54,917 bases of DNA, taken from Pseudomonadota bacterium. GTDB lineage: Bacteria > Desulfobacterota > Desulfarculia > Adiutricales > JAGVGV01. The stretch spans positions 1 through 54,917 of the forward strand of contig JAHJTB010000380.1 in the NCBI GenBank assembly GCA_018830135.1, read 5' to 3'. The translations under genes were made by a program, and so were the position numbers. Under the pieces are notes generated by a model. That model saw only the letters and a program-made list of their open reading frames with translations, had not been told where the DNA came from and did no database searches. This document shows positions 1-54,917 of the stretch, one piece after another. Numbering within the stretch: the stretch's first letter is position 1; each line of letters begins with the position of its first letter.

Positions 1-1
1 A

Positions 2-1465
2 ATCAACGCGGAATGGGCCCTGAAGAAATCGGTCGATCGGGCCCGGGCCATGTTCTCGAGAATCCGGGACGACTATATTCGGAGCCGTATCAAGGATATC
101 GAGGACGTGACCGACCGGATTACCCGGAACCTGGTCGGCAGCAAGTCCGAGGACCTGGGGGCCATCAGGGAACGCGTCATCATCGTGTCCAGGGACCTGT
201 CTCCGGCCGACACGACCCAGATGCGGCTGGATCGGGTCATGGGCTTTATCACCGACATGGGCAGCCGGACCTCCCATACGGCCATCATGGCCCAGGCCCT
301 CGAGATACCGGCCGTGGTCGGCCTGGAAGACAGCACCTCCCGGATCAAGACCGGCGACCTGATCATTGTGGACGGAACCGCCGGACACGTCATCATCAAC
401 CCGGACGAAAAGACCCTGGAGTTCTATTACGGCCGGCAACGCAGTTACGAATCCTACCAGGCCGAAATCGTCCGTACGGCCCATCTGCCCGCCGAGACCC
501 TGGACCACCGGCGGATCGTGGTCAAGGGCAACATCGAATGGTTCGAAGAGGTGGCCGCGGTCATCGACCACGGAGGGGAAGGGATCGGTCTGTACCGGAC
601 GGAGTTTTTGTACCTGTCCAAAAGGCGGCTTCCCACCGAGGAGGAACTGTTCGAGGACTATCGGGACGTGACCCAGATTCTGTCACCGCGGCCGGTGACC
701 ATCCGGACCCTGGACCTTGGCGGCGACAAGTTCGCTTCAAGTCTGGACATGGGGGGGGACATCAACCCGGCCCTGGGGCTGCGGGCCATCCGTCTCTGCC
801 TCCGGGAACAGGACATCTTCCGGAACCAGCTCCGGGCAATCCTCCGGGCCTCGGCCTTCGGCCACATCAAGATCATGTTTCCCATGATATCCGGACTCCA
901 GGAGTTTCTGATGGCCCGGGACATCCTGGACCAGGTCCGGCGGGACCTGGACCGGGACGGCATCGAGTACGACCCGGAAATCCAGATCGGCACCATGATC
1001 GAGGTCCCTTCCGCAGTGGTTATCGCCGATATTCTAGCGGCCGAAGCCGATTTCTTCTCCCTGGGCACCAACGATCTCATCCAGTACTCCCTGGCCATCG
1101 ACCGGGTCAACGAGCACGTGGCCCACATGTACGAACCCCTGCACCCCGCGGTCCTGCGGATGATCCAGGCCGTGGCCCAGGCCGGTCATACGGCCGGGAT
1201 CAAGGTCAGCGTCTGCGGGGAGATGGCCGGCGATCCCATCTGCGTCCCCATTCTGCTGGGCATGGGCCTGGACGAACTGTCCATGACCAGCCTGGCCATT
1301 CCCCGGATCAAACGGTTGATCCGCATGGCCAATATGGCCGAGTGCCAGGAATACCTCAACACCGTCCTCCGCTGCCGGACCACCGTCGAAGTCCGGCAGT
1401 TCGTCGACGAAGTCATCCTCAAACGGTTCTCGGATCTGCTCGACCCCCTCGAGGCCATGAACTGA
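2..1465 (+). CDS. ptsI: PTS enzyme I (phosphoenolpyruvate-protein phosphotransferase), 5' end cut by window
   Basis: Cytoplasmic first enzyme of the phosphotransferase system: takes phosphate from PEP onto a histidine and passes it to HPr. About 487 residues are visible; roughly 95 N-terminal residues lie upstream of the window, judging from a family length near 575-590. The phospho-histidine motif GSRTSHTAIMA is seen (His codon at 275-277). The C-terminal PEP-binding TIM barrel shows YRTEFLYL, DLGGDK, NPALGLRAIR, IMFPMIS, GTMIEVPSA, FFSLGTNDLIQY and the catalytic-cysteine motif VCGEMAGDP (Cys codon 1213-1215). An N-terminal GAF domain (PtsP form) cannot be excluded because that end is missing. 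smpB follows after 22 bases on the same strand. In organisms of this type a small PTS usually has a regulatory role; that is inference. Confidence 0.95.
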   Translation: MNAEWALKKSVDRARAMFSRIRDDYIRSRIKDIEDVTDRITRNLVGSKSEDLGAIRERVIIVSRDLSPADTTQMRLDRVMGFITDMGSRTSHTAIMAQALEIPAVVGLEDSTSRIKTGDLIIVDGTAGHVIINPDEKTLEFYYGRQRSYESYQAEIVRTAHLPAETLDHRRIVVKGNIEWFEEVAAVIDHGGEGIGLYRTEFLYLSKRRLPTEEELFEDYRDVTQILSPRPVTIRTLDLGGDKFASSLDMGGDINPALGLRAIRLCLREQDIFRNQLRAILRASAFGHIKIMFPMISGLQEFLMARDILDQVRRDLDRDGIEYDPEIQIGTMIEVPSAVVIADILAAEADFFSLGTNDLIQYSLAIDRVNEHVAHMYEPLHPAVLRMIQAVAQAGHTAGIKVSVCGEMAGDPICVPILLGMGLDELSMTSLAIPRIKRLIRMANMAECQEYLNTVLRCRTTVEVRQFVDEVILKRFSDLLDPLEAMN

Positions 1466-1487
1466 AAAGAAAGGCTGGCGTTCCCCC

Positions 1488-1970
1488 GTGAGCAGCAAGC
1501 AGAGCGATCCAGGAATCAAGGTCGTTTGCCGGAACAAAAAGGCCCGCCACGACTACGACCTGGGCGAGCATTACGAAGCCGGACTCGTCCTGACCGGGAC
1601 GGAAGTCAAAAGCCTTCGACTGGGCAAGGCCAACCTGACCGACGCCTACGCCCGGATCACCGACGGGGAAATCTGGCTGATCAACGCCCGCATCGATCCT
1701 TATCCCTTTGCTCATTACGGAAATCACGAACCGGAACGGCCGAGAAAGCTTCTGCTCGGGAAATACGAGATCAAAAAACTCTACGGCCGGATGCAGGAGC
1801 GGGGACAGTCCCTCATCCCCCTGGCCATCTACTTCAAAGAGGGCTGGGCCAAGGTCGAACTGGCCCTGGCCACCGGCCGGAGGGCCTACGACAAGCGCCA
1901 GGCCCTCAAACAGAAGGTCGCCGATCGGGAAATGGCCCGGGCCATCCGTCGCCGTTTCAAGGACGAATGA
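1488..1970 (+). CDS. smpB: SsrA-binding protein SmpB
   Basis: Binds tmRNA (SsrA) and delivers it to stalled ribosomes for trans-translation. The 160 residues match the usual family length (150-160). Family motifs visible are NKKARHDYDL near the N terminus, GTEVKSLR, KANLTDAYARI, AHYGNHEPERPRKLLL, then KVELALATGRRAYDKR and a basic C-terminal tail rich in Arg/Lys that inserts in the decoding path. Translation appears to start at a GTG at 1488, 22 bases after the enzyme I stop, so the two genes are probably cotranscribed. The ssrA gene itself is not seen in the window. Confidence 0.96.
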   Translation: MSSKQSDPGIKVVCRNKKARHDYDLGEHYEAGLVLTGTEVKSLRLGKANLTDAYARITDGEIWLINARIDPYPFAHYGNHEPERPRKLLLGKYEIKKLYGRMQERGQSLIPLAIYFKEGWAKVELALATGRRAYDKRQALKQKVADREMARAIRRRFKDE

Positions 1971-1990
1971 TCGCCAGGCGGTCTTGAAGC

Positions 1991-2767
1991 CTACCGGCCT
2001 TTCCAGTCCGGAGGTCGTTTACCCAAAAAAGCGGAAATACCCTCGCCCGCATCGTGCGTGGTCAGGCTCATGGCCATGACCCGCTTGGCCAGGTCGTAGG
2101 CCTGAGTTTCGGCCAATCCTTCCGAGTCATAAAAGGCCTGTTTGCCGATGGCCAGAGTCAGCGGGCTGGCCTGGGCGATGTTCGAGGCCAGTTCCCGGGT
2201 CTCTTCGGCCAACCTGTCCAACGGTACGACCCGGTTGATCAGACCCCAGTCGGCCGCTTCGGCCGCCGAAACATTGCGCCCGGTTAACAGCATTTCCAGG
2301 GCCCGCTTGCGCCCCACGGCCCGAAACAACGGCACCATGGGCGTGGCGCAGAACAGGCCGATCCGGACCCCCGGCGTGGCGAACCGCGCGCCTTCCTCGG
2401 CCAGGGCCAGATCGCAGGCGGCCGTCAACTGGCAGCCGGCGGCCGTGGCGATGCCGTGAACCTGGGCGATGACCGGCTGGGGAATCTCGTGCACCCGGTT
2501 CATCATCACCGTGCAGCTCGAAAAAATCTCCTGGTAGTCGACCGTGTCCCGGTCGACCATTTCGGAAAGGTCGTGGCCGGTGCAGAAGTGTTTGCCCTCG
2601 GCCCGGATGACGACCACCCGGACCGACCGGTCGGTCCCCAGGCCTTCCAAGGCCTCGGCCATCTCACGAATCATGGCCCGGGACAAGGCGTTGAACTTGT
2701 CGGGTCGGTTCAGGACCAGGTAGGCCAGTCCTCCATCCCGTTCCAGGCGGATGTTCTCGAATTCCAT
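1991..2767 (-). CDS. Enoyl-CoA hydratase/isomerase family protein (ECHDC3-like)
   Basis: Crotonase-fold protein of 258 residues, full length for the family. It has the N-terminal LNRPDKFNALS segment, the acyl-CoA-binding stretch FCTGHDLSEM and the oxyanion-hole region with AAGCQLTAACDLALA. That AAGCQLTAACD signature is typical of the ECHDC3 subgroup rather than the classical hydratase (GGGCELA). The second catalytic glutamate of true hydratases, in a PEVxLG motif, is not present; the equivalent region reads VRIGLFCATP. Hydratase activity is therefore uncertain, and a thioesterase, decarboxylase or non-catalytic role is possible. It is convergent with smpB (20-base gap) and is followed upstream on the same strand by an O-methyltransferase, with which it may be cotranscribed (gap 26 bases). 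Confidence 0.85.
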   Translation of the reverse strand: MEFENIRLERDGGLAYLVLNRPDKFNALSRAMIREMAEALEGLGTDRSVRVVVIRAEGKHFCTGHDLSEMVDRDTVDYQEIFSSCTVMMNRVHEIPQPVIAQVHGIATAAGCQLTAACDLALAEEGARFATPGVRIGLFCATPMVPLFRAVGRKRALEMLLTGRNVSAAEAADWGLINRVVPLDRLAEETRELASNIAQASPLTLAIGKQAFYDSEGLAETQAYDLAKRVMAMSLTTHDAGEGISAFLGKRPPDWKGR

Positions 2768-2793
2768 ATGTTCAGCTCCCCGTTCTCGTTTTC

Positions 2794-3789
2794 CTAGGGC
2801 TTGAAGGCCTCGACCAGGCCGTCCATCCGGTTGCCCGACTGGATCAGCCTGACCCGGGAAAATCCGGCCGCCTCGAGGCCGGTCGTGATTTCATCCAGGG
2901 TGTACGTTCCGCCGCCGGCGGTATTGACCAGCATGTTAATGGCGAAAAGCGCTCCGGACGGAGGCGAGGTCCGGTCCGGACTCATGACGTGATCCCGAAT
3001 CAGGATGCGGCCGCCCGGATCGAGGGCCTGGAAAACCTTGCGGTACAAATCCAGGTTCTGCTCAAGACTGTTCTGGTGAATGACGGCCGACAGGAGGACC
3101 AGGTCGTGGCCTGTCGGCAGATCGTCCCGGTAGAAATCACCGGCCCGCAAGGTGACCCGGTCCCGGAACTCGCTTGTTTCCAGGCGCTCCCGGGCCATGT
3201 CGATCACCGGAGGCAGGTCGAAGATCGTCCCTTGCAGCCGGGGATTGAGGGCCAGGAAGGCCAGGGTGTACGTCCCGGTCGCGCCGCCCACGTCCAGCAG
3301 GGAACGGGCCGATCCGGCATCCGCCGATCGGGCGATCTCCGAGGCCATGGACGCGCCCACGGCGGCCATGGCTCCGATGAAGGCTTTCAGGTCATCGGGC
3401 GGGCGCGAGTCCGAGGCCGGGCGAACCGGTCCGCCGGTCTCGTTCACGATGGACGTCAGTTGAGACCAGGTCCACCACAGCGTGGCGCTGTGCAGGAGCA
3501 TGGGCCTGACTGAAGTCGGCGAATCCGATCTCAACAGCGGGGCCAGATCGGGCGGCGTTTGGAATTTTTCGCCCATCTTGAGCAAAAATCCCAGGGCAGC
3601 CATGGCGTCCAGAAGCATGCCCGTCGGACGGGATTGAAGGCCGGTCCGGTCCGCGAGGTCTTCCACGGAGAGAGGCTCCGGACCGAGCAAGGTGAAAAGG
3701 TCGAGTTCGGCCGCGGTCAAAAGAATACGGCTTTCCATAAAACCGCGGCCCAGGGCCATGATGGATTCGGACGAGTGGTTACGGTTCAT
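2794..3789 (-). CDS. SAM-dependent O-methyltransferase (hydroxyindole/acetylserotonin O-methyltransferase type)
   Basis: Predicted cytoplasmic small-molecule methyltransferase of 331 residues. The N-terminal half is the winged-helix dimerisation region of plant-type O-methyltransferases (ILLTAAELDLFTLLG, then a bypass through EDLADRTGL). The C-terminal half has the SAM-binding motif LLDVGGATGTYTL, followed by IFDLPPVIDMARE, AGDFYRDDLP and DLVLLSAVIHQ. The start was set at the ATG at 3787-3789 because an AGGAGG lies nine bases upstream; the reading frame is open further upstream but without support. The His at VIHQ occupies the region of the usual catalytic His. The substrate cannot be predicted. 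The reading direction and short gap suggest cotranscription with the crotonase at 1991-2767. Confidence 0.85.
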   Translation of the reverse strand: MNRNHSSESIMALGRGFMESRILLTAAELDLFTLLGPEPLSVEDLADRTGLQSRPTGMLLDAMAALGFLLKMGEKFQTPPDLAPLLRSDSPTSVRPMLLHSATLWWTWSQLTSIVNETGGPVRPASDSRPPDDLKAFIGAMAAVGASMASEIARSADAGSARSLLDVGGATGTYTLAFLALNPRLQGTIFDLPPVIDMARERLETSEFRDRVTLRAGDFYRDDLPTGHDLVLLSAVIHQNSLEQNLDLYRKVFQALDPGGRILIRDHVMSPDRTSPPSGALFAINMLVNTAGGGTYTLDEITTGLEAAGFSRVRLIQSGNRMDGLVEAFKP

Positions 3790-3984
3790 CGAATGGAACC
3801 TCCTGGAGTCTTGGCCATTATTTAACACTATCACCTGGCGGGGCACAAGCCGGGATGACGAAAAGCCCCCGGACCGTGCGACGGTCCATTCAAAGCGGAA
3901 AAAAAGGTGACGAGGCCGGCTTGCGGAAGGGGAGGGGCGCCGCCGCCGTCCCGGACCAAGGCGGCCCAGCGACACAGACCCGGG

Positions 3985-5139
3985 TCACGAACGCGACCTT
4001 CTCCAGGGCGCGACCGGCCACCATCGATCCAAAGCCGGCGGACTCGCCGGCTCGAACATCTGGCCGACCCTGGGAATGACGATACTCGTGTCAGTGCGGT
4101 CCGCCTCATCGATCAGTCGCTCCGCCGGTTCGGTCCACCCGTGGTACGAGAGGTTGAAAGTGCCCCAGTGGACAGGCATCATCAGCCGGCCTCGCACCAT
4201 TCGGTTCAGAATGATCCCCTCGCGGGGGTCGATGTGGATGTCCGGCCAGGTCCGGCCGTACGCGCCGATCTTGATCAACGTCAGGTCGAAGGGGCCATAA
4301 AGCTCGCCCACCTTTTCAAAAAGTCCCATCGCCCCGGTGTCTCCGCTGAAAAAGACGCGATGGCCCGGACCCGCGACGGTCCAGGACGCCCAGAGGGTCT
4401 TGTCCGCGGATACGGATCGTCCGGAAAAGTGGCGAGCCGGACATGCGGCGAACTTGATCCCGCCAGACTCTTTTTCCTCCCACCAGTCCAGCTCCGCGAT
4501 CTTCAAGGCCGGGACGTCCCAGGCCTCGAGGTGGGCGCCGACTCCCAGGGGCACGAAAAACCGTTGGGTCTTGGGGGCAAGTTCGACCACTGCCTCGTAA
4601 TCCAGGTGATCGTAGTGATCGTGGGAGATGACCACCGCGTTCAGGGGGGGCAGATCCTCGATGGAAATGGGGGCCGGGTGGAATCGCCTGGGCCCCAGGA
4701 ACGAAAACGGGGAGGCCCGATCGGCGAATACGGGATCGAACAGGATCACCTGGCCGTCGATTTCAACCAGCACGCTGGAATGACCCAGCCATGTGACCCG
4801 CAGCCCGGAGGCCGGTCTGGCGGAGAACGATCCTTTCGACAGCCTCATGATCGGGGGCGGCTGGTCCGGCACGGTCTGGCGCCCGCCCCGGTAGTCCTTG
4901 ATCGTTTCCCATATTTTGACCAGCCCCCAGCTATTGTCCGTGGGAACCGGGTTTTGCGCCCTGCCGTTCTTGAAATTCGGGGAGGCCCGCATTCGTTCGA
5001 GCCGTTCTCCCTTGGCCGACCCGCCGAGTTGATTTCCCGCGGCCAGGAAAAGTCCCGCCGCGCCAAGAAACAGTACGACCAGCACGATCGACGGAACAGT
5101 CCACACCCGTCTTTTACCCTTTTTCTTCGACTGGCTCAT
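3985..5139 (-). CDS. Membrane-anchored metallo-beta-lactamase-fold hydrolase (UlaG/NAPE-PLD-like)
   Basis: Predicted metal-dependent hydrolase of 384 residues. The N terminus is basic (MSQSKKKGKRR) and followed by a hydrophobic segment (about residues 13-34), so it is either a signal anchor or a cleaved signal, placing the domain outside the cytoplasm. After a linker comes the MBL domain: VTWLGHSSVLVEIDGQ, ILFDPVF, the metal site ISHDHYDHLD, then FSGDTGAM and MPVHWGTF. This order of motifs is that of the COG2220 group (NAPE-hydrolysing phospholipase D, UlaG lactonase). Substrate unknown; a membrane lipid phosphodiester is one possibility. A GGAGG lies 11 bases before the ATG. It is 195 bases upstream (in transcription order) of the methyltransferase. 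Confidence 0.88.
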   Translation of the reverse strand: MSQSKKKGKRRVWTVPSIVLVVLFLGAAGLFLAAGNQLGGSAKGERLERMRASPNFKNGRAQNPVPTDNSWGLVKIWETIKDYRGGRQTVPDQPPPIMRLSKGSFSARPASGLRVTWLGHSSVLVEIDGQVILFDPVFADRASPFSFLGPRRFHPAPISIEDLPPLNAVVISHDHYDHLDYEAVVELAPKTQRFFVPLGVGAHLEAWDVPALKIAELDWWEEKESGGIKFAACPARHFSGRSVSADKTLWASWTVAGPGHRVFFSGDTGAMGLFEKVGELYGPFDLTLIKIGAYGRTWPDIHIDPREGIILNRMVRGRLMMPVHWGTFNLSYHGWTEPAERLIDEADRTDTSIVIPRVGQMFEPASPPALDRWWPVAPWRRSRS

Positions 5140-5335
5140 GCCCGATCCAACCTCCGATTATTGTTCGGAGCAATATAACAAGTTTTCATCAAAATAAATC
5201 AAATGGGTCATAGTGAATGAGGTGTACAGGGTGGCCCGGAAATTATGGAATTGGTAAACGGCTTTTGCAATAGTAGAGGTGTAGGACGAAAAGGATCAGA
5301 CCGTTCTGATGGAGATAATAGGGCTGTTTCTTGAT

Positions 5336-5372
5336 ATGCGAGATTGCTTCGTCGCTTGGTGGCGCCTCGCAA
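5336..5372. repeat. Degenerate dispersed palindromic repeat (GCGAG...CTCGC type)
   Basis: The segment contains GCGAGATTGCTTCGTCGCTT and then CTCGC after a short spacer, so the GCGAG and CTCGC ends can pair. The core GAGATTGCTTCGTCGCT resembles a dispersed intergenic repeat widely seen in deltaproteobacterial and other genomes, whose usual form continues into TCGCTCCTCGCAATGACG. Here the right part is altered to GGTGGCGCCTCGCAAAG, so this looks like an old decayed copy. Identification is from memory of the repeat, not from a search. Confidence 0.45.
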
Positions 5373-5583
5373 AGGCGGGCAAGGGTGCGGGGTCCGGGGA
5401 AGTGTGAACGGAGCCGCAGGTGACGAATCCATTTCTGCCGTCCCAAGACATCAAGCAGAACCCAAGGGAGGTTGAGACGGGAGGGGAGTGTCAAGGCAGC
5501 AGGCCTCAATGCCTCCGCTCCCTCCGAGAGCAGGGCCTTTCTCATCTATGGGAGACGGCCCAAGGACCCACTTTGGTCGGGGA

Positions 5584-5620
5584 AAAAGGCGGCCCCCGGA
5601 ATACGGCCTTCCGGGGGCCC
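5584..5620 (-). terminator. Intrinsic terminator of the SDR gene
   Basis: Perfect 11-base arms GGCCCCCGGAA (5591-5601) and TTCCGGGGGCC (5609-5619) with a 7-base loop. Read on the minus strand, the hairpin is followed by GCC and a run of five T residues. It sits six bases past the stop of the minus-strand SDR gene. Confidence 0.85.
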
Positions 5621-5625
5621 GGGGA

Positions 5626-6384
5626 TCAGCTTTTGACGCCGGCCACGGCTCCGCTGACGTAAATGATCTGGCCCTGGATGTAGCTGCCTTCCTGGGAGCA
5701 GAGGAACAGGACCATGTTGGCGATGTCCTCGGGCTGGCAGATGCGCCCGAAGGGGAACTGGGGGTACAAGGGCTTCAGGTCTTCGACGTGCATGAGCTTG
5801 CGGCCCATTTCCGTTTCCACCAGGCCCGGTCCGATGCAGTTGACGTGGATGTTGTTGGCGGTTTCCTCCCAGGCCAGTATCCGGGTCAGGGCCTCGAGGC
5901 CGGCCTTGGCCACGCCGTAGGGGCCGCCGGTGGGCATGTAGTTCTGGGTGATGGCCGAACTGATGTTGACGATCCAGCCCTGTTTCTGCTCCCGCATGAC
6001 GGGCAGCGCTTCCCGGGCGCAGTGGTACGGGCCGTAGACATTGGTCTTCATGACCTTGTCCCATTCCTGGGGCGTGGTGTCGTGGATAAAGTTGCCCCAG
6101 CTGGCCAGGCCGGCGTTGTTGACCAGGATGTCGATCCGGCCGAAGCGCTCCTTGATTTGGGCAAAAGTCTCCGCGACCCGTTCCCGGTCCGAAACATCGC
6201 AATGATAGGCCTCGGCCTGCCGGCCCAGGGCCTGGAGTTCGGCCCGGGTCTCCGCGGCCGATTCATGCCGCCTGCGATAGAGGATTGCCACGTCCGCGCC
6301 GGCCCGGGCCAGGGTCAGGGCCACGCCCCGGCCCACGCCCCGGCCGCCGCCGGTTACCACCGCCACTCGTCCGCTTGCGTCCAT
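5626..6384 (-). CDS. Short-chain dehydrogenase/reductase (3-oxoacyl reductase-like)
   Basis: NAD(P)-dependent oxidoreductase of 252 residues, the classical SDR length. The cofactor motif TGGGRGVGRG is near residues 11-20, the NNAG motif is at ILVNNAGLAS, and the catalytic Ser and Tyr-x-x-x-Lys appear as NISSAI and YGVAK. The tail has PGLVETEM and the usual C-terminal QIIYVSGA. It resembles FabG-type 3-oxoacyl reductases, but in this acyl-CoA context a 3-hydroxyacyl-CoA or alcohol substrate is likely (inference). It ends at a strong terminator and lies 85 bases downstream of an acyl-CoA dehydrogenase on the same strand, so it is probably the last gene of a minus-strand operon with the two dehydrogenases. 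Confidence 0.9.
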   Translation of the reverse strand: MDASGRVAVVTGGGRGVGRGVALTLARAGADVAILYRRRHESAAETRAELQALGRQAEAYHCDVSDRERVAETFAQIKERFGRIDILVNNAGLASWGNFIHDTTPQEWDKVMKTNVYGPYHCAREALPVMREQKQGWIVNISSAITQNYMPTGGPYGVAKAGLEALTRILAWEETANNIHVNCIGPGLVETEMGRKLMHVEDLKPLYPQFPFGRICQPEDIANMVLFLCSQEGSYIQGQIIYVSGAVAGVKS

Positions 6385-6469
6385 GTCCGCTCCTTTCCCG
6401 TAATCCTTGATTATCGTGGCTTGGTGATGCCGGCCGGCCCTGGGCCGGCCGGTACGATCCGGACCATAA

Positions 6470-8254
6470 TCAGAAGGCCCCGTCCGGCAATTCCACGACC
6501 TCCCGGCCTTCCCGGAAGCATGTCTCGAGGCGGGCCCGGGTCAGAGGCAGGGTCGTGCCGGAAAAATAGGTGGCCTGCATGATCTTGCCGGTGTAGAAAT
6601 CGCCGCTCTTGCCCGATTCCAGGAGGCGGTGGGCCGTGACGGCCATGTCCAGCAGCCGCCAACTCAGGGTCACGTCGCCGAAGCAGAGAAGGGCCGGATA
6701 GGATGCGGCGCCCCAGTGCAACGGGTCGGAGTCCCGTTTGGCGGCCAGGGCCAGGGCCGTTTCGGACAGCCGGGCCGAGACCTCGGCCAGCCGGCGGACT
6801 TCCGGACCCAGGACCGGATGGTCGGCCTGCTTTTCGCAAAAGTCGCCCAGCTCCCGCATATAGGCCTTGAACGGCCCACCGTCGTTGATCTTCATCTTCC
6901 GGCCCATCAGGTCGATGGACTGGATGCCGTTGGTTCCTTCATACAAAGACATGATCTTGGCGTCGCGCAGGTACAGCTCGAGGGGATAGTCCTTGGTAAA
7001 ACCATACCCGCCCAGGACCTGGATGGCCGTCTCGCAGACCTGAAAACCCATGTCCGAACAATAGGCCTTCAGAATCGGGGTGAAGAAGTCCACCAGGGCC
7101 TCGTAATGATCCCTTTCTTCTCCGGCCGGGAGTTCCCGGGCCAGGTCGGACCAGAAGGCCGCCGAATAGATCATCGAGCGCAGACCCTCGGTCGCGGCCT
7201 TCATCCACAACAGCATCCGCCGGACATCCGGGTGGTCGATGATGGGCACGTACCCGTCCTTGCGGCCGGCCAGGTCCCCCCCCTGGACCCGCTCCCGGGC
7301 ATAGGCCAGGGCGTGCTGGTAGGCCGTGCCGGCCAGGGTCGTCCCGCTGACGCTGACGTTGATACGGGCCTGGTTCATCATCTGGAACATGTGGGCCAGG
7401 CCGCGGTTGGCCTGACCGCAGAGATAGGCGCGGCATTGGTCGTTGTCGCCGAAGTTGAGGACGCAGGTGGGCGAAGCGTGGAGCCCCAGCTTTTTCTCGA
7501 TCCCCGTACAGACCACGTCGTTCGGCTGGCCCAGCGAGCCGTCGTCGTTGACCCAGACCTTGGGCACGATGAACAGAGAAATGCCCTGGATGCCTTCGGG
7601 CGCCCCCTGGATGCGGGCCAGAAGCAGGTGGACGATGTTGTCGGTCAGGTCGTGTTCGCCCCAGGAGATGAAGCACTTGGTGCCCTTGATCTTGTAGATG
7701 TCCCCGTCCGGTACCGCCGTCGTCCGCAGGGCCGCCAGGTTCGAGCCGGCTCCCGGTTCGGTCAGGCACATGGTGCCGCTCCACCGGCCTCCGTACATCT
7801 TGGGCACGAAGAGGGCCTTGAGCCTTTCGTCGGCGAAACTTTCGATCAGGTGCGCCGCGCCATGGGTCAGACTGGGCATCATGTTGAAAGACTGGGCCGC
7901 CCCGTACATCAGGTCGTTGACCAGGATGCGCATCATCTGCGGGAAGCCCTGCCCGCCGTATTTCGGGCCGCGGGCCACGGCCGTGTACCCGTTTTCGCCA
8001 TACTGGCGAAAGGCGTCCTTGAACTCCGGCGTGGCCACGACCCGGCCGTTCTCGAAAATGCAGCCGTGCTTTTCGCCGGCCTCGTTGAGGGGATCGATCA
8101 CCCCGCGGGCGAACTTGAGCGCCTCGGTCACCAGCATGTCCAGGGTCTCGGGGTCCAGTTCACGGTACCGATCGAACTCGCACAGGCGGCCATAGTTCAA
8201 CTGGTCGCGAAGAATGAAAAACAGATCGTCTTCGTTGATTTTATAATGTCCCAT
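6470..8254 (-). CDS. Long acyl-CoA dehydrogenase with C-terminal extension (DmdC/FadE-like)
   Basis: FAD-dependent acyl-CoA dehydrogenase of about 594 residues, some 200 longer than the classical family. The size and the C-terminal helical extension match the DmdC-like (3-methylmercaptopropionyl-CoA dehydrogenase) branch. Seen: the FAD/substrate motif CLTEPGAGSN, the flavin segment GTKCFISWGEHD, VLGGYGFTKDYPLELYLRD, and the catalytic-base motif SLYEGTNGIQSIDLMGRK with its Glu intact. The ATG at 8252-8254 is preferred over the in-frame TTG at 8260 because AGAGG lies six bases before it. It is followed by the SDR (85 bases) and preceded by another acyl-CoA dehydrogenase (83 bases), all on the minus strand. 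Substrate chain length is not predictable. Confidence 0.92.
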   Translation of the reverse strand: MGHYKINEDDLFFILRDQLNYGRLCEFDRYRELDPETLDMLVTEALKFARGVIDPLNEAGEKHGCIFENGRVVATPEFKDAFRQYGENGYTAVARGPKYGGQGFPQMMRILVNDLMYGAAQSFNMMPSLTHGAAHLIESFADERLKALFVPKMYGGRWSGTMCLTEPGAGSNLAALRTTAVPDGDIYKIKGTKCFISWGEHDLTDNIVHLLLARIQGAPEGIQGISLFIVPKVWVNDDGSLGQPNDVVCTGIEKKLGLHASPTCVLNFGDNDQCRAYLCGQANRGLAHMFQMMNQARINVSVSGTTLAGTAYQHALAYARERVQGGDLAGRKDGYVPIIDHPDVRRMLLWMKAATEGLRSMIYSAAFWSDLARELPAGEERDHYEALVDFFTPILKAYCSDMGFQVCETAIQVLGGYGFTKDYPLELYLRDAKIMSLYEGTNGIQSIDLMGRKMKINDGGPFKAYMRELGDFCEKQADHPVLGPEVRRLAEVSARLSETALALAAKRDSDPLHWGAASYPALLCFGDVTLSWRLLDMAVTAHRLLESGKSGDFYTGKIMQATYFSGTTLPLTRARLETCFREGREVVELPDGAF

Positions 8255-8337
8255 GATCAACCTCTAATAATGGTTCGCCCGCCATCCGGCCCCGAAAAAT
8301 CCGATTTCCGGCGGGCGTCGATTTCGCGTATGTCCGG

Positions 8338-9519
8338 TTACTCCAGATCGCGAAAGTCGGAGGAGACGTGCAGCCGGGGACGGTTGGCCTTTTTGATCCC
8401 CAGGGCGTCGTCCGCGATCAGCAGCCTCATGATGTTCGCCGCCCCCTCGCCGACCTGGTAGAGCTTGGCATCCCGGTAGTAGCGCTCCACCGGCATCTCG
8501 AGAGAATAACCCATGCCGCCGTGGATTTCCATGGCCATGCCCGATACCTTGGCCGCCACCTCGCCGGCAAAGTACTTGGCCGTGGCGATCTCCCGGGAGA
8601 AGGGACGGTCCATGTCGTTGAGCCAGGCCCCCTGGCGGACCAGCAGGCGGGCCGCCTCGGTCAGGCTGACCATTTCCGCGATGACCCCCTTGACCAACTG
8701 AAACTCGCCGATCCGTTTTCCGAACTGGACCCGCTGCATGGCATACTCCACCGACGCGTCCAAACAGGCCTGGGACAGGCCGACCGCGCCGCTGGACACG
8801 CTGATCCGTCCCCGGTCCAGCGCGGTCATGGCCACGACGAATCCCTTGCCCCACTCGCCCAGCAGGTTCTCCTTGGGGGCTTTGACGTTCTCCAGGGTGA
8901 TTTCGGCGATGGGCGAGGACTTGTCCCCGAGCTTGGGCGTCTCCCGGGGCATCCAGCCCGGCTGGTCGGTTTCCACGACCACGGCGCACAGCCCCTTGTG
9001 CTTGAGGGAACGGTCGTGGGTGCCGTAGACCACGGCGAACTCGGCCACCGTGCCGTTCGATATCCAGGTCTTGGCGCCGTTGATCAGAAAATGATCCCCC
9101 CGGTCCTCGATGCGGGTCTCGATGGAGGCGATGTCCGAGCCGGCGTTCGGTTCGGAAAAACAGGTGCAGCCCAGGCGACTCCCGCTATTGAGGGCCTCGA
9201 CATACCTGCTCCTGACCTCCGGTGTGCCCCACTCCATCATGGTGTAGGGAACGGTCATGGCCTGCAGATTAAACAGCGAACGCAGGCCGGAATCGGCCCG
9301 GGAAATCTCCTCGCAGACCACGGAATGAGCCAGGAAACCCGCTTCCGTGCCGCCGAAGTTGGCCGGAAAGGCGCAGGCGAAAAAGCCCATCTCGCCCATC
9401 TTGCTCACAATGTCCCGTTTGAACCCTTCCTCTTTGACCCTCGGGCGGATCTCGTTTTGGGCAAAGCGGCGGGCCGTGTCCTGAATCGCGCGCTGTTCGT
9501 CGGTCAGATCAAAATGCAT
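8338..9519 (-). CDS. Acyl-CoA dehydrogenase
   Basis: FAD-dependent enzyme of 393 residues that introduces a 2,3 double bond and passes electrons to electron-transfer flavoprotein. Motifs: CFSEPNAGSDIASI for FAD binding, ERAFG-equivalent RVQFGKRIGEFQL, EIHGGMGYSLEMPVERYYRDAK, and the catalytic position in VGEGAANIMRLL, where the usual YEGTSEIQR is GEGAANIMR with Glu retained. The N terminus MHFDLTDEQRAIQDTARRFA is standard. It is the first gene of a minus-strand set (two dehydrogenases then an SDR) and is divergent from the crotonase at 9782; the shared 262-base gap carries palindromes that may be operators. Confidence 0.93.
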   Translation of the reverse strand: MHFDLTDEQRAIQDTARRFAQNEIRPRVKEEGFKRDIVSKMGEMGFFACAFPANFGGTEAGFLAHSVVCEEISRADSGLRSLFNLQAMTVPYTMMEWGTPEVRSRYVEALNSGSRLGCTCFSEPNAGSDIASIETRIEDRGDHFLINGAKTWISNGTVAEFAVVYGTHDRSLKHKGLCAVVVETDQPGWMPRETPKLGDKSSPIAEITLENVKAPKENLLGEWGKGFVVAMTALDRGRISVSSGAVGLSQACLDASVEYAMQRVQFGKRIGEFQLVKGVIAEMVSLTEAARLLVRQGAWLNDMDRPFSREIATAKYFAGEVAAKVSGMAMEIHGGMGYSLEMPVERYYRDAKLYQVGEGAANIMRLLIADDALGIKKANRPRLHVSSDFRDLE

Positions 9520-9557
9520 GTGCTGTGGGCCTCCCCTCGTGATGGTGTCTGGTCAGG

Positions 9558-9571
9558 TCGGACCGGTCCGA
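9558..9571. promoter_or_regulatory. Perfect palindrome TCGGACCGGTCCGA, candidate operator
   Basis: A 14-base perfect palindrome 39 bases upstream of the minus-strand acyl-CoA dehydrogenase start, within the divergent promoter region. Its core GACCGGTC recurs as two separated half-sites at 10634-10657 in front of the 3-hydroxyacyl-CoA dehydrogenase gene. A common regulator is inferred only from this similarity. GC-rich palindromes arise by chance in such DNA. Confidence 0.4.
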
Positions 9572-9659
9572 AGCGGGTCTGAAACCGGAACTTATGAAAA
9601 CGGCGTCGGGGCCGACCATTTGGTAACCGCCTAAAATCAGGTTATATTCGGGACCCCTA

Positions 9660-9675
9660 TCACCTTTTCTGGTGA
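9660..9675. promoter_or_regulatory. Inverted repeat TCACC-N6-GGTGA, candidate operator
   Basis: Five-base arms separated by six bases (TTTTCT) inside an AT-rich part of the divergent intergenic region, about 107 bases before the plus-strand crotonase and 141 bases before the minus-strand dehydrogenase. The position fits a regulator of both directions. No known consensus is recognised. Confidence 0.3.
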
Positions 9676-9781
9676 AATTCAATAATTTTTTTGATTAAAT
9701 CCTAAAAAACCAGGACCCGTTCGGGCCAACCGTGATATAAAAACACCACATCGCATCTCAACATGACAAGGAGGCGACTTC

Positions 9782-10561
9782 ATGGAAAAAGAACTGATCA
9801 AGGTGGAAATACTGGACCGCGTGGGCTACCTGACCATCGACAATCCTCCGGCCAACCAACTCAGTGCGGAACTGAAAAGCGAGTTGATGGCCAAGATAGA
9901 GGCCATGTCGGCCGACGACAACGTCTGGACCGTCGTTCTCACCGGGACCGGCGAACGGTTTTTCATGGCCGGAGCGAACATCCCCGGTCTGCTCAAGCTC
10001 GATTGGAACAGCGGCCTCGAAATGGTTCAGCTCTCCCGCAAGCTTTACGGCACGTTCGCCGCTTGCGAAAAGCCGATCATCGCGGCCATCAACGGCTTCT
10101 GCATGGGCGGCGGCTGCGAAATGGCCCTGGCCTGCGATATTCGCATCGCGGCCGATCACGTCAAGCTGGGCCTGCCGGAAGTCAATCTCGGGCTGATCCC
10201 GGGGGGCGGCGGGACCCAGAGAATGCCCCGGGCCGTCGGACCGGGCTGGGCCAGCTACCTGCTCTTCACCGGCGACGCCATCACGGCCGCCAAGGCCCAC
10301 GAAATCGGCCTGGTCCAGGAGGTCGTCCCTTTCAGCCAGCTCAGGGAAACGGCGCTCGATATCGCCGGCCGAATCAACAAGAAGGCGCCCCTGGCCGTCA
10401 GAGCGGCCAAACGGGCCGCCCGTCTGGGCTTCGAACTGCCCATCGAAGAGGGCCTGGATATCGAAAACAAGGCCTTTGCGGACTGTTGCGCCACCCAGGA
10501 CAAGAACGAAGGCGTGAGCGCCTTCCTGGAAAAGCGGAAACCGGTCTTTCAGGGCCGCTGA
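9782..10561 (+). CDS. Enoyl-CoA hydratase (crotonase)
   Basis: Adds water to 2-enoyl-CoA to give 3-hydroxyacyl-CoA. The 259 residues carry both catalytic glutamates of classical hydratases: one in MGGGCEMALACDIRIA and one in LPEVNLGLIPGGGGTQR. Also seen are DNPPANQLS, RFFMAGANI (CoA-binding/oxyanion loop) and the C-terminal EGVSAFLEKRKPVFQGR. The ATG at 9782 has AAGGAGG nine bases upstream. The gene is followed after 133 bases by a 3-hydroxyacyl-CoA dehydrogenase, the next enzyme of beta-oxidation, with its own candidate promoter between them. An AT-rich leader with TATAAA at about 9735-9740 may be the -10 element, without a convincing -35. Confidence 0.93.
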   Translation: MEKELIKVEILDRVGYLTIDNPPANQLSAELKSELMAKIEAMSADDNVWTVVLTGTGERFFMAGANIPGLLKLDWNSGLEMVQLSRKLYGTFAACEKPIIAAINGFCMGGGCEMALACDIRIAADHVKLGLPEVNLGLIPGGGGTQRMPRAVGPGWASYLLFTGDAITAAKAHEIGLVQEVVPFSQLRETALDIAGRINKKAPLAVRAAKRAARLGFELPIEEGLDIENKAFADCCATQDKNEGVSAFLEKRKPVFQGR

Positions 10562-10607
10562 ACGCAGCCGGCCCGGACGGATTCTCGCCCGCGCCGGAAA
10601 AAACCGC

Positions 10608-10636
10608 TTGACAGAGGTTCGGGTACTTAATTAGAC
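10608..10636 (+). promoter_or_regulatory. Candidate sigma70-type promoter (TTGACA-17-TTAGAC)
   Basis: A consensus -35 TTGACA at 10608-10613 is followed at 17 bases by a weak -10, TTAGAC (10631-10636). It lies 58 bases before the start of the 3-hydroxyacyl-CoA dehydrogenase. The inverted repeat GACCGGT...ACCGGTC begins within the -10, as expected for a repressor site. Confidence 0.5.
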
Positions 10637-10657
10637 CGGTGATAAATTCAACCGGTC
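10634..10657. promoter_or_regulatory. Inverted repeat GACCGGT-N10-ACCGGTC, candidate operator
   Basis: Seven-base perfect arms at 10634-10640 and 10651-10657 with a 10-base AT-rich spacer (one helical turn centre to centre is about 17 bases). The repeat overlaps the candidate -10 element and the presumed transcription start of the next gene. The same half-site occurs as a compact palindrome at 9558-9571. Confidence 0.45.
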
Positions 10658-10694
10658 AGCCGTTTACGAAAGCCTATTTCAAAGGGGTGAAAAA

Positions 10695-11573
10695 ATGGAT
10701 GTAAAGAAGGTTGTGGTCCTCGGCGCGGGAACCATGGGCAACGGCATCGCTCAGGTCTGCGCCCAGACGGGCATCGAAGTGGTCATGTGCGATCTGTCCG
10801 ACGACCTGTTGAGCAAGGCCTTGGAAAAGGTCCGCTGGTCCGTGGCCAAGTTCGCCGAGAAAGGCAAGATTTCCGAAGACGTCGAAACCGTCATGAAACG
10901 CATCCGGACATCGACCGGACACGAGGCGGTCGCCGATGCGGACTGGGTCATCGAAGCGGTCTTCGAGCGAATCGACGTCAAACACGAGATATTCAAGAAG
11001 ATCGATCCTCTGCTGGGCGAAAAGACCCTGGTGGCCTCCAACACCTCGGCCATTCCTATCACCGGGATCGCGGCCGCCGTCAGCCGGCCGGACCGCTTCG
11101 TCGGTCTGCACTTCTTCAACCCCGTGCCCATGATGCAGGCAGTCGAGGTCATTCGAGGCATCTCCACCAGCGACGAGACCTTCCAGGCCGGCGCCGACCT
11201 GGTCCGCAAGATCGGCAAGGAGCCCATCATGGTCAACCGGGACATCGCCGGTTTTATCCTCAACCGCATCAACATGCTCTCGAATATGGAAGCCTACCGC
11301 CTGGTCGAGCAAGGCGTGGCGACCCCCGAAGACATCGACACGGGCATGAAGCTGGCCTTCGGCCGGCGGATGGGGCCCTTCGAGACCTCGGACCTGGTCG
11401 GACTCGAAGTCCAGTACGACGCGTACATGAACACCTACAACGAAGAAAAGGACCTGCGTTTCTATCCGCCGGGCATCCTCAAGCGCAAGGTCATCGCCGG
11501 CCAACTGGGCCGCAAGACCGGCAAAGGCTGGTACGAATACAACCCGGACGGCACCAGAAAGGACAAGAAGTAA
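10695..11573 (+). CDS. 3-hydroxyacyl-CoA dehydrogenase (3-hydroxybutyryl-CoA dehydrogenase type)
   Basis: Oxidises 3-hydroxyacyl-CoA to 3-oxoacyl-CoA with NAD, or runs in reverse in fermentative or syntrophic metabolism. The 292 residues are the usual single-function length. The Rossmann motif is VLGAGTMGNGIAQV (residues 7-20). The catalytic His region is FVGLHFFNPVPMM, followed by the NRDIAGFILNRI and VEQGVATPEDIDTGMKLAFG segments of the C-terminal helical domain. GGGG-type ribosome site AAAGGGG is 9 bases before ATG. The stop TAA shares its last A with the ATG of the following SDR gene, so the two are translationally coupled. Confidence 0.95.
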   Translation: MDVKKVVVLGAGTMGNGIAQVCAQTGIEVVMCDLSDDLLSKALEKVRWSVAKFAEKGKISEDVETVMKRIRTSTGHEAVADADWVIEAVFERIDVKHEIFKKIDPLLGEKTLVASNTSAIPITGIAAAVSRPDRFVGLHFFNPVPMMQAVEVIRGISTSDETFQAGADLVRKIGKEPIMVNRDIAGFILNRINMLSNMEAYRLVEQGVATPEDIDTGMKLAFGRRMGPFETSDLVGLEVQYDAYMNTYNEEKDLRFYPPGILKRKVIAGQLGRKTGKGWYEYNPDGTRKDKK

Positions 11574-12346
11574 TGGACGTCAGGCAAGTCAAGGCCCTGG
11601 TCACCGGCGGGGCTTCCGGACTGGGTGAGGCCACCGTCCGGGCCATCGTCGAAGCCGGAGGCAAGGCCGGGATTGTTGATATGGACAGGGAACGGGCCGA
11701 AAAGCTGTCCGCCGAACTGGCCCCGTCCGCGGCCTTTGCCGTGGCCGACGTGACCTCGGAACAGGACATCGACCGGGCCGTGATCGAACTCAAGGACGCC
11801 CTGGGCGGGCTCAACGCGGTCGTCAACTGCGCCGGTATCGGCGGTTCGGTCAAGATCATGGGCAAGGACGGCCTGATGAGCATGGAGCGCTTCAACCGCT
11901 GGCTCCAGATCAACCTGGCCGGAACCTTCAACGTTATCCGCGGCACCCTCGAGACCCTGACCGAGAACCCGCCCAACGAGGAGGGCGAGCGAGGGGTTTA
12001 CGTCAACACGGCTTCGATCGCCGCCTTCGACGGCCAGGTCGGCCAGGTGGGCTACTCGTCCTCCAAGGGCGGTGTGGTCTCCATGACCCTGACCCTGGCC
12101 CGCGAGTTCGCCACGAACGGAATCCGGGTCATGGCCATCCTGCCCGGAATCATGAACACCCCCATGCTCAGCCGCCTGCCCGACCACGTCCGGGCGCGGC
12201 TCGGCGACCAGGTCCCCTTTCCTCCGAGGCTGGGCAACCCGGCCGAATTCGGCAAGCTGGCCCGCCATATCATTGAAAACCCCTACCTCAACGGGGAGTT
12301 CATCCGCTTGGACGGCGCCCTGAGGATGGGCTGGGCCAGGAAGTAA
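11573..12346 (+). CDS. SDR-family 3-hydroxyacyl-CoA dehydrogenase (type II, HSD17B10-like)
   Basis: SDR of 257 residues with cofactor motif TGGASGLGEA, NCAGIGGS in place of NNAG, a Ser in NTASIAAFDGQVGQ and the catalytic YSSSK. The AAFDGQVGQ segment, the long insertion before the active site and the PGIMNTPML tail are those of the 17-beta-HSD10/type II 3-hydroxyacyl-CoA dehydrogenase group, known to oxidise 2-methyl-3-hydroxybutyryl-CoA and related branched acyl-CoAs. A branched-chain substrate is therefore a reasonable inference. Its ATG overlaps the preceding stop by one base, indicating coupled expression. A strong bidirectional terminator follows. Confidence 0.9.
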   Translation: MDVRQVKALVTGGASGLGEATVRAIVEAGGKAGIVDMDRERAEKLSAELAPSAAFAVADVTSEQDIDRAVIELKDALGGLNAVVNCAGIGGSVKIMGKDGLMSMERFNRWLQINLAGTFNVIRGTLETLTENPPNEEGERGVYVNTASIAAFDGQVGQVGYSSSKGGVVSMTLTLAREFATNGIRVMAILPGIMNTPMLSRLPDHVRARLGDQVPFPPRLGNPAEFGKLARHIIENPYLNGEFIRLDGALRMGWARK

Positions 12347-12377
12347 CCGAATGTGTTCCCAGCCCCGGCTGTAACGA

Positions 12378-12416
12378 AAGCGGGGCCTCCCGACCCAGGG
12401 TCGGAAGGCCCCGCTT
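12378..12416. terminator. Bidirectional intrinsic terminator between convergent genes
   Basis: Long hairpin with arms AAGCGGGGCCTCCCGAC and GTCGGAAGGCCCCGCTT (one mismatch) and a short loop, midway between the plus-strand SDR stop and the minus-strand acyl-CoA dehydrogenase stop. The T-tracts are short on both sides (TTGTTG on plus, TTTCG on minus). Confidence 0.75.
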
Positions 12417-12449
12417 GTTGCATCCGGCGCCGGACGGACCGGCAGGAAA

Positions 12450-13631
12450 CTACTTGAGCATGTCTCGATTGAAGCCCAGGATATTCCGGGCGATGATCAG
12501 CATCTGAATCTGGCCCGTACCCTCGAAGATGTCGGTGATCTTGCAGTCCCGCATCCACTTTTCCGCCAGACAGTCCCGGGAATAGCCCAGGGGCCCCAGC
12601 AGCTCGACGCACTTCTGGGTGATCAGGGTTGCCGCCCGGCCGGCCTTGGCCTTGCCCATGGCCGCCTCGAGGCTGTTCCGGGCGCCGATTTCCAGCATGG
12701 CCGCGGATTTCCAGGTCAGCATCCGGGCCACTTCCAGATTGGCCTCCATCTCCATGACCGTTCGCTGGACGTAGCTGAGTTCGTGCAGGCCGCGATCATA
12801 GGGGAAGGAAAAGCCTTCCTCCTCGAGCCGGGCCTTGGTGAACTCGAGGGCCGCCCGGGCCACGCCGATAGCCATGGCCGCCACGCCGGGACGGGTGGCG
12901 TCGAAGGTCTTCATGGCCCCGCCCAGGCCGGCCTTGCGCTCTTTGACTTCGGGGCTGCCCAGGATGTTGTCGTAAGGAATCCGGCAGTCCTCGAAGACGA
13001 TCGCGGCCGTGTCCGAAGCGCGGATGCCGAGCTTGTCCTCGACCTTGGTCACGGTCATGCCCGGCCGGCCTTTCTCGACGACGAAGCTCTTGATCGCCGC
13101 CCGGCCCAGGCCGCGATCCAGGGTCGCCCAAACGACGACCGTCTCGCAGTGGTCCCCGCCGGTGACGAAAATCTTCTCGCCGTTGAGAATCCACTCGTTG
13201 GTCGCCTCGTCCAGCTTGGCCGTGGTCCGGATGTTGGCCGTGTCCGAACCGCAGCAGGGTTCGGTGATGGCCATGGCCGCGTACTTGTCGCCGAAACGGG
13301 ACTTCTGTTCGTCCGTGGCCACGGCCCCGATGGCCGCGTTGCCCAGACCTCGACGGGTCGCGCCCAGGGCCACGCCCACGTCCCCAAAAGCCCGCTCCTC
13401 GGACATGATGACCATGCCGATGCCGAAGCCCTTCGGCGGAAACTGGCCCGGCTTGAGCGCGATCTTGTCGCCGATGGGGGCGCTCCGCCCGACGATGTCA
13501 GGCGTTTCCTTGATATATTCGTGTTCGTTCTCGTCATAGTACCGGCCGATGGGCCTGAGCAGGTCTTCGGCCAGTTCCCGGATCGAGTCCTGGACTTCCT
13601 TCTGCAACGGGTTCAGTTCGAAATCGATCAT
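12450..13631 (-). CDS. Acyl-CoA dehydrogenase (catalytic Glu present)
   Basis: FAD-dependent acyl-CoA dehydrogenase of 393 residues. The start at 13629-13631 has AAGGAG eight bases upstream; the reading frame extends further but without a start signal. Motifs: MAITEPCCGSDTANIRTT for FAD, NGEKIFVTGGDHCE, DKLGIRASDTAAIVFEDC, GYSRDCLAEKWMRDCK and the base motif IFEGTGQIQMLIIARN. The N-terminal domain is longer than usual around residues 30-65. It lies 20 bases downstream of another acyl-CoA-dehydrogenase-like gene that lacks the base, so the two products may form a mixed tetramer (inference, by analogy with the actinobacterial FadE28/FadE29 pair). Confidence 0.92.
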   Translation of the reverse strand: MIDFELNPLQKEVQDSIRELAEDLLRPIGRYYDENEHEYIKETPDIVGRSAPIGDKIALKPGQFPPKGFGIGMVIMSEERAFGDVGVALGATRRGLGNAAIGAVATDEQKSRFGDKYAAMAITEPCCGSDTANIRTTAKLDEATNEWILNGEKIFVTGGDHCETVVVWATLDRGLGRAAIKSFVVEKGRPGMTVTKVEDKLGIRASDTAAIVFEDCRIPYDNILGSPEVKERKAGLGGAMKTFDATRPGVAAMAIGVARAALEFTKARLEEEGFSFPYDRGLHELSYVQRTVMEMEANLEVARMLTWKSAAMLEIGARNSLEAAMGKAKAGRAATLITQKCVELLGPLGYSRDCLAEKWMRDCKITDIFEGTGQIQMLIIARNILGFNRDMLK

Positions 13632-13651
13632 GATCTTTCTCCTTGCTGGTG

Positions 13652-14758
13652 TCAGCCCGCGGCCAGGCCGTCGATCGTCCCGAAAGCCCGGCCGTTTCTG
13701 AACCACATTTCGGCCGGGTGCTCGCGGATGTAGCCGTGGCCTCCCAGAATCTGGACGCCGTAGTCGACGATCTTCATGGTCTGCTCGGCGCAATACATTT
13801 TCGCCAAGGCCGCGTCGCGGGTGGCGTCCTCATACCGGTCCAGCCGCCAGGCTGCCCGCCAGGCCAAAAGCCTCATGCCGTCGACCTCCATGGCCGATTC
13901 GGCCAGCATGAAGGCAATGGCCTGCCGGCTGGCGATCGGTTCCCCAAAGGCGGTCCGTTCCCTGGCGTAGTCCAGGGCGTACTCGTGGGAGGCCCGGGCC
14001 AGGCCCACGGCCATGGCGCAGAGGGTCGAGCGGGACAGGTTGAGCAGCCGCATGTAATCGATGCCCCGATCGCCTCCGATCCGGCGGGACGCGGGCACCA
14101 CGCAGTTTTTCAGGGTCACGGGAAACAGGGGCAGCGCCTTGAGGCCCATCTGCTGTTCGCGATCGCCGATTACAAGGCCCGGGGTGCCTTTGTCCACGAT
14201 GATCGCTTCGACCGAGGACGGAGCTCCGCCCGGAGCGGCGGCGTAAATCAGGATGTGTTCGGCCCCGTCGGCCATGGGAACCATGCACTTGGCCCCGTTG
14301 ATGACCAGGTTCGATCCGTCGACCGTGCAGGTCGTGCGCAGCCTGGCCGGATCGAACGTGATTCGGGGCTCCATGAGCGCGGCCGTGACCGGGAAGAAGC
14401 GCTCACCGCAGAACTTGGGCAGCCATTCCGTCTTCTGATCCTCGGTCCCGAACTCCAGAATGGGGATCATCATCAGCATGGGCGAAAGTGCGCCCAAGGC
14501 CAGACTCAGGTCGCCCCAGGCCAGCTCCTCGGCCATGATGGCCGCGGTGACCGCCGAACGGGTCATGTCGTAACCGCCGTAAGCTTCCGGAATGACATTG
14601 GGGCAAAACCCGAGTTCCCAGACCTTGTCCAACAGGTCCGCCGGCAGATCGGACGCCTCGTCGCACTCGCGGGCCTTGGGCCTGAGTTCCTTCTCGGCGA
14701 ACCGACGCGTCATGTCCTGAATCTGTTTTTGGTCTTCATCTAAAGTAAATTCAGCCAT
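13652..14758 (-). CDS. Acyl-CoA dehydrogenase-like protein lacking canonical active-site motifs
   Basis: Acyl-CoA dehydrogenase fold of 368 residues, slightly short. The N-terminal domain (TLDEDQKQIQDMTRRFAEKE) and the QILGGHGYIREHPAEMWFR segment are normal, and the ARERTAFGEPIASRQAI Arg/Phe motif is kept. Two key parts differ. The FAD motif TEPxAGSD is replaced by LMEPRITFDPARLRT, and the C-terminal YEGTSEIQR is replaced by AFGTIDGLAAG at the very end, with Phe where Glu is expected. It may be a non-catalytic or FAD-poor partner of the adjacent dehydrogenase (20 bases downstream), or use a base elsewhere in the fold. First gene of the minus-strand pair; the ribosome site GGAGG lies 10 bases before ATG. 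Confidence 0.85.
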   Translation of the reverse strand: MAEFTLDEDQKQIQDMTRRFAEKELRPKARECDEASDLPADLLDKVWELGFCPNVIPEAYGGYDMTRSAVTAAIMAEELAWGDLSLALGALSPMLMMIPILEFGTEDQKTEWLPKFCGERFFPVTAALMEPRITFDPARLRTTCTVDGSNLVINGAKCMVPMADGAEHILIYAAAPGGAPSSVEAIIVDKGTPGLVIGDREQQMGLKALPLFPVTLKNCVVPASRRIGGDRGIDYMRLLNLSRSTLCAMAVGLARASHEYALDYARERTAFGEPIASRQAIAFMLAESAMEVDGMRLLAWRAAWRLDRYEDATRDAALAKMYCAEQTMKIVDYGVQILGGHGYIREHPAEMWFRNGRAFGTIDGLAAG

Positions 14759-14910
14759 TTCCAGCTTCCTCCATCCCGGTTGGGTTCAAGGTCGATGCCG
14801 CGCCAACATACCTCAAGGCCGAGACGCTGTAAACCCAAAATCAAGGATCGGAAACCCCCCCGCCCAACCCCGAACCCGCCAAGGGCCATGAAAATATGAT
14901 AAAATATGCC

Positions 14911-14940
14911 TTGACTTTTAATTCCAAATTTAATTAATCT
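14911..14940 (+). promoter_or_regulatory. Candidate sigma70-type promoter of the crotonase/GntR region
   Basis: TTGACT (14911-14916) and TAATCT (14935-14940) with an 18-base AT-rich spacer, in the 286-base divergent gap between the minus-strand dehydrogenase pair and the plus-strand crotonase. The surrounding 60 bases are strongly AT-rich compared with the rest of the window. The predicted transcript would have a leader of about 100 bases. Confidence 0.45.
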
Positions 14941-15044
14941 CTTGATAATATTTTTCCGACCGGACGCACGTTTCATTCCCCGGGTCGAAGGTGAAGACCG
15001 GGGCGGAGGGGAAGCCGGCCGTCCGGGATCAGAGAGGGAGTCCC

Positions 15045-15821
15045 ATGAACTTCAAGCACCTGCTCTACGACCGGAAAAACGGCCTGGCCAAGGTCGTCAT
15101 CAACAATCCCGAAAAACGCAACGCCCTGCATCTCGAACTCCGCTACGAACTCATCGACCTGTTCGCCGGGCTTCGGGACGACGATGACGTCAAAGCCGTT
15201 CTGCTGACCGGGGCCGGCGGACATTTTTCCTCCGGGGGCGATATCCAGACCATGGAAGGCGTGACCGCAGTGGCCGGACGTCGCCGTCTGAAAACCGGCC
15301 AGAGACTGGTCCGGGCCATGGTCGAACTGGAAAAGCCCATCGTCACGGCGGTCCGGGGATTCGCCGCTGGCGCGGGGGCCAGCATCGCCCTGGCTTCCGA
15401 CTTCATCATCGCCTCCGAAGAGGCCAGGTTCAGCCTCGGCTTCGTCAGGATCGGCCTCGTTCCGGACTGGGGGCTTTTCTACTTCCTGCCCCTGCGTATC
15501 GGTCTGACCCGGGCCAAGGAACTGATGATGACCGGCGACCCCATCAAGGCCCCGGAAGCCGAAAGGATCGGCCTGATCAACAAGGTGGTTCCCGACGACA
15601 AACTGGACGAGGAGGCCGAGGCCTGGGCGGCCCGGTTCGCCTCGGGACCCGGCCAGGCCCTGGCCATGATCAAAATGGCCCTCAACCGCCTGCCCACCAG
15701 CCTCGAGGCGCTCATGGAAATGGAATCGACCATGCAGTCCGTTGCCTTTACCAGCGATGATTTCGACGAAGGCCGGCGGTCGTTTCTCGAAAAACGAAAG
15801 CCGGATTTCAAGGGAAAATGA
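15045..15821 (+). CDS. Enoyl-CoA hydratase/isomerase family protein (PaaG-like)
   Basis: Crotonase-superfamily protein of 258 residues. The start was set at the ATG at 15045, preceded by AGAGAGGGAG; an upstream in-frame start has no support. Visible: INNPEKRNALHLELR, GGHFSSGGDIQTM, the oxyanion segment AAGAGASIALASDFII, and FVRIGLVPDWGLFYFLP. The last motif has Asp (PDWG) rather than the hydratase Glu, which is the pattern of PaaG-type delta-isomerases, so double-bond isomerisation is more likely than hydration. It ends with EGRRSFLEKRKPDFKGK. The GntR regulator gene follows after about 160 bases. Confidence 0.88.
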   Translation: MNFKHLLYDRKNGLAKVVINNPEKRNALHLELRYELIDLFAGLRDDDDVKAVLLTGAGGHFSSGGDIQTMEGVTAVAGRRRLKTGQRLVRAMVELEKPIVTAVRGFAAGAGASIALASDFIIASEEARFSLGFVRIGLVPDWGLFYFLPLRIGLTRAKELMMTGDPIKAPEAERIGLINKVVPDDKLDEEAEAWAARFASGPGQALAMIKMALNRLPTSLEALMEMESTMQSVAFTSDDFDEGRRSFLEKRKPDFKGK

Positions 15822-15984
15822 TTCTTGCTCCGCGACGGGGCGCCAACCGAGAGGCCGGTCGGGTCAATTATCACAATAGGATCGGCATGTTTGGGAATTC
15901 AGATCGATTTTGGCCGCGAATTCGCTTCGAGGCCCGGGTTTTTCCGGCGTCTCCATTCATGAGTTTATCGTCGAAAGGGCGGGT

Positions 15985-16662
15985 ATGAAATCCGAAAACA
16001 GCAGGCAGGATTCTCCGGTCGATGTGGCCTACAAAAAAATCAAGGAGATGATGTACCACCACGAGATCGTCCCGGGGCAGAAGCTGCTCTACCAGGAACT
16101 GGCCAGAAAACTCAATATGAGTATCACTCCGATCATCCAGGCCCTCAATCGACTCCAACTCCTTAATATCGTTTACTCGGAGCGCAACAAGGGGTATTAT
16201 GTCGGTGAGGCCGACCCAGTCGAGGCCAGGGAGTTGTTTACGGCCCGGGAGGCGCTCGAAACCTACTTGGTTCCGAACATTATCGAGAATCTGAACGCCC
16301 GCAGACTCAAGGAGATCGAGGCGGCCCTTAAGGAACACAGCAAGGGCCTGACCATGCCCCAGCACCGGCGGCTGCTCATGATCATCGACACCAACTTCCA
16401 TCTCAAGATTGTCGAATGTGCCAACAACCGGGTCATATACAACACGTTGAAGATGATTTTCGAGCAGATTTATCTGAAATATCGGCCGGAATACATGCGG
16501 GAGAACCGCCTGGTCGAAGCCGGCCAGGAGCACAAGCTGCTTTTCGAGGCCCTCAAGGAAAAGGATGTCAAAAAGACCAGGCGACTGATCCGGCAGCACA
16601 TCAAAAGCGGTTCCGATCATATCGCCGGAAGCCTGCTGGAAGACCGAAGCATCGAACTGTAA
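15985..16662 (+). CDS. GntR-family transcriptional regulator with FCD effector domain
   Basis: DNA-binding regulator of 225 residues from the chosen ATG. The N-terminal winged helix spans about residues 10-75 (VAYKKIKEMMYHHEIVPGQ, then LYQELARKLNMSITPI recognition region, ending in a wing with KGYYV). The all-helical FCD domain (about 80-215) carries the metal/ligand histidine pattern DTNFHLKI, QEHKLLFEAL and RQHIKSGSDH typical of FadR/VanR-type regulators. FCD regulators usually respond to carboxylates or acyl-CoAs. The gene lies 28 bases upstream of the mutase at the head of the long acyl-CoA cluster, so it probably controls that cluster. An alternative TTG start at 15910 would add 25 residues. 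Confidence 0.88.
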   Translation: MKSENSRQDSPVDVAYKKIKEMMYHHEIVPGQKLLYQELARKLNMSITPIIQALNRLQLLNIVYSERNKGYYVGEADPVEARELFTAREALETYLVPNIIENLNARRLKEIEAALKEHSKGLTMPQHRRLLMIIDTNFHLKIVECANNRVIYNTLKMIFEQIYLKYRPEYMRENRLVEAGQEHKLLFEALKEKDVKKTRRLIRQHIKSGSDHIAGSLLEDRSIEL

Positions 16663-16690
16663 CTCGAGTTCATTAAGGAGGCGTCTCGCC

Positions 16691-18346
16691 ATGGGTGACG
16701 AGCTGGATCGAATCAGGAGCGAAAAACAGAACTGGAAAGAAAGACAACTGGAGAAAAACCCGGTCGGGCTCCGTCATTCCGACTGGGGCGCCCCCATACA
16801 GCCCCTTTACTCCCCCGACGACATCGAGGGGGGCGACTACCTGGAGGACGCGGGCTTTCCCGGGGACTACCCCTTTGTCCGCGGCGTTCACCCGACCATG
16901 TATCTTGGCCGGACCTGGACCATGCGCCAGTATTCCGGCTTCGGCACGCCCGAAGAAACCAACCGCCGCTTCAAGTTCCTGTTGCAGCAGGGGCAGACGG
17001 GCCTGTCCGTGGCCTTCGACCTGCCGACCCAGATCGGGTACGATTCCGACGACCCCATGAGTGAAGGGGAGGTCGGACGGGTCGGCGTGGCCGTGGATTC
17101 CCTCGATGACATGGAAACCATCTTCGACGAGCTGCCCCTGGACAAACTGTCCACCTCGATGACCATCAACGCCCCGGCGGCCATTCTGCTGGCCATGTAC
17201 ATCGCCGTGGCCGAAAAGCAGGGCGTCTCTTCCCGGCAGCTTCGGGGAACCATTCAGAACGACGTACTCAAGGAATACACCGTCCGGGGCACTTACATCT
17301 TCCCCCCCAAGCCCTCCATCCGGCTCGTGACCGACATATTCGCCTTCTGCCGAGAGCAGACGCCCAGATTCAATACGATCAACGTGGCCGGATACCACAT
17401 GCGCGAGGCGGGGTGTACGGCCGTCCAGGAAATCGCCTTCAGCTTCGCCAATGCCATCGCCTACATCGAGGCCGGTCTCAAGGCCGGCCTGAACGTCGAT
17501 GAGTTCGCCCCGCGCATTTCATGGATATTCGACACTCACAACAAGCTGTTCGAGGAGGTGGCCAAGTATCGGGCCGCCCGCAAGGTCTGGGCCGACCTGC
17601 TCCGCCACCGATTCGGCGCCAAAGACCCCCGTTCCTGGATGCTCCGGTTCCACACCCAGACCTCCGGGGCCAGTCTGACCGCCCAGCAACCGGAAAACAA
17701 CCTGATCCGCGTCGCCTACCAGGTCCTGGCCGCGGTCCTGGGCGGGGCCCAGTCCATCGCCGCCTGCTCCTTTGACGAGGCCCTGGCCCTGCCCACGGAA
17801 AAGTCGGTCCAGCTCAGCCTGCGCACCCAGCAGATCGTGGAAAACGAGACGGGGGCCACCGACACCGTGGACCCCATGGGCGGTTCCTATTACCTCGAAT
17901 CCCTGACGCGGAAGATGGAGGCCGAGATCAAGGGACTCATCGGGAAGATCGACGATCTCGGCGGCGCGGTGGAAGCCATTGAAAAAGGCTTCATTCAGCG
18001 GGAGATCGAAAAACGGGCCTATCAGGTCCAGCGGGAGATCGAGGAGAACCAGCGCATCCTCGTGGGCGTCAACAAATACCGGGTCGATGAAAAAGTCGAC
18101 CTGACCATCCACAAATTCAACAACGAGCACGCCAGGCAACAGATCGCCCGGCTGCAAGCACTCAGGAAAAATCGGGATCAGAAGCGGGTCGAGGCCGCTT
18201 TGGCCGACATTCGCCGGGCCGCGCAGGGAGAGGACAACCTCATGCCTCTCTTCATCGATGCGGTCAAGACCTACGCCACGCTGGGCGAAATCTGCGGCGT
18301 GCTGCGCGAGGTCTTCGGCGAATACACTCAGCTCAAGACGACCTGA
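16691..18346 (+). CDS. Methylmalonyl-CoA mutase-type acyl-CoA mutase, catalytic (large) subunit
   Basis: Adenosylcobalamin-dependent carbon-skeleton mutase, substrate-binding TIM-barrel part only (551 residues; the C-terminal B12-binding domain of full-length MutB is absent). By alignment from memory with the Propionibacterium enzyme, residues that contact substrate are kept: T77, R79 and Y81 in WTMRQYSGF (T85, R87, Y89), Q189 and R199 in [13 protein letters not shown] (Q197, R207), Y235 and H236 in AGYHMREAG (Y243, H244). Y75 is replaced by H67. The Tyr/Arg pair is that of carboxylated substrates (methylmalonyl/succinyl-CoA or longer homologues), not of isobutyryl- or 2-hydroxyisobutyryl-CoA mutases. 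No small B12 subunit or MeaB is nearby. AAGGAGG precedes the ATG. An HMG-CoA-synthase-like gene follows. Confidence 0.93.
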
Positions 18347-18391
18347 TGGCCGGTGGGAACCCGATTGCCTGAACAGGAGGTTACTAAGGAT

Positions 18392-19828
18392 ATGGTCGGT
18401 ATTGCGTTAAGCGGAACCTACATTCCCGCCTTCCGGTTGGATCGGGGGATCGTGGCCCAGAACTGGGGCCGCGCCTCCATCGGCGGGGAACGAAGCGTGG
18501 CCAACAACGATGAAGACTCCGCGACCATGGCGGTCGAGGCCTCGATCAACTGTTTGACCGGAATGGACCCCGGCCTGGTGGACGGCCTGTTTTTCGCCTC
18601 GACCACCGGCGTCTACCAGGAAAAGATGAACGCCGTCCTGGTTGCCGCGGCCACGGACATGAGGCGGTCGATCACGACCGCCGACTTCACCCAGTCCCTC
18701 CGGGCCGGGACCGGGGCCGTCAAGTCCGCCCTGGACGCGGTCAAGGCCGGCTCCATGAAAAACGTCCTGGTCGCGGCCGCGGACGCCCGTCTCGGGTATC
18801 CCCGCTCCGACCAGGAACAGGCCTTCGGGGACGGCGCGGCGGCGGTACTGGTCAGCGGCGACGACGTGGTCGCCGAGTACGAAGGCGGCTACTCAATATG
18901 TAACGAGATGTTCGATGTCTGGCGGAACCCCGAGGACACCTACGTCCGGACCTGGGAGAGCCGCTTCATCCTGGGCGAGGGCTACACGGCGAACATGGTC
19001 GAGGCCGTGAGCGGGCTTCTGAAAAAGATGAATCTTCAGGCCAAGGACATAACCCGGGTCATCATGCCCGCCCCGGACGCCCGCACCCACAAGGGGCTGG
19101 CCAAGAAACTGGGCTTCGACGCCGAAACCCAGCTGGCCGATCCCCTGCTGAGCAAGATCGGGCACTGCGGTGCGGCTCAGCCCCTGATCATGCTGGCCGC
19201 GGCCCTGGAACAGGCCCAGCCGGGCGATCGTCTGCTACTGGCCTGTTACGGCGACGGTGCGGACGCCATGCTGTTCAAGGTGACCGAGGCCATCAAGCAG
19301 GAACGGAAAAACCGGACCCTGGAACAGTACCTGGCCCATAAGCTGCCGCTGACCTCCTATTCCCGGTTCCTGAGCTACAAGGGCCTGGTGGAAACCGTGC
19401 CGGGCGAACCGTTCCGTCTCTTCTCCTCGGCCACGGTGACCTGGCGGGACCGCAACAGCATCCTGCGCTGCCACGCCAGCAAGTGCAACCAGTGCGGCAC
19501 CGTCGCCTTTCCCGTCCAGCGCGTCTGCCCCATCTGCGACGCCAAGGACGACTTCGTCGAAGTACGCATCGCCGAGATGAACGGACAGGTCTTCACCTAC
19601 ACCCTGGACAACCTGGCCGGCCGTAGCGACGACCCGGTCGTCGTCCAGACCGTGGCCGAATTCGGCGCGGAAAAGGTCCGTTTCTACGGCATGATGACCG
19701 ACTGCATCCCCGCCCAGGTCAAGGTCGGGATGCCGTTGGGCCTGACCTTCCGCCGGATTTATGACGGGATGGGCATGCATAACTATTTCTGGAAATGCAG
19801 ACCGTTGACCATTGGAGGGCAGGAATAA
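18392..19828 (+). CDS. HMG-CoA synthase-like protein fused to zinc-ribbon/OB-fold (DUF35) domain
   Basis: Two-part protein of 478 residues. Residues 1 to about 310 form a thiolase-superfamily fold like HMG-CoA synthase (GTYIPAFRLDR, ASTTGVYQEKMNAVL, GDGAAAVLVS, KIGHCGAAQPL, CYGDGADAMLF). Residues about 325-478 are a DUF35-type zinc ribbon (Cys 365, 368, 379, 382) plus OB fold. The nucleophilic Cys of HMG-CoA synthases aligns with Leu103 in TADFTQSLRAGTGAV, so Cys-based condensation is unlikely. By analogy with DUF35-thiolase assemblies (archaeal thiolase/HMGCS/DUF35 complex, PhlABC, BbsAB) it is probably a structural or acyl-channeling partner of the thiolase, whose ATG overlaps this stop by one base. 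Start chosen at 18392 after AGGAGG. Confidence 0.87.
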   Translation: MVGIALSGTYIPAFRLDRGIVAQNWGRASIGGERSVANNDEDSATMAVEASINCLTGMDPGLVDGLFFASTTGVYQEKMNAVLVAAATDMRRSITTADFTQSLRAGTGAVKSALDAVKAGSMKNVLVAAADARLGYPRSDQEQAFGDGAAAVLVSGDDVVAEYEGGYSICNEMFDVWRNPEDTYVRTWESRFILGEGYTANMVEAVSGLLKKMNLQAKDITRVIMPAPDARTHKGLAKKLGFDAETQLADPLLSKIGHCGAAQPLIMLAAALEQAQPGDRLLLACYGDGADAMLFKVTEAIKQERKNRTLEQYLAHKLPLTSYSRFLSYKGLVETVPGEPFRLFSSATVTWRDRNSILRCHASKCNQCGTVAFPVQRVCPICDAKDDFVEVRIAEMNGQVFTYTLDNLAGRSDDPVVVQTVAEFGAEKVRFYGMMTDCIPAQVKVGMPLGLTFRRIYDGMGMHNYFWKCRPLTIGGQE

Positions 19829-21015
19829 TGGGCAGCCTCAAAGATCGCGTCGCCATCGTGGGCATGGGATGCACAAATTTTGGCGAGCATTGGAATAAAG
19901 GAACCGAGGACCTGGCCGTCGAATCTTTTTTCGAGGCCCTGGAAGACGCCGGGATCGAAAAGAAGGAGATCGAGGCCTGCTACGTCTCCACGGTCATGTC
20001 CTCGATCATCGGGATTTCCGGGGCCGTCGCCGCCGACGCCCTGAAACTCAAAGACATCCCCATCATCCGTAACGAAAACTGGTGCGCCTCCGGGCACATC
20101 GCCCTGATCGAGGCCTGCATGGCCGTGGCCAGCGGGGCCTACGACACGGTCCTGGCCCTGGGCGTGGAAAAGCTCAAGGACACCGGATACCCCGGTCTGG
20201 GAACCGGACGGGGCATGCACCCGGTCTACGAGGCCAGGCGGACCTCGCCGGGCTCCTTCGGCCTCATCGCCACCCGGTATTTCGAGCAGTACGGGCTGAC
20301 CCCGGAGCAGGGCAAGGAGGCCCTGGCCAAGATCGAAGTCAAAAATCACGACAACGGCAGTCTCTGCCCCAAGGCCCATTTCAAAAACAAGATCACGATT
20401 GAACAGGTCCTGAAGGCCCCCATCATCGCCTGGCCCCTGGGCCTGTTCGACTGCTGCGGCAACAGTGACGGCTCGGCCTGCGCCATCGTCACCACCCCGG
20501 AAAAGGCGGAGGCCCTGAAAAAGGACCCCATCTACCTCAAGGGGTTTGGCATATCCACCGACTCCATGCTGCCCCATTTCCGGCCCGGCTTCACCTGGAC
20601 CAGTTTCAACGCCCTGGTCAATTCCTCCCGCAAGGCCTATGAAATGGCCGGTATCAAGAATCCGCGCGAGGAACTCAGTCTGGCTGAAGTGCACGACTGT
20701 TTCTCCATCACAGAACTCCTGATCTACGAGGACTTCGGTCTCAGTCCCCGAGGACGGGCCAAAGAGGACATCGACGCCGGCTTTTTTCAGCGGGACGGCG
20801 GACTGCCGGTCAACATAGACGGCGGCCTGAAATGTTTCGGCCACCCCATCGGCGCCAGCGGCCTGCGCATGACCTACGAGGTCTACAAGCAGCTCCAGGG
20901 CAAGGCCCAGAAGCCCGAGCGGCAGATCAAAAACCCCAGGCTGGGACTGGCCCACACCTTCGGTGGCCCGCCTCAGCTCAGCGCGGTGGCCATTTTCGGA
21001 AACGAAAAGGGTTGA
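19828..21015 (+). CDS. Thiolase (SCP-x/acetyl-CoA acetyltransferase-like)
   Basis: Thiolase-superfamily enzyme of 395 residues, expected to cleave a 3-oxoacyl-CoA with CoA. The nucleophilic cysteine is Cys86 in NENWCASGHIALIEA. The C-terminal active-site part is INIDGGLKCFGHPIGASG-like, with His in GHPIGASG. The last loop reads AHTFGGPPQLSAV, so the second catalytic Cys (CGGGG motif of type II thiolases) is missing, as is usual in SCP-x type members that work with a DUF35 partner. The ATG overlaps the stop of the OB-fold protein by one base, strong evidence for a joint complex. A large hairpin follows the stop. Confidence 0.9.
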   Translation: MGSLKDRVAIVGMGCTNFGEHWNKGTEDLAVESFFEALEDAGIEKKEIEACYVSTVMSSIIGISGAVAADALKLKDIPIIRNENWCASGHIALIEACMAVASGAYDTVLALGVEKLKDTGYPGLGTGRGMHPVYEARRTSPGSFGLIATRYFEQYGLTPEQGKEALAKIEVKNHDNGSLCPKAHFKNKITIEQVLKAPIIAWPLGLFDCCGNSDGSACAIVTTPEKAEALKKDPIYLKGFGISTDSMLPHFRPGFTWTSFNALVNSSRKAYEMAGIKNPREELSLAEVHDCFSITELLIYEDFGLSPRGRAKEDIDAGFFQRDGGLPVNIDGGLKCFGHPIGASGLRMTYEVYKQLQGKAQKPERQIKNPRLGLAHTFGGPPQLSAVAIFGNEKG

Positions 21016-21033
21016 TCCCGACGCAATGAACCA

Positions 21034-21065
21034 TTTCGGGCGCCGCTTCGGCGCGGCGCCCGAAA
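21034..21065. terminator. Strong hairpin after thiolase gene (no T-tract)
   Basis: Perfect 12-base arms TTTCGGGCGCCG (21034-21045) and CGGCGCCCGAAA (21054-21065) with an 8-base loop, 18 bases after the thiolase stop. A second GC-rich hairpin lies at about 21096-21132. Neither is followed by a clear T run, so they may be attenuators or mRNA-stabilising/processing structures rather than full terminators, in the 188-base gap before the ligase gene. Confidence 0.5.
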
Positions 21066-21203
21066 GAAGCAACTCATAAGTCGTTTGCCGGCCATCGGGG
21101 CGGGTCGCCTCGGGCGCGGACCCGCCCGCCCCGTTGGGGTCGCCCGACGGCCTGAATCCGCATACCCTCAACCCATGAATCAGAAGCTACCGGGAGGAAG
21201 GCT

Positions 21204-22775
21204 ATGATCAATTACGTTGAAAAGTTCGATGCAAACCGGATCGGCATGGCGAACCACGCCAAAAACATCCCGGACCGGATGGCCCTGATTATGAACGACC
21301 GCTCCTTCACCTATCTCGAATTCGACAAAATGACCAACTCCCTGGCCAACGCACTGATCAACGAAGGGATCGCACCCGGAGACCGGGTGGCCATCCTCAT
21401 GCATAACTCCCCGGAAATCATGGCCTGCTGGGCGGCCGTCGGAAAAGTGGCCGGCACGCCCATCGCCCTGAACTATCGATTCCGGGAAGACGAACTGGCC
21501 TACATCGTCAACGACTCCGAATCCAGGGCCCTGATCTATGGAGAGGAGTTCGAGGACATCGTCGAGCGGGCCAAGCCCAAACTGGAAGTGCCCTCCATAA
21601 TCTACATCCGCCAGGGCGGCGCCACCCCCACGGACGGGACATTGAAGCTGGAAACCCTCATCGAGCAGGCCCCGGACAACACGCCGGACACCGTGACCCA
21701 TGCCCATCAGGTCGCCAGTTCCCTGGTCTACACCTCCGGGACCACGGGGCGGCCCAAAGGCGTCTTCCGCAACTCCAGCAACCGCCTCAACACCCTGCTC
21801 AGCTATGCCTACAACTTCGAATCCACGTACGACGACGTCCACCTGGTCGCCGGTCCGCTCTATCACTCCGCCCCGTACGGCTGGGCCGCCTTCTCCTTGA
21901 TGCTGGGCAACACCGTCGTTCTCATGCCCCGCTTCGACGCCGAGGAGTTCCTGCGGCTCACCGAAAAACATAAGGCCACCACGACCTGGGTCGTCCCGAC
22001 CATGCTCAACCGTATCGTCAACCTGCCCGACCAGGTCAAAAATCGATACGACGTCAGCAGCCTCCGGGTCATGACCGTGGGCGGGGAGTCCTTCCCCTTT
22101 CCCTTGAAACAGAAGTCGGTCGAGTTTTTCGGGCCGGGCAGGATTTTCGAGTTTTTCGGGGCGACCGAGAACAGTTGCGTCACCTTCCTCCGGCCCGAGG
22201 ACCAGCTCCGCAAACCCGGCAGTTGCGGGCGTCCGGCCGTAGGACAGGATATCCGCCTCCTGGATGAAAACAAGCAGGACGTCGAAATCGGCCAGGTCGG
22301 GGTTCTCTATACCAAAAGCCCCTTTCTCCTGGACGGCTATTATAAAAAGCCCGAGGCCACCGAGGCCTGCTATTATGAGGGCTACTTCACCGTGGGCGAC
22401 ATGGCCTATCGGGACGAGGAAGGTTACTACTACATCGTCGATCGCGCCGTGGACATGATTATTTCCGGAGGCGTCAACATCTATCCCGCCGAGATCGAGG
22501 AAACGCTTTACCATCACCCGGCTGTTTTCGATGCCTCGGTCATCGGCGCCAAAGACCCGGACTGGGGCGAGAAGATCGTCGCCTTCATCGTCCTCAAGGA
22601 CGGGGTCCAACTGACCGAAGATGAGGTCATCAGCCATGTCGGCAGCAAGCTGGCCTCATATAAAAAGCCCAAGGAAGTCTATTTTGTGGATGAACTGCCG
22701 TACTCGCCCTCCGGCAAGCAGCTCAAACGCCAGTTGCGACAGGAGTACGAAGCCCGTTCCCGGAACGCGTCTTGA
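21204..22775 (+). CDS. AMP-forming acyl-CoA ligase
   Basis: Activates a carboxylic acid with ATP and CoA through an acyl-adenylate. The 523 residues are the full family length. Seen are the P-loop motif TSGTTGRPKGV, the FFGATENS adenylate-binding motif, GDMAYRDEEGYYYIVDR (A8 hinge, Asp of IVDR), SGGVNIYPAEIEE and the catalytic lysine motif SPSGKQLKR near the C terminus. The N terminus is of the medium/long-chain fatty-acid ligase type. The substrate is unknown; within this cluster it would feed the mutase or dehydrogenase. A GGAGG lies 8 bases before the ATG. The CoA-transferase gene starts 11 bases after its stop. Confidence 0.92.
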   Translation: MINYVEKFDANRIGMANHAKNIPDRMALIMNDRSFTYLEFDKMTNSLANALINEGIAPGDRVAILMHNSPEIMACWAAVGKVAGTPIALNYRFREDELAYIVNDSESRALIYGEEFEDIVERAKPKLEVPSIIYIRQGGATPTDGTLKLETLIEQAPDNTPDTVTHAHQVASSLVYTSGTTGRPKGVFRNSSNRLNTLLSYAYNFESTYDDVHLVAGPLYHSAPYGWAAFSLMLGNTVVLMPRFDAEEFLRLTEKHKATTTWVVPTMLNRIVNLPDQVKNRYDVSSLRVMTVGGESFPFPLKQKSVEFFGPGRIFEFFGATENSCVTFLRPEDQLRKPGSCGRPAVGQDIRLLDENKQDVEIGQVGVLYTKSPFLLDGYYKKPEATEACYYEGYFTVGDMAYRDEEGYYYIVDRAVDMIISGGVNIYPAEIEETLYHHPAVFDASVIGAKDPDWGEKIVAFIVLKDGVQLTEDEVISHVGSKLASYKKPKEVYFVDELPYSPSGKQLKRQLRQEYEARSRNAS

Positions 22776-22786
22776 GAGAGGATGAC

Positions 22787-23743
22787 ATGTCCGACGACCA
22801 AAAACTGATGAGCATGAGCGAGGCGGTCTCGCGTTTCGTCAATAAAGGGACCCGACTGTTCCTGGGAGGCTTCATCCAGCAGGAACCCTTTGCCGCGGTT
22901 CATGAAATCATCCGGCAGGGCATCAGGGACCTGCACCTGACCCACGTGGCCTCGATGCTGTCCGTGGACCAGATGCTGGGGGCCGGCCTGATCGAAAAAC
23001 TGACCACCACCTTCACCTGGAATCCCATCCCGGCCACGGCCCACTGCTTCGTTCGGGCCATGACCCGGGGCATTCCCCGCCGGGTCGAACTGGAGGAGTA
23101 TTCCATTCTGATCATGAACCTGGCCCTGTTTGCCGGCGCTCTGGACCTGCCTTACGTGGCTTCCAAAAGCCTGATGGGCTCGGGATTCGACGGAGAACTG
23201 GGCGGATCGGGCGCCCGCAACCAGCTCAAGTTCGAGAAATCGCCCTTCACCGGCGAGCGGGTCTGTCTGGTCCCTCCCCTCAAGCACGACGTGGGCATCA
23301 TGCAGGTCCAACGCTGCGATCCCGAGGGCAATGCCCAGGCCTGGGGTATCCTCGGCGAAAGCCAGTACGGGATGTTGGGCTGCGAGCACATCATCATCTG
23401 CTGCGAAGAGGTGGTGGACCCGGACGTCATTCGGCGAGACCCCAACCGGACTCTGATTCCGGGCTACCGGGTGGATGCCGTGGTCGAGGCGCCCTGGGGC
23501 AGCCACCCCTTTCCCATGACCGGGCATTACGACATGGACTGGCTCTATTTCGCCCACTACGAACGCAAGACCCGCAACGTCGAGGACTTCAAAGCCTTTT
23601 TGGACGAGTGGGTCTACGGCGTCCGGGACCGGAACGAATACCTCGGCCTCTTGGACGCCAATCGTTTGGAAAAACTTCGGCTCGAGCCCACGAACCCGGA
23701 ACCGGTCTCCTACGGCCGGCTGACCCGCCACTTCGAGGTGTAA
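22787..23743 (+). CDS. CoA-transferase family I, alpha subunit (glutaconate CoA-transferase GctA/IpdA-like)
   Basis: Alpha chain of 318 residues. Opening MSMSEAVSRFVNKGTRLFLG is the usual glycine-containing start of family I CoA-transferases. The segments LYVGGF-equivalent LGGFIQQEPF, VHVASMLS-type strand, LVPPLKHDVGIMQVQRCDPEGNA and IICCEEVVD resemble GctA and the IpdA proteins of steroid degradation. The ATG at 22787 follows GAGAGG; an in-frame TTG 15 bases upstream is less likely. The beta-chain gene follows after one base. Donor and acceptor are not predictable; glutaconate-like dicarboxyl-CoA acceptors would suit a carboxylated substrate. Confidence 0.85.
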   Translation: MSDDQKLMSMSEAVSRFVNKGTRLFLGGFIQQEPFAAVHEIIRQGIRDLHLTHVASMLSVDQMLGAGLIEKLTTTFTWNPIPATAHCFVRAMTRGIPRRVELEEYSILIMNLALFAGALDLPYVASKSLMGSGFDGELGGSGARNQLKFEKSPFTGERVCLVPPLKHDVGIMQVQRCDPEGNAQAWGILGESQYGMLGCEHIIICCEEVVDPDVIRRDPNRTLIPGYRVDAVVEAPWGSHPFPMTGHYDMDWLYFAHYERKTRNVEDFKAFLDEWVYGVRDRNEYLGLLDANRLEKLRLEPTNPEPVSYGRLTRHFEV

Positions 23744-23744
23744 C

Positions 23745-24557
23745 ATGAGCGATCAAACCCATCCTGCCAGTCCGGTCGAGCAGATGGTCGTTTCGGCGGC
23801 CCGGCTTATTGACGACGGCGACGTCTGCATGGTCGGCACCCAGTGGCCCATTGTCGTCTCCGTATTGGCCAAAAGTCTGCACGCCCCCGGGGCTACTCTC
23901 TGCTTCGAAGGCGGCGTCATCCTGGGCCGGGTCCCCGACTTCACGCCCCTGTTCACGGCCGATCCGGTCATTTACGCCAGTTCCTGCCAGCTCGGGACCT
24001 CCTTTGATACCCTGGGCATGGTTTTGCACGGCGGCCGGACCAACAAGGGCCTGCTCTCGGCCGCCTCGGTCGATCGGTACGGCAACGTCAACACCACCTG
24101 CATCGGTGACTACAACGCACCGAAAATCCGCTTCGGCGGCAGCGGCGGGGCCTGCGATTTTGGAAGCTTGGCCAAGACCATCGTCATCGTCGAACACGAC
24201 AAGCGCCGCTTCCCTGAAAAAGTGGATTTCATCACCACGCCCGGGTACCTGTCCGGAGGCGACAGCCGCGTCCGCGCCGGTCTGCGCCCCGGCACCGGAC
24301 CGCTGGCCGTGGTCACTACGCTGGGGCTGTTCCGTTTCGACGAGAACGGGGAGATGATCCTGGCCGGTTACCGGCCCGACGTCTCGGTCGAGGAAGTCCG
24401 GGCCAATGTGGGCTGGGACCTCAAGGTTTCCGAAGATGTTGCGCCCCTCGAACCCCCCACCGGGAAGGAACTCGACGTCCTGAGGACCCGAGTCGATCCG
24501 GAAGGCATGTATATTCGCTATGCCCGTTTTTTGGAGGGCGTGCCCATATCGGTCTGA
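23745..24557 (+). CDS. CoA-transferase family I, beta subunit (GctB/IpdB-like)
   Basis: Beta chain of 270 residues paired with the preceding alpha chain (one-base gap). The catalytic glutamate of family I enzymes, which forms the glutamyl-CoA thioester, is present as Glu55 in CFEGGVILG, matching the E-G-G pattern of GctB. This argues for true CoA transfer rather than the ring-hydrolase activity of IpdAB. Other motifs: CQLGTSFDTLGMVLHGG, VNTTCIGDY, FGGSGGACDFG, VIVEHDKRRFPEKVDFIT. An acyl-CoA dehydrogenase gene follows after 23 bases with GGAG before its ATG. Confidence 0.86.
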   Translation: MSDQTHPASPVEQMVVSAARLIDDGDVCMVGTQWPIVVSVLAKSLHAPGATLCFEGGVILGRVPDFTPLFTADPVIYASSCQLGTSFDTLGMVLHGGRTNKGLLSAASVDRYGNVNTTCIGDYNAPKIRFGGSGGACDFGSLAKTIVIVEHDKRRFPEKVDFITTPGYLSGGDSRVRAGLRPGTGPLAVVTTLGLFRFDENGEMILAGYRPDVSVEEVRANVGWDLKVSEDVAPLEPPTGKELDVLRTRVDPEGMYIRYARFLEGVPISV

Positions 24558-24580
24558 TCCGTCATCAAAGGAGAAGTAAA

Positions 24581-25723
24581 ATGGATTTCGAACTTTCGGA
24601 AGAGAACCGTATTTTCCGGGAGGCCATCCGGGAATTCGCCCAGCGGGAAATCGCTCCCCTGGTCGAAGAAGCCGAAGCCACGGCCACCTACCCCAAACAA
24701 CTGTTTCGCAAGATGGGCGAGCAGGGATTTCTCTGCCCGCGTTTCCCCATAGAAATCGGTGGCGGCGGCGGTGACAAGATCACTGAATGCATCATGGTCG
24801 AAGAGGTCAACTACGTCTGCGCCGGCGTGGCCTCCGGCATCGTCGGCCATACCGGCCTGGCCACCTATCCCCTCTATGTCCACGGCTCCGACGAACTGAA
24901 GGAGAACTACCTCTACCCGGCCGCCAGGGGCGAAAAAATCGGGGCCTTCGGCCTGAGCGAGCCGGACGTGGGCTCGGACGCCGCCGCCATCCGGACCCGG
25001 GCCGTGCGGGACGGCGACAGCTACATCCTCAACGGCACCAAGATGTTCATCACCAACGGTCCCATTTGCGACTACGTCGTGGTCTGCGCCTATACCGATC
25101 CCAGCAAGCGGGGCGCGGGCATCAACCTGTTTGTCGTGGACAAGGGCACGCCCGGATTCGTCGTTTCGAGAAAACTGGAAAAACTCGGCAACCACTGCTC
25201 CGAGACCGGAGAACTGGTCTTCGAGGACTGCCGCGTCCCGGCCAGCCACATGATCGGCGGCAAGGAAGGCGGCGGGTTCGAGCAGATTGCCAGCACCCTC
25301 CTGTCCGGACGGATCACTTACGGCGCCCGGGCCACGGGCACGGCCCAGGCCATCTACGACCTGACCGTCGAGTACGCCAAACAGCGCGTCCAGTTCGGCA
25401 AGCCCATCGTCAAACACCAGTTCATCCGCTTTCGCCTGGCCGAAGTGGCCATGCTGGTGGACATCATGCGCCAATATACCTGGCGCGTGGCCTGGCTGTT
25501 CGACCAGGGCAAGAAGGTTCGCAAGGAATCGTCCATGGCCAAACTCTTTGCCACGGAAATGGTTCAGAAGATCGCCGGCGACTGCATCCAGATATTCGGC
25601 GGGTATGGCTACATGAAGGAATACCCCATCGAGCGCCACTTCCGGGATGCCCGGCTCTACACCGTGACCGAAGGCACTTCCGAGGTCCAGCGCATGGTCA
25701 TCGCCAAGGAGTGCGGATTCTGA
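24581..25723 (+). CDS. Acyl-CoA dehydrogenase
   Basis: FAD-dependent dehydrogenase of 380 residues, the standard size. All classical motifs are intact: FGLSEPDVGSDAAAI, NGTKMFITNG, KQRVQFGKPIVKHQF, QIFGGYGYMKEYPIERHFRD and the base motif VTEGTSEVQRMVIAKE with Glu. It belongs to the short/branched-chain group by overall look; chain length is uncertain. It follows the CoA-transferase genes closely (23 bases) and is followed by a GC-rich hairpin and then the lipoate-ligase-like gene. It presumably oxidises the CoA ester made by the ligase or CoA-transferase. Confidence 0.94.
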   Translation: MDFELSEENRIFREAIREFAQREIAPLVEEAEATATYPKQLFRKMGEQGFLCPRFPIEIGGGGGDKITECIMVEEVNYVCAGVASGIVGHTGLATYPLYVHGSDELKENYLYPAARGEKIGAFGLSEPDVGSDAAAIRTRAVRDGDSYILNGTKMFITNGPICDYVVVCAYTDPSKRGAGINLFVVDKGTPGFVVSRKLEKLGNHCSETGELVFEDCRVPASHMIGGKEGGGFEQIASTLLSGRITYGARATGTAQAIYDLTVEYAKQRVQFGKPIVKHQFIRFRLAEVAMLVDIMRQYTWRVAWLFDQGKKVRKESSMAKLFATEMVQKIAGDCIQIFGGYGYMKEYPIERHFRDARLYTVTEGTSEVQRMVIAKECGF

Positions 25724-25734
25724 TCGAACGTCTC

Positions 25735-25769
25735 GGGGCCGCGCCGGAATCGGGGTCCGGCGCGGCCCC
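25735..25769. terminator. Strong hairpin after acyl-CoA dehydrogenase gene (no T-tract)
   Basis: Perfect 14-base arms GGGGCCGCGCCGGA (25735-25748) and TCCGGCGCGGCCCC (25756-25769), loop of 7, starting 12 bases after the stop. Without a T run it may separate or modulate expression of the two genes downstream rather than end transcription completely. Confidence 0.5.
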
Positions 25770-25856
25770 CGTCCTCGTCTCAAGGGCTCCCCCCGCCCAG
25801 AGGCTCCGGAACGAAATCCACCCCGACGGCCCGGCCGGGCCCCTCGAGGCCGCATA

Positions 25857-26963
25857 ATGGATACCTGGCGTTTTCTCGACGTCGACTGGCTGACCTACGC
25901 CGAAACGGCCATTTACCGGCCGGTGCTCATGCGGGCCGTGGGAAGGGAACAGGTCCCGGACACGGTCACCTTCTGCACGTTTCCCAAACCGAGCCTGGTT
26001 CTCAACTTTTTCAACGACCCGGACAAGGACGTCGATCTCGACTTCTGTCGCCGGCAAGGCATTCCCGTCTGCCGGGTCATTTCCAACGGCGGCCCGATTT
26101 TGGGCGACGCCGGATACACCTTTACCTTCCTCCACCTGAATACCGACCGACCCAACGTGCCCGGAGACACGCCGGGCATGCTGTCCAAGACCCTGACCGC
26201 ACTGGCCGAGGGCATCTCGGATGCATTCGACGTCGAATGCCGCTTCCGCCCCCTCAACGACCTCGAAGTCCGGTGTGAAGACGGGGCCTGGCGAAAGATC
26301 GGACCCTCGTCCTGCTTTTTCGACGGCCATACCGTCCAGATGGGATCGGGCCTCCAGGTCAGAAAGCCCGACACCCACCTCATCGAAACGGCCATCATCA
26401 CCCCGCCGGAAAAATTTCAGGACAAGGAGGCAAAAAGCGTCCGCGACCGGATCACCTACCTCGAAAATGCCGTCGGCAGGACGGTCGACATGAGCGAGAT
26501 CAGGCGAATCTATCGAGACCAGATCGGCCGGATATTTGGAGTCGAACTGGCAGACGGAGAACTCACGGACCGGGAAAAGGGCATGTACCTGGAGTTGGAA
26601 CAGGAATACACCGCCGACGACTTTTTCATGGAGCGTTCCGAAAAGCGCCTGGGCGATCTCGGACCCGGCGTCAACCGGGCCATGATGCTTTTCAAGGTGC
26701 CCCAGGGCCCCCTGGTCCGACTGGTCACCTTTGTCGACCGCGGGCGCCTGAAGGCCCTGCGCATCACCGGCACGATCCACGCCAGCCCGCTTCAGCCCAC
26801 CTCGCCTGTCCACGAAATCGAAAAAGTCCTGCAAAACCAACCCCTGGACCGGGTTCTGTTCGAAGAGAAAATCGCCGAGGTGCTCGATCGGCCCCTTTTC
26901 AGTTTCACCAAAGTCACGCCGCAAATGCTGGCCGGGAAAATCCATGAATGTGCAAGCGTCTGA
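25857..26963 (+). CDS. Lipoate-protein ligase A-like protein (divergent)
   Basis: 368 residues with the plan of two-domain LplA: an N-terminal BPL/LPL catalytic domain (about 1-245) starting WRFLDVDWLTYAE, with LVLNFF, VDLDFCRRQGIPVCRVI and TFTFLH, and a C-terminal domain with GPLVRLVTFVDRGRLKALRITG like the LplA accessory domain. The nucleotide/lipoate loop, normally RRxSGGGAVYHD, reads RVISNGGPILGD (residues 73-84). A lysine in the position of the catalytic lysine is kept (K147 in WRKIGPSS). No family name was certain at first glance; the assignment rests on motif order. It might ligate another short acid or an acyl group instead of lipoate. The MmgE/PrpD gene starts inside its last 20 bases. 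Confidence 0.7.
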   Translation: MDTWRFLDVDWLTYAETAIYRPVLMRAVGREQVPDTVTFCTFPKPSLVLNFFNDPDKDVDLDFCRRQGIPVCRVISNGGPILGDAGYTFTFLHLNTDRPNVPGDTPGMLSKTLTALAEGISDAFDVECRFRPLNDLEVRCEDGAWRKIGPSSCFFDGHTVQMGSGLQVRKPDTHLIETAIITPPEKFQDKEAKSVRDRITYLENAVGRTVDMSEIRRIYRDQIGRIFGVELADGELTDREKGMYLELEQEYTADDFFMERSEKRLGDLGPGVNRAMMLFKVPQGPLVRLVTFVDRGRLKALRITGTIHASPLQPTSPVHEIEKVLQNQPLDRVLFEEKIAEVLDRPLFSFTKVTPQMLAGKIHECASV

Positions 26964-28308
26964 TTCGCTGGCCCGACGCCTGGCCCGGTTTGCCTGCCGG
27001 CTGAACTACCAGGACCTGACCGACGGGCAGGTCGATCGGCTCAAGGACTTTTTCCTCGACTGGCTGGGTTCGGCCATTGCCGGCCGGAGCGAAGCCCCGG
27101 TCCGCATGATCCGGGAGGTGGCCGAGGAAATGGGCGGCCGACCGGAAGCGACCGTGATTCCGGACGGAACCCGGACCAGCGCCCCCCTGGCCGCCCTGGT
27201 CAACGGAGCCTCGTCCCACGTCAAGGAAATGGACGACCTGCACAGGGAGTCGATCCTCCACCCGGCCGCGGCCATCATGCCGGCCGTTTTCGCCATGGCC
27301 GAACGGGAGGACGTCACCGGGCCCGACCTGATCGTGGGGATCGCCGTGGGATACGAGATCGGCATCCGGGTTGCCCTGGCCGCCGGACCGGACCACTACC
27401 GATACTGGCACACCACGGCTACCTGCGGGACCTTTGGGGCCGCCGCCGGGGCCTGCAGGATTTTGGGCCTCGATGAGGACCGGACCGTCTGGGCCCTGGG
27501 CTCGGCCGGGACCCAGGCCTCCGGCCTATGGCAGTTTCTGACCGAAGGGGCCATGAGCAAACAGCTACATCCGGGCAAGGCCGCCATGAACGGCCTCCTG
27601 GCCGCACTGCTGGCCCGGAAAGGATTCACCGGGGCTGAAGGCATACTCGAAGGGGAGAAAGGATTCCTCCAGGCCACCTCCACGGACTTCGACGGGAACC
27701 GGTGTCTGGACGGACTGGGCCACGAGTTCCGATTCGAACGCAACTCATTGAAATATCACGCTTCGTGCGGACACACCCACGCGGCCGTTGACGCCGTGCT
27801 CCAAGCTTCCCAGGGCGAGACCTGGACCGACCCGGATGTCCGGGAAGTCAAGGTCAGGACCTATCAGGCCGCCCTCGATCTGCTCGGCGGCGTGAACCCG
27901 GACACGCCTTACGCCGCCAAATTCAGCCTGCCTTACTGTCTGGCAGCGGCCCTTAAATTCGACCGGGTCGGAGTAGAGGAGTTCGACGAAGCCTGCCTCC
28001 GGGACGCCGACCTCAGGCGGTTGATGGACAAAATAATCCTTAACGCCGACCCGGAACTGGATCGAACCTATCCGGCCAAGTGGCCGGCGCGGGTCGAAAT
28101 CACCCTGAATGACGGACGCGCTTTAACGGGTTCGGTCGACTATCCCAAAGGCGATCCGGAACACCCCCTGAGTCAGCGGGAACTGAGGCAAAAGTTCGAA
28201 AACCTCACCCACGGCCTGCTGTCGGTTCCGGTGATAGAAAGCATCTATCACAAATCGATCCATCTGGAACAGGCGACCCGCGTCTCGCGCCTGCTTGAAG
28301 ATATCTAA
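26944..28308 (+). CDS. MmgE/PrpD family protein
   Basis: Protein of 454 residues of the 2-methylcitrate dehydratase / cis-aconitate decarboxylase superfamily. Motifs: LKDFFLDWLGSAIAGR, LVNGASSHVKEMDDLH, HPAAAIMPAVFAMAE, GYEIGIRVALAAG, HTTATCGTFGAAAGA, TEGAMSKQLHPGKAA and YHASCGHTHAAVDA. The His-rich GASSHxxEMDD and KxxHPGKAA motifs are the family's conserved active-site parts. Members dehydrate or decarboxylate tricarboxylic or branched dicarboxylic acids. In this cluster a hydroxy- or carboxy-branched intermediate is a plausible substrate (inference). The ATG lies 20 bases inside the lipoate-ligase-like gene, so the two are coupled. Its stop overlaps the convergent AbrB-like gene by four bases. 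Confidence 0.9.
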   Translation: MNVQASDSLARRLARFACRLNYQDLTDGQVDRLKDFFLDWLGSAIAGRSEAPVRMIREVAEEMGGRPEATVIPDGTRTSAPLAALVNGASSHVKEMDDLHRESILHPAAAIMPAVFAMAEREDVTGPDLIVGIAVGYEIGIRVALAAGPDHYRYWHTTATCGTFGAAAGACRILGLDEDRTVWALGSAGTQASGLWQFLTEGAMSKQLHPGKAAMNGLLAALLARKGFTGAEGILEGEKGFLQATSTDFDGNRCLDGLGHEFRFERNSLKYHASCGHTHAAVDAVLQASQGETWTDPDVREVKVRTYQAALDLLGGVNPDTPYAAKFSLPYCLAAALKFDRVGVEEFDEACLRDADLRRLMDKIILNADPELDRTYPAKWPARVEITLNDGRALTGSVDYPKGDPEHPLSQRELRQKFENLTHGLLSVPVIESIYHKSIHLEQATRVSRLLEDI

Positions 28309-28637
28309 ATCCTTTTAATGCTCACGCCGGATTTCGTCTTCCGAACCGAGAACTGGTCACCGACCTGGAAACCCATGGTTTCGATTATGTCCGAGGGCAC
28401 GATCAGGCTGCCGCGTTTGTTGACTTTGATCTGATTGCCGCCCTGACCGAGGCCATCCTTCGATGCCTTGCCGGTAATCCCTTTGATGTTCCCTTTTTCC
28501 ACCAGCGCATCCAGATATAGCGCTTTGAGCTGCGCGGTGGTCTTGATGCTGAACTTGGCCATGATCTCTTTGGCCGGAACCTTGGCATCAACCGCCTTGA
28601 TCAGCTTTTCGTTGTCAACGATCTTTTTTCTTGGCAT
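28305..28637 (-). CDS. AbrB/MazE-like DNA-binding protein with N-terminal helical extension
   Basis: Small protein of 110 residues. The C-terminal 45 residues (IKVNKRGSLIVPSDIIETMGF, then VGDQFSVRKTKSGVSIKRI) show the swapped-hairpin AbrB pattern, with the RGSLIVPSDI core where AbrB/MazE has RGQVTIPKEI. The N-terminal 60 residues are charged and helical and could be a helix-turn-helix (PAKEIMAKFSIKTTAQLKALY). It could be an antitoxin-type or global transition-state regulator; no toxin gene is adjacent. The ATG has AAAGGAG six bases upstream. It overlaps the end of the MmgE/PrpD gene tail to tail. Upstream is a 747-base gene-free region. Confidence 0.75.
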   Translation of the reverse strand: MPRKKIVDNEKLIKAVDAKVPAKEIMAKFSIKTTAQLKALYLDALVEKGNIKGITGKASKDGLGQGGNQIKVNKRGSLIVPSDIIETMGFQVGDQFSVRKTKSGVSIKRI

Positions 28638-29384
28638 GAAACACTCCTTTGTCTCTGGTTAGTAAGTGAACGTAAATCGGGTCGTCCCAAGAACCCGCCC
28701 CACGGGCGTCGCATATCCTTCGGAAATGCCGGCGGCTCCGCGGGGTTTGGCAGCCGGATTCCCTGTTCGGGCGATCAAATCACGCCAAAACGATGGAGAC
28801 CGATCCCTGGCTTGCCCCGGCTGTTTCCAGTGGTCTTCGAGCCTGTGGAAAAATTGTTTATAAGTTGAACTGACCCGACTTTTTGCGACAATACCGCCGA
28901 TCGGACGGTACCCTCCTTTTATTCACATCTCTGCCCTACGTGCCCCAAATACGCAGTAAACGCCTATATAGTAAGCTGGATGATATGAAAAGTCAAGGTC
29001 CATTTTAAAAGCCCGTGTGGAGCGGTTTGATGCGTTATTGATATAACAACCTAATATTAAATGGAATTTAACCCGAATCGTTGTGATTCATCTTGTTTTG
29101 TTAAATGTGTATATTTATATAATCAGTTTTGTAATGAAACTAACTTCCGGAAATCTCAACCACGAACCCATTCAATAACTGGAAAAAAAAAGAAAATGAT
29201 CTCATTACGACCATCCGCATTCATAAATCCCTCTTACACCCGTTGCACCTGACCGTCCGGCCAAACATCATGGCCTGCGAAACCGCTGGCCGGCCCTAAA
29301 AATCCGGATGCAGCCAAACCAGTCGGGCAAAGACCTGCCGGGTTTGTAACAACCCGGCGAGGTTGAGCAGTCGAAGTGTATGAA
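28638..29384. other. Gene-free stretch containing an AT-rich island
   Basis: 747 bases without a supported gene. The first part (to about 28,890) has ordinary composition. From about 28,900 to 29,240 the DNA is very AT-rich compared with the rest of the window, with runs such as TATATTTATATAAT and a nine-A run. A 63-codon open frame at 29061-29252 has no family resemblance or ribosome site. The rest returns to high GC and holds a hairpin at 29337-29358. Possible meanings: promoter/curved DNA, decayed mobile DNA, or a small RNA gene. Confidence 0.55.
29337..29358 (-). terminator. Hairpin downstream of small membrane protein gene
   Basis: Perfect arms GCCGGGTT (29337-29344) and AACCCGGC (29351-29358) with a six-base loop, 26 bases past the minus-strand stop at 29385. 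No T run follows, so termination is only moderately likely. Confidence 0.45.
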
Positions 29385-29843
29385 TCAGATTGCAGGTCCG
29401 GGTGCATTGATCGCCCCAAAAAGAAAAAAGCCGATGCGCACGGCGATACGCAGGCGCTGAATCGCAGGATGCAGTTTGAACATCAAGGCGACAGCGCCAG
29501 CTACAATCGAAAGTATACCGAATAACTCCACATAGTTAAGCCATTCGGCCATGTTGTGGAAACTCCGCGGGGTATCCAGGCCTTCGGCCAAGGCCTCGAA
29601 GGTCGGTTTGCCGATCATTTTTAACAAGGCTTCTCTTTCTGACATGGAAAACGAGGCGATGATCCCCGGGGCCGCGAACAGGCCGCCGTATAGGGAAAGC
29701 AGTTTTAAACGGCCCTGCTTCCGCAAGGGTACCCGCCAGGCGACCAGCCCGGCCGCCGTCATTGAAACCAGGAAGTAAAACAGATAGCTCAGGCCACTGG
29801 TCAAATCCTGAAAATGAACCGCTGTTACCGACTTTCCCGTCAT
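29385..29843 (-). CDS. Small integral membrane protein, unknown function
   Basis: 152 residues. Three hydrophobic segments are visible: about residues 17-36 (LSYLFYFLVSMTAAGLVAW), 45-65 (LLSLYGGLFAAPGIIASF) and 103-122 (VELFGILSIVAGAVALMF), with a fourth weak one near the C terminus (IGFFLFGAI). The loop between the second and third contains EREALLKMIGKPTFEALAEG. I do not recognise the family. The ATG at 29841-29843 is preceded by GAGAGGG at a good distance, which supports the gene. It stands alone on the minus strand between the AT-rich island and the HdrB-like gene, so nothing in the neighbourhood suggests a role. Confidence 0.6.
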   Translation of the reverse strand: MTGKSVTAVHFQDLTSGLSYLFYFLVSMTAAGLVAWRVPLRKQGRLKLLSLYGGLFAAPGIIASFSMSEREALLKMIGKPTFEALAEGLDTPRSFHNMAEWLNYVELFGILSIVAGAVALMFKLHPAIQRLRIAVRIGFFLFGAINAPGPAI

Positions 29844-30160
29844 CCGACCCTCTCGCTGTTCTATATCCGATCAAAGGAGGTAATGGGTTCCCCGGCAGAC
29901 GGCAATCGGGAAATCGGTATTCATTTTATTAAAAATGTTGATCGTTACACCACGCGTTCTCCCACACCCGAATACCGCCCGGACCGGCGTTTGCTTAACA
30001 AATAAAAAATACCCGGGGACCGGTCCAATGGGCAACTGTTCTGTTTCGTAGCGGGCTGCAAGGGGCCGGCCCGCTTCTCCTGGACGAAGCGAAGGACATC
30101 ATGAGTTGGGCCATGGCCTCGAACCGGTATGGATTCCTCCCCCAAATATTACCGGGCCGA
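29844..30160. other. Intergenic region, no gene recognised
   Basis: 317 bases between two minus-strand genes. A plus-strand AAAGGAGG at about 29,874 is followed by a 41-codon frame (ATG at 29883), but the spacing of two bases is too short and the peptide is unremarkable. A weak hairpin (AGCGGGC 30050-30056 with GCCCGCT 30069-30075) may contribute to ending the HdrB-like transcript. Confidence 0.5.
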
Positions 30161-30952
30161 TCACCTCCCCAATACTTTTTCCACAAAACTCGGCAGCATC
30201 ATGACCTGGGTCTCGCTGCCTTCGGGCAGATTGTTCAGCGCCTGGCTGTAGCATCCGGTGCAGACGTGGACCATGGTCCGGGTCGAGACGTTGTCCATCA
30301 TATGGGCCAGGCCTTCCGGGTGAAAACAGCACTTCGGCGCGCTGATGCGGTTGATTTCCAGCCCCTTGATTTTGTCGAAAACCTCGTTGGTGGACTTCAG
30401 GTCCATGGGCGCCGGTGAGAACTTCCGATGGAGGCGGTAACACCCGGCATAGTAGTCGATCTGGTCCTCGAACCGGACCTCGTTCAGGAGCTCATTGATG
30501 ACTGCCGGGTAGAAAACGATCTCCGCGTCGGGAAACGCGTATTTGTAAATCGGATAACAGGGCGAACAGAAGATGATCAATCGTTTTGCCCCGAGCTTTT
30601 CGGCCTGCTCGATGTTTTTGCCCGCGAACTCCTTGGACAGTTCGCGGCATTCCTCCATGGCCGCCTCATCCTTGGCCTTGATCGCCGGCCGGTACAAATA
30701 ATTGCCGCAACAGTATTCGGTTGAGAGCATGGTGTAGGACAGGCCTTTTTTGTCGAAAAGGCGGGCCAGCGGTTCGAGCAGATGGGGCAGGTTGGGCAGT
30801 ACCTGGCAACCGGAAACCAGGACGTTTTTCGCCGGCTGGTCATAGGGCAGATTGTATTTTTCCAGTATGGGAATCCGGTCGGGCATCTGGGCGTTGGCCT
30901 TGCCGGAGGAACGGATGGATTCCACCGCTTCCGGGTCGATAAGTTGATTCAT
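30161..30952 (-). CDS. HdrB-like heterodisulfide reductase subunit B / CCG-domain Fe-S protein
   Basis: 263 residues with two CCG (cysteine-rich) domains that in HdrB hold noncubane [4Fe-4S] clusters. First domain: VSGCQVLPNLPHLLEP, then TEYCCGNYLYRP and FCSPCYP. Second domain: YYAGCYRLHRKF, APKCCFHPEG and VCTGCYSQALNN. The order matches HdrB/HdrD/GlpC-type proteins, but each CCG is modified (CCGN, CCFH), so the cluster type is uncertain. No HdrA or HdrC gene is nearby. AGGAGG precedes the ATG. It lies 65 bases downstream of a radical SAM gene on the same strand, with a terminator between them, so the two may be separately transcribed or only partly coupled. Confidence 0.8.
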   Translation of the reverse strand: MNQLIDPEAVESIRSSGKANAQMPDRIPILEKYNLPYDQPAKNVLVSGCQVLPNLPHLLEPLARLFDKKGLSYTMLSTEYCCGNYLYRPAIKAKDEAAMEECRELSKEFAGKNIEQAEKLGAKRLIIFCSPCYPIYKYAFPDAEIVFYPAVINELLNEVRFEDQIDYYAGCYRLHRKFSPAPMDLKSTNEVFDKIKGLEINRISAPKCCFHPEGLAHMMDNVSTRTMVHVCTGCYSQALNNLPEGSETQVMMLPSFVEKVLGR

Positions 30953-30990
30953 GGTTCGATACCTCCTGATTCGATTTTAGTTTCCGATGG

Positions 30991-31017
30991 AAAAACCCGG
31001 GGACGCGGGACCCGGGG
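30991..31017 (-). terminator. Intrinsic terminator of the radical SAM gene
   Basis: Two CCCGGGG blocks (30996-31002 and 31011-31017) whose CCCGGG cores pair with each other. Read on the minus strand the hairpin is followed directly by five T residues. It begins next to the stop of the radical SAM gene at 31018. Confidence 0.65.
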
Positions 31018-32748
31018 CTATCCGGTGTGATGGCCAACGGACACGACGCGCCGGTCTTTGTACGGCCTCGGTTTTCCTGCTTGGCGCCCCTTGCGGACCC
31101 AGACCCGGTCGTCAAAGGTCCGATAGTAGCTCCAGCGGGTCGGCGGGTCGGAGACCGAGGCGACCCGCGGCTGCCTCGACCTCTTGGCGATCCGGCCGGC
31201 AATGTGCCGCGAGATGATCCGGGACAGCAGCGGCGGCCGGCCCACCTCCTCCCGATAGCGGCGTTCGAGCCCGCCGGCCCGTTCGCGCACCACGGGGCTG
31301 GGATGATGCAGGATGCAGGCCCGCAGAAAGCCGTAAAGCCCCGTTGCCATCTTGCGGGCCCTCATATATTGATATTCATGGAACGCGCCGTTCTGTTTCC
31401 TGAAGACCGTCAGCGAGTCCAGGACGCTCTCCATGATTTGGAGCGGCGGCGGACCGTTTTCGTCCCGCAGCCTCTCATGGGCATAGTCGAAATAGGACTT
31501 GATGGCGTTCCGCTGGAAATGTTTGAGCCGGAACACGTCGTCCTTCCAGAGGTGGAAGTCCTCCCATCCATAGGTCTCCAGAATCCGGCCCGAATCGGCC
31601 ATCCGTTCATACAGCTCCGTGCCCGGGCAGGGTGTCAGGGGCGAAATCTGGTAGAACGTCGGCTTGAGGGCCACGAACCGGTCGATGTCCTCCCTCAGGT
31701 TGTCCGGCGTGTGAAAATCAAAGCCGAGCACCAGGGAGCCCGTGGTCTGGATGCCGTGGCGGTGAAGCCCGGCAAAGGTCTCCTCGATGCTTCGGCCCTG
31801 GCGCTTTGCGTATCGGTCTTCGGTCCGGCCGGACCCGCCCAGAAAGCTTTCCACCCCGATCCAGATCGAACCCACTCCGCACTCCCTCAGCTCCATGGGA
31901 TCGAACGGGGCCAGGGAGCGCATGGACCCGAAGCTGAACCAGCGCACGCCCCACGTCTCCGGGTCCCCCCGCAACAACCGTCCCAACTCCCGGACGTAAT
32001 CCGGGCGGATGAAAATGTCCTCGTCAAAAAGAATGACGAACAGGTCCTTGAACCGGAGTCGGGCCTGGTAGTTCTTGATGAACCGATACACCTGTTCCGG
32101 TTCGGCGACGTAGATTTTCCGGTGACGGAAAAAGGCGCTGGTATTGCAGAAATCACAGGCGTTGGGGCAGCCCAGGGCCACCAGGAGCACCGGAATCCGG
32201 GCCTGGGCCTCGAGGCCGGGAATAGAAAACCCGGTCATGGGGAAATGATACTGGGTGATCTCGCGATCCACCGGTTCATCGTCCAGCAGCCCGCGCATGA
32301 ATCGGACACCCTCCTCCCGGCAGAGGTGATCCGCGTTTTCGCGAATGTAATCGGCATCGCGGTTACAGTCCCCGGGCACCGGGCGATCCAGGGTCCCCAC
32401 GCCGTAACCGCCCACCACGATGATCGTGCCCGGGCGCTTTTCCCGGACCCGTTTCATCATCCGGGCGATCTTGGCCGTGTGCAGACTTTTCAACTGGAAG
32501 CCGACGACGTCGTATCCTTGGTCGAGTTCCCGGTCGAAATCCTCCCAGTGCGGGTCCTCCAGGACCGTGGTCGGACAGGATATATTTTCCGCGATTATGT
32601 AAAGGCCGTAGTAGTGGCAGTGGGCGGTCAGTTGAAAAGGACCGTGCCCCCGGGCCAGTCGGGAGGCCAGTACGTCGTACATGTCCTCTCCCCAGCCCGG
32701 TTCGTTGGGACCGTAGTTGGCCGTGAGCAGGACACGGGGCTTTGTCAT
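31018..32748 (-). CDS. Radical SAM protein with N-terminal B12-binding-like domain
   Basis: 576 residues. Residues about 1-150 form a Rossmann-type cobalamin-binding-like domain (YDVVGFQLKSLHTAKI, TIIVVGGYGVG) without a recognisable DxHxxG base-off motif. The radical SAM core follows with C194, C198 and C201 in ALGCPNACDFCNTS, then FKDLFVILFDEDIF, GVGSIWIGVESF and GSLVLGFDFHTPDN, and SPLTPCPGTELYERM, a pattern common in B12-radical SAM methylases and BchE-like enzymes. The C-terminal 170 residues are helical and basic. The substrate is unknown; lipid or cofactor methylation is possible. The start ATG has a GGGGGG box upstream. It is followed by the HdrB-like gene. Confidence 0.88.
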   Translation of the reverse strand: MTKPRVLLTANYGPNEPGWGEDMYDVLASRLARGHGPFQLTAHCHYYGLYIIAENISCPTTVLEDPHWEDFDRELDQGYDVVGFQLKSLHTAKIARMMKRVREKRPGTIIVVGGYGVGTLDRPVPGDCNRDADYIRENADHLCREEGVRFMRGLLDDEPVDREITQYHFPMTGFSIPGLEAQARIPVLLVALGCPNACDFCNTSAFFRHRKIYVAEPEQVYRFIKNYQARLRFKDLFVILFDEDIFIRPDYVRELGRLLRGDPETWGVRWFSFGSMRSLAPFDPMELRECGVGSIWIGVESFLGGSGRTEDRYAKRQGRSIEETFAGLHRHGIQTTGSLVLGFDFHTPDNLREDIDRFVALKPTFYQISPLTPCPGTELYERMADSGRILETYGWEDFHLWKDDVFRLKHFQRNAIKSYFDYAHERLRDENGPPPLQIMESVLDSLTVFRKQNGAFHEYQYMRARKMATGLYGFLRACILHHPSPVVRERAGGLERRYREEVGRPPLLSRIISRHIAGRIAKRSRQPRVASVSDPPTRWSYYRTFDDRVWVRKGRQAGKPRPYKDRRVVSVGHHTG

Positions 32749-33133
32749 GCCGTCCCCCCATTACCCCGGTATTCGATCTCGCCCGGACGGTTCATCAGGC
32801 GGCCTGGCCTGCCAAATCGTCGTCGCCGCGATAGATACAGCATGAATCGTTCGGGCTTGGGTCCGACCGGAACGGGCCGGGGCCGCAAAATAAAATCAGA
32901 GACACCGGATTCGGAGCCTGAACCCGGATTCCGGTGGCCAAGGCCCGGACTGTTTGCTCGGTATGTACTCATCATGGCCTTTTTGGCCCGGACTGTCAAT
33001 TGTCCGATCCGGCTTTTCCAAACGCCGTTTGTCCTGTATGCTCGTTTAAACCCGGATATTGAGGTTGGGCTCGACGCCTCGCTACGAACCCAACTGCAAA
33101 ATCCAGATGTAAGGTTATTTCGGAGGAAATCCG
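32749..33133. other. Divergent intergenic region
   Basis: 385 bases between the divergent radical SAM and RNase Z-like genes, expected to hold both promoters. A 12-base direct repeat GGCCCGGACTGT occurs at 32942-32953 and 32985-32996, and CGGAC/GTCCG flank TGTCAATT at 32989-33006. AGGAGG-like TCGGAGGA precedes the plus-strand gene. No clear -35/-10 pair was identified. Confidence 0.5.
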
Positions 33134-33898
33134 ATGGAGGTCCTGTTCCTGGGGACCGGCACGGGCGTGCCTTCCGCCGAAAGGGCTTCGCCCGGCCTGC
33201 TGGTCCTGGCCGGGGGATTGAAAATCCTGGTCGATGCCGGTTCGGGCACGCTTCGGCAGCTCGCCCGAACCGGCCATTCCTACAACGACCTGGACTGCAT
33301 TTTCCTGACCCATTTCCACCCGGACCATACGGCCGAACTGGTGCCTTATCTGTTCGCGACCAACTACTGGCCAGGCTTCACCCGCCTCCAGCCGGCCCGC
33401 ATTTATGGGCCTCGCGGTCTGCTGGCCTGGCTGGAACACCTGCGCGCGGCCTGGGGACATTGGGTCGAACCCCCGGATAACCGGGTCGAGTTCCATGAAC
33501 TGGAACTGGGAGCCTCAACGGCCTTTCGATGCGGGCCGCTGGGTGTTGCGGCCGGACCCATCCCCCACACCGAGGCCAGCCTGGGGTATCGATTCAGCGA
33601 ACCAGACGGTCCGACCCTGGTGGTCACGGGTGATACCGACTACGGGCCCGGACTGGTGGCCCTGGCCCGGGGGGCCGATTTGCTGGTGACCGAATGCTCC
33701 ATGCCCCAAGGCATGAAAGTCGATGGACACCTGACCCCCGAACTGGCCGGAAGGGCCGCGAGGGAGGCCGGCGTCGGGGCCCTGGCCCTGACCCATTTCT
33801 ATCCGGAAACCAGGGGACATGACCTGGAAGCCCACGCCGCCCAGGAATTCGAAGGCCGGATTATTCTGGCCGAAGACTTGATGCGGGTCCCGGTCTGA
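33134..33898 (+). CDS. Metallo-beta-lactamase-fold hydrolase (ribonuclease Z-like)
   Basis: 254 residues of the RNase Z / ElaC branch of the MBL superfamily. It begins EVLFLGTGTGVPSAERAS, has ILVDAGSGTLRQL, and the metal site LTHFHPDHTAEL (H60, H62, D64, H65). Later ligand motifs are GPIPHTEASLGYRF, TLVVTGDTDYGPGLVAL (Asp) and ALTHFYPE (His). The family includes tRNA 3'-processing enzymes, but the flexible arm of true RNase Z is not evident, and many such proteins are phosphodiesterases or unassigned hydrolases. It is convergent with the DUF3795-like gene, with adjacent stop codons (no gap). Confidence 0.85.
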   Translation: MEVLFLGTGTGVPSAERASPGLLVLAGGLKILVDAGSGTLRQLARTGHSYNDLDCIFLTHFHPDHTAELVPYLFATNYWPGFTRLQPARIYGPRGLLAWLEHLRAAWGHWVEPPDNRVEFHELELGASTAFRCGPLGVAAGPIPHTEASLGYRFSEPDGPTLVVTGDTDYGPGLVALARGADLLVTECSMPQGMKVDGHLTPELAGRAAREAGVGALALTHFYPETRGHDLEAHAAQEFEGRIILAEDLMRVPV

Positions 33899-34348
33899 TC
33901 AGGACCAGCGGTAGTGCCTGCCCCGATGAGCGGGCCAGTCCGCCAGGCCGTACCGGCGGATCATCTCCAGGTTGTGGTCGATGTTTTCCCCGTGAAAATT
34001 CCTGAGCGGGTCCAGCAGGTCGCAGTTCACCGATTCCCCGCATTCCCAGCAACCCGTGTACCCTCGACCCCGGGCGCAGTCCCGGACGGCGCAGATCGGT
34101 TTGCCGCCGCCGCGGCGGCAGGGGGCCGGGCATTCCAGTGCGGTCATGGCTGACAGAACGGACCGGAAAGCAGGATAGTCATCCAGGGCCGGTCGCTTTT
34201 CGGCCAGCATCCCGGCGTATTGATCGAATTTCAGGTCTTCCAGCCAGGCGGCCAGCCGGCGGGCGGCGTCGAAGAAATCCCTTTTCGAAGGAATGCAGTC
34301 CTGGCAGAACAGACCGCAACACGCGGTCAGACCGTCGTCTTGGGTCAT
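33899..34348 (-). CDS. DUF3795-like cysteine-rich protein
   Basis: 149 residues with a cysteine pattern typical of DUF3795: TACCGLFCQDCIPSK at the N terminus, then CPAPCRRGGGKPICAVRDCARGRG-type spacing (quoted in part) and YTGCWECGESVNCDLLDP. The central helices contain WLEDLKFDQYAGMLAEK. The cysteines suggest zinc or Fe-S binding. Function unknown. The stop touches the stop of the convergent hydrolase gene. It lies 59 bases downstream of the polyprenyl synthase gene on the same strand, so cotranscription is possible. Confidence 0.75.
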   Translation of the reverse strand: MTQDDGLTACCGLFCQDCIPSKRDFFDAARRLAAWLEDLKFDQYAGMLAEKRPALDDYPAFRSVLSAMTALECPAPCRRGGGKPICAVRDCARGRGYTGCWECGESVNCDLLDPLRNFHGENIDHNLEMIRRYGLADWPAHRGRHYRWS

Positions 34349-34407
34349 AATACTCCCTCCCGGGCTGCCCCATTCGGTTACGGTGGATCGATCGGGTGGT
34401 GGAAATT

Positions 34408-35382
34408 CTAGTTGCGGCGGACGATGATGAAATCCGCCAGGTCGGCCAGATCGGCCTTTTCCGGACGATCCGGCAAGGCCTCCAGGTTCGCCTTGGCCTC
34501 GTCGACCAGTTGGATCGCCCGGTCCCGGGACTGGGACAACCCGTCGTACTGGTCGATCAGGGCCTTGACCCGCTCGAATTCTTCATCCGAACGCCTTTTT
34601 TTCGTTACCAGCTCCAAAAGTTCGGCCCGGTCGGCGGCATGGGCCTCCCGGAGGGTCCGAATGATGGGCAGGGTGATTTTGCCTTCGTCGAGGTCGTGCC
34701 CGACCGGCTTGCCGAACTCGGCCGCTGTGGTCGAATAGTCCAGGGCATCGTCTATGATCTGAAAGGCATGGCCGATCATTCGGCCGTAACTGCCCAGGCG
34801 GTCGGCCCAGTCCTGGGGCGCCCCGGCTAAAATCGCGCCCAGGTGGCAGGCCGCTTCGATCAGGGCGCCGGTCTTGCGGTGAATCACCCGTTCATATTCG
34901 GCCTCGGTGATCTCCACGTCCCAGGCATGCAGGAGTTGCAGAATCTCGCCTTCGGCCATCCGGGCCACCGTATCGGCCAAAAACTCGCCAATCTTCAATT
35001 GTTCCGTTTCCGCCGCCAGGGCCATGGATTTGGCGAAAAGAAAGTCGCCCACCAGAATCACGCCCTGGTTGCCGTAAACCAGATGGGCCGCCTTCTGGCC
35101 CCGGCGGGTGTCCGCCTGATCGACCACGTCGTCATGGAGAAGGGTTGCGGCGTGGAGGTATTCAAACATGGAAGAAAAGTAGTATTCACGCCCGCCATTA
35201 TAACCGCACAGCCGGGCCGCCAGCACGAAAAGGGTCGGTCGCAGACGTTTGCCCCCGGATAACAGGATGTACTCGCTGACCTGGGAAACAAAGGGTACGT
35301 CCGAGCCGATCTGGTCCCGGATCTGCTGGTCGACTTGCTTGAAAACGGGCGCCAGCCGGTCGATGACGTTTGCGCTCTCCAT
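34408..35382 (-). CDS. Polyprenyl diphosphate synthase (long-chain, IspB-like)
   Basis: Trans-prenyltransferase of 324 residues that lengthens farnesyl or geranylgeranyl diphosphate with isopentenyl diphosphate. First Asp-rich motif: LLHDDVVDQADTRRG (D84-D85). Second: FQIIDDALDYS. GGKRLRPTL binds diphosphate. The residues just before the first motif are small (HAAT), as in enzymes making long chains (about C35-C50) for quinone side chains. A role in menaquinone synthesis is likely in an anaerobic bacterium. A MenB-like gene lies about 1 kb away on the same strand, which fits but does not prove this. The ATG is at 35380-35382. Confidence 0.93.
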   Translation of the reverse strand: MESANVIDRLAPVFKQVDQQIRDQIGSDVPFVSQVSEYILLSGGKRLRPTLFVLAARLCGYNGGREYYFSSMFEYLHAATLLHDDVVDQADTRRGQKAAHLVYGNQGVILVGDFLFAKSMALAAETEQLKIGEFLADTVARMAEGEILQLLHAWDVEITEAEYERVIHRKTGALIEAACHLGAILAGAPQDWADRLGSYGRMIGHAFQIIDDALDYSTTAAEFGKPVGHDLDEGKITLPIIRTLREAHAADRAELLELVTKKRRSDEEFERVKALIDQYDGLSQSRDRAIQLVDEAKANLEALPDRPEKADLADLADFIIVRRN

Positions 35383-35933
35383 GAAACCTCACGGACTTGA
35401 AAATGTCGGCATGGTAGCCCAGGCCCCCTGAACTGTCAAGAGCGGTAGTGGTTTCCCGGTAACCATTTAATGAATCGGGGCATATCATTTTTCAGCCGCC
35501 CGCGGGGCCTTTGGCCGAAGGACGGCTCTGCCGCCGAGTCCCTCGGTATATATGGAAAAGGCGGCAGCCGGAGTCCTGAGGCCAAAGGCCGCGACAGGGC
35601 GGTCCTTCGTTGCCACCAACCACTGAATAGCTACGTTTCCCGGTACGGTATCCAGTCCGGACGAATCAGGAGTTGCCTGCCGCGGGGGTTCCGGCTTGGC
35701 CTTTGGCACGGATTTTCATTCGCCGCCGGATCGATCGTCATATATCGCGATAATTTGGATTTTATTGACATTACAGGTGGTTTGGCCTACGCTGTACAGG
35801 GTTTTCCCATCCGCGGCCCCATCGTCCCGGCCCGGATGGTCGAAGCGTTCCGTTTTTAAAAATAAAAAGGTAAACTCAACCCCGCCGGGAAGAAGGCGGG
35901 CCTGAATCCGGAAAAGCGGCGGACCGAATCCCT
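35383..35933. other. Intergenic region with a long imperfect inverted repeat
   Basis: 551 bases between the divergent polyprenyl synthase and deoxyribosyltransferase-like genes. It contains the inverted repeat at 35502-35593. Open frames here (for example 35485-35709 minus) have no family resemblance. From about 35,720 to 35,880 the DNA is AT-richer (TATATCGCGATAATTTGGAT, then TTTTTAAAAATAAAAAGG) and probably holds the promoter of the plus-strand gene. A small CCCGCC/GGCGGG hairpin is at about 35,881-35,900. Confidence 0.55.
35502..35593. repeat. Long imperfect inverted repeat (about 33-base arms)
   Basis: Left arm 35502-35535 and right arm 35561-35593 are near-complementary over about 33 bases: both contain GGCCTTTGGCC / GGCCAAAGGCC, followed by an AGGAC / GTCCT block and CTGCCGCC / GGCGGCAG, with a few mismatches and one-base shifts. 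The centre is about 25 bases (GAGTCCCTCGGTATATATGG region). It may be a REP/BIME-like element, a miniature inverted-repeat element or a structured RNA. Confidence 0.6.
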
Positions 35934-36374
35934 ATGGCCAATCGCATCTTGATCTGCGGTGCGATGTTCGACTGGGCCGACCGGTCATTCAACCAACGGC
36001 TCAAGGACGTCCTGGCCGGGGCGGGCTATCAAGCAGACCTGATGCCCGACCCGGACGACAAGAAGTCCCCAGGGAACATCCTGGACCAATTTCTGACCGT
36101 GGTCCAACGGTCGGACCTGGTCCTGGCGGTAATCGATCCGGGCCAAACCGACGCCTGGACATGGTTCGCCCTGGGCCTGGCTCATGCCCGGGGCGTTCCC
36201 ATCCTGGCTTTACACACAGATTTCCATCGGCGCCGGGGCCGGACCGATGAAAGCGTCCGGGGCATGGGCCAGGCCGGCGTCTATGCCGTCATTCCGTCCT
36301 CCGGCAACCTCTTTGAAACAGCCCTTGCCGGAGTGAATGGCTTTTTCAATCTAAAAGAACCGAAAGCTTTCTGA
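35934..36374 (+). CDS. Nucleoside 2-deoxyribosyltransferase-like protein
   Basis: 146 residues resembling the nucleoside 2-deoxyribosyltransferase fold (PF05014). It starts RILICGAMFDWADRSFNQRL, has SDLVLAVIDPGQTDAWTWFALGLAHARGV (partial) and ILALHTDFHRRRG, matching the family's D-s-G-T-a-x-E-i-G-y-A-x-x-x-g and the following T-D-x-R motif. The catalytic glutamate of the family is replaced by Ala79 in WFALGLAHA, so transferase activity by the usual mechanism is doubtful. The ATG at 35934 has no strong Shine-Dalgarno. It ends 46 bases before the convergent MenB-like gene. A binding or sensor role for nucleotides is possible. Confidence 0.65.
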   Translation: MANRILICGAMFDWADRSFNQRLKDVLAGAGYQADLMPDPDDKKSPGNILDQFLTVVQRSDLVLAVIDPGQTDAWTWFALGLAHARGVPILALHTDFHRRRGRTDESVRGMGQAGVYAVIPSSGNLFETALAGVNGFFNLKEPKAF

Positions 36375-36420
36375 CCCGTCGGACCAATACTCGAAATGCC
36401 GCCCGGCCGCCATACTTGAC

Positions 36421-37215
36421 TTACCGATACGGGGAAAAGTCCGGGGACCGCTTTTCGTTAAAGGCGTTGACACCCTCCTTGGCCTCGGGCGTTTCCACGA
36501 AAAGCTCCAGGCTGTCGAAGGACAGGGCGCCGAGGCCGGCGATGCTTTCACTGTCCGCGTTGAAGGAGTGCTTGAGGACCTTCAGGGCCGTTGGACTCAT
36601 GGCCAGCATTTCATCGGCCCAGCGCCTGACCTCGCCCTTCAGTTCGGCCATGGGCACGACCCGGTTGACCAGGCCCCAGCGTTCCATGGTCGCCGCGTCG
36701 TAGAGCCGGCAGAGATACCAGACCTCCCGAGCCCGCTTTTCCCCCAAAATCCGGGCCAGATAGGCACTCCCGAAACCTGCGTCAAAAGAGCCCACGCGCG
36801 GGCCGGCCTGCCCGAAGCGGGCGTGTTCGGCGGCAATGGTCAGATCGCACAGGACGTGAAAGACGTGTCCGCCGCCCACGGCCACGCCGTTGACCGCGGC
36901 GATGACGGGTTTGGGGACGTCCCGGATCAGACGGTGGAAAGTCTCGACTTCGAAGATGCCGGTTTCGGTGGGACCGTAGTTTCCGGTCTCCTGGCGTTGC
37001 TTCTGGTCTCCACCGGCGCAAAAGGCCTTTTCACCCGCCCCGGTCAGAGCGATCACGCCGACGCTGTTGTCCACCCAGGCCGCCTTGAAACAGGCGATCA
37101 GTTCGTCCACCGTCCGGCCTCGAAACGAGTTGAACCGGTCGGGGCGGTTGATGGTCACCCAGGCCAGACCGCGATCCACCTCATACAACACGTCCTGGAG
37201 TTCGTCCAGCTTCAT
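36421..37215 (-). CDS. MenB/BadI-like crotonase (1,4-dihydroxy-2-naphthoyl-CoA synthase family)
   Basis: 264 residues of the ring-forming/ring-opening crotonase branch. MenB-type signatures: AFCAGGDQKQRQ, RDVPKPVIAAVNGVAVGGGH, LCDLTIAAEHARFGQAGPRVGSFDAG, EVWYLCRLYDA and a C-terminal EGVNAFNEKRSPDFS. The QAG turn keeps Gly (type I MenB-like, bicarbonate-dependent) rather than the Asp of type II. BadI (2-ketocyclohexanecarboxyl-CoA hydrolase, benzoate degradation) shares most of these motifs, so either DHNA-CoA synthesis for menaquinone or alicyclic ring cleavage is possible. The C terminus and the nearby polyprenyl synthase favour MenB slightly; the acyl-CoA catabolism around favours BadI. The start at 37213-37215 follows AGGAGG; the frame is open 6 codons upstream. 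Confidence 0.82.
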   Translation of the reverse strand: MKLDELQDVLYEVDRGLAWVTINRPDRFNSFRGRTVDELIACFKAAWVDNSVGVIALTGAGEKAFCAGGDQKQRQETGNYGPTETGIFEVETFHRLIRDVPKPVIAAVNGVAVGGGHVFHVLCDLTIAAEHARFGQAGPRVGSFDAGFGSAYLARILGEKRAREVWYLCRLYDAATMERWGLVNRVVPMAELKGEVRRWADEMLAMSPTALKVLKHSFNADSESIAGLGALSFDSLELFVETPEAKEGVNAFNEKRSPDFSPYR

Positions 37216-37596
37216 GGTGCTTCCTCCTACCATTCTGGATTAATTTTAAGGCTGATTCGACTTGTTCACTTGACTCAATAAAACCCCTGGCCGCCTTCTT
37301 GTCAAGCCGTTAGGATTACCATGTCAAGCTCGTCTGGTCCACCCGGGCCTGGCCGCACCTATCCTCCCCCTCGACCCTTGATTGATTCGGGATGATTTAA
37401 ATGGGACATCCAAAAAATATGCTTTAATCTTCAATACGTTTTGAAGCTCAATTTCAATCAAGAACGCAAGTATGAATGCTCTGGATGCATAAGATCGTAA
37501 CGGGTGAGCCAGTCTTGCTTCGAAATCAGGGGAAATCGGGCTAGGTCGGGCCCTGCGGCCCTGAATTAGACAGAAATGGAGGCCAGTCTTAGGAAA
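37216..37596. other. Intergenic region next to transposase gene
   Basis: 381 bases between two minus-strand genes. It holds the promoter region of the MenB-like gene and, 36-49 bases beyond the stop of the transposase gene, a hairpin GGGCC-ctgc-GGCCC (37548-37561). Short direct repeats of GAAATCAGG/GAAATCGGG/GAAATCAGA occur at about 37,521-37,540 and 37,594. The hairpin could be the REP-type substrate of the transposase or its terminator. Confidence 0.5.
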
Positions 37597-38580
37597 TCAG
37601 ACGGTGGAAAAGGCTGCTTGGCCGGCCCTAAGGCCGCCCAACCAGTGCTTACCCATGAGCCGAGCTGCCTCTAACATGGCCTCCATCCGCCCGATTATTC
37701 GGTGGAACAGTCCGCCGTACTCCTGAACCGTCTGAAGCCAACGGTCCTGGTTGATCGGAACACGGTCCAGAATATCCGCCAGATGCGCAGGAATCGCACC
37801 CCGCTTGCCCAGCCGGATTTCCCGACCGGTCCAGTCCACCAAAGACAAATAATCGTCCAGGCTAAACGGTAGCACACCTCGGCGGTCCCCCGTATTTCCG
37901 TCCTCGATCGGGCAAAGCCAGGTCTCGTCGGTGCCGGAAGTTCGGGCCTGGATTCGATCGTAAATACCTGTATATTGACTGCCCTCCGGGGTCTCGGCCA
38001 CCCCGGCGCGGATCGGGTTCAGGTCCACATAGGCCATGCAGGCCAGAAGGGCGGAATCATCCAACAGGGCCTGGCATTTGAACCGCCCCTCCCAAAATCG
38101 TCCCTTGCAGCCGTCCTCCCGGTTGGCCATTCTGGCCACGTACTCGTTCAAACACCGCATGAACCAACTTACGCTGCCCAGGCGTGACCGGATTTCAGCC
38201 AGCCGTTCGGACTGGCCTGCCAAAGACTCGATGACCGACCGACTCGGGGCCTTGGCCAGGCCTTCGTCGTCCCGGTCCATGGGGAACAGGGTCAGCCAGC
38301 GCTCCGCGGTCTCCTCGGCCGACCAGCCTTCGACCACGTCCGGACGGGTGCGGAGCACCACATGCAGGTGGTTGGACATGACCGCGTAAGTGACTACCTC
38401 GATGCCGAATACGGCCGTAATGTCCTTCAATCGGGCCTGAATCCAGGCCTTGCGGTGTTCGTAGGAGCGGCCGGTGCGGGAATCGGCGCCGCAGAGAAAA
38501 GCGCGGCGTACGCATCGGGAAACGCAGTGATAATAGGCCTCCACACCTTGATAGACGACTTCGCTGCGGGCGACGGTCAT
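37597..38580 (-). CDS. REP-associated tyrosine transposase (RAYT, Y1 HUH family)
   Basis: 327 residues of the IS200-related Y1 transposase group. The HUH metal motif is SNHLHVVLR (H71, H73), following ITAVFGIEVVTYAVM. The helix carrying the nucleophile contains Tyr147 in MRCLNEYVARMANRE, and GRFWEGRFKCQALLDD and YVDLNPIRAG are typical of RAYTs. The extra C-terminal 100 residues are a family variant of longer RAYTs. The start ATG 38578-38580 lies in an open frame that extends upstream without support. RAYTs usually occur once per genome beside REP hairpins and are domesticated; only one hairpin candidate is seen here (37548-37561). A weak AGGCAT-type ribosome site precedes ATG. Confidence 0.85.
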   Translation of the reverse strand: MTVARSEVVYQGVEAYYHCVSRCVRRAFLCGADSRTGRSYEHRKAWIQARLKDITAVFGIEVVTYAVMSNHLHVVLRTRPDVVEGWSAEETAERWLTLFPMDRDDEGLAKAPSRSVIESLAGQSERLAEIRSRLGSVSWFMRCLNEYVARMANREDGCKGRFWEGRFKCQALLDDSALLACMAYVDLNPIRAGVAETPEGSQYTGIYDRIQARTSGTDETWLCPIEDGNTGDRRGVLPFSLDDYLSLVDWTGREIRLGKRGAIPAHLADILDRVPINQDRWLQTVQEYGGLFHRIIGRMEAMLEAARLMGKHWLGGLRAGQAAFSTV

Positions 38581-38708
38581 GATACATGCCTCCAACTTCC
38601 GTCCATGATACCAAGAAAAAATCAGAACGTCAATAAATTGGATGTCCATAATAATGAAAAAAAATATTAGACCCCGGGTGGCTTGGTTGTCCGGGCGGTC
38701 CGGCTGGA

Positions 38709-38737
38709 TTGACTTTCCGGCTAGGCCGCTGTATACC
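38709..38737 (+). promoter_or_regulatory. Sigma70-type promoter of the cobalamin operon (TTGACT-17-TATACC)
   Basis: TTGACT at 38709-38714 and TATACC at 38732-38737 with the optimal 17-base spacing, 56 bases before the first cobalamin gene. No cobalamin riboswitch is seen between the promoter and the gene; the leader is too short (about 50 bases). A four-codon frame ATGATGATCGAATGA and the frame ATGAAAAAGGTATTGATTTGA occur in the leader. Confidence 0.6.
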
Positions 38738-38792
38738 AGGGAAAAAGGCCCGAAGCGGCCGTTCATGATGATCGAATGAAAAAGGTATTGAT

Positions 38793-39974
38793 TTGACGGT
38801 AAAAACGATAAACCGCCCCGGGAGCCTCGACACCGGCCCGCCCTTCCGTCCCAATCGGGCTCAGGAAGAACCGACCTCCCGATCGGCCAGGCCGATTCCG
38901 CTTCCGACCGTGCCGCCCCACGGGGGAGACGTGTACGCGGCGGCCCGGTCCCTGGGCACCCCCGTGGCCGACCTGCTGGACTTTTCGGCCAACATCAATC
39001 CCCTGGGCTACCCGCCTTGTCTCCGGCAGGCCGTTTTCGACTCCTTCGACCTTATCCGCCACTATCCGGACCCGGACTGCCGGGAACTCAGGCAGGCCAT
39101 CGCCGATTATCACGGGCTGTCGGCTTCGGAAGTTCTCGTCGGTAATGGATCGACCGAACTCATCTACCTTCTCGCCCGAGCCTGGCGGCCCGACCGGGCC
39201 CTGGTAGTGGCCCCCGCCTTCAGCGAGTACGAACGGGCCCTCGAAACGGCCGGACTGGCGGTGGATTTTTTCGTCACCTCGGAATCGGACGGTTTTCTGT
39301 TGAAAGACCCGCCGGAGCTGGGGGCGGACGACCTCATCTTCCTGGCCAATCCGGGCAACCCGGGCGGCGGGCTGCTGGGTCCGGAACGGTTGCGGCCGAT
39401 CCTGGAAACCTGGGACCGGGACGGCGCGAAAGTGGTTCTGGACGAGGCCTTTGTGGACTTCCGGGAAGAGGCCTCGATGAAGGCTCTGGTCGGCCGGTTG
39501 CCGGGACTGGTCGTGTTGAGGTCTTTTACCAAGTTTTTCGGGATGCCCGGCCTCCGGCTGGGCTACCTGCTCGCCGAGGCCGGCCTGATCCGGACCCTGG
39601 CCCGGGACAGCCAGCCCTGGTCGGTCAACGTCCTGGCCCAGGTCGCCGGACGGGTCTGCCTCGATGACCCGGACTATATCGCCCGGACCCGGGCCGCGGT
39701 CGACCGCGAGCGGAAGGCTCTGGCCGGGGCCCTGGCCGGCATCGACGGCATCGAGGTCTTCCCGGGCGCGGCCAACTATCTGCTGGCCAAGCTGACCCGG
39801 ACGGGCTGGACTGCGGCCGAACTCCGGCGGCGGATGCTCCGGCAAGGCATTCTGATTCGGGACGCCTCGAACTTCCGAGGCCTGGGGGAGACCTTCTTCC
39901 GGGTCGCCGTTCGGTCGGCCGAGGAAAACCGTCGTCTGATCGAGTCCCTGTCACGCTGTTTGTCCCAAGGCTGA
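38793..39974 (+). CDS. cobD: L-threonine-O-3-phosphate decarboxylase (CobD, CobC in aerobes)
   Basis: PLP enzyme making (R)-1-amino-2-propanol phosphate, the linker of the cobalamin nucleotide loop. The fold type I aminotransferase domain shows HGGDVYAAARSLG, LDFSANINPLGYP, VGNGSTELIYLLA, LANPGNPGGGLL, VVLDEAFVDF and the PLP lysine K247 in RSFTKFFGMPGLRLGY. The start is assigned to TTG at 38793, giving an N-terminal extension of about 40 residues before the family's conserved HGG; a GTG at 38910 would remove it. No strong Shine-Dalgarno is seen for either. First gene of the cobalamin operon; cbiB follows with no gap. Confidence 0.9.
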   Translation: MTVKTINRPGSLDTGPPFRPNRAQEEPTSRSARPIPLPTVPPHGGDVYAAARSLGTPVADLLDFSANINPLGYPPCLRQAVFDSFDLIRHYPDPDCRELRQAIADYHGLSASEVLVGNGSTELIYLLARAWRPDRALVVAPAFSEYERALETAGLAVDFFVTSESDGFLLKDPPELGADDLIFLANPGNPGGGLLGPERLRPILETWDRDGAKVVLDEAFVDFREEASMKALVGRLPGLVVLRSFTKFFGMPGLRLGYLLAEAGLIRTLARDSQPWSVNVLAQVAGRVCLDDPDYIARTRAAVDRERKALAGALAGIDGIEVFPGAANYLLAKLTRTGWTAAELRRRMLRQGILIRDASNFRGLGETFFRVAVRSAEENRRLIESLSRCLSQG

Positions 39975-40949
39975 ATGTCCCTCGATCTGGCATATCTTTT
40001 TCTGGCCGCGTATGTCCTGGATTTGATCCTGGGCGATCCCAAGGCCTGGCCCCATCCGATTCGGCTGATCGGGCGGATCGTGACCTACTGGGAACGAATC
40101 CTGTACCGGCCCGACGTCTCGGCCGGCATCCTGTTCTGGTCCGCGGTCATGGGCAGCGTTCTGTCCATGACCTTGATCCTGCTGGGAACGCTGTCCCGGA
40201 TGTGGGCGCCTCTGGAAGCCGTGGCCTTGGTCTATCTGGCTTACGCCTGTCTGGCCACCCGCTCCCTGCACGAGGAAAGCCGGCCCGTGGAGGAGGCCCT
40301 GGCCCGGGACGACCTGAGCAGGGCGAGGCAGAAGCTGTCGCTTATTGTCAGCCGCCAGACGGCCCATCTCGATCCCATGAATCTTCGCCGGGGGGCCATT
40401 GAATCCGTGGCCGAGAACATGTCTGACGGCGTGGTGGCGCCCATTTTTTACGGCCTGCTCCTGGGCGTGCCGGGCATGATACTGTACAAGGCCGTCAACA
40501 CCATGGACAGCATGGTCGGGTACAAAAACGAAAAATACCTGGCTTTCGGCCGACTGGCCGCGCGGGCCGACGACGCGGCCAATTTCCTCCCGGCCCGGCT
40601 GACCGGTTTGATCGTCGCCCTGGCCGCCTGGCTGCTGGGACTGGACGGAAAAGAGGCCGGACGGGTGCTCCGGCGCGACCGGCGCAATGCCGGCAGCCCC
40701 AACGCCGGGTGGCCCGAAGCGGCCCTGGCCGGCGCCCTTGGCATTCGGCTCGGCGGTCCCAGCACCTATTTCGGCGTGATCGAGGACAAGCCTTACATCG
40801 GCGACGCGGATCACGAAATCGGCGGCCGGGACTATGCCCGGGCGATCCGGTTGCTGTACGCGGTATCCATGATCTCAGCCGGCGCGGCCTTCATCCTGAT
40901 GGCCCTGACCGGCGCGGGTCCCTGGGGCCTGATCGGCCTGGCGGTCTGA
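39975..40949 (+). CDS. cbiB: Adenosylcobinamide-phosphate synthase CbiB
   Basis: Integral membrane protein of 324 residues that attaches aminopropanol phosphate (product of CobD) to adenosylcobyric acid. Motifs: LDLILGDPKAWPHPIRLIG near the N terminus, ESVAENMSDGVVAPIFYG (partial), YKAVNTMDSMVGYKNEKY, and GGPSTYFGVIEDKPYIG. Several hydrophobic helices are visible at both ends and in the middle. The ATG starts in the base after the cobD stop, so the two genes, whose products act in succession, are translationally coupled. Confidence 0.95.
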   Translation: MSLDLAYLFLAAYVLDLILGDPKAWPHPIRLIGRIVTYWERILYRPDVSAGILFWSAVMGSVLSMTLILLGTLSRMWAPLEAVALVYLAYACLATRSLHEESRPVEEALARDDLSRARQKLSLIVSRQTAHLDPMNLRRGAIESVAENMSDGVVAPIFYGLLLGVPGMILYKAVNTMDSMVGYKNEKYLAFGRLAARADDAANFLPARLTGLIVALAAWLLGLDGKEAGRVLRRDRRNAGSPNAGWPEAALAGALGIRLGGPSTYFGVIEDKPYIGDADHEIGGRDYARAIRLLYAVSMISAGAAFILMALTGAGPWGLIGLAV

Positions 40950-41003
40950 GAGGCGGCCCATGACTTCAAAAACCGGCCCTCGTTCCCCCCGGGGCGCTTT
41001 CCC

Positions 41004-42389
41004 ATGAAAGGCCTGGTCGTAGCCGGCACCCACAGCGGTTCGGGCAAGACCACGGTCAGCCTGGCCCTGATGGCCGCCTTGAAGCGCAGAGGATTCCAGG
41101 TCCAGGCCTTCAAGGTCGGCCCGGATTTCATCGATCCCGGTCATCACACCCAGATCACGGGTCGGGCCTCCCACAACCTGGACGGCTGGATGCTTCCCCC
41201 GATCGAGAACATCGAAGTGTTCAATCGCTACGTGTCTGAGGCCGAGGTTGTGGTCGTGGAAGGCGTCATGGGCCTGTACGACGGGTACGATGGACTGTCC
41301 GAGGCCGGTTCCACGGCCCAGATGGCCAAGTGGCTGGGGCTGCCGGTGCTCCTGGTCGCCGACGCCCGGTCCATGGCCCGCAGCCTGGCCGCCCTGGCCC
41401 TGGGTTTCTTCCGCTTCGATCCCGATCTGAAATGGGTCGGGCTTGCGGCCAATCGGGTCGGCAGCCCCAGGCACACGGCCTATCTGGCCGAGGCCATGAC
41501 CCGGGTGCCGGAACTCAGCTTTCGGGGCGGATTGAGACGCGAGCCGGATATCGGACTTCCCGAACGGCACCTGGGGCTGGTCACGGCCGATGAACGCACC
41601 TGGGACCGGGAAGCCGCCGATCGTCTGGCCGACTGGATCGAATCCGGCTTGGACGTGGCCGGCCTGTTGGCCGATCTGCCCGAGCGACCGTCTCCGCAAC
41701 CGCCGGCATGCGCCCCCATGGCCGCCGATCCAACGGACCGGGTCCGTATCGGCGTCGCCCGGGACGAGGCCTTTTGCTTCTACTATCAGGAAAACCTCAG
41801 ACGCCTCGAAGCGGCCGGGGCCGAACTGGTCTTTTTTTCGCCCCTCAGACAACCGGGCTTGCCAGCCGGCCTTGACGGCCTGTATGTTGGAGGCGGATAT
41901 CCCGAGCTGTTCGCCCGGGAACTGGCCGGGAACTACGACCTGCGCCGGGCGGTCCGGGAGTTCGGCCTGTCCGGGCGTCCCATCTATGCCGAATGCGGCG
42001 GGTTCATGTTCCTATGTCGGACCATCGAGGACCTGGAAGGCCGAAGCTGGCCCATGTCCGGGCTGCTGCCCGTGGAAATCCGGATGCTCGACCGCCTCAA
42101 GTCCCTGGGCTACCGCCAGGTGACCTTTACCGTGGACACGCCCCTGGGACCGGCCGGCACCGTGGCCCGGGGACACGAGTTTCACTATTCGGAAATCGCG
42201 GCCCTGGACCCGGTCCATGCCGTCTATCGATCGGCGGATCGGACCGGAGAATGGCGGGAGGCAGGCCAGGGCTATATGCAGGGCAACGTTCTGGCCAGCT
42301 ACACCCACCTGCATTTCGGCGCTTGTCCGGAACTGGCCCCAAACTTCATCTCCGCCTGCCGCAAGGGCGGACCAAGGAAAAGCGGATGA
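41004..42389 (+). CDS. cbiA: Cobyrinic acid a,c-diamide synthase CbiA
   Basis: ATP- and glutamine-dependent amidation of carboxyls a and c of cobyrinic acid, 461 residues. The N-terminal dethiobiotin-synthetase-like domain begins GLVVAGTHSGSGKTTVSLAL with P-loop Lys15, followed by FKVGPDFIDPGHH. The C-terminal class I glutamine amidotransferase domain has the nucleophile Cys331 in YAECGGFMFLC and His in GHEFHYSE. C-terminal THLHFGACP is typical of the family. The cbiC ATG overlaps the stop as ATGA. Confidence 0.96.
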   Translation: MKGLVVAGTHSGSGKTTVSLALMAALKRRGFQVQAFKVGPDFIDPGHHTQITGRASHNLDGWMLPPIENIEVFNRYVSEAEVVVVEGVMGLYDGYDGLSEAGSTAQMAKWLGLPVLLVADARSMARSLAALALGFFRFDPDLKWVGLAANRVGSPRHTAYLAEAMTRVPELSFRGGLRREPDIGLPERHLGLVTADERTWDREAADRLADWIESGLDVAGLLADLPERPSPQPPACAPMAADPTDRVRIGVARDEAFCFYYQENLRRLEAAGAELVFFSPLRQPGLPAGLDGLYVGGGYPELFARELAGNYDLRRAVREFGLSGRPIYAECGGFMFLCRTIEDLEGRSWPMSGLLPVEIRMLDRLKSLGYRQVTFTVDTPLGPAGTVARGHEFHYSEIAALDPVHAVYRSADRTGEWREAGQGYMQGNVLASYTHLHFGACPELAPNFISACRKGGPRKSG

Positions 42390-43015
42390 CCGACTGGAAC
42401 CTGCCCCCCGACGAGATCGAGCGAAGAAGTTTTCAAATAATCGACGCCGAAGCCCCGGCCCATCAATGGCCGCCGGACGTCTGGAGCGTGATTCGCCGCA
42501 TGATCCACACCACGGCCGATTTCGAATACGTGAGCTCGGTGCGCGTACACCCCGGGGCCGTGGCTTCGGGCCTGGAAGCCATCCGTCGGGGACGGGTGAT
42601 TTTCACCGACACGCGCATGGCCCAGTCCGGCATGTCGCGCCGGCGTTTGGAACGGTTCGGAGGCCGCGTGGAATGCCTGATCGACGCCCCGGAGACCATT
42701 ACCCGCGCCAGGGAAGGGAACACGACGCGCTCGGTCGCCGCCGTGGACCTGGCCTTGGATCGCCTGGCGGACGGCATTTACGTCGTCGGCAATGCGCCCA
42801 CGGCCCTTTTCCGGCTCATCGAGCACATTCAGGCCGGCCGGGCTCAGCCGGCCCTGGTCGTGGGGCTGCCCGTAGGGTTCGTCAACGCGGCCGAATCCAA
42901 GGAGGCCCTCCTGGAATGTTCCGTGCCTTACATCACCGCCGTGGGGCGCAAGGGCGGCTCGGCCGTGGCCGCCAGCGTCATCAACGCCCTGGCCGATCTG
43001 GCCACCGCCTCCTGA
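42386..43015 (+). CDS. cbiC: Cobalt-precorrin-8 methylmutase CbiC
   Basis: Moves a methyl group from C-11 to C-12 of the corrin ring to form cobyrinic acid. The 209 residues are the normal length. The catalytic His is H41 in RRMIHTTADFEYV, followed by VHPGAVASGLEAI, IFTDTRMAQSGMSR, VGNAPTALFRLIEH and GLPVGFVNAAESKE, all family motifs. It overlaps cbiA by four bases (ATGA), and cbiD starts 21 bases after its stop in the same reading frame. Confidence 0.96.
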   Translation: MTDWNLPPDEIERRSFQIIDAEAPAHQWPPDVWSVIRRMIHTTADFEYVSSVRVHPGAVASGLEAIRRGRVIFTDTRMAQSGMSRRRLERFGGRVECLIDAPETITRAREGNTTRSVAAVDLALDRLADGIYVVGNAPTALFRLIEHIQAGRAQPALVVGLPVGFVNAAESKEALLECSVPYITAVGRKGGSAVAASVINALADLATAS

Positions 43016-43036
43016 TCTTCCGGACGGGAAACCGGT

Positions 43037-44155
43037 TTGGCCGGACGCGGACTTAGAACCGGTTTTTCCACCGGATCGGCGGCCACCGCGGCCGCCGTGG
43101 CCGCGCTGGATTTCCTTCTTGCGGGCCGGGCGTCCGAGAAGGTCCGGATCGAACTGCCCCTGGGCGGCGACCTGACCGTGACCGTGAACCGGGTCCGCTC
43201 CGAATCGGACCGGGAGGCCGTGGCCGTCGTGGTCAAGGACGCCGGGGACGATCCGGACGTGACCAATCGGGCCGAGATTCAGGCCCGGGTGACCCTGATG
43301 CCGGACGGGCCTGACCTGGAGACAATCGTCATTCAAGGCGGGGCCGGCGTGGGCCGGGTGACCCGGCCGGGACTGGCCGTGCCGCCGGGTGAGGCGGCCA
43401 TCAACCCCACCCCCAGGCAAATGATCGCCGAAAACCTGCGCCGTATCTGGCGGGACGGTCGTCCGAACGGCGGACCCCTCCGGGTGGAGGTCGAAATCTC
43501 CGTACCTCAGGGCGAAAAGCTGGCCCGCCGGACCCTGAACGCTCGCCTGGGCATCGTCGGAGGCATTTCGATTCTCGGGACGACCGGGCTGGTCAAACCA
43601 TTTTCCCACGAGGCCTACACGGCGACCATCGAAGCCGGCCTCGACGTGGCCCGGGCCGGGGGACTCGACGAGGTCGTGCTGACCACGGGCGGCAAGAGCG
43701 AGAAAGCGGCCATGCGGATTCGCCCCCACCTTCCGGAACTCGGCTTTGTCCAGATCGCCGATTATTTCGGTTTCGCCCTGAGGGAGACCGCCGCCAGGCG
43801 GTTCGGCAAGGTCGGACTGGTCTCCTTTTTCGGCAAGGCCGTCAAACAGGCCCAGGGACTCGAATACACTCATGCCCACAAGGCCCCCCTCGACCTGTCC
43901 CGGCTTTCGGGCTGGCTAGACGAGGCCGGGGCCGGTCCGGCCCTGGTCGAGGAAGTGGCCTCGGCCAATACCGCCCGCCAGGCCCTGGATATCCTGCGCG
44001 GCTCCGGGGCGCTCGTCCTGGTCCGGGTCGTGGGGCGCCGGATGCTCGACTCCTGCCGCGGCTTTGCCGGACCCGGGCCCGAAATTTGGGTGAAAATCAT
44101 GGACTATGACATGACCGTCATCTATGAAGGGCCGGAAGAGAAGGAACAGGTATGA
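43037..44155 (+). CDS. cbiD: Cobalt-precorrin-5B C1-methyltransferase CbiD
   Basis: SAM-dependent methylation at C-1 in the anaerobic cobalamin pathway; 372 residues. The N-terminal RTGFSTGSAATAAAVAAL, NPTPRQMIAENL, VGGISILGTTGLVKPFSHEAY and TTGGKSEKAAMR are the CbiD signature. The only possible start after the in-frame cbiC stop is the TTG at 43037, with a GGACGGGA upstream. The stop overlaps the cbiET ATG (ATGA). Presence of CbiD together with CbiG marks the anaerobic (early cobalt insertion) route. Confidence 0.95.
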   Translation: MAGRGLRTGFSTGSAATAAAVAALDFLLAGRASEKVRIELPLGGDLTVTVNRVRSESDREAVAVVVKDAGDDPDVTNRAEIQARVTLMPDGPDLETIVIQGGAGVGRVTRPGLAVPPGEAAINPTPRQMIAENLRRIWRDGRPNGGPLRVEVEISVPQGEKLARRTLNARLGIVGGISILGTTGLVKPFSHEAYTATIEAGLDVARAGGLDEVVLTTGGKSEKAAMRIRPHLPELGFVQIADYFGFALRETAARRFGKVGLVSFFGKAVKQAQGLEYTHAHKAPLDLSRLSGWLDEAGAGPALVEEVASANTARQALDILRGSGALVLVRVVGRRMLDSCRGFAGPGPEIWVKIMDYDMTVIYEGPEEKEQV

Positions 44156-45378
44156 ACGAGGTCCACATCGTCGGCCTGGGGCTGGAGCCCGGTAACCTCG
44201 GGACCGAGGCCCTGAACCGGATCGAATCGGCCAGGGTTTTGGCCGGCGGGAGAAGGCTGCTGGAGCATTTCGCCGACCACCCGGCGGAGCGGCTGGAACT
44301 GGCCGGCGACCTGACGGCCTGGCTGGACCGGGTGGCCCGGGCCGCCGCAACAGGCCCCGTCGTCGTTCTGGCCTCGGGAGACCCCGGGTTTTATGGCGTG
44401 GCCGCCAGGGTCCTGGACCGGCTGGGGCCCGACCATGTGGTCATCCACCCCAACGTCACCGCCGTTCAGGCCGCCATGGCCAGGCTGAAAATGCCCTGGC
44501 AAGACGTCATCTGCGTCAGCCTCCACGGCCGGGACGACCAGGCCTTGTTCCAGGCCCTCATGGCCGGCGACAATCTGGCCGTCTATACCGACCCGGTCCA
44601 TTCCCCGGACCGGATCGCCCGTTCCCTGTTGTCCCGGGACCAGAACGGCTGGCTGATGCACGTCCTGGAGGATTTGGGGACGACCGGGGAGCGAATGGGA
44701 CGCTACGAACTGGAGCAGGCGGCCGGTCTCGATTTTTCACCTCTCAACGTGACAGTCCTGATCCGGACCCGGCGCCCTGCTCCTTTGAGCCTGGGGCTCG
44801 CCGAGGACCAATATGTCCATGAAGCCGGGTTGATCACCAAGGCCGAGGTCCGATGCGTGGCCCTGGGCCGGCTGGACCTTCGGCCGGAGCATACCTTGTG
44901 GGACCTGGGGGCCGGCTGCGGTTCGATCGGCCTGGAGGCCTGTCTGCTGGTCCGGCGGGGCCGGGTCGTGGCCGTGGAAAGACGGCCGGAGCGGGCCGAA
45001 CATATTCGCGCGAACCGGCGGCGATTCGGGGCGGCGATCCTGGAGGTCGTTCACGGCGAACTGCCCCAGGCTCTCGACGGCCTGCCCGATCCGGACCGGA
45101 TATTCATTGGCGGAGGCGGCCCGGTTCTGACTGATATCATCCGGGCCTGCGCGCCCAGGCTGCCGGCTGAGGGGCGTCTGGTGGCCGCGGTCGTACAACT
45201 CGCCAGCCTGGATCGGGCCCGGGAGGCCATGAACCGGGAGGGCCTGGACGTGGACGTGGTCCAGGTCCAGGTCGGACGGACCGCCCCGCTGGGCGGTGAC
45301 CAGTATATCAAGGCCCAAAACCCGGTCTGGCTCGTCACCGGGCTCAAAGCCGCGGAAAAGGACCCGGAACATGAATGA
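44152..45378 (+). CDS. cbiET: CbiE-CbiT fusion: cobalt-precorrin-7 C5-methyltransferase / precorrin-6Y C15-methyltransferase (decarboxylating)
   Basis: Fused enzyme of 408 residues (equivalent to CobL). The N-terminal tetrapyrrole methylase (about 1-195) begins VHIVGLGLEPGNLGTEALNRI and has ASGDPGFYGVAARVL and the C-terminal MHVLEDLGTTGERMG. The C-terminal CbiT domain (about 205-400) has the SAM motif LWDLGAGCGSIGLEACLL and IFIGGGGPVLTDII. It methylates C-5 and C-15 and removes the C-12 acetate side chain. The ATG overlaps cbiD by four bases, and cbiF starts inside its last eight bases. Confidence 0.95.
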   Translation: MNEVHIVGLGLEPGNLGTEALNRIESARVLAGGRRLLEHFADHPAERLELAGDLTAWLDRVARAAATGPVVVLASGDPGFYGVAARVLDRLGPDHVVIHPNVTAVQAAMARLKMPWQDVICVSLHGRDDQALFQALMAGDNLAVYTDPVHSPDRIARSLLSRDQNGWLMHVLEDLGTTGERMGRYELEQAAGLDFSPLNVTVLIRTRRPAPLSLGLAEDQYVHEAGLITKAEVRCVALGRLDLRPEHTLWDLGAGCGSIGLEACLLVRRGRVVAVERRPERAEHIRANRRRFGAAILEVVHGELPQALDGLPDPDRIFIGGGGPVLTDIIRACAPRLPAEGRLVAAVVQLASLDRAREAMNREGLDVDVVQVQVGRTAPLGGDQYIKAQNPVWLVTGLKAAEKDPEHE

Positions 45379-46168
45379 GAACCGATCGCCCATTCTCTTT
45401 GTTGGCGCCGGCCCCGGCCATCCCGACCTGATTACCGTGGCCGGCCGCCGGGCCCTGGAAGCGGCCGACCTGATCGTTTTCGCCGGGTCCCTGGTCAGTC
45501 GCGACATGCTGACCTGGGCCCGGCCCGACGCCGAATGCGTCGATTCGGCCGGAATGGACCTTGAAGCCATTGTCGAACGGATGACAACCGGCTTCGAAAA
45601 CGGGCTCCGAGTGGTTCGACTCCATACCGGCGACCCCAGCCTGTACGGGGCCACGCGTGAGCAGTTCATAGCCTTGGAAAAACGGGGCGTGCCCTACCGC
45701 GTCATTCCCGGAGTCACGGCCGCATTCGCGGCGGCCGCGGCCCTGGGACTCGAATTCACCCTCCCGGAAGTCTGCCAGACCCTGATCCTGACCCGGGCAT
45801 CGGGCCGGACACCGGTGCCCGAAGCCGAGGACCTGGCCGGACTGGCCGCTCATCGGGCCAGCCTGGCCGTGTACCTGTCCGGCGGCTTGACGGACGAGGT
45901 GGCCAGTGCCCTGGTCCCGGCCTACGGGCCGGATGCGCCAGTGGCCATGGTCTATCGGGCCAGCTGGCCGGACGAGCAGATCATCTGGACGACCGCGTCC
46001 CGGCTGGCCGACGACGTAGCCCGGGCCGGGCTGACCCGACAGGTGCTCATTCTGGCCGGACGCGCCGTCGAAGTCCTCCAACAGGGAGGCCACGCTCCGG
46101 CCTCGAAACTGTACGACGCCGGCTTTGAACACGGCTTCCGGTCCGGCCGGGAGCCGGCGGACGAATGA
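45371..46168 (+). CDS. cbiF: Cobalt-precorrin-4 C11-methyltransferase CbiF
   Basis: SAM-dependent methylation at C-11, 265 residues. Signature: ILFVGAGPGHPDLITVAG, DLIVFAGSLVSRDM, VRLHTGDPSLYGATREQ and VIPGVTAAFAAAAALG, with LTRASGRTPVPEAEDLAGLA downstream. The start was chosen at the ATG at 45371, eight bases before the end of cbiET, because it gives the family N terminus; an open frame extends upstream inside cbiET. The stop overlaps the cbiG ATG (ATGA). Confidence 0.95.
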   Translation: MNENRSPILFVGAGPGHPDLITVAGRRALEAADLIVFAGSLVSRDMLTWARPDAECVDSAGMDLEAIVERMTTGFENGLRVVRLHTGDPSLYGATREQFIALEKRGVPYRVIPGVTAAFAAAAALGLEFTLPEVCQTLILTRASGRTPVPEAEDLAGLAAHRASLAVYLSGGLTDEVASALVPAYGPDAPVAMVYRASWPDEQIIWTTASRLADDVARAGLTRQVLILAGRAVEVLQQGGHAPASKLYDAGFEHGFRSGREPADE

Positions 46169-47253
46169 GCGTGCCGAGCGGCTCCATCGCCATCTACGCA
46201 TTGACCGGTACGGGCGCCGAGACCGCCCGAAGGATTGCCGGCGGCCTCGACGGGTCCGACCTGTTTCTGCCACGTCGGTTGGCTTGGACGAAAAAGGGCG
46301 AGTACGGTTTCGACCGGCTGGGTACGTTGTTCGAGAAAAATTTTCAGGCCTACCAGGGGCACGTCGTGATCGCCGCGGCCGGCATCGTGGTGCGCACCCT
46401 GGCCCCGCTCCTCCGGGACAAGACCGTGGACCCGGCCGTGGTCGTGCTCGACCCGGCCGGACAGTACGCCGTGAGTCTGCTCAGCGGGCACCTGGGCGGG
46501 GCTAATGATCTGGCCCGACGCGTGGCCGGACTGCTGGGCGGCCAGGCCGTCATCACCACGGCCACCGACTCGGCGGGCAAGCCCAGCCTCGAAGTCCTGG
46601 CCCGCGAGGCCGGGCTGGCGGTGGAAAACGTCCGGGCTCTGGCCCGGATCAGCGGCATGCTCCTGGACGACCGGACCGTGGACGTCTTTGATCCCGAAGG
46701 CTGGCTGTGGCCGGCCCTGGACCCCTGGCCGGACGATTTTTGCCGGCTGGACTCCGCCCCTTCCGCCGAGCGGGACGAGCCCCTGGTCTGGGTCGGGCCC
46801 GAGGCCGGGGACTTCCCCGAAACCTGGTTCCTGATCCGGCCGCCCTGCCTGATCGTGGGTCTGGGCTGCAACCGGGGCACGGGTGAAACGGAACTGGCCC
46901 AACTGATCGAGACGGCCTTCGAAAGGCACCGCCTGGCCGTGACGGCTATCGCAGGACTGGCCTCCATCGATCTCAAGCGGGACGAGGCCGGTCTGCTGGA
47001 CCTGGCCAAAAGAATGAACAAGCCATTGGAATTTTTCAGCGCCGGGGAACTGGCCAGGGCCGATGCGCCCAGCCCCTCGGCTCAAGTAAAAAGACATGTG
47101 GGGGTTGAAAGCGTATGCGAAGCGGCGGCCCTGATCGCGGCCCGGACCGACTGGCTGGTGGTGACCAAGCAGAAAAGCCTCAATGCGACCCTGGCCGTGG
47201 CCAGAATACCCTTCGGGTTATCGGAATCGGCCCGGGTGACGAAGCCGGACTGA
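46165..47253 (+). CDS. cbiG: Cobalt-precorrin-5A hydrolase CbiG
   Basis: Opens the delta-lactone of cobalt-precorrin-5A and releases acetaldehyde; 362 residues in three parts. N-terminal region IAIYALTGTGAETARRI, then HVVIAAAGIVVRTLAPLLRDK, VVVLDPAGQYAVSLLSGHLGGAN (partial), and the C-terminal domain IVGLGCNRGTGETELAQLI with LASIDLKRDEAGLL and VTKQKSLNATLAVARI. The last ten residues beyond AVARI run past the usual family end and overlap cbiH, which is in the -1 frame. The overlap with cbiH is 139 bases if cbiH uses ATG 47115. Confidence 0.94.
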   Translation: MSVPSGSIAIYALTGTGAETARRIAGGLDGSDLFLPRRLAWTKKGEYGFDRLGTLFEKNFQAYQGHVVIAAAGIVVRTLAPLLRDKTVDPAVVVLDPAGQYAVSLLSGHLGGANDLARRVAGLLGGQAVITTATDSAGKPSLEVLAREAGLAVENVRALARISGMLLDDRTVDVFDPEGWLWPALDPWPDDFCRLDSAPSAERDEPLVWVGPEAGDFPETWFLIRPPCLIVGLGCNRGTGETELAQLIETAFERHRLAVTAIAGLASIDLKRDEAGLLDLAKRMNKPLEFFSAGELARADAPSPSAQVKRHVGVESVCEAAALIAARTDWLVVTKQKSLNATLAVARIPFGLSESARVTKPD

Positions 47254-47993
47254 GCGGTCAGGCCAGGGCCGCCCTAACCGAAGCCGAGGTCATCGTCGGC
47301 TACCGGACCTACACCGACCAGATCGCCGGCCTCCTGGACGGCAAGGAGATACTGAGCAGCGGCATGACTCGGGAACTGGACCGGGCCGACCGGGCCTTGT
47401 CCCTGGCCCTGGAAGGACGAAAGGTGGCCCTGATCTCCGGCGGCGATCCCGGAATCTATGCCATGGCCGGCGTGGTCTTCGACCTGGCCCGAGCCAAAGG
47501 CCTCGCCCTGGGCGACGGTCCGGACCGGTTGCGCATCGAGGTCGTTCCCGGCATTCCCGCCCTGGCCGCGGCCGCGGCATTGCTGGGCGCGCCCCTGACC
47601 CACGACTTCGCCTCGATCAGCCTGAGCGACCGCCTGACCCCCTGGCCGGTCATCGAGAAACGGCTGGCCCTGGCCTCCGAAGCCGATTTCGTCATCGTCC
47701 TTTACAATCCCAGGAGCAAGGGCCGGGACTGGCAGTTCGGCGAGGCCTGCCGGATCGTGGGCCGGACCCGGCCGTCCCGAACCCCGGTCGGCCTGGTGAC
47801 ACGGGCCATGCGGACCGGGCAGACTCTACGGCTGACCACGCTGGATCAGGCGCCCGAGGCGGACGTGGGCATGCAGACCTTGGTCGTCATCGGCAACAGC
47901 CGGACCTTCATCTACGAAAATCGGATGGTTACCCCCCGGGGATACCTGGACAAATACGACCCGCCCGATGGGGGACGCCGGCAGGAGGCCTGA
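47115..47993 (+). CDS. cbiH: Precorrin-3B/cobalt-factor III C17-methyltransferase CbiH
   Basis: SAM-dependent C-17 methylation with ring contraction. The family-conserved part starts at about 47,205 (LRVIGIGPGDEAGLSGQARA), followed by VGYRTYTDQIAGLL, ALISGGDPGIYAMAG, VVPGIPALAAAAALLGAPL and FVIVLYNPRSKGR. There is no ATG, GTG or TTG near the conserved beginning; the only in-frame start is ATG at 47115, which adds about 33 unrelated residues lying antiphase inside cbiG. Either this long overlap is real, a rare start is used, or a -1 frameshift from cbiG makes a CbiG-CbiH fusion (such fusions occur in other bacteria). Last gene of the first cobalamin operon. Confidence 0.88.
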   Translation: MRSGGPDRGPDRLAGGDQAEKPQCDPGRGQNTLRVIGIGPGDEAGLSGQARAALTEAEVIVGYRTYTDQIAGLLDGKEILSSGMTRELDRADRALSLALEGRKVALISGGDPGIYAMAGVVFDLARAKGLALGDGPDRLRIEVVPGIPALAAAAALLGAPLTHDFASISLSDRLTPWPVIEKRLALASEADFVIVLYNPRSKGRDWQFGEACRIVGRTRPSRTPVGLVTRAMRTGQTLRLTTLDQAPEADVGMQTLVVIGNSRTFIYENRMVTPRGYLDKYDPPDGGRRQEA

Positions 47994-48027
47994 CCCCGCT
48001 CCGCTCCGCACGACCGGTTGTTTTTAC

Positions 48028-48056
48028 TTGCCTTCCCGATGCGCAGAGGATAATCT
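48028..48056 (+). promoter_or_regulatory. Candidate sigma70-type promoter upstream of cobalamin riboswitch
   Basis: TTGCCT (48028-48033) and TAATCT (48051-48056) with 17-base spacing, just upstream of the riboswitch aptamer and 35 bases after the cbiH stop. The -10 is identical to that proposed at 14935-14940. A separate promoter here makes the cbiK operon independent of the operon before it. Confidence 0.5.
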
Positions 48057-48059
48057 GCG

Positions 48060-48222
48060 ACACGCTTCGGGTGCCTTGACGGGCTTAAACGGGAATCCAG
48101 TGAGAGTCTGGAGCGGACCCGCCGCCGTAAGGCCCATGTAACCGATCCTGAACAAGCCACTGGGATGACCTCCCGGGAAGGCATGGTCGGTAGGCCGAGC
48201 CGGAAGACCTGCCTGGAGCCTG
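48060..48222 (+). ncRNA. Cobalamin riboswitch (B12 element)
   Basis: All main consensus boxes are in order: GGTGCC near 48070, GGGAATCCAGTGAGAGTCTGG-like block (partial), CCGCCGCCGTAA, the B12 box GCCACTGGG at about 48156-48164, GGGAAGGC at 48175-48182, and CCGAGCCGGAAGACCTGCCT at 48195-48214. Adenosylcobalamin binding normally turns expression off. A terminator follows at 48291-48328, so control is probably at transcription termination. The regulated genes are cbiK and the transport genes downstream. Confidence 0.93.
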
Positions 48223-48290
48223 TATGTGTCAGTTCCCCTCGGCGAACGGGGCTTTCGCCGATCGGGGCGGCCGGGGGACGAAAACGAGTT

Positions 48291-48328
48291 CCCTCCCGTA
48301 CCCACCGTGGTGGGGCGGGAGGGTTTTT
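48291..48328 (+). terminator. Riboswitch-linked intrinsic terminator
   Basis: Arms CCCTCCCG (48291-48298) and CGGGAGGG (48316-48323), inner pairs CCCACC/GGTGGG, followed by TTTTTC. It is located between the riboswitch and the cbiK start (56 bases downstream), the right place for the expression platform. Confidence 0.9.
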
Positions 48329-48383
48329 CATTTGTCCCGGCCTTCGACCAAGCCCCTCCAGCTCAAGCAATGGAGGCACAAAC

Positions 48384-49280
48384 ATGCGATCCGAGGTATC
48401 GAGAAACGTTGGAATCCTGACTTGTCTGACCCTGATTTTCCTGCTCGTCCTGCTAGCCAGGCCCGCCATGGCCGGGCATGAAAAGGGAACGCCCAAGACC
48501 GGCATCCTGCTGGTCGCCTTCGGGACCAGCGTCCCGGAAGCCCAGGGCGCCTTTCGGAACATCGAAAAAATGGTCACGGCCGCCTTTCCCGGGGTGCCGG
48601 TCCGCTGGGCCTACACCTCCAAGATCATCCGGAACAAGCTGGCCAAACAGGGAAAAGTCCTCGACTCCCCGGCCGTGGCCCTGGCCCGTATGAACGACGA
48701 GGGTTTCAACCGGGTGGCCGTCCAGTCCCTGCACACCATTCCGGGTGAAGAATATCACGACATGGTCCGGACCGTACAGGCCTTTCAGGGCATGCCCGAA
48801 GGAAACATGAAATTGAGCATCGGCATGCCTCTGCTGGCCCGGGACGAGGACCTGCGGCGGGTGACTTCGGCCGTCCTGGCCATGCTGCCCCCCGAGCGGA
48901 AAAAGGACGAAGCGGTCGTGCTGATGGGGCACGGAACGCCGCATCCGGCCAACGTCTACTATCCGGGGATGCAATACTATCTATGGAAAAAGGACCCCAA
49001 CGTCTTTCTGGGCACGGTCGAGGGCTCGCCCTCCCTGGACGATGTCCAGGAGCAACTCAAGGCCAAGGGGGCCAAAAAGGTCTGGCTGGTGCCCTTCATG
49101 TCCGTGGCCGGGGACCATGCCCGGAACGACCTGGCCGGGCCTGAGGATGATTCGTGGATGTCCATCCTGACCAAGGCCGGTTACAAGTGTCAGGCGGTAC
49201 TCAAGGGCACGGCCGAATATGATCCGATCGCCGAAGTCTGGGGCGACCATCTGAAAACGGCCCTGGCCGGGTTGAAGTAA
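48384..49280 (+). CDS. cbiK: Periplasmic sirohydrochlorin cobaltochelatase CbiK (CbiKP type)
   Basis: Inserts cobalt into sirohydrochlorin, the entry step of the anaerobic cobalamin pathway. The 298 residues start with a signal peptide (basic MRSEVSRN, hydrophobic core to about residue 29, cleavage after PAMA). The mature chain has ILLVAFGTSVPEAQGAF, the active-site His in QSLHTIPGEEYHDM and MGHGTPHPANVYYP, and AAGDHARNDLAG-equivalent VAGDHARNDLAGPED. An exported CbiK is known in Desulfovibrio (CbiKP), alongside a cytoplasmic copy, so this gene may serve cobalt or haem/tetrapyrrole handling in the periplasm. Start at 48384 follows GGAGG. Under riboswitch control. Confidence 0.94.
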   Translation: MRSEVSRNVGILTCLTLIFLLVLLARPAMAGHEKGTPKTGILLVAFGTSVPEAQGAFRNIEKMVTAAFPGVPVRWAYTSKIIRNKLAKQGKVLDSPAVALARMNDEGFNRVAVQSLHTIPGEEYHDMVRTVQAFQGMPEGNMKLSIGMPLLARDEDLRRVTSAVLAMLPPERKKDEAVVLMGHGTPHPANVYYPGMQYYLWKKDPNVFLGTVEGSPSLDDVQEQLKAKGAKKVWLVPFMSVAGDHARNDLAGPEDDSWMSILTKAGYKCQAVLKGTAEYDPIAEVWGDHLKTALAGLK

Positions 49281-49293
49281 AGCACGGAGCGGA

Positions 49294-50394
49294 ATGAGTC
49301 GGGAAGCGGCAAGTGAGACCCTGACGGCCCTCGATGGCCGGACCGAAAGGGACGGGAGGCGGACCGGTTTCCTGGTCGCGATCGGCCTCCTGGCCGGGGT
49401 CTCGCTGCTGTCCGTTTTCCTGGCCGCCCTGTTCGGGGCCTTCCCCATTCCGGTCCGGGGCGTGCTGGCTGTGATCGGCTCCGCCCTGGGCTGGAGCGGG
49501 GAAGCGTCCCTGGACCCGACCTGGAAGGTCATCGTCCTGGACATCCGTCTCAGCCGTATCTGCCTGTCCTGGGGGGTCGGCGCCGCCCTGTCCGTGGCCG
49601 GCGCCGTTTTCCAGGGCATTCTGCGCAACCCCCTGGCCGATCCCTTCACCCTGGGCGTTTCCACCGGCGCGGCCTTCGGCGCCTCCCTGGCCATCTACCT
49701 GGGCCTGGGCGGCTTGGTCCTGGTCACCGGCCTGGACCTGCTGCCTCTGGCCGCGCTGGCCGGGGCCCTGGCCGCGCTGGCCGCCGTGATCCTGCTCAGC
49801 CGGGTCGGCGGCTATCTGCGACGCGAAACCCTGGTCCTGGCGGGAATCGTCGTGGCCACCTTTCTGGCCGCCCTCATCTCGCTGCTCAAGGCCCTGGACG
49901 AGGAGTCGGTTTCGAACATCGTGTTTTGGATCATGGGCAGTTTTCAGGGCCGGGGCTGGAGCCACGTCGTGTTGTTCATACCCTATCTCGCCGTCGGCTT
50001 TTTAATCATCTGGCGCTATTCGCGGGAGCTGGACATCCTATCCCTGGGCGAGGTCCAGGCCCGGCAGCTCGGCATGGATGCCGGCCGGGTCCGGCTGGTC
50101 CTGCTGATCGGCGCCAGCCTGATCACCGGGGCCGCCGTCTCGGTCTCCGGCGTCATCGGGTTCGTCGGGCTGGTCGTGCCCCATCTGGTCCGCATGGTCC
50201 AGGGCGCCGAACACCGCCCCTTGCTGATCACCTCCGGCCTCCTGGGCGGCTTTCTTCTGCTCTGGTCGGACGTCATGGCCCGAACCATCCTGCCCGGCGG
50301 CGCGGAACTGCCGGTCGGCGTGGTCACGGCCCTCCTGGGCGGCCCCTTTTTCTGCCTGCTGCTCCGGCGCAAGGCGGCCGAGGACGTCCGATGA
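49294..50394 (+). CDS. btuC: FecCD-type ABC permease (corrinoid importer BtuC)
   Basis: Inner-membrane permease of 366 residues with the many hydrophobic helices of the FecCD/BtuC family. It has LDIRLSRICLSWGVGAALSVAGAVFQG (partial), RNPLADPFTLGVSTGAAFGA, LGEVQARQLGMD (cytoplasmic coupling region), SGVIGFVGLVVPHLVRM and ELPVGVVTALLGGPFF, all typical. The family transports both ferric siderophores and corrinoids; the riboswitch upstream and the cobalamin genes around favour corrinoids. It lies 13 bases after cbiK and overlaps the ATPase gene by four bases (ATGA). Confidence 0.9.
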   Translation: MSREAASETLTALDGRTERDGRRTGFLVAIGLLAGVSLLSVFLAALFGAFPIPVRGVLAVIGSALGWSGEASLDPTWKVIVLDIRLSRICLSWGVGAALSVAGAVFQGILRNPLADPFTLGVSTGAAFGASLAIYLGLGGLVLVTGLDLLPLAALAGALAALAAVILLSRVGGYLRRETLVLAGIVVATFLAALISLLKALDEESVSNIVFWIMGSFQGRGWSHVVLFIPYLAVGFLIIWRYSRELDILSLGEVQARQLGMDAGRVRLVLLIGASLITGAAVSVSGVIGFVGLVVPHLVRMVQGAEHRPLLITSGLLGGFLLLWSDVMARTILPGGAELPVGVVTALLGGPFFCLLLRRKAAEDVR

Positions 50395-51176
50395 TCCGAC
50401 TCCGGAACGTCAGTTGCGGCTACGGTCGGCGCCAGGTCCTCCAGGGCATCGACCTCGATTTCGCCAACGGCGAGATGGTCGGCGTTCTCGGGCCCAACGG
50501 CAGCGGCAAGACCACCCTGCTCCTGGCCATGTCCGGCGTGCTGCCCTTGAAAACCGGACAGATCGAAATCGGAGGGGCCTCCCTGTCAAACATGTCTCCC
50601 AAGGCCCAGGCCCGGCGCATGGCCTCCGTGCCCCAGCGCATCGAAAGGGCCTTCGACCTGCGTGTGCTCTCGGTCGTGCTCATGGGCCGATACCCCTACA
50701 TCTCCTTTCTGGGCGGGTATCAGGATCGCGACCGACGAATCGCTCTGGAGGCCATGAAGGACACGGGCACCGTGGATTTCAGGGACCGCCTGACCGGGCA
50801 GCTTTCAGGCGGCGAGTTCCAGCGTGTCATCATCGCCCGGGCCCTGGCCCAGCAGACCGACGTACTGCTTCTGGACGAAGCGACCTCCGGGCTGGACATC
50901 GCCCGCAAGGTCGAAATCTACGATCTGCTGCTGGAAAAAAACCGGGGTGGAGAGACCGTTGTTTCAGCCATTCACGATCTGAACCTGGCCGCCCTGTACT
51001 GCCGGCGGCTGGTTTTTTTGAAACAGGGCCGGATCGTCCTGGACGGTCCGGCCGAAGACGTGTTCACGGAAGAGAATCTGGCGGAGGTATATGGTGCCCG
51101 GATCAAGGTCGCCCCGCATCCGGAAACGGGGGCTCCTCAAGCTTTTCTTGTGCCTGGCGCTTCTATTTGCGGTTGA
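50391..51176 (+). CDS. btuD: ABC transporter ATP-binding protein (BtuD/FecE-like)
   Basis: Cytoplasmic ATPase of 261 residues that powers the BtuC permease. Walker A GPNGSGKTTLLLAM, Q-loop VPQRIERAF, signature LSGGEFQRVIIARALA, Walker B DVLLLDEATSGLD and H-loop AIHDLNLAALY are intact. The start overlaps the btuC stop (ATGA). The C-terminal 28 codons overlap the start of the substrate-binding protein gene, 86 bases in another frame. Confidence 0.93.
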   Translation: MIRLRNVSCGYGRRQVLQGIDLDFANGEMVGVLGPNGSGKTTLLLAMSGVLPLKTGQIEIGGASLSNMSPKAQARRMASVPQRIERAFDLRVLSVVLMGRYPYISFLGGYQDRDRRIALEAMKDTGTVDFRDRLTGQLSGGEFQRVIIARALAQQTDVLLLDEATSGLDIARKVEIYDLLLEKNRGGETVVSAIHDLNLAALYCRRLVFLKQGRIVLDGPAEDVFTEENLAEVYGARIKVAPHPETGAPQAFLVPGASICG

Positions 51177-52044
51177 GGCCCGAGCCCAGGTCGCGGTCCA
51201 GGACGATTCCGGACGGACGGTCCGCCTGGAATGTCCGGCCCGTCGGGTGATTGCGCTGTACGGGGCCTTCAACGAGATACTGGCGGCCATGGGACTCGAT
51301 GACCGCATCGTGGCCAGGACCGACGCCGACCGCCTGCCGCCGTCGATCGTGGGCAAACCGACCATCGGCACCCACATGCGGCCCAATATCGAACGGGTCC
51401 TGGGCTACAAGCCCGACCTGGTCTTGCAGATGGCCGGAAGGAAACAGGCCGCCGAGGCGGCTTCGGCCCTGAACCGTTTCGGGGTCGAGACGGCCGTGTT
51501 CCGGGTCGAGTCATTCGACGACCTGTTTTCAATCGCCAAGCGGGTCGGCATTCTGCTCGGGGCCGAGGAAAAAGCCGACGCACTGGTCCGGACCATGCGC
51601 CAAAGGCTGGACCGGGTCGCGGCGGCGGTTGCGCGAAAGTCGGGACCGGCGCCCCGGGTCTTTTTCGAGGTCCGCTATCCCAACCTGCTGGCGGCGGGCC
51701 AGACCTCCATGGTCAGCGACGTGATCCGTCGGGCCGGGGGAAGTAACTGCGCGACCGGGACGGACAAGCTCGTCCGGCTGGGGGAGGAGGAACTGCTTCG
51801 GATGGACCCCGACGTTTATCTGGTCCAGAAAGGGCCGATGAATCCGAATCCCGTCCCGCCGTCCACACGGCCGCACTATCGGACCCTCAGCGCCGTCAAG
51901 GCCGGCCGGGTCTTTATTGTCGACGAACAGGCATACTCCCGGCCGGGTCCGCGCAACGTGGACGCCGTGGAAGAATTGGCCGGGCTGCTCTACCCGAAGA
52001 TCGGGGCGGGCGGCCGGGCAGCGGAAGGAAAGGAAGAAAAATGA
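51091..52044 (+). CDS. btuF: Periplasmic corrinoid-binding protein (BtuF-like)
   Basis: Class III substrate-binding protein of 317 residues. N-terminal signal sequence with basic stretch (RSPRIRKRG) and hydrophobic core (LLKLFLCLALLFAV), cleavage near EARAQ. Mature part: VQDDSGRTVRLECPARRVIALYGA (partial), GYKPDLVLQMAG, YPNLLAAGQTSMVSDVI, MDPDVYLVQKG and AVKAGRVFIVDEQ, the layout of BtuF/FepB proteins. The ATG at 51091 has GGAGG at a good distance and lies 86 bases inside btuD. The ligand could be cobalamin, cobinamide or another corrinoid. Its stop overlaps cbiL by four bases. Confidence 0.88.
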   Translation: MVPGSRSPRIRKRGLLKLFLCLALLFAVEARAQVAVQDDSGRTVRLECPARRVIALYGAFNEILAAMGLDDRIVARTDADRLPPSIVGKPTIGTHMRPNIERVLGYKPDLVLQMAGRKQAAEAASALNRFGVETAVFRVESFDDLFSIAKRVGILLGAEEKADALVRTMRQRLDRVAAAVARKSGPAPRVFFEVRYPNLLAAGQTSMVSDVIRRAGGSNCATGTDKLVRLGEEELLRMDPDVYLVQKGPMNPNPVPPSTRPHYRTLSAVKAGRVFIVDEQAYSRPGPRNVDAVEELAGLLYPKIGAGGRAAEGKEEK

Positions 52045-52757
52045 AACCAGGAACCTTATATGGCATCGGCGTCGGGCCGGGCGACCCGGAGCTGATCACG
52101 ATCAAGGCGGTCCGGGCCCTGGAACGCGTGGACGTGGTCTATGCCGCCGCCTCGACCAAAAATGACTACTCCGTGGCCCTGGACATCGCCCGGCCATACC
52201 TTTCGAAGCATCCACGCATCGAAACCCTGGGCTTCCCCATGACCCGGGACGAGGCTGTGCTGGAAAAGGCCTGGCGGGAAAACGCCCAAGCCGTGGCCGC
52301 AACCCTGGCCCAAGGGAACCACGCCGCTTTTTTGACCCTGGGCGACCCCCTGCTATACAGCACCTTCGGTTATCTGCTGCGCACCCTCAAGGAAAGACAT
52401 CCCGAAGTCGTCTGCCAGATCATTCCCGGCATCACCTCTTTTCAGGCCGCCGCGGCCCGGACTCAGACCATCCTGGCCGAATCCGGGGAGAACATCGTTG
52501 TCACGTCGGGCGTGGGCCGGAACGAGACTCTGAAAACCATCCTCCAAAAAGTGGACAACGCCGTCATCCTGAAAACCTATCGGGACTTCGACCGGATCTG
52601 CGACACCCTCGAAGAACTGGACCTGGCCCGGGGAGCGGTCCTGGTCTCACGTTGCGGGCAGGAAGGCGAGCGCATCGAGCACGATGTCATGGGCCTTCGA
52701 GGCGAAAAGATGCCCTATCTTTCTCTGCTCATCGTCAAACGGTCCGGCTCCCGCTGA
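52041..52757 (+). CDS. cbiL: Precorrin-2/cobalt-factor II C20-methyltransferase CbiL
   Basis: SAM-dependent C-20 methylation that follows cobalt insertion by CbiK; 238 residues. Signature: LYGIGVGPGDPELITIKAVRA (partial), AAFLTLGDPLLYSTFGYLL, CQIIPGITSFQAAAARTQTI and NAVILKTYRDFDRI. It starts inside the btuF stop. Thus the first two enzymes of the cobalt-committed path (CbiK, CbiL) are in the riboswitch-controlled unit, while the later ones are in the preceding operon. Confidence 0.95.
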   Translation: MKPGTLYGIGVGPGDPELITIKAVRALERVDVVYAAASTKNDYSVALDIARPYLSKHPRIETLGFPMTRDEAVLEKAWRENAQAVAATLAQGNHAAFLTLGDPLLYSTFGYLLRTLKERHPEVVCQIIPGITSFQAAAARTQTILAESGENIVVTSGVGRNETLKTILQKVDNAVILKTYRDFDRICDTLEELDLARGAVLVSRCGQEGERIEHDVMGLRGEKMPYLSLLIVKRSGSR

Positions 52758-52787
52758 ACCGATCCTCGTGCCTCACGGAGCCAAACC

Positions 52788-53873
52788 TTGACCTCTCCCG
52801 CCCCCGCCGCCTCACGAAGCCGGTCCCGGAAAGCCGGGACCCCCAAAGGGGTCTGGGTCCTGGTCGTCGGGGCCTTTCTGATCGCCCTGGTCTTTCTGGT
52901 TCTGGCGCATCCGAACCCGGCCGAACTGCTCGAATCCAGATTCCTTTGGCGCAAGCTGGCCCTGCCCGTGTCCCGGACCGTGCTTTTCGTCTCCATGGGC
53001 CTCCTGGTCGGCCAACTCATAGAAGGCCTGGGCTGGACCACCCGCCTGGGGCGCCTGGCCTGGCCCCTGATCAACTGGGCCCGGCTGCCCGGTCAGGCCG
53101 GCGCGGCCTTTACCTCGGCCTTTGTTTCCGGCGTGCTGGCCAACACCATGCTCTACACCAGCTGGCAGGAAGGCCATGTGGACCGAAAGGGACTCATCCT
53201 GTCCAATCTGCTCAACGCCAGCCTGCCTGCCTACGTTCTGCACATGCCCACGACCCTGTTCATCGTCATCTCCCTGACCGGACGGGCCGGAGCCTGGTAC
53301 GTGGGCCTGACCCTGGCCGCGGCCGTGATCAGGATGGTCGGGGTGGCCGCGGTCAGCCGAGTGACCATGCCCGTCTGCGAGGCCTGTCGGTACGACGGCA
53401 CGGAACGGACCAGGCCCTGGCGCGAGGTCTGGGCCGAAACCTGGCCCAAGTTCAAGGTCCGGCTGTGGCGGATCGTTCTCGTAATCGTCCCGGTCTATCT
53501 CGGCGTGGCCCTCGTGGCCGAGTCCGGTTTTTTCGGCTGGTTGGAAAAAATTCTGGCTTCCTGGGTCGTCAGCTCGGTCGTTCCGGTCGAGGCCATGAGC
53601 GTGGTCATTTTTTCGGTGGTGGCCGAATTCACTTCCGGTTTCGCCGCCGCCGGCGCCCTGCTCGCCTCGGGCGCTCTGACCGTCAAGGCCGTCGTGGCCG
53701 CTCTCCTCATCGGCAACGTAATCGCGACGCCGGTGCGGGCTCTGAGACACCAGCTGCCCCATTATATGGGCATCTATTCTCCGGCCCTGGGAACGGAACT
53801 GCTGGCCATCGGGCAGACCACGCGCGTGATCAGCGTCATCCTGGTCGGCACGGCTTTTCTTCTGCTTTATTGA
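52788..53873 (+). CDS. Nucleoside-recognition (Gate) domain membrane protein, candidate cobalt/corrinoid-linked transporter
   Basis: Polytopic membrane protein of 361 residues with two Gate-domain halves like those in FeoB C-terminus and SpmA/B: FVSMGLLVGQLIEGLGW through FVSGVLANTMLYTSWQEG, and GVALVAESGFFGWLEKIL through VAEFTSGFAAAGALLASG, each with small-residue-rich helices. The middle loop contains CEACRYDG, a short Cys pair that might bind metal. The start is a TTG at 52788 with GGAG upstream; no ATG is available. The gene lies 30 bases after cbiL, in the riboswitch-controlled unit, suggesting a role linked to corrinoids or cobalt (inference); no other cobalt transporter is seen in the window. 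Confidence 0.75.
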   Translation: MTSPAPAASRSRSRKAGTPKGVWVLVVGAFLIALVFLVLAHPNPAELLESRFLWRKLALPVSRTVLFVSMGLLVGQLIEGLGWTTRLGRLAWPLINWARLPGQAGAAFTSAFVSGVLANTMLYTSWQEGHVDRKGLILSNLLNASLPAYVLHMPTTLFIVISLTGRAGAWYVGLTLAAAVIRMVGVAAVSRVTMPVCEACRYDGTERTRPWREVWAETWPKFKVRLWRIVLVIVPVYLGVALVAESGFFGWLEKILASWVVSSVVPVEAMSVVIFSVVAEFTSGFAAAGALLASGALTVKAVVAALLIGNVIATPVRALRHQLPHYMGIYSPALGTELLAIGQTTRVISVILVGTAFLLLY

Positions 53874-53907
53874 CCCGGTTCGGTCCTGATGATAGGGTGG
53901 TGACGAT

Positions 53908-54216
53908 ATGCGCGAGATGAAACCCGCCGATCTGACGCCCCAGGAACTGGCCGAAATCAAGGCCCTCGAGGCCCGGCTGGGGCGAGTGTGCCTGGTGGCC
54001 GTCCGGCCCGTCGAGGCCATGTACGCCGTCGAGGCCAAGCTGGAGCCCAATGTCTGGGTCCCCGTCGATCAGGTCTACCCCGAGTTCGAAAACCTGAACA
54101 GCTACTACCAGGACCGGGAGGATGCGGCCGCGACCAAGACCGCGCTGAAAAATCTGCTGCGCGGCCGGACCGATCTGAAGTCACGGAGACGGCCCATCCG
54201 TGTCCGGCGTATCTGA
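53908..54216 (+). CDS. Small hypothetical protein
   Basis: 102 residues, start ATG 53908 with AGGGTGG upstream. The N-terminal half is helical and charged (TPQELAEIKALEARLGRV), the middle is beta-rich (CLVAVRPVEAMYAVEAKL, then NVWVPVDQVYPE), and the C terminus is strongly basic (LKSRRRPIRVRRI). I do not recognise a family. It follows the Gate-domain gene by 34 bases on the same strand, so it may belong to the same operon. The overlap with the following open frame (54200) is small. Translation is supported by the spacing and codon use, but function is unknown. Confidence 0.55.
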   Translation: MREMKPADLTPQELAEIKALEARLGRVCLVAVRPVEAMYAVEAKLEPNVWVPVDQVYPEFENLNSYYQDREDAAATKTALKNLLRGRTDLKSRRRPIRVRRI

Positions 54217-54244
54217 TCCCTTCCCTGGGAATATGGAAGACGAG

Positions 54245-54766
54245 ATGAGGAACAACCCGCTCATTACCGCGTACGACGGACATCGGCCCGTCATCCACGC
54301 CCAGGCCTTTGTGGACGTCTCGGCCCGCCTGATCGGGCGGGTTCACATCAGCCCCGGAGCCAGCGTCTGGCCCATGGCCGTGCTTCGGGCCGACGACGAT
54401 GAAATCCGGGTCCAGGACCGGGCCGCCGTTCTGGACCTGGCCCTGCTCGAGGCCCCGGAAGGTCTGCCGGTCATCATCGAGGAGGAAGCCCTGGTCAGCC
54501 ACGGCGCCATGATCCACGGAGCCGTGGTCCGGGCCCGGGCCCTGGTCGGCATCGGAGCCATAGTCCTGGACGGCGCGGAAATCGGCGCGGGGGCCATCAT
54601 CGCCTCCGGCAGCCTGGTGACTCCCCGGACCAAAATCCCGGACCATGCCCTGGTCATGGGCTCGCCGGGCAAGGTCATCCGGGAGACCCGCCCCGAGGAA
54701 CGTCAGGCCGCCCGGGCCCAGATAACCGAACTGTACGATAAATCGCGCCGTTACATGTCCGGGTGA
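54245..54766 (+). CDS. Gamma-carbonic-anhydrase-like left-handed beta-helix protein
   Basis: 173 residues of the hexapeptide-repeat gamma-CA/acyltransferase-like group (LbH). Motifs: GRVHISPGASVWPMAVLRADDDEIRV (partial), VQDRAAVLD, VSHGAMIHGAVV, GAIVLDGAEIGAGAIIASGS and VMGSPGKVIRET, which match gamma-CA homologues such as YrdA/PaaY. Of the three zinc histidines, H86 and H91 are kept but the first is Asp64 (VLD instead of VLH), so zinc binding may be altered. The ATG at 54245 follows GGAAG at a suitable distance; ATG 54233 and GTG 54200 are alternatives. It is the last gene in the window. Confidence 0.82.
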   Translation: MRNNPLITAYDGHRPVIHAQAFVDVSARLIGRVHISPGASVWPMAVLRADDDEIRVQDRAAVLDLALLEAPEGLPVIIEEEALVSHGAMIHGAVVRARALVGIGAIVLDGAEIGAGAIIASGSLVTPRTKIPDHALVMGSPGKVIRETRPEERQAARAQITELYDKSRRYMSG

Positions 54767-54917
54767 GCCTTCGGTTCGGCAGCAATAATGGGTGAAAATT
54801 TTTATTGAGTGTTGGTGGTGGTTCCCGGGGGAGTGTGAAATAATTTTTCGTAAAGTCGTTTTGAGGGGGACGGGAGCCGGGTATCCGGTAACTAATTGAA
54901 ATATATACAAATAAATC

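Follow-up and report, generated by a model that had tools for sequence, protein, structure and literature searches.

A divergent family of Lpl(AB)-fold proteins in acyl-CoA catabolic gene clusters, possibly retuned to an acid other than lipoate

To our knowledge, the LPL/BPL superfamily is otherwise known only for the attachment of lipoate, octanoate and biotin. Its two-domain members, for example LplA of Escherichia coli and the other Lpl(AB) proteins (PF21948, TIGR00545), share with the protein described here the overall fold, the catalytic Lys, an Asn-Asp pair and the first Arg of the lipoate-binding loop. Specialised Lpl tied to one metabolic system are the sLpl(AB) of the LipS1/S2 type and the LplA-like ligases of the sHdr-LbpA system (PMC10332631, PMC6067878), the genes of which adjoin those for LipS1/S2, LipT or LbpA. 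The LplA-like ligase of sulfur oxidisers modifies only LbpA, which is encoded nearby; some specialised Lpl still use lipoate and one of those studied was reported to be single-domain (PMC6067878). In studied ligases the C-terminal domain is needed for lipoyl-AMP synthesis, and similar sequences of the LPL fold can differ in activity, LIPT1 aligning with LplA but working as an amidotransferase (PMC7253636). LipM, LipL and LIPT1 belong to the same superfamily, with changed chemistry on the conserved fold. For gene sets combining a lipoate ligase with an acyl-CoA cluster, no paper was found in the open-access library searched, nor does any of 12 papers listed there on acyl-CoA clusters contain the term lipoate ligase.

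From the 54,917-nucleotide stretch of DNA analysed here (the window), an Lpl(AB)-like protein can be deduced whose gene follows, in this order, those for a B12-dependent mutase, an HMG-CoA-synthase-like protein, a thiolase, an AMP-forming ligase, two CoA-transferase subunits and an acyl-CoA dehydrogenase, and precedes an MmgE/PrpD gene (Table 1). Both the acyl-CoA setting given in a preliminary description of this DNA and the overlap with the MmgE/PrpD gene, amounting to 20 bases, are thus borne out. The Lpl-like sequence is a real gene under purifying selection: its ATG start is in register with those of aligned relatives, the codon score is positive, the long ORFs overlapping it in antisense were discarded, and the Lpl-like pair of loci L073 and L127 shows a dN of 0.148 (about 0.15) versus a dS of 1.96 (about 2), with other pairs behaving alike. 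A pseudogene is ruled out by the open frame, the high-confidence fold and the low dN/dS in relatives. Plasmid origin was discarded as well (no plasmid match at 1e-5), and contamination is not likely because syntenic clusters are shared by relatives from several families within the phylum.

Table 1. Coordinates of the Lpl-like gene, its neighbours in the window and the domains and residues of the encoded protein.
Feature	Position	Strand	Remarks
Enoyl-CoA hydratase-like protein	14991..15821	+	homology to syntenic hydratase genes
GntR/FCD transcriptional regulator	15910..16662	+	
B12-dependent acyl-CoA mutase, large subunit	16691..18346	+	profile match
HMG-CoA-synthase-like protein	18353..19828	+	profile match
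Thiolase	19795..21015	+	profile match; 73-83% identical in L073, L127, L128
AMP-forming acyl-CoA ligase	21204..22775	+	profile match
CoA-transferase subunit	22772..23743	+	profile match; syntenic in L128, L130
CoA-transferase subunit	23745..24557	+	profile match; syntenic in L128, L130
Acyl-CoA dehydrogenase	24581..25723	+	upstream neighbour of the Lpl-like gene
Lpl(AB)-like gene	25857..26963	+	368 aa, ATG start
N-terminal catalytic domain	residues about 1-260	+	profile and structure matches
Altered lipoate-binding loop, residues 73-84, RVISNGGPILGD	26073..26108	+	E. coli counterpart 69-RRSSGGGAVFHD-80
Invariant Asn134-Asp135 pair, codons	26256..26261	+	E. coli N121-D122
Catalytic Lys147, codon	26295..26297	+	E. 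coli K133; invariant in 43/43 family members
C-terminal LplB-type accessory domain	residues about 273-354	+	3r07_C profile match, E 3.3e-18
MmgE/PrpD family protein	26944..28308	+	20 bases shared with the Lpl-like gene

The only Pfam match of the window protein is LplA-B_cat (PF21948; E = 1.7e-14, 54.7 bits against a cut-off of 27), which confirms the relation to the BPL/LPL fold for which the preliminary description had proposed a profile search. The NCBIfam lipoate-ligase models, on the other hand, score far under their cut-offs (TIGR00545 with 43.7 of 280 bits, NF053750 with 49.7 of 480). The other Lpl-type protein of the genome, encoded on contig C251, does not reach the TIGR00545 cut-off either (126.5 of 280 bits). 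Among PDB sequences the top match is Thermoplasma LplA (E 2e-10), and both halves of the bipartite LplA/LplB of Thermoplasma acidophilum (2ars, 3r07), which in the window protein are fused into one chain with an altered loop, are among the best matches. A profile built from 36 relatives retrieved several LplA chains with E-values no higher than 1e-30 and additionally the separate LplB chain, the latter over positions 273-354, so the C-terminal part represents an LplB-type domain. The AlphaFold model (mean pLDDT 93.9, pTM 0.88) matches whole LplA chains, corresponding to the LplA plus LplB architecture, with Foldseek E-values of about 1e-20 for solved LplA structures, 1e-22 for E. coli LplA (1x2g) and a TM-score of up to 0.83 by target length for LplA-2 of Enterococcus faecalis. 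Hence, the Lpl(AB) lipoate-ligase fold of the protein is complete, with both of its domains, in agreement with the LplA-like fold order read from its sequence earlier. A LipM-like peptide matched only LplA structures, and these weakly, and was therefore not used to locate a LipM-type Cys.

In a tree of 63 proteins, a family of 43 members including the window protein is set apart from 20 canonical-type Lpl of related genomes (support 100/99), the label canonical-type being assigned from motifs and operon context, not from activity. An earlier tree containing E. coli LplA agrees on this separation, with a very long E. coli branch. The window protein is consequently not an ordinary LplA but represents a separate branch of the fold, and the divergence from LplA claimed at the outset holds in both trees. 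Its immediate clade (support 100/100 in the 63-protein tree) comprises eight members, i.e., the window protein, those of genomes G167, G412, G464, G470, G472 and G473 and that of L032, a deltaproteobacterial MAG contig which is treated as the same record as contig C250 of genome G478 and counted once, both being 22,648 bases long with the match at almost identical positions; one scan of genome contigs had returned L032 as the single relative. Among the canonical-type rows, three proteins of about 355 aa (L152, L154, L156) form a 100/100 clade on a long branch.

Equivalent positions were read from an alignment with E. coli LplA, in which the loop 69-RRXXGGG-75 and Lys133 fit the published numbering (PMC9307952). 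The lipoate-binding loop RRxxGGG is not matched by the window protein, which reads R73-V-I-S-N-G-G-P-I-L-G-D84 and thus RVISNGG. In the window clade, Arg69 (E. coli numbering) is kept, Arg70 is replaced by Val, Thr or Ile in all eight members, and further changes are Gly73 to Ser or Asn, Ala76 to Pro and His79 to Gly. Asn77 is private to the window copy, the seven closest relatives carrying Ser at this position and Phe at position 82 (SGGPIFGD). The motif SNGGPILGD, put forward in the preliminary description as a departure from the usual SGGGAVYHD, is therefore present, but only part of the change is diagnostic because the His of YHD is also missing in 20/20 canonical-type Lpl of related genomes. 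Across the whole family, the first loop Gly is found in 4/43 members and the KxSG glycine likewise in 4/43, compared to 20/20 canonical-type Lpl in either case, and Pro occupies the position of E. coli Glu21 in 42 of the 43. In E. coli LplA, the lipoyl moiety is contacted by Trp37, Val44, Arg70, Val77, His79 and His149 and the adenine by Asn83, Thr151 and Phe78 (PMC9307952); of the latter, Asn83 and Thr151 align with Tyr87 and Leu166 of the window protein. Unlike in Lpl(AB) with their intact lipoate-binding loop and KxSG motif, both elements are largely replaced in the family, while Arg73, Asn134, Asp135, Lys147, Lys186, Asp189, Lys190 and Arg198 are kept in 43/43 family members. Fixed chemistry residues together with a variable acid-binding loop would be expected if the acid specificity had changed.

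Members of the 43-protein family are associated with gene clusters for acyl-CoA catabolism. One or more acyl-CoA genes lie within 8 kb of 33/43 family genes versus 6/20 control loci (Fisher p = 0.0007), two or more within this distance of 28/43 versus 3/20 (p = 0.0003) and a transporter gene of 24/43 versus 4/20 (p = 0.013), counts which ignore kinship, include eight loci contributing two genes each and refer to controls that are not matched to the family genes in genomes and proportions, namely 20 arbitrary stretches from five genomes of the window's class (G042, G043, G047, G049, G051) plus G084. Near canonical-type Lpl genes, acyl-CoA genes were seen in 1/9 cases. Neighbours were annotated by BLAST against a small reference set (E 1e-10).

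The clade's Lpl-like gene recurs together with genes for an acyl-CoA dehydrogenase, a PaaK-type ligase and another Lpl-like protein. The dehydrogenase is also the direct upstream neighbour in L128 and L130 and lies one gene off in L073 and L127. Up to the Lpl-like gene, L128 shows an order nearly identical to that of the window, lacking the AMP-forming ligase and with a hydratase before the dehydrogenase; downstream follow genes for a PaaK-type ligase and another Lpl-like protein and then those for a TAXI-type receptor and a fused TRAP permease. Additional genes in the otherwise similar loci L073 and L127 code for a B12 subunit, a cupin, another dehydrogenase and a NifU_N/IscU-like protein; L073 moreover has a carboxylase gene. 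The NifU_N/IscU-like gene directly adjoins 7/7 genes of subclade B1 (L056, L057, L058, L059, L061, L073, L127). Loci with two Lpl-like genes mix subclades, combining B1 with B2 (L056-L059), A with B1 (L073, L127) or A with B2 (L126, L128), and in the window and L032 the A-type gene has no such partner. The notion of the PaaK-type ligase as obligate partner is weakened, as none is present in the window and the best match in the genome to the L073 PaaK is 36% identical. Likewise, the co-occurrence with MmgE/PrpD that the preliminary description had suggested to check was not confirmed: such a gene is adjacent in just two of the eight clade loci, the window and L032, and the two MmgE/PrpD proteins are 23% identical, so a special partnership was rejected. 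In L072, a single ORF (1266-2486) combines the start of a PaaK-type ligase with the end of a TRAP permease, maybe due to a deletion or an assembly fault.

With a score of 43.7 of 280 bits against TIGR00545, a separate clade and the acyl-CoA gene context, the window protein differs from Lpl(AB) beyond its loop. Our preferred reading, to which we assign a probability of roughly 45%, is an ATP-dependent, acyl-AMP-forming ligase of Lpl(AB) fold that has adapted to one of the cluster's acids; adenylation activity, acid identity and acceptor are features we infer. The branch would thus have left lipoate metabolism and joined acyl-CoA catabolism. With support from the C-terminal domain, a carboxylic acid and ATP would be converted to an acyl-AMP, Lys147 would hold carbonyl and phosphate, and the acyl group might then be handed on to a protein lysine or to CoA as acceptor. 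Rather than lipoate or octanoate, the acid is probably one that the neighbouring pathway uses as a substrate or forms as an intermediate. Ligation of such an acid fits the invariant catalytic residues and the variable acid-binding loop. Against it, loss of Arg70 and of the adenine contacts could mean weak or no adenylation, a further acid activator looks redundant in clusters already holding CoA ligases or CoA-transferases, and specialised Lpl still using lipoate are known (PMC6067878), although one of them was reported to be single-domain.

A doubtful alternative, though the most probable of the rivals, is a lipoate or octanoate ligase dedicated to a single GcvH-like acceptor encoded elsewhere, the lipoylated form of which would serve the pathway. 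The kept catalytic residues and the precedent of the LbpA-specific ligase (PMC6067878) are in line with this. Moreover, the window genome (G000) yields eight GCV_H (PF01597) matches, some of unusual architecture such as a 329-aa Cys-rich protein, and six biotin/lipoyl-domain (PF00364) matches, all off the window's contig. On this contig neither profile found a match, so the earlier statement that no lipoylated protein is encoded nearby stands. Unlike lbpA, however, a GcvH-like gene was seen beside 0/43 family members (BLAST with one GcvH for those other than the window gene), and lipoyl-contact positions are replaced. Nor was a lipoyl-synthase gene seen beside any of the 43, and LipS1, LipS2 and LipT, neighbours of known sLpl(AB), were found near none of them but at L064, L065, L069 and L071. 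In the window genome, PF21948 matches only LipB (contig C314, its gene adjoining a GcvH gene), the Lpl encoded on C251 and the window protein, and in 10/10 family genomes scanned it also detects other proteins, which score much higher. LipB, the second Lpl and the GcvH proteins elsewhere therefore cover ordinary lipoylation, and the window gene is not the genome's sole lipoate ligase.

Compared to the acyl-AMP-forming ligase, an ATP-independent acyl- or amidotransferase acting from acyl-CoA or acyl-protein to protein, as known from LipM, LipL and LIPT1, is unlikely. It could account for the lost Arg70 and adenine contacts of the window clade, and would have a counterpart in the LplA-alignable amidotransferase LIPT1 (PMC7253636). 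Cys153, invariant in 8/8 clade members, might serve such a reaction, while Cys128 near the ND motif is found in only 6/8; no reference transferase aligned reliably. The ligase is favoured because the LplB-type domain, associated with lipoyl-AMP synthesis (PMC7253636), is kept in the window protein, whereas LipB and LipM lack one. Very unlikely is a non-catalytic descendant, i.e., a ligand sensor or assembly partner of a second Lpl-like protein: two Lpl-like genes of different subclades are frequent per cluster, but Lys147, Asn134 and Asp135 are invariant under strong purifying selection, only one family gene is nearby in the window, L032 and L072, and a second family member was not found in genomes G000, G478 and G167.

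Extending the acyl-AMP-forming ligase to all 43 members as new acid-activating enzymes, which would adenylate diverse pathway acids for transfer to CoA or, in the NifU_N/IscU-adjacent subclade, to sulfur (giving thiocarboxylates), is a distinctly speculative and rather improbable proposal. The rebuilt acid pocket, in combination with catalytic residues left intact and the acyl-CoA association, nevertheless points to a possibly unrecognised protein modification or acid activation in anaerobic carbon breakdown, for which the conserved cluster delimits the candidate acids and acceptors. As the family genes pass the PF21948 threshold, they risk being annotated as lipoate ligases.

The sLpl-type proteins of related genomes are separate from the family and mostly 519-531 aa long; the single protein scanned ends in a DUF116-like tail (L071; 25.5 bits at a cut-off of 25). 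Such proteins of about 520 aa are encoded at L064, L065, L069, L071 and partly L066 in operons with FAD oxidoreductase and radical-SAM-like genes, which resemble those for LipT/LipS1/LipS2, LipS2 and LipT being named from the operon pattern. L065 bears two tandem sLpl-type genes (7782-10438) in a LipS1/S2-like operon, of which one lacks the region for the long C-terminal tail. GcvH domains within longer proteins with Cys-rich N-terminal parts are encoded at L103 (2967-3956, 329 aa) and L104 (6205-7134, 309 aa). In the window, a radical SAM protein with a weak B12-binding match (31018-32748, minus strand) adjoins a CCG-domain protein (30161-30952, minus strand), and ORF translations between about 39000 and 54000 indicate an apparent cobalamin-biosynthesis cluster, which would suit the B12-dependent mutase.
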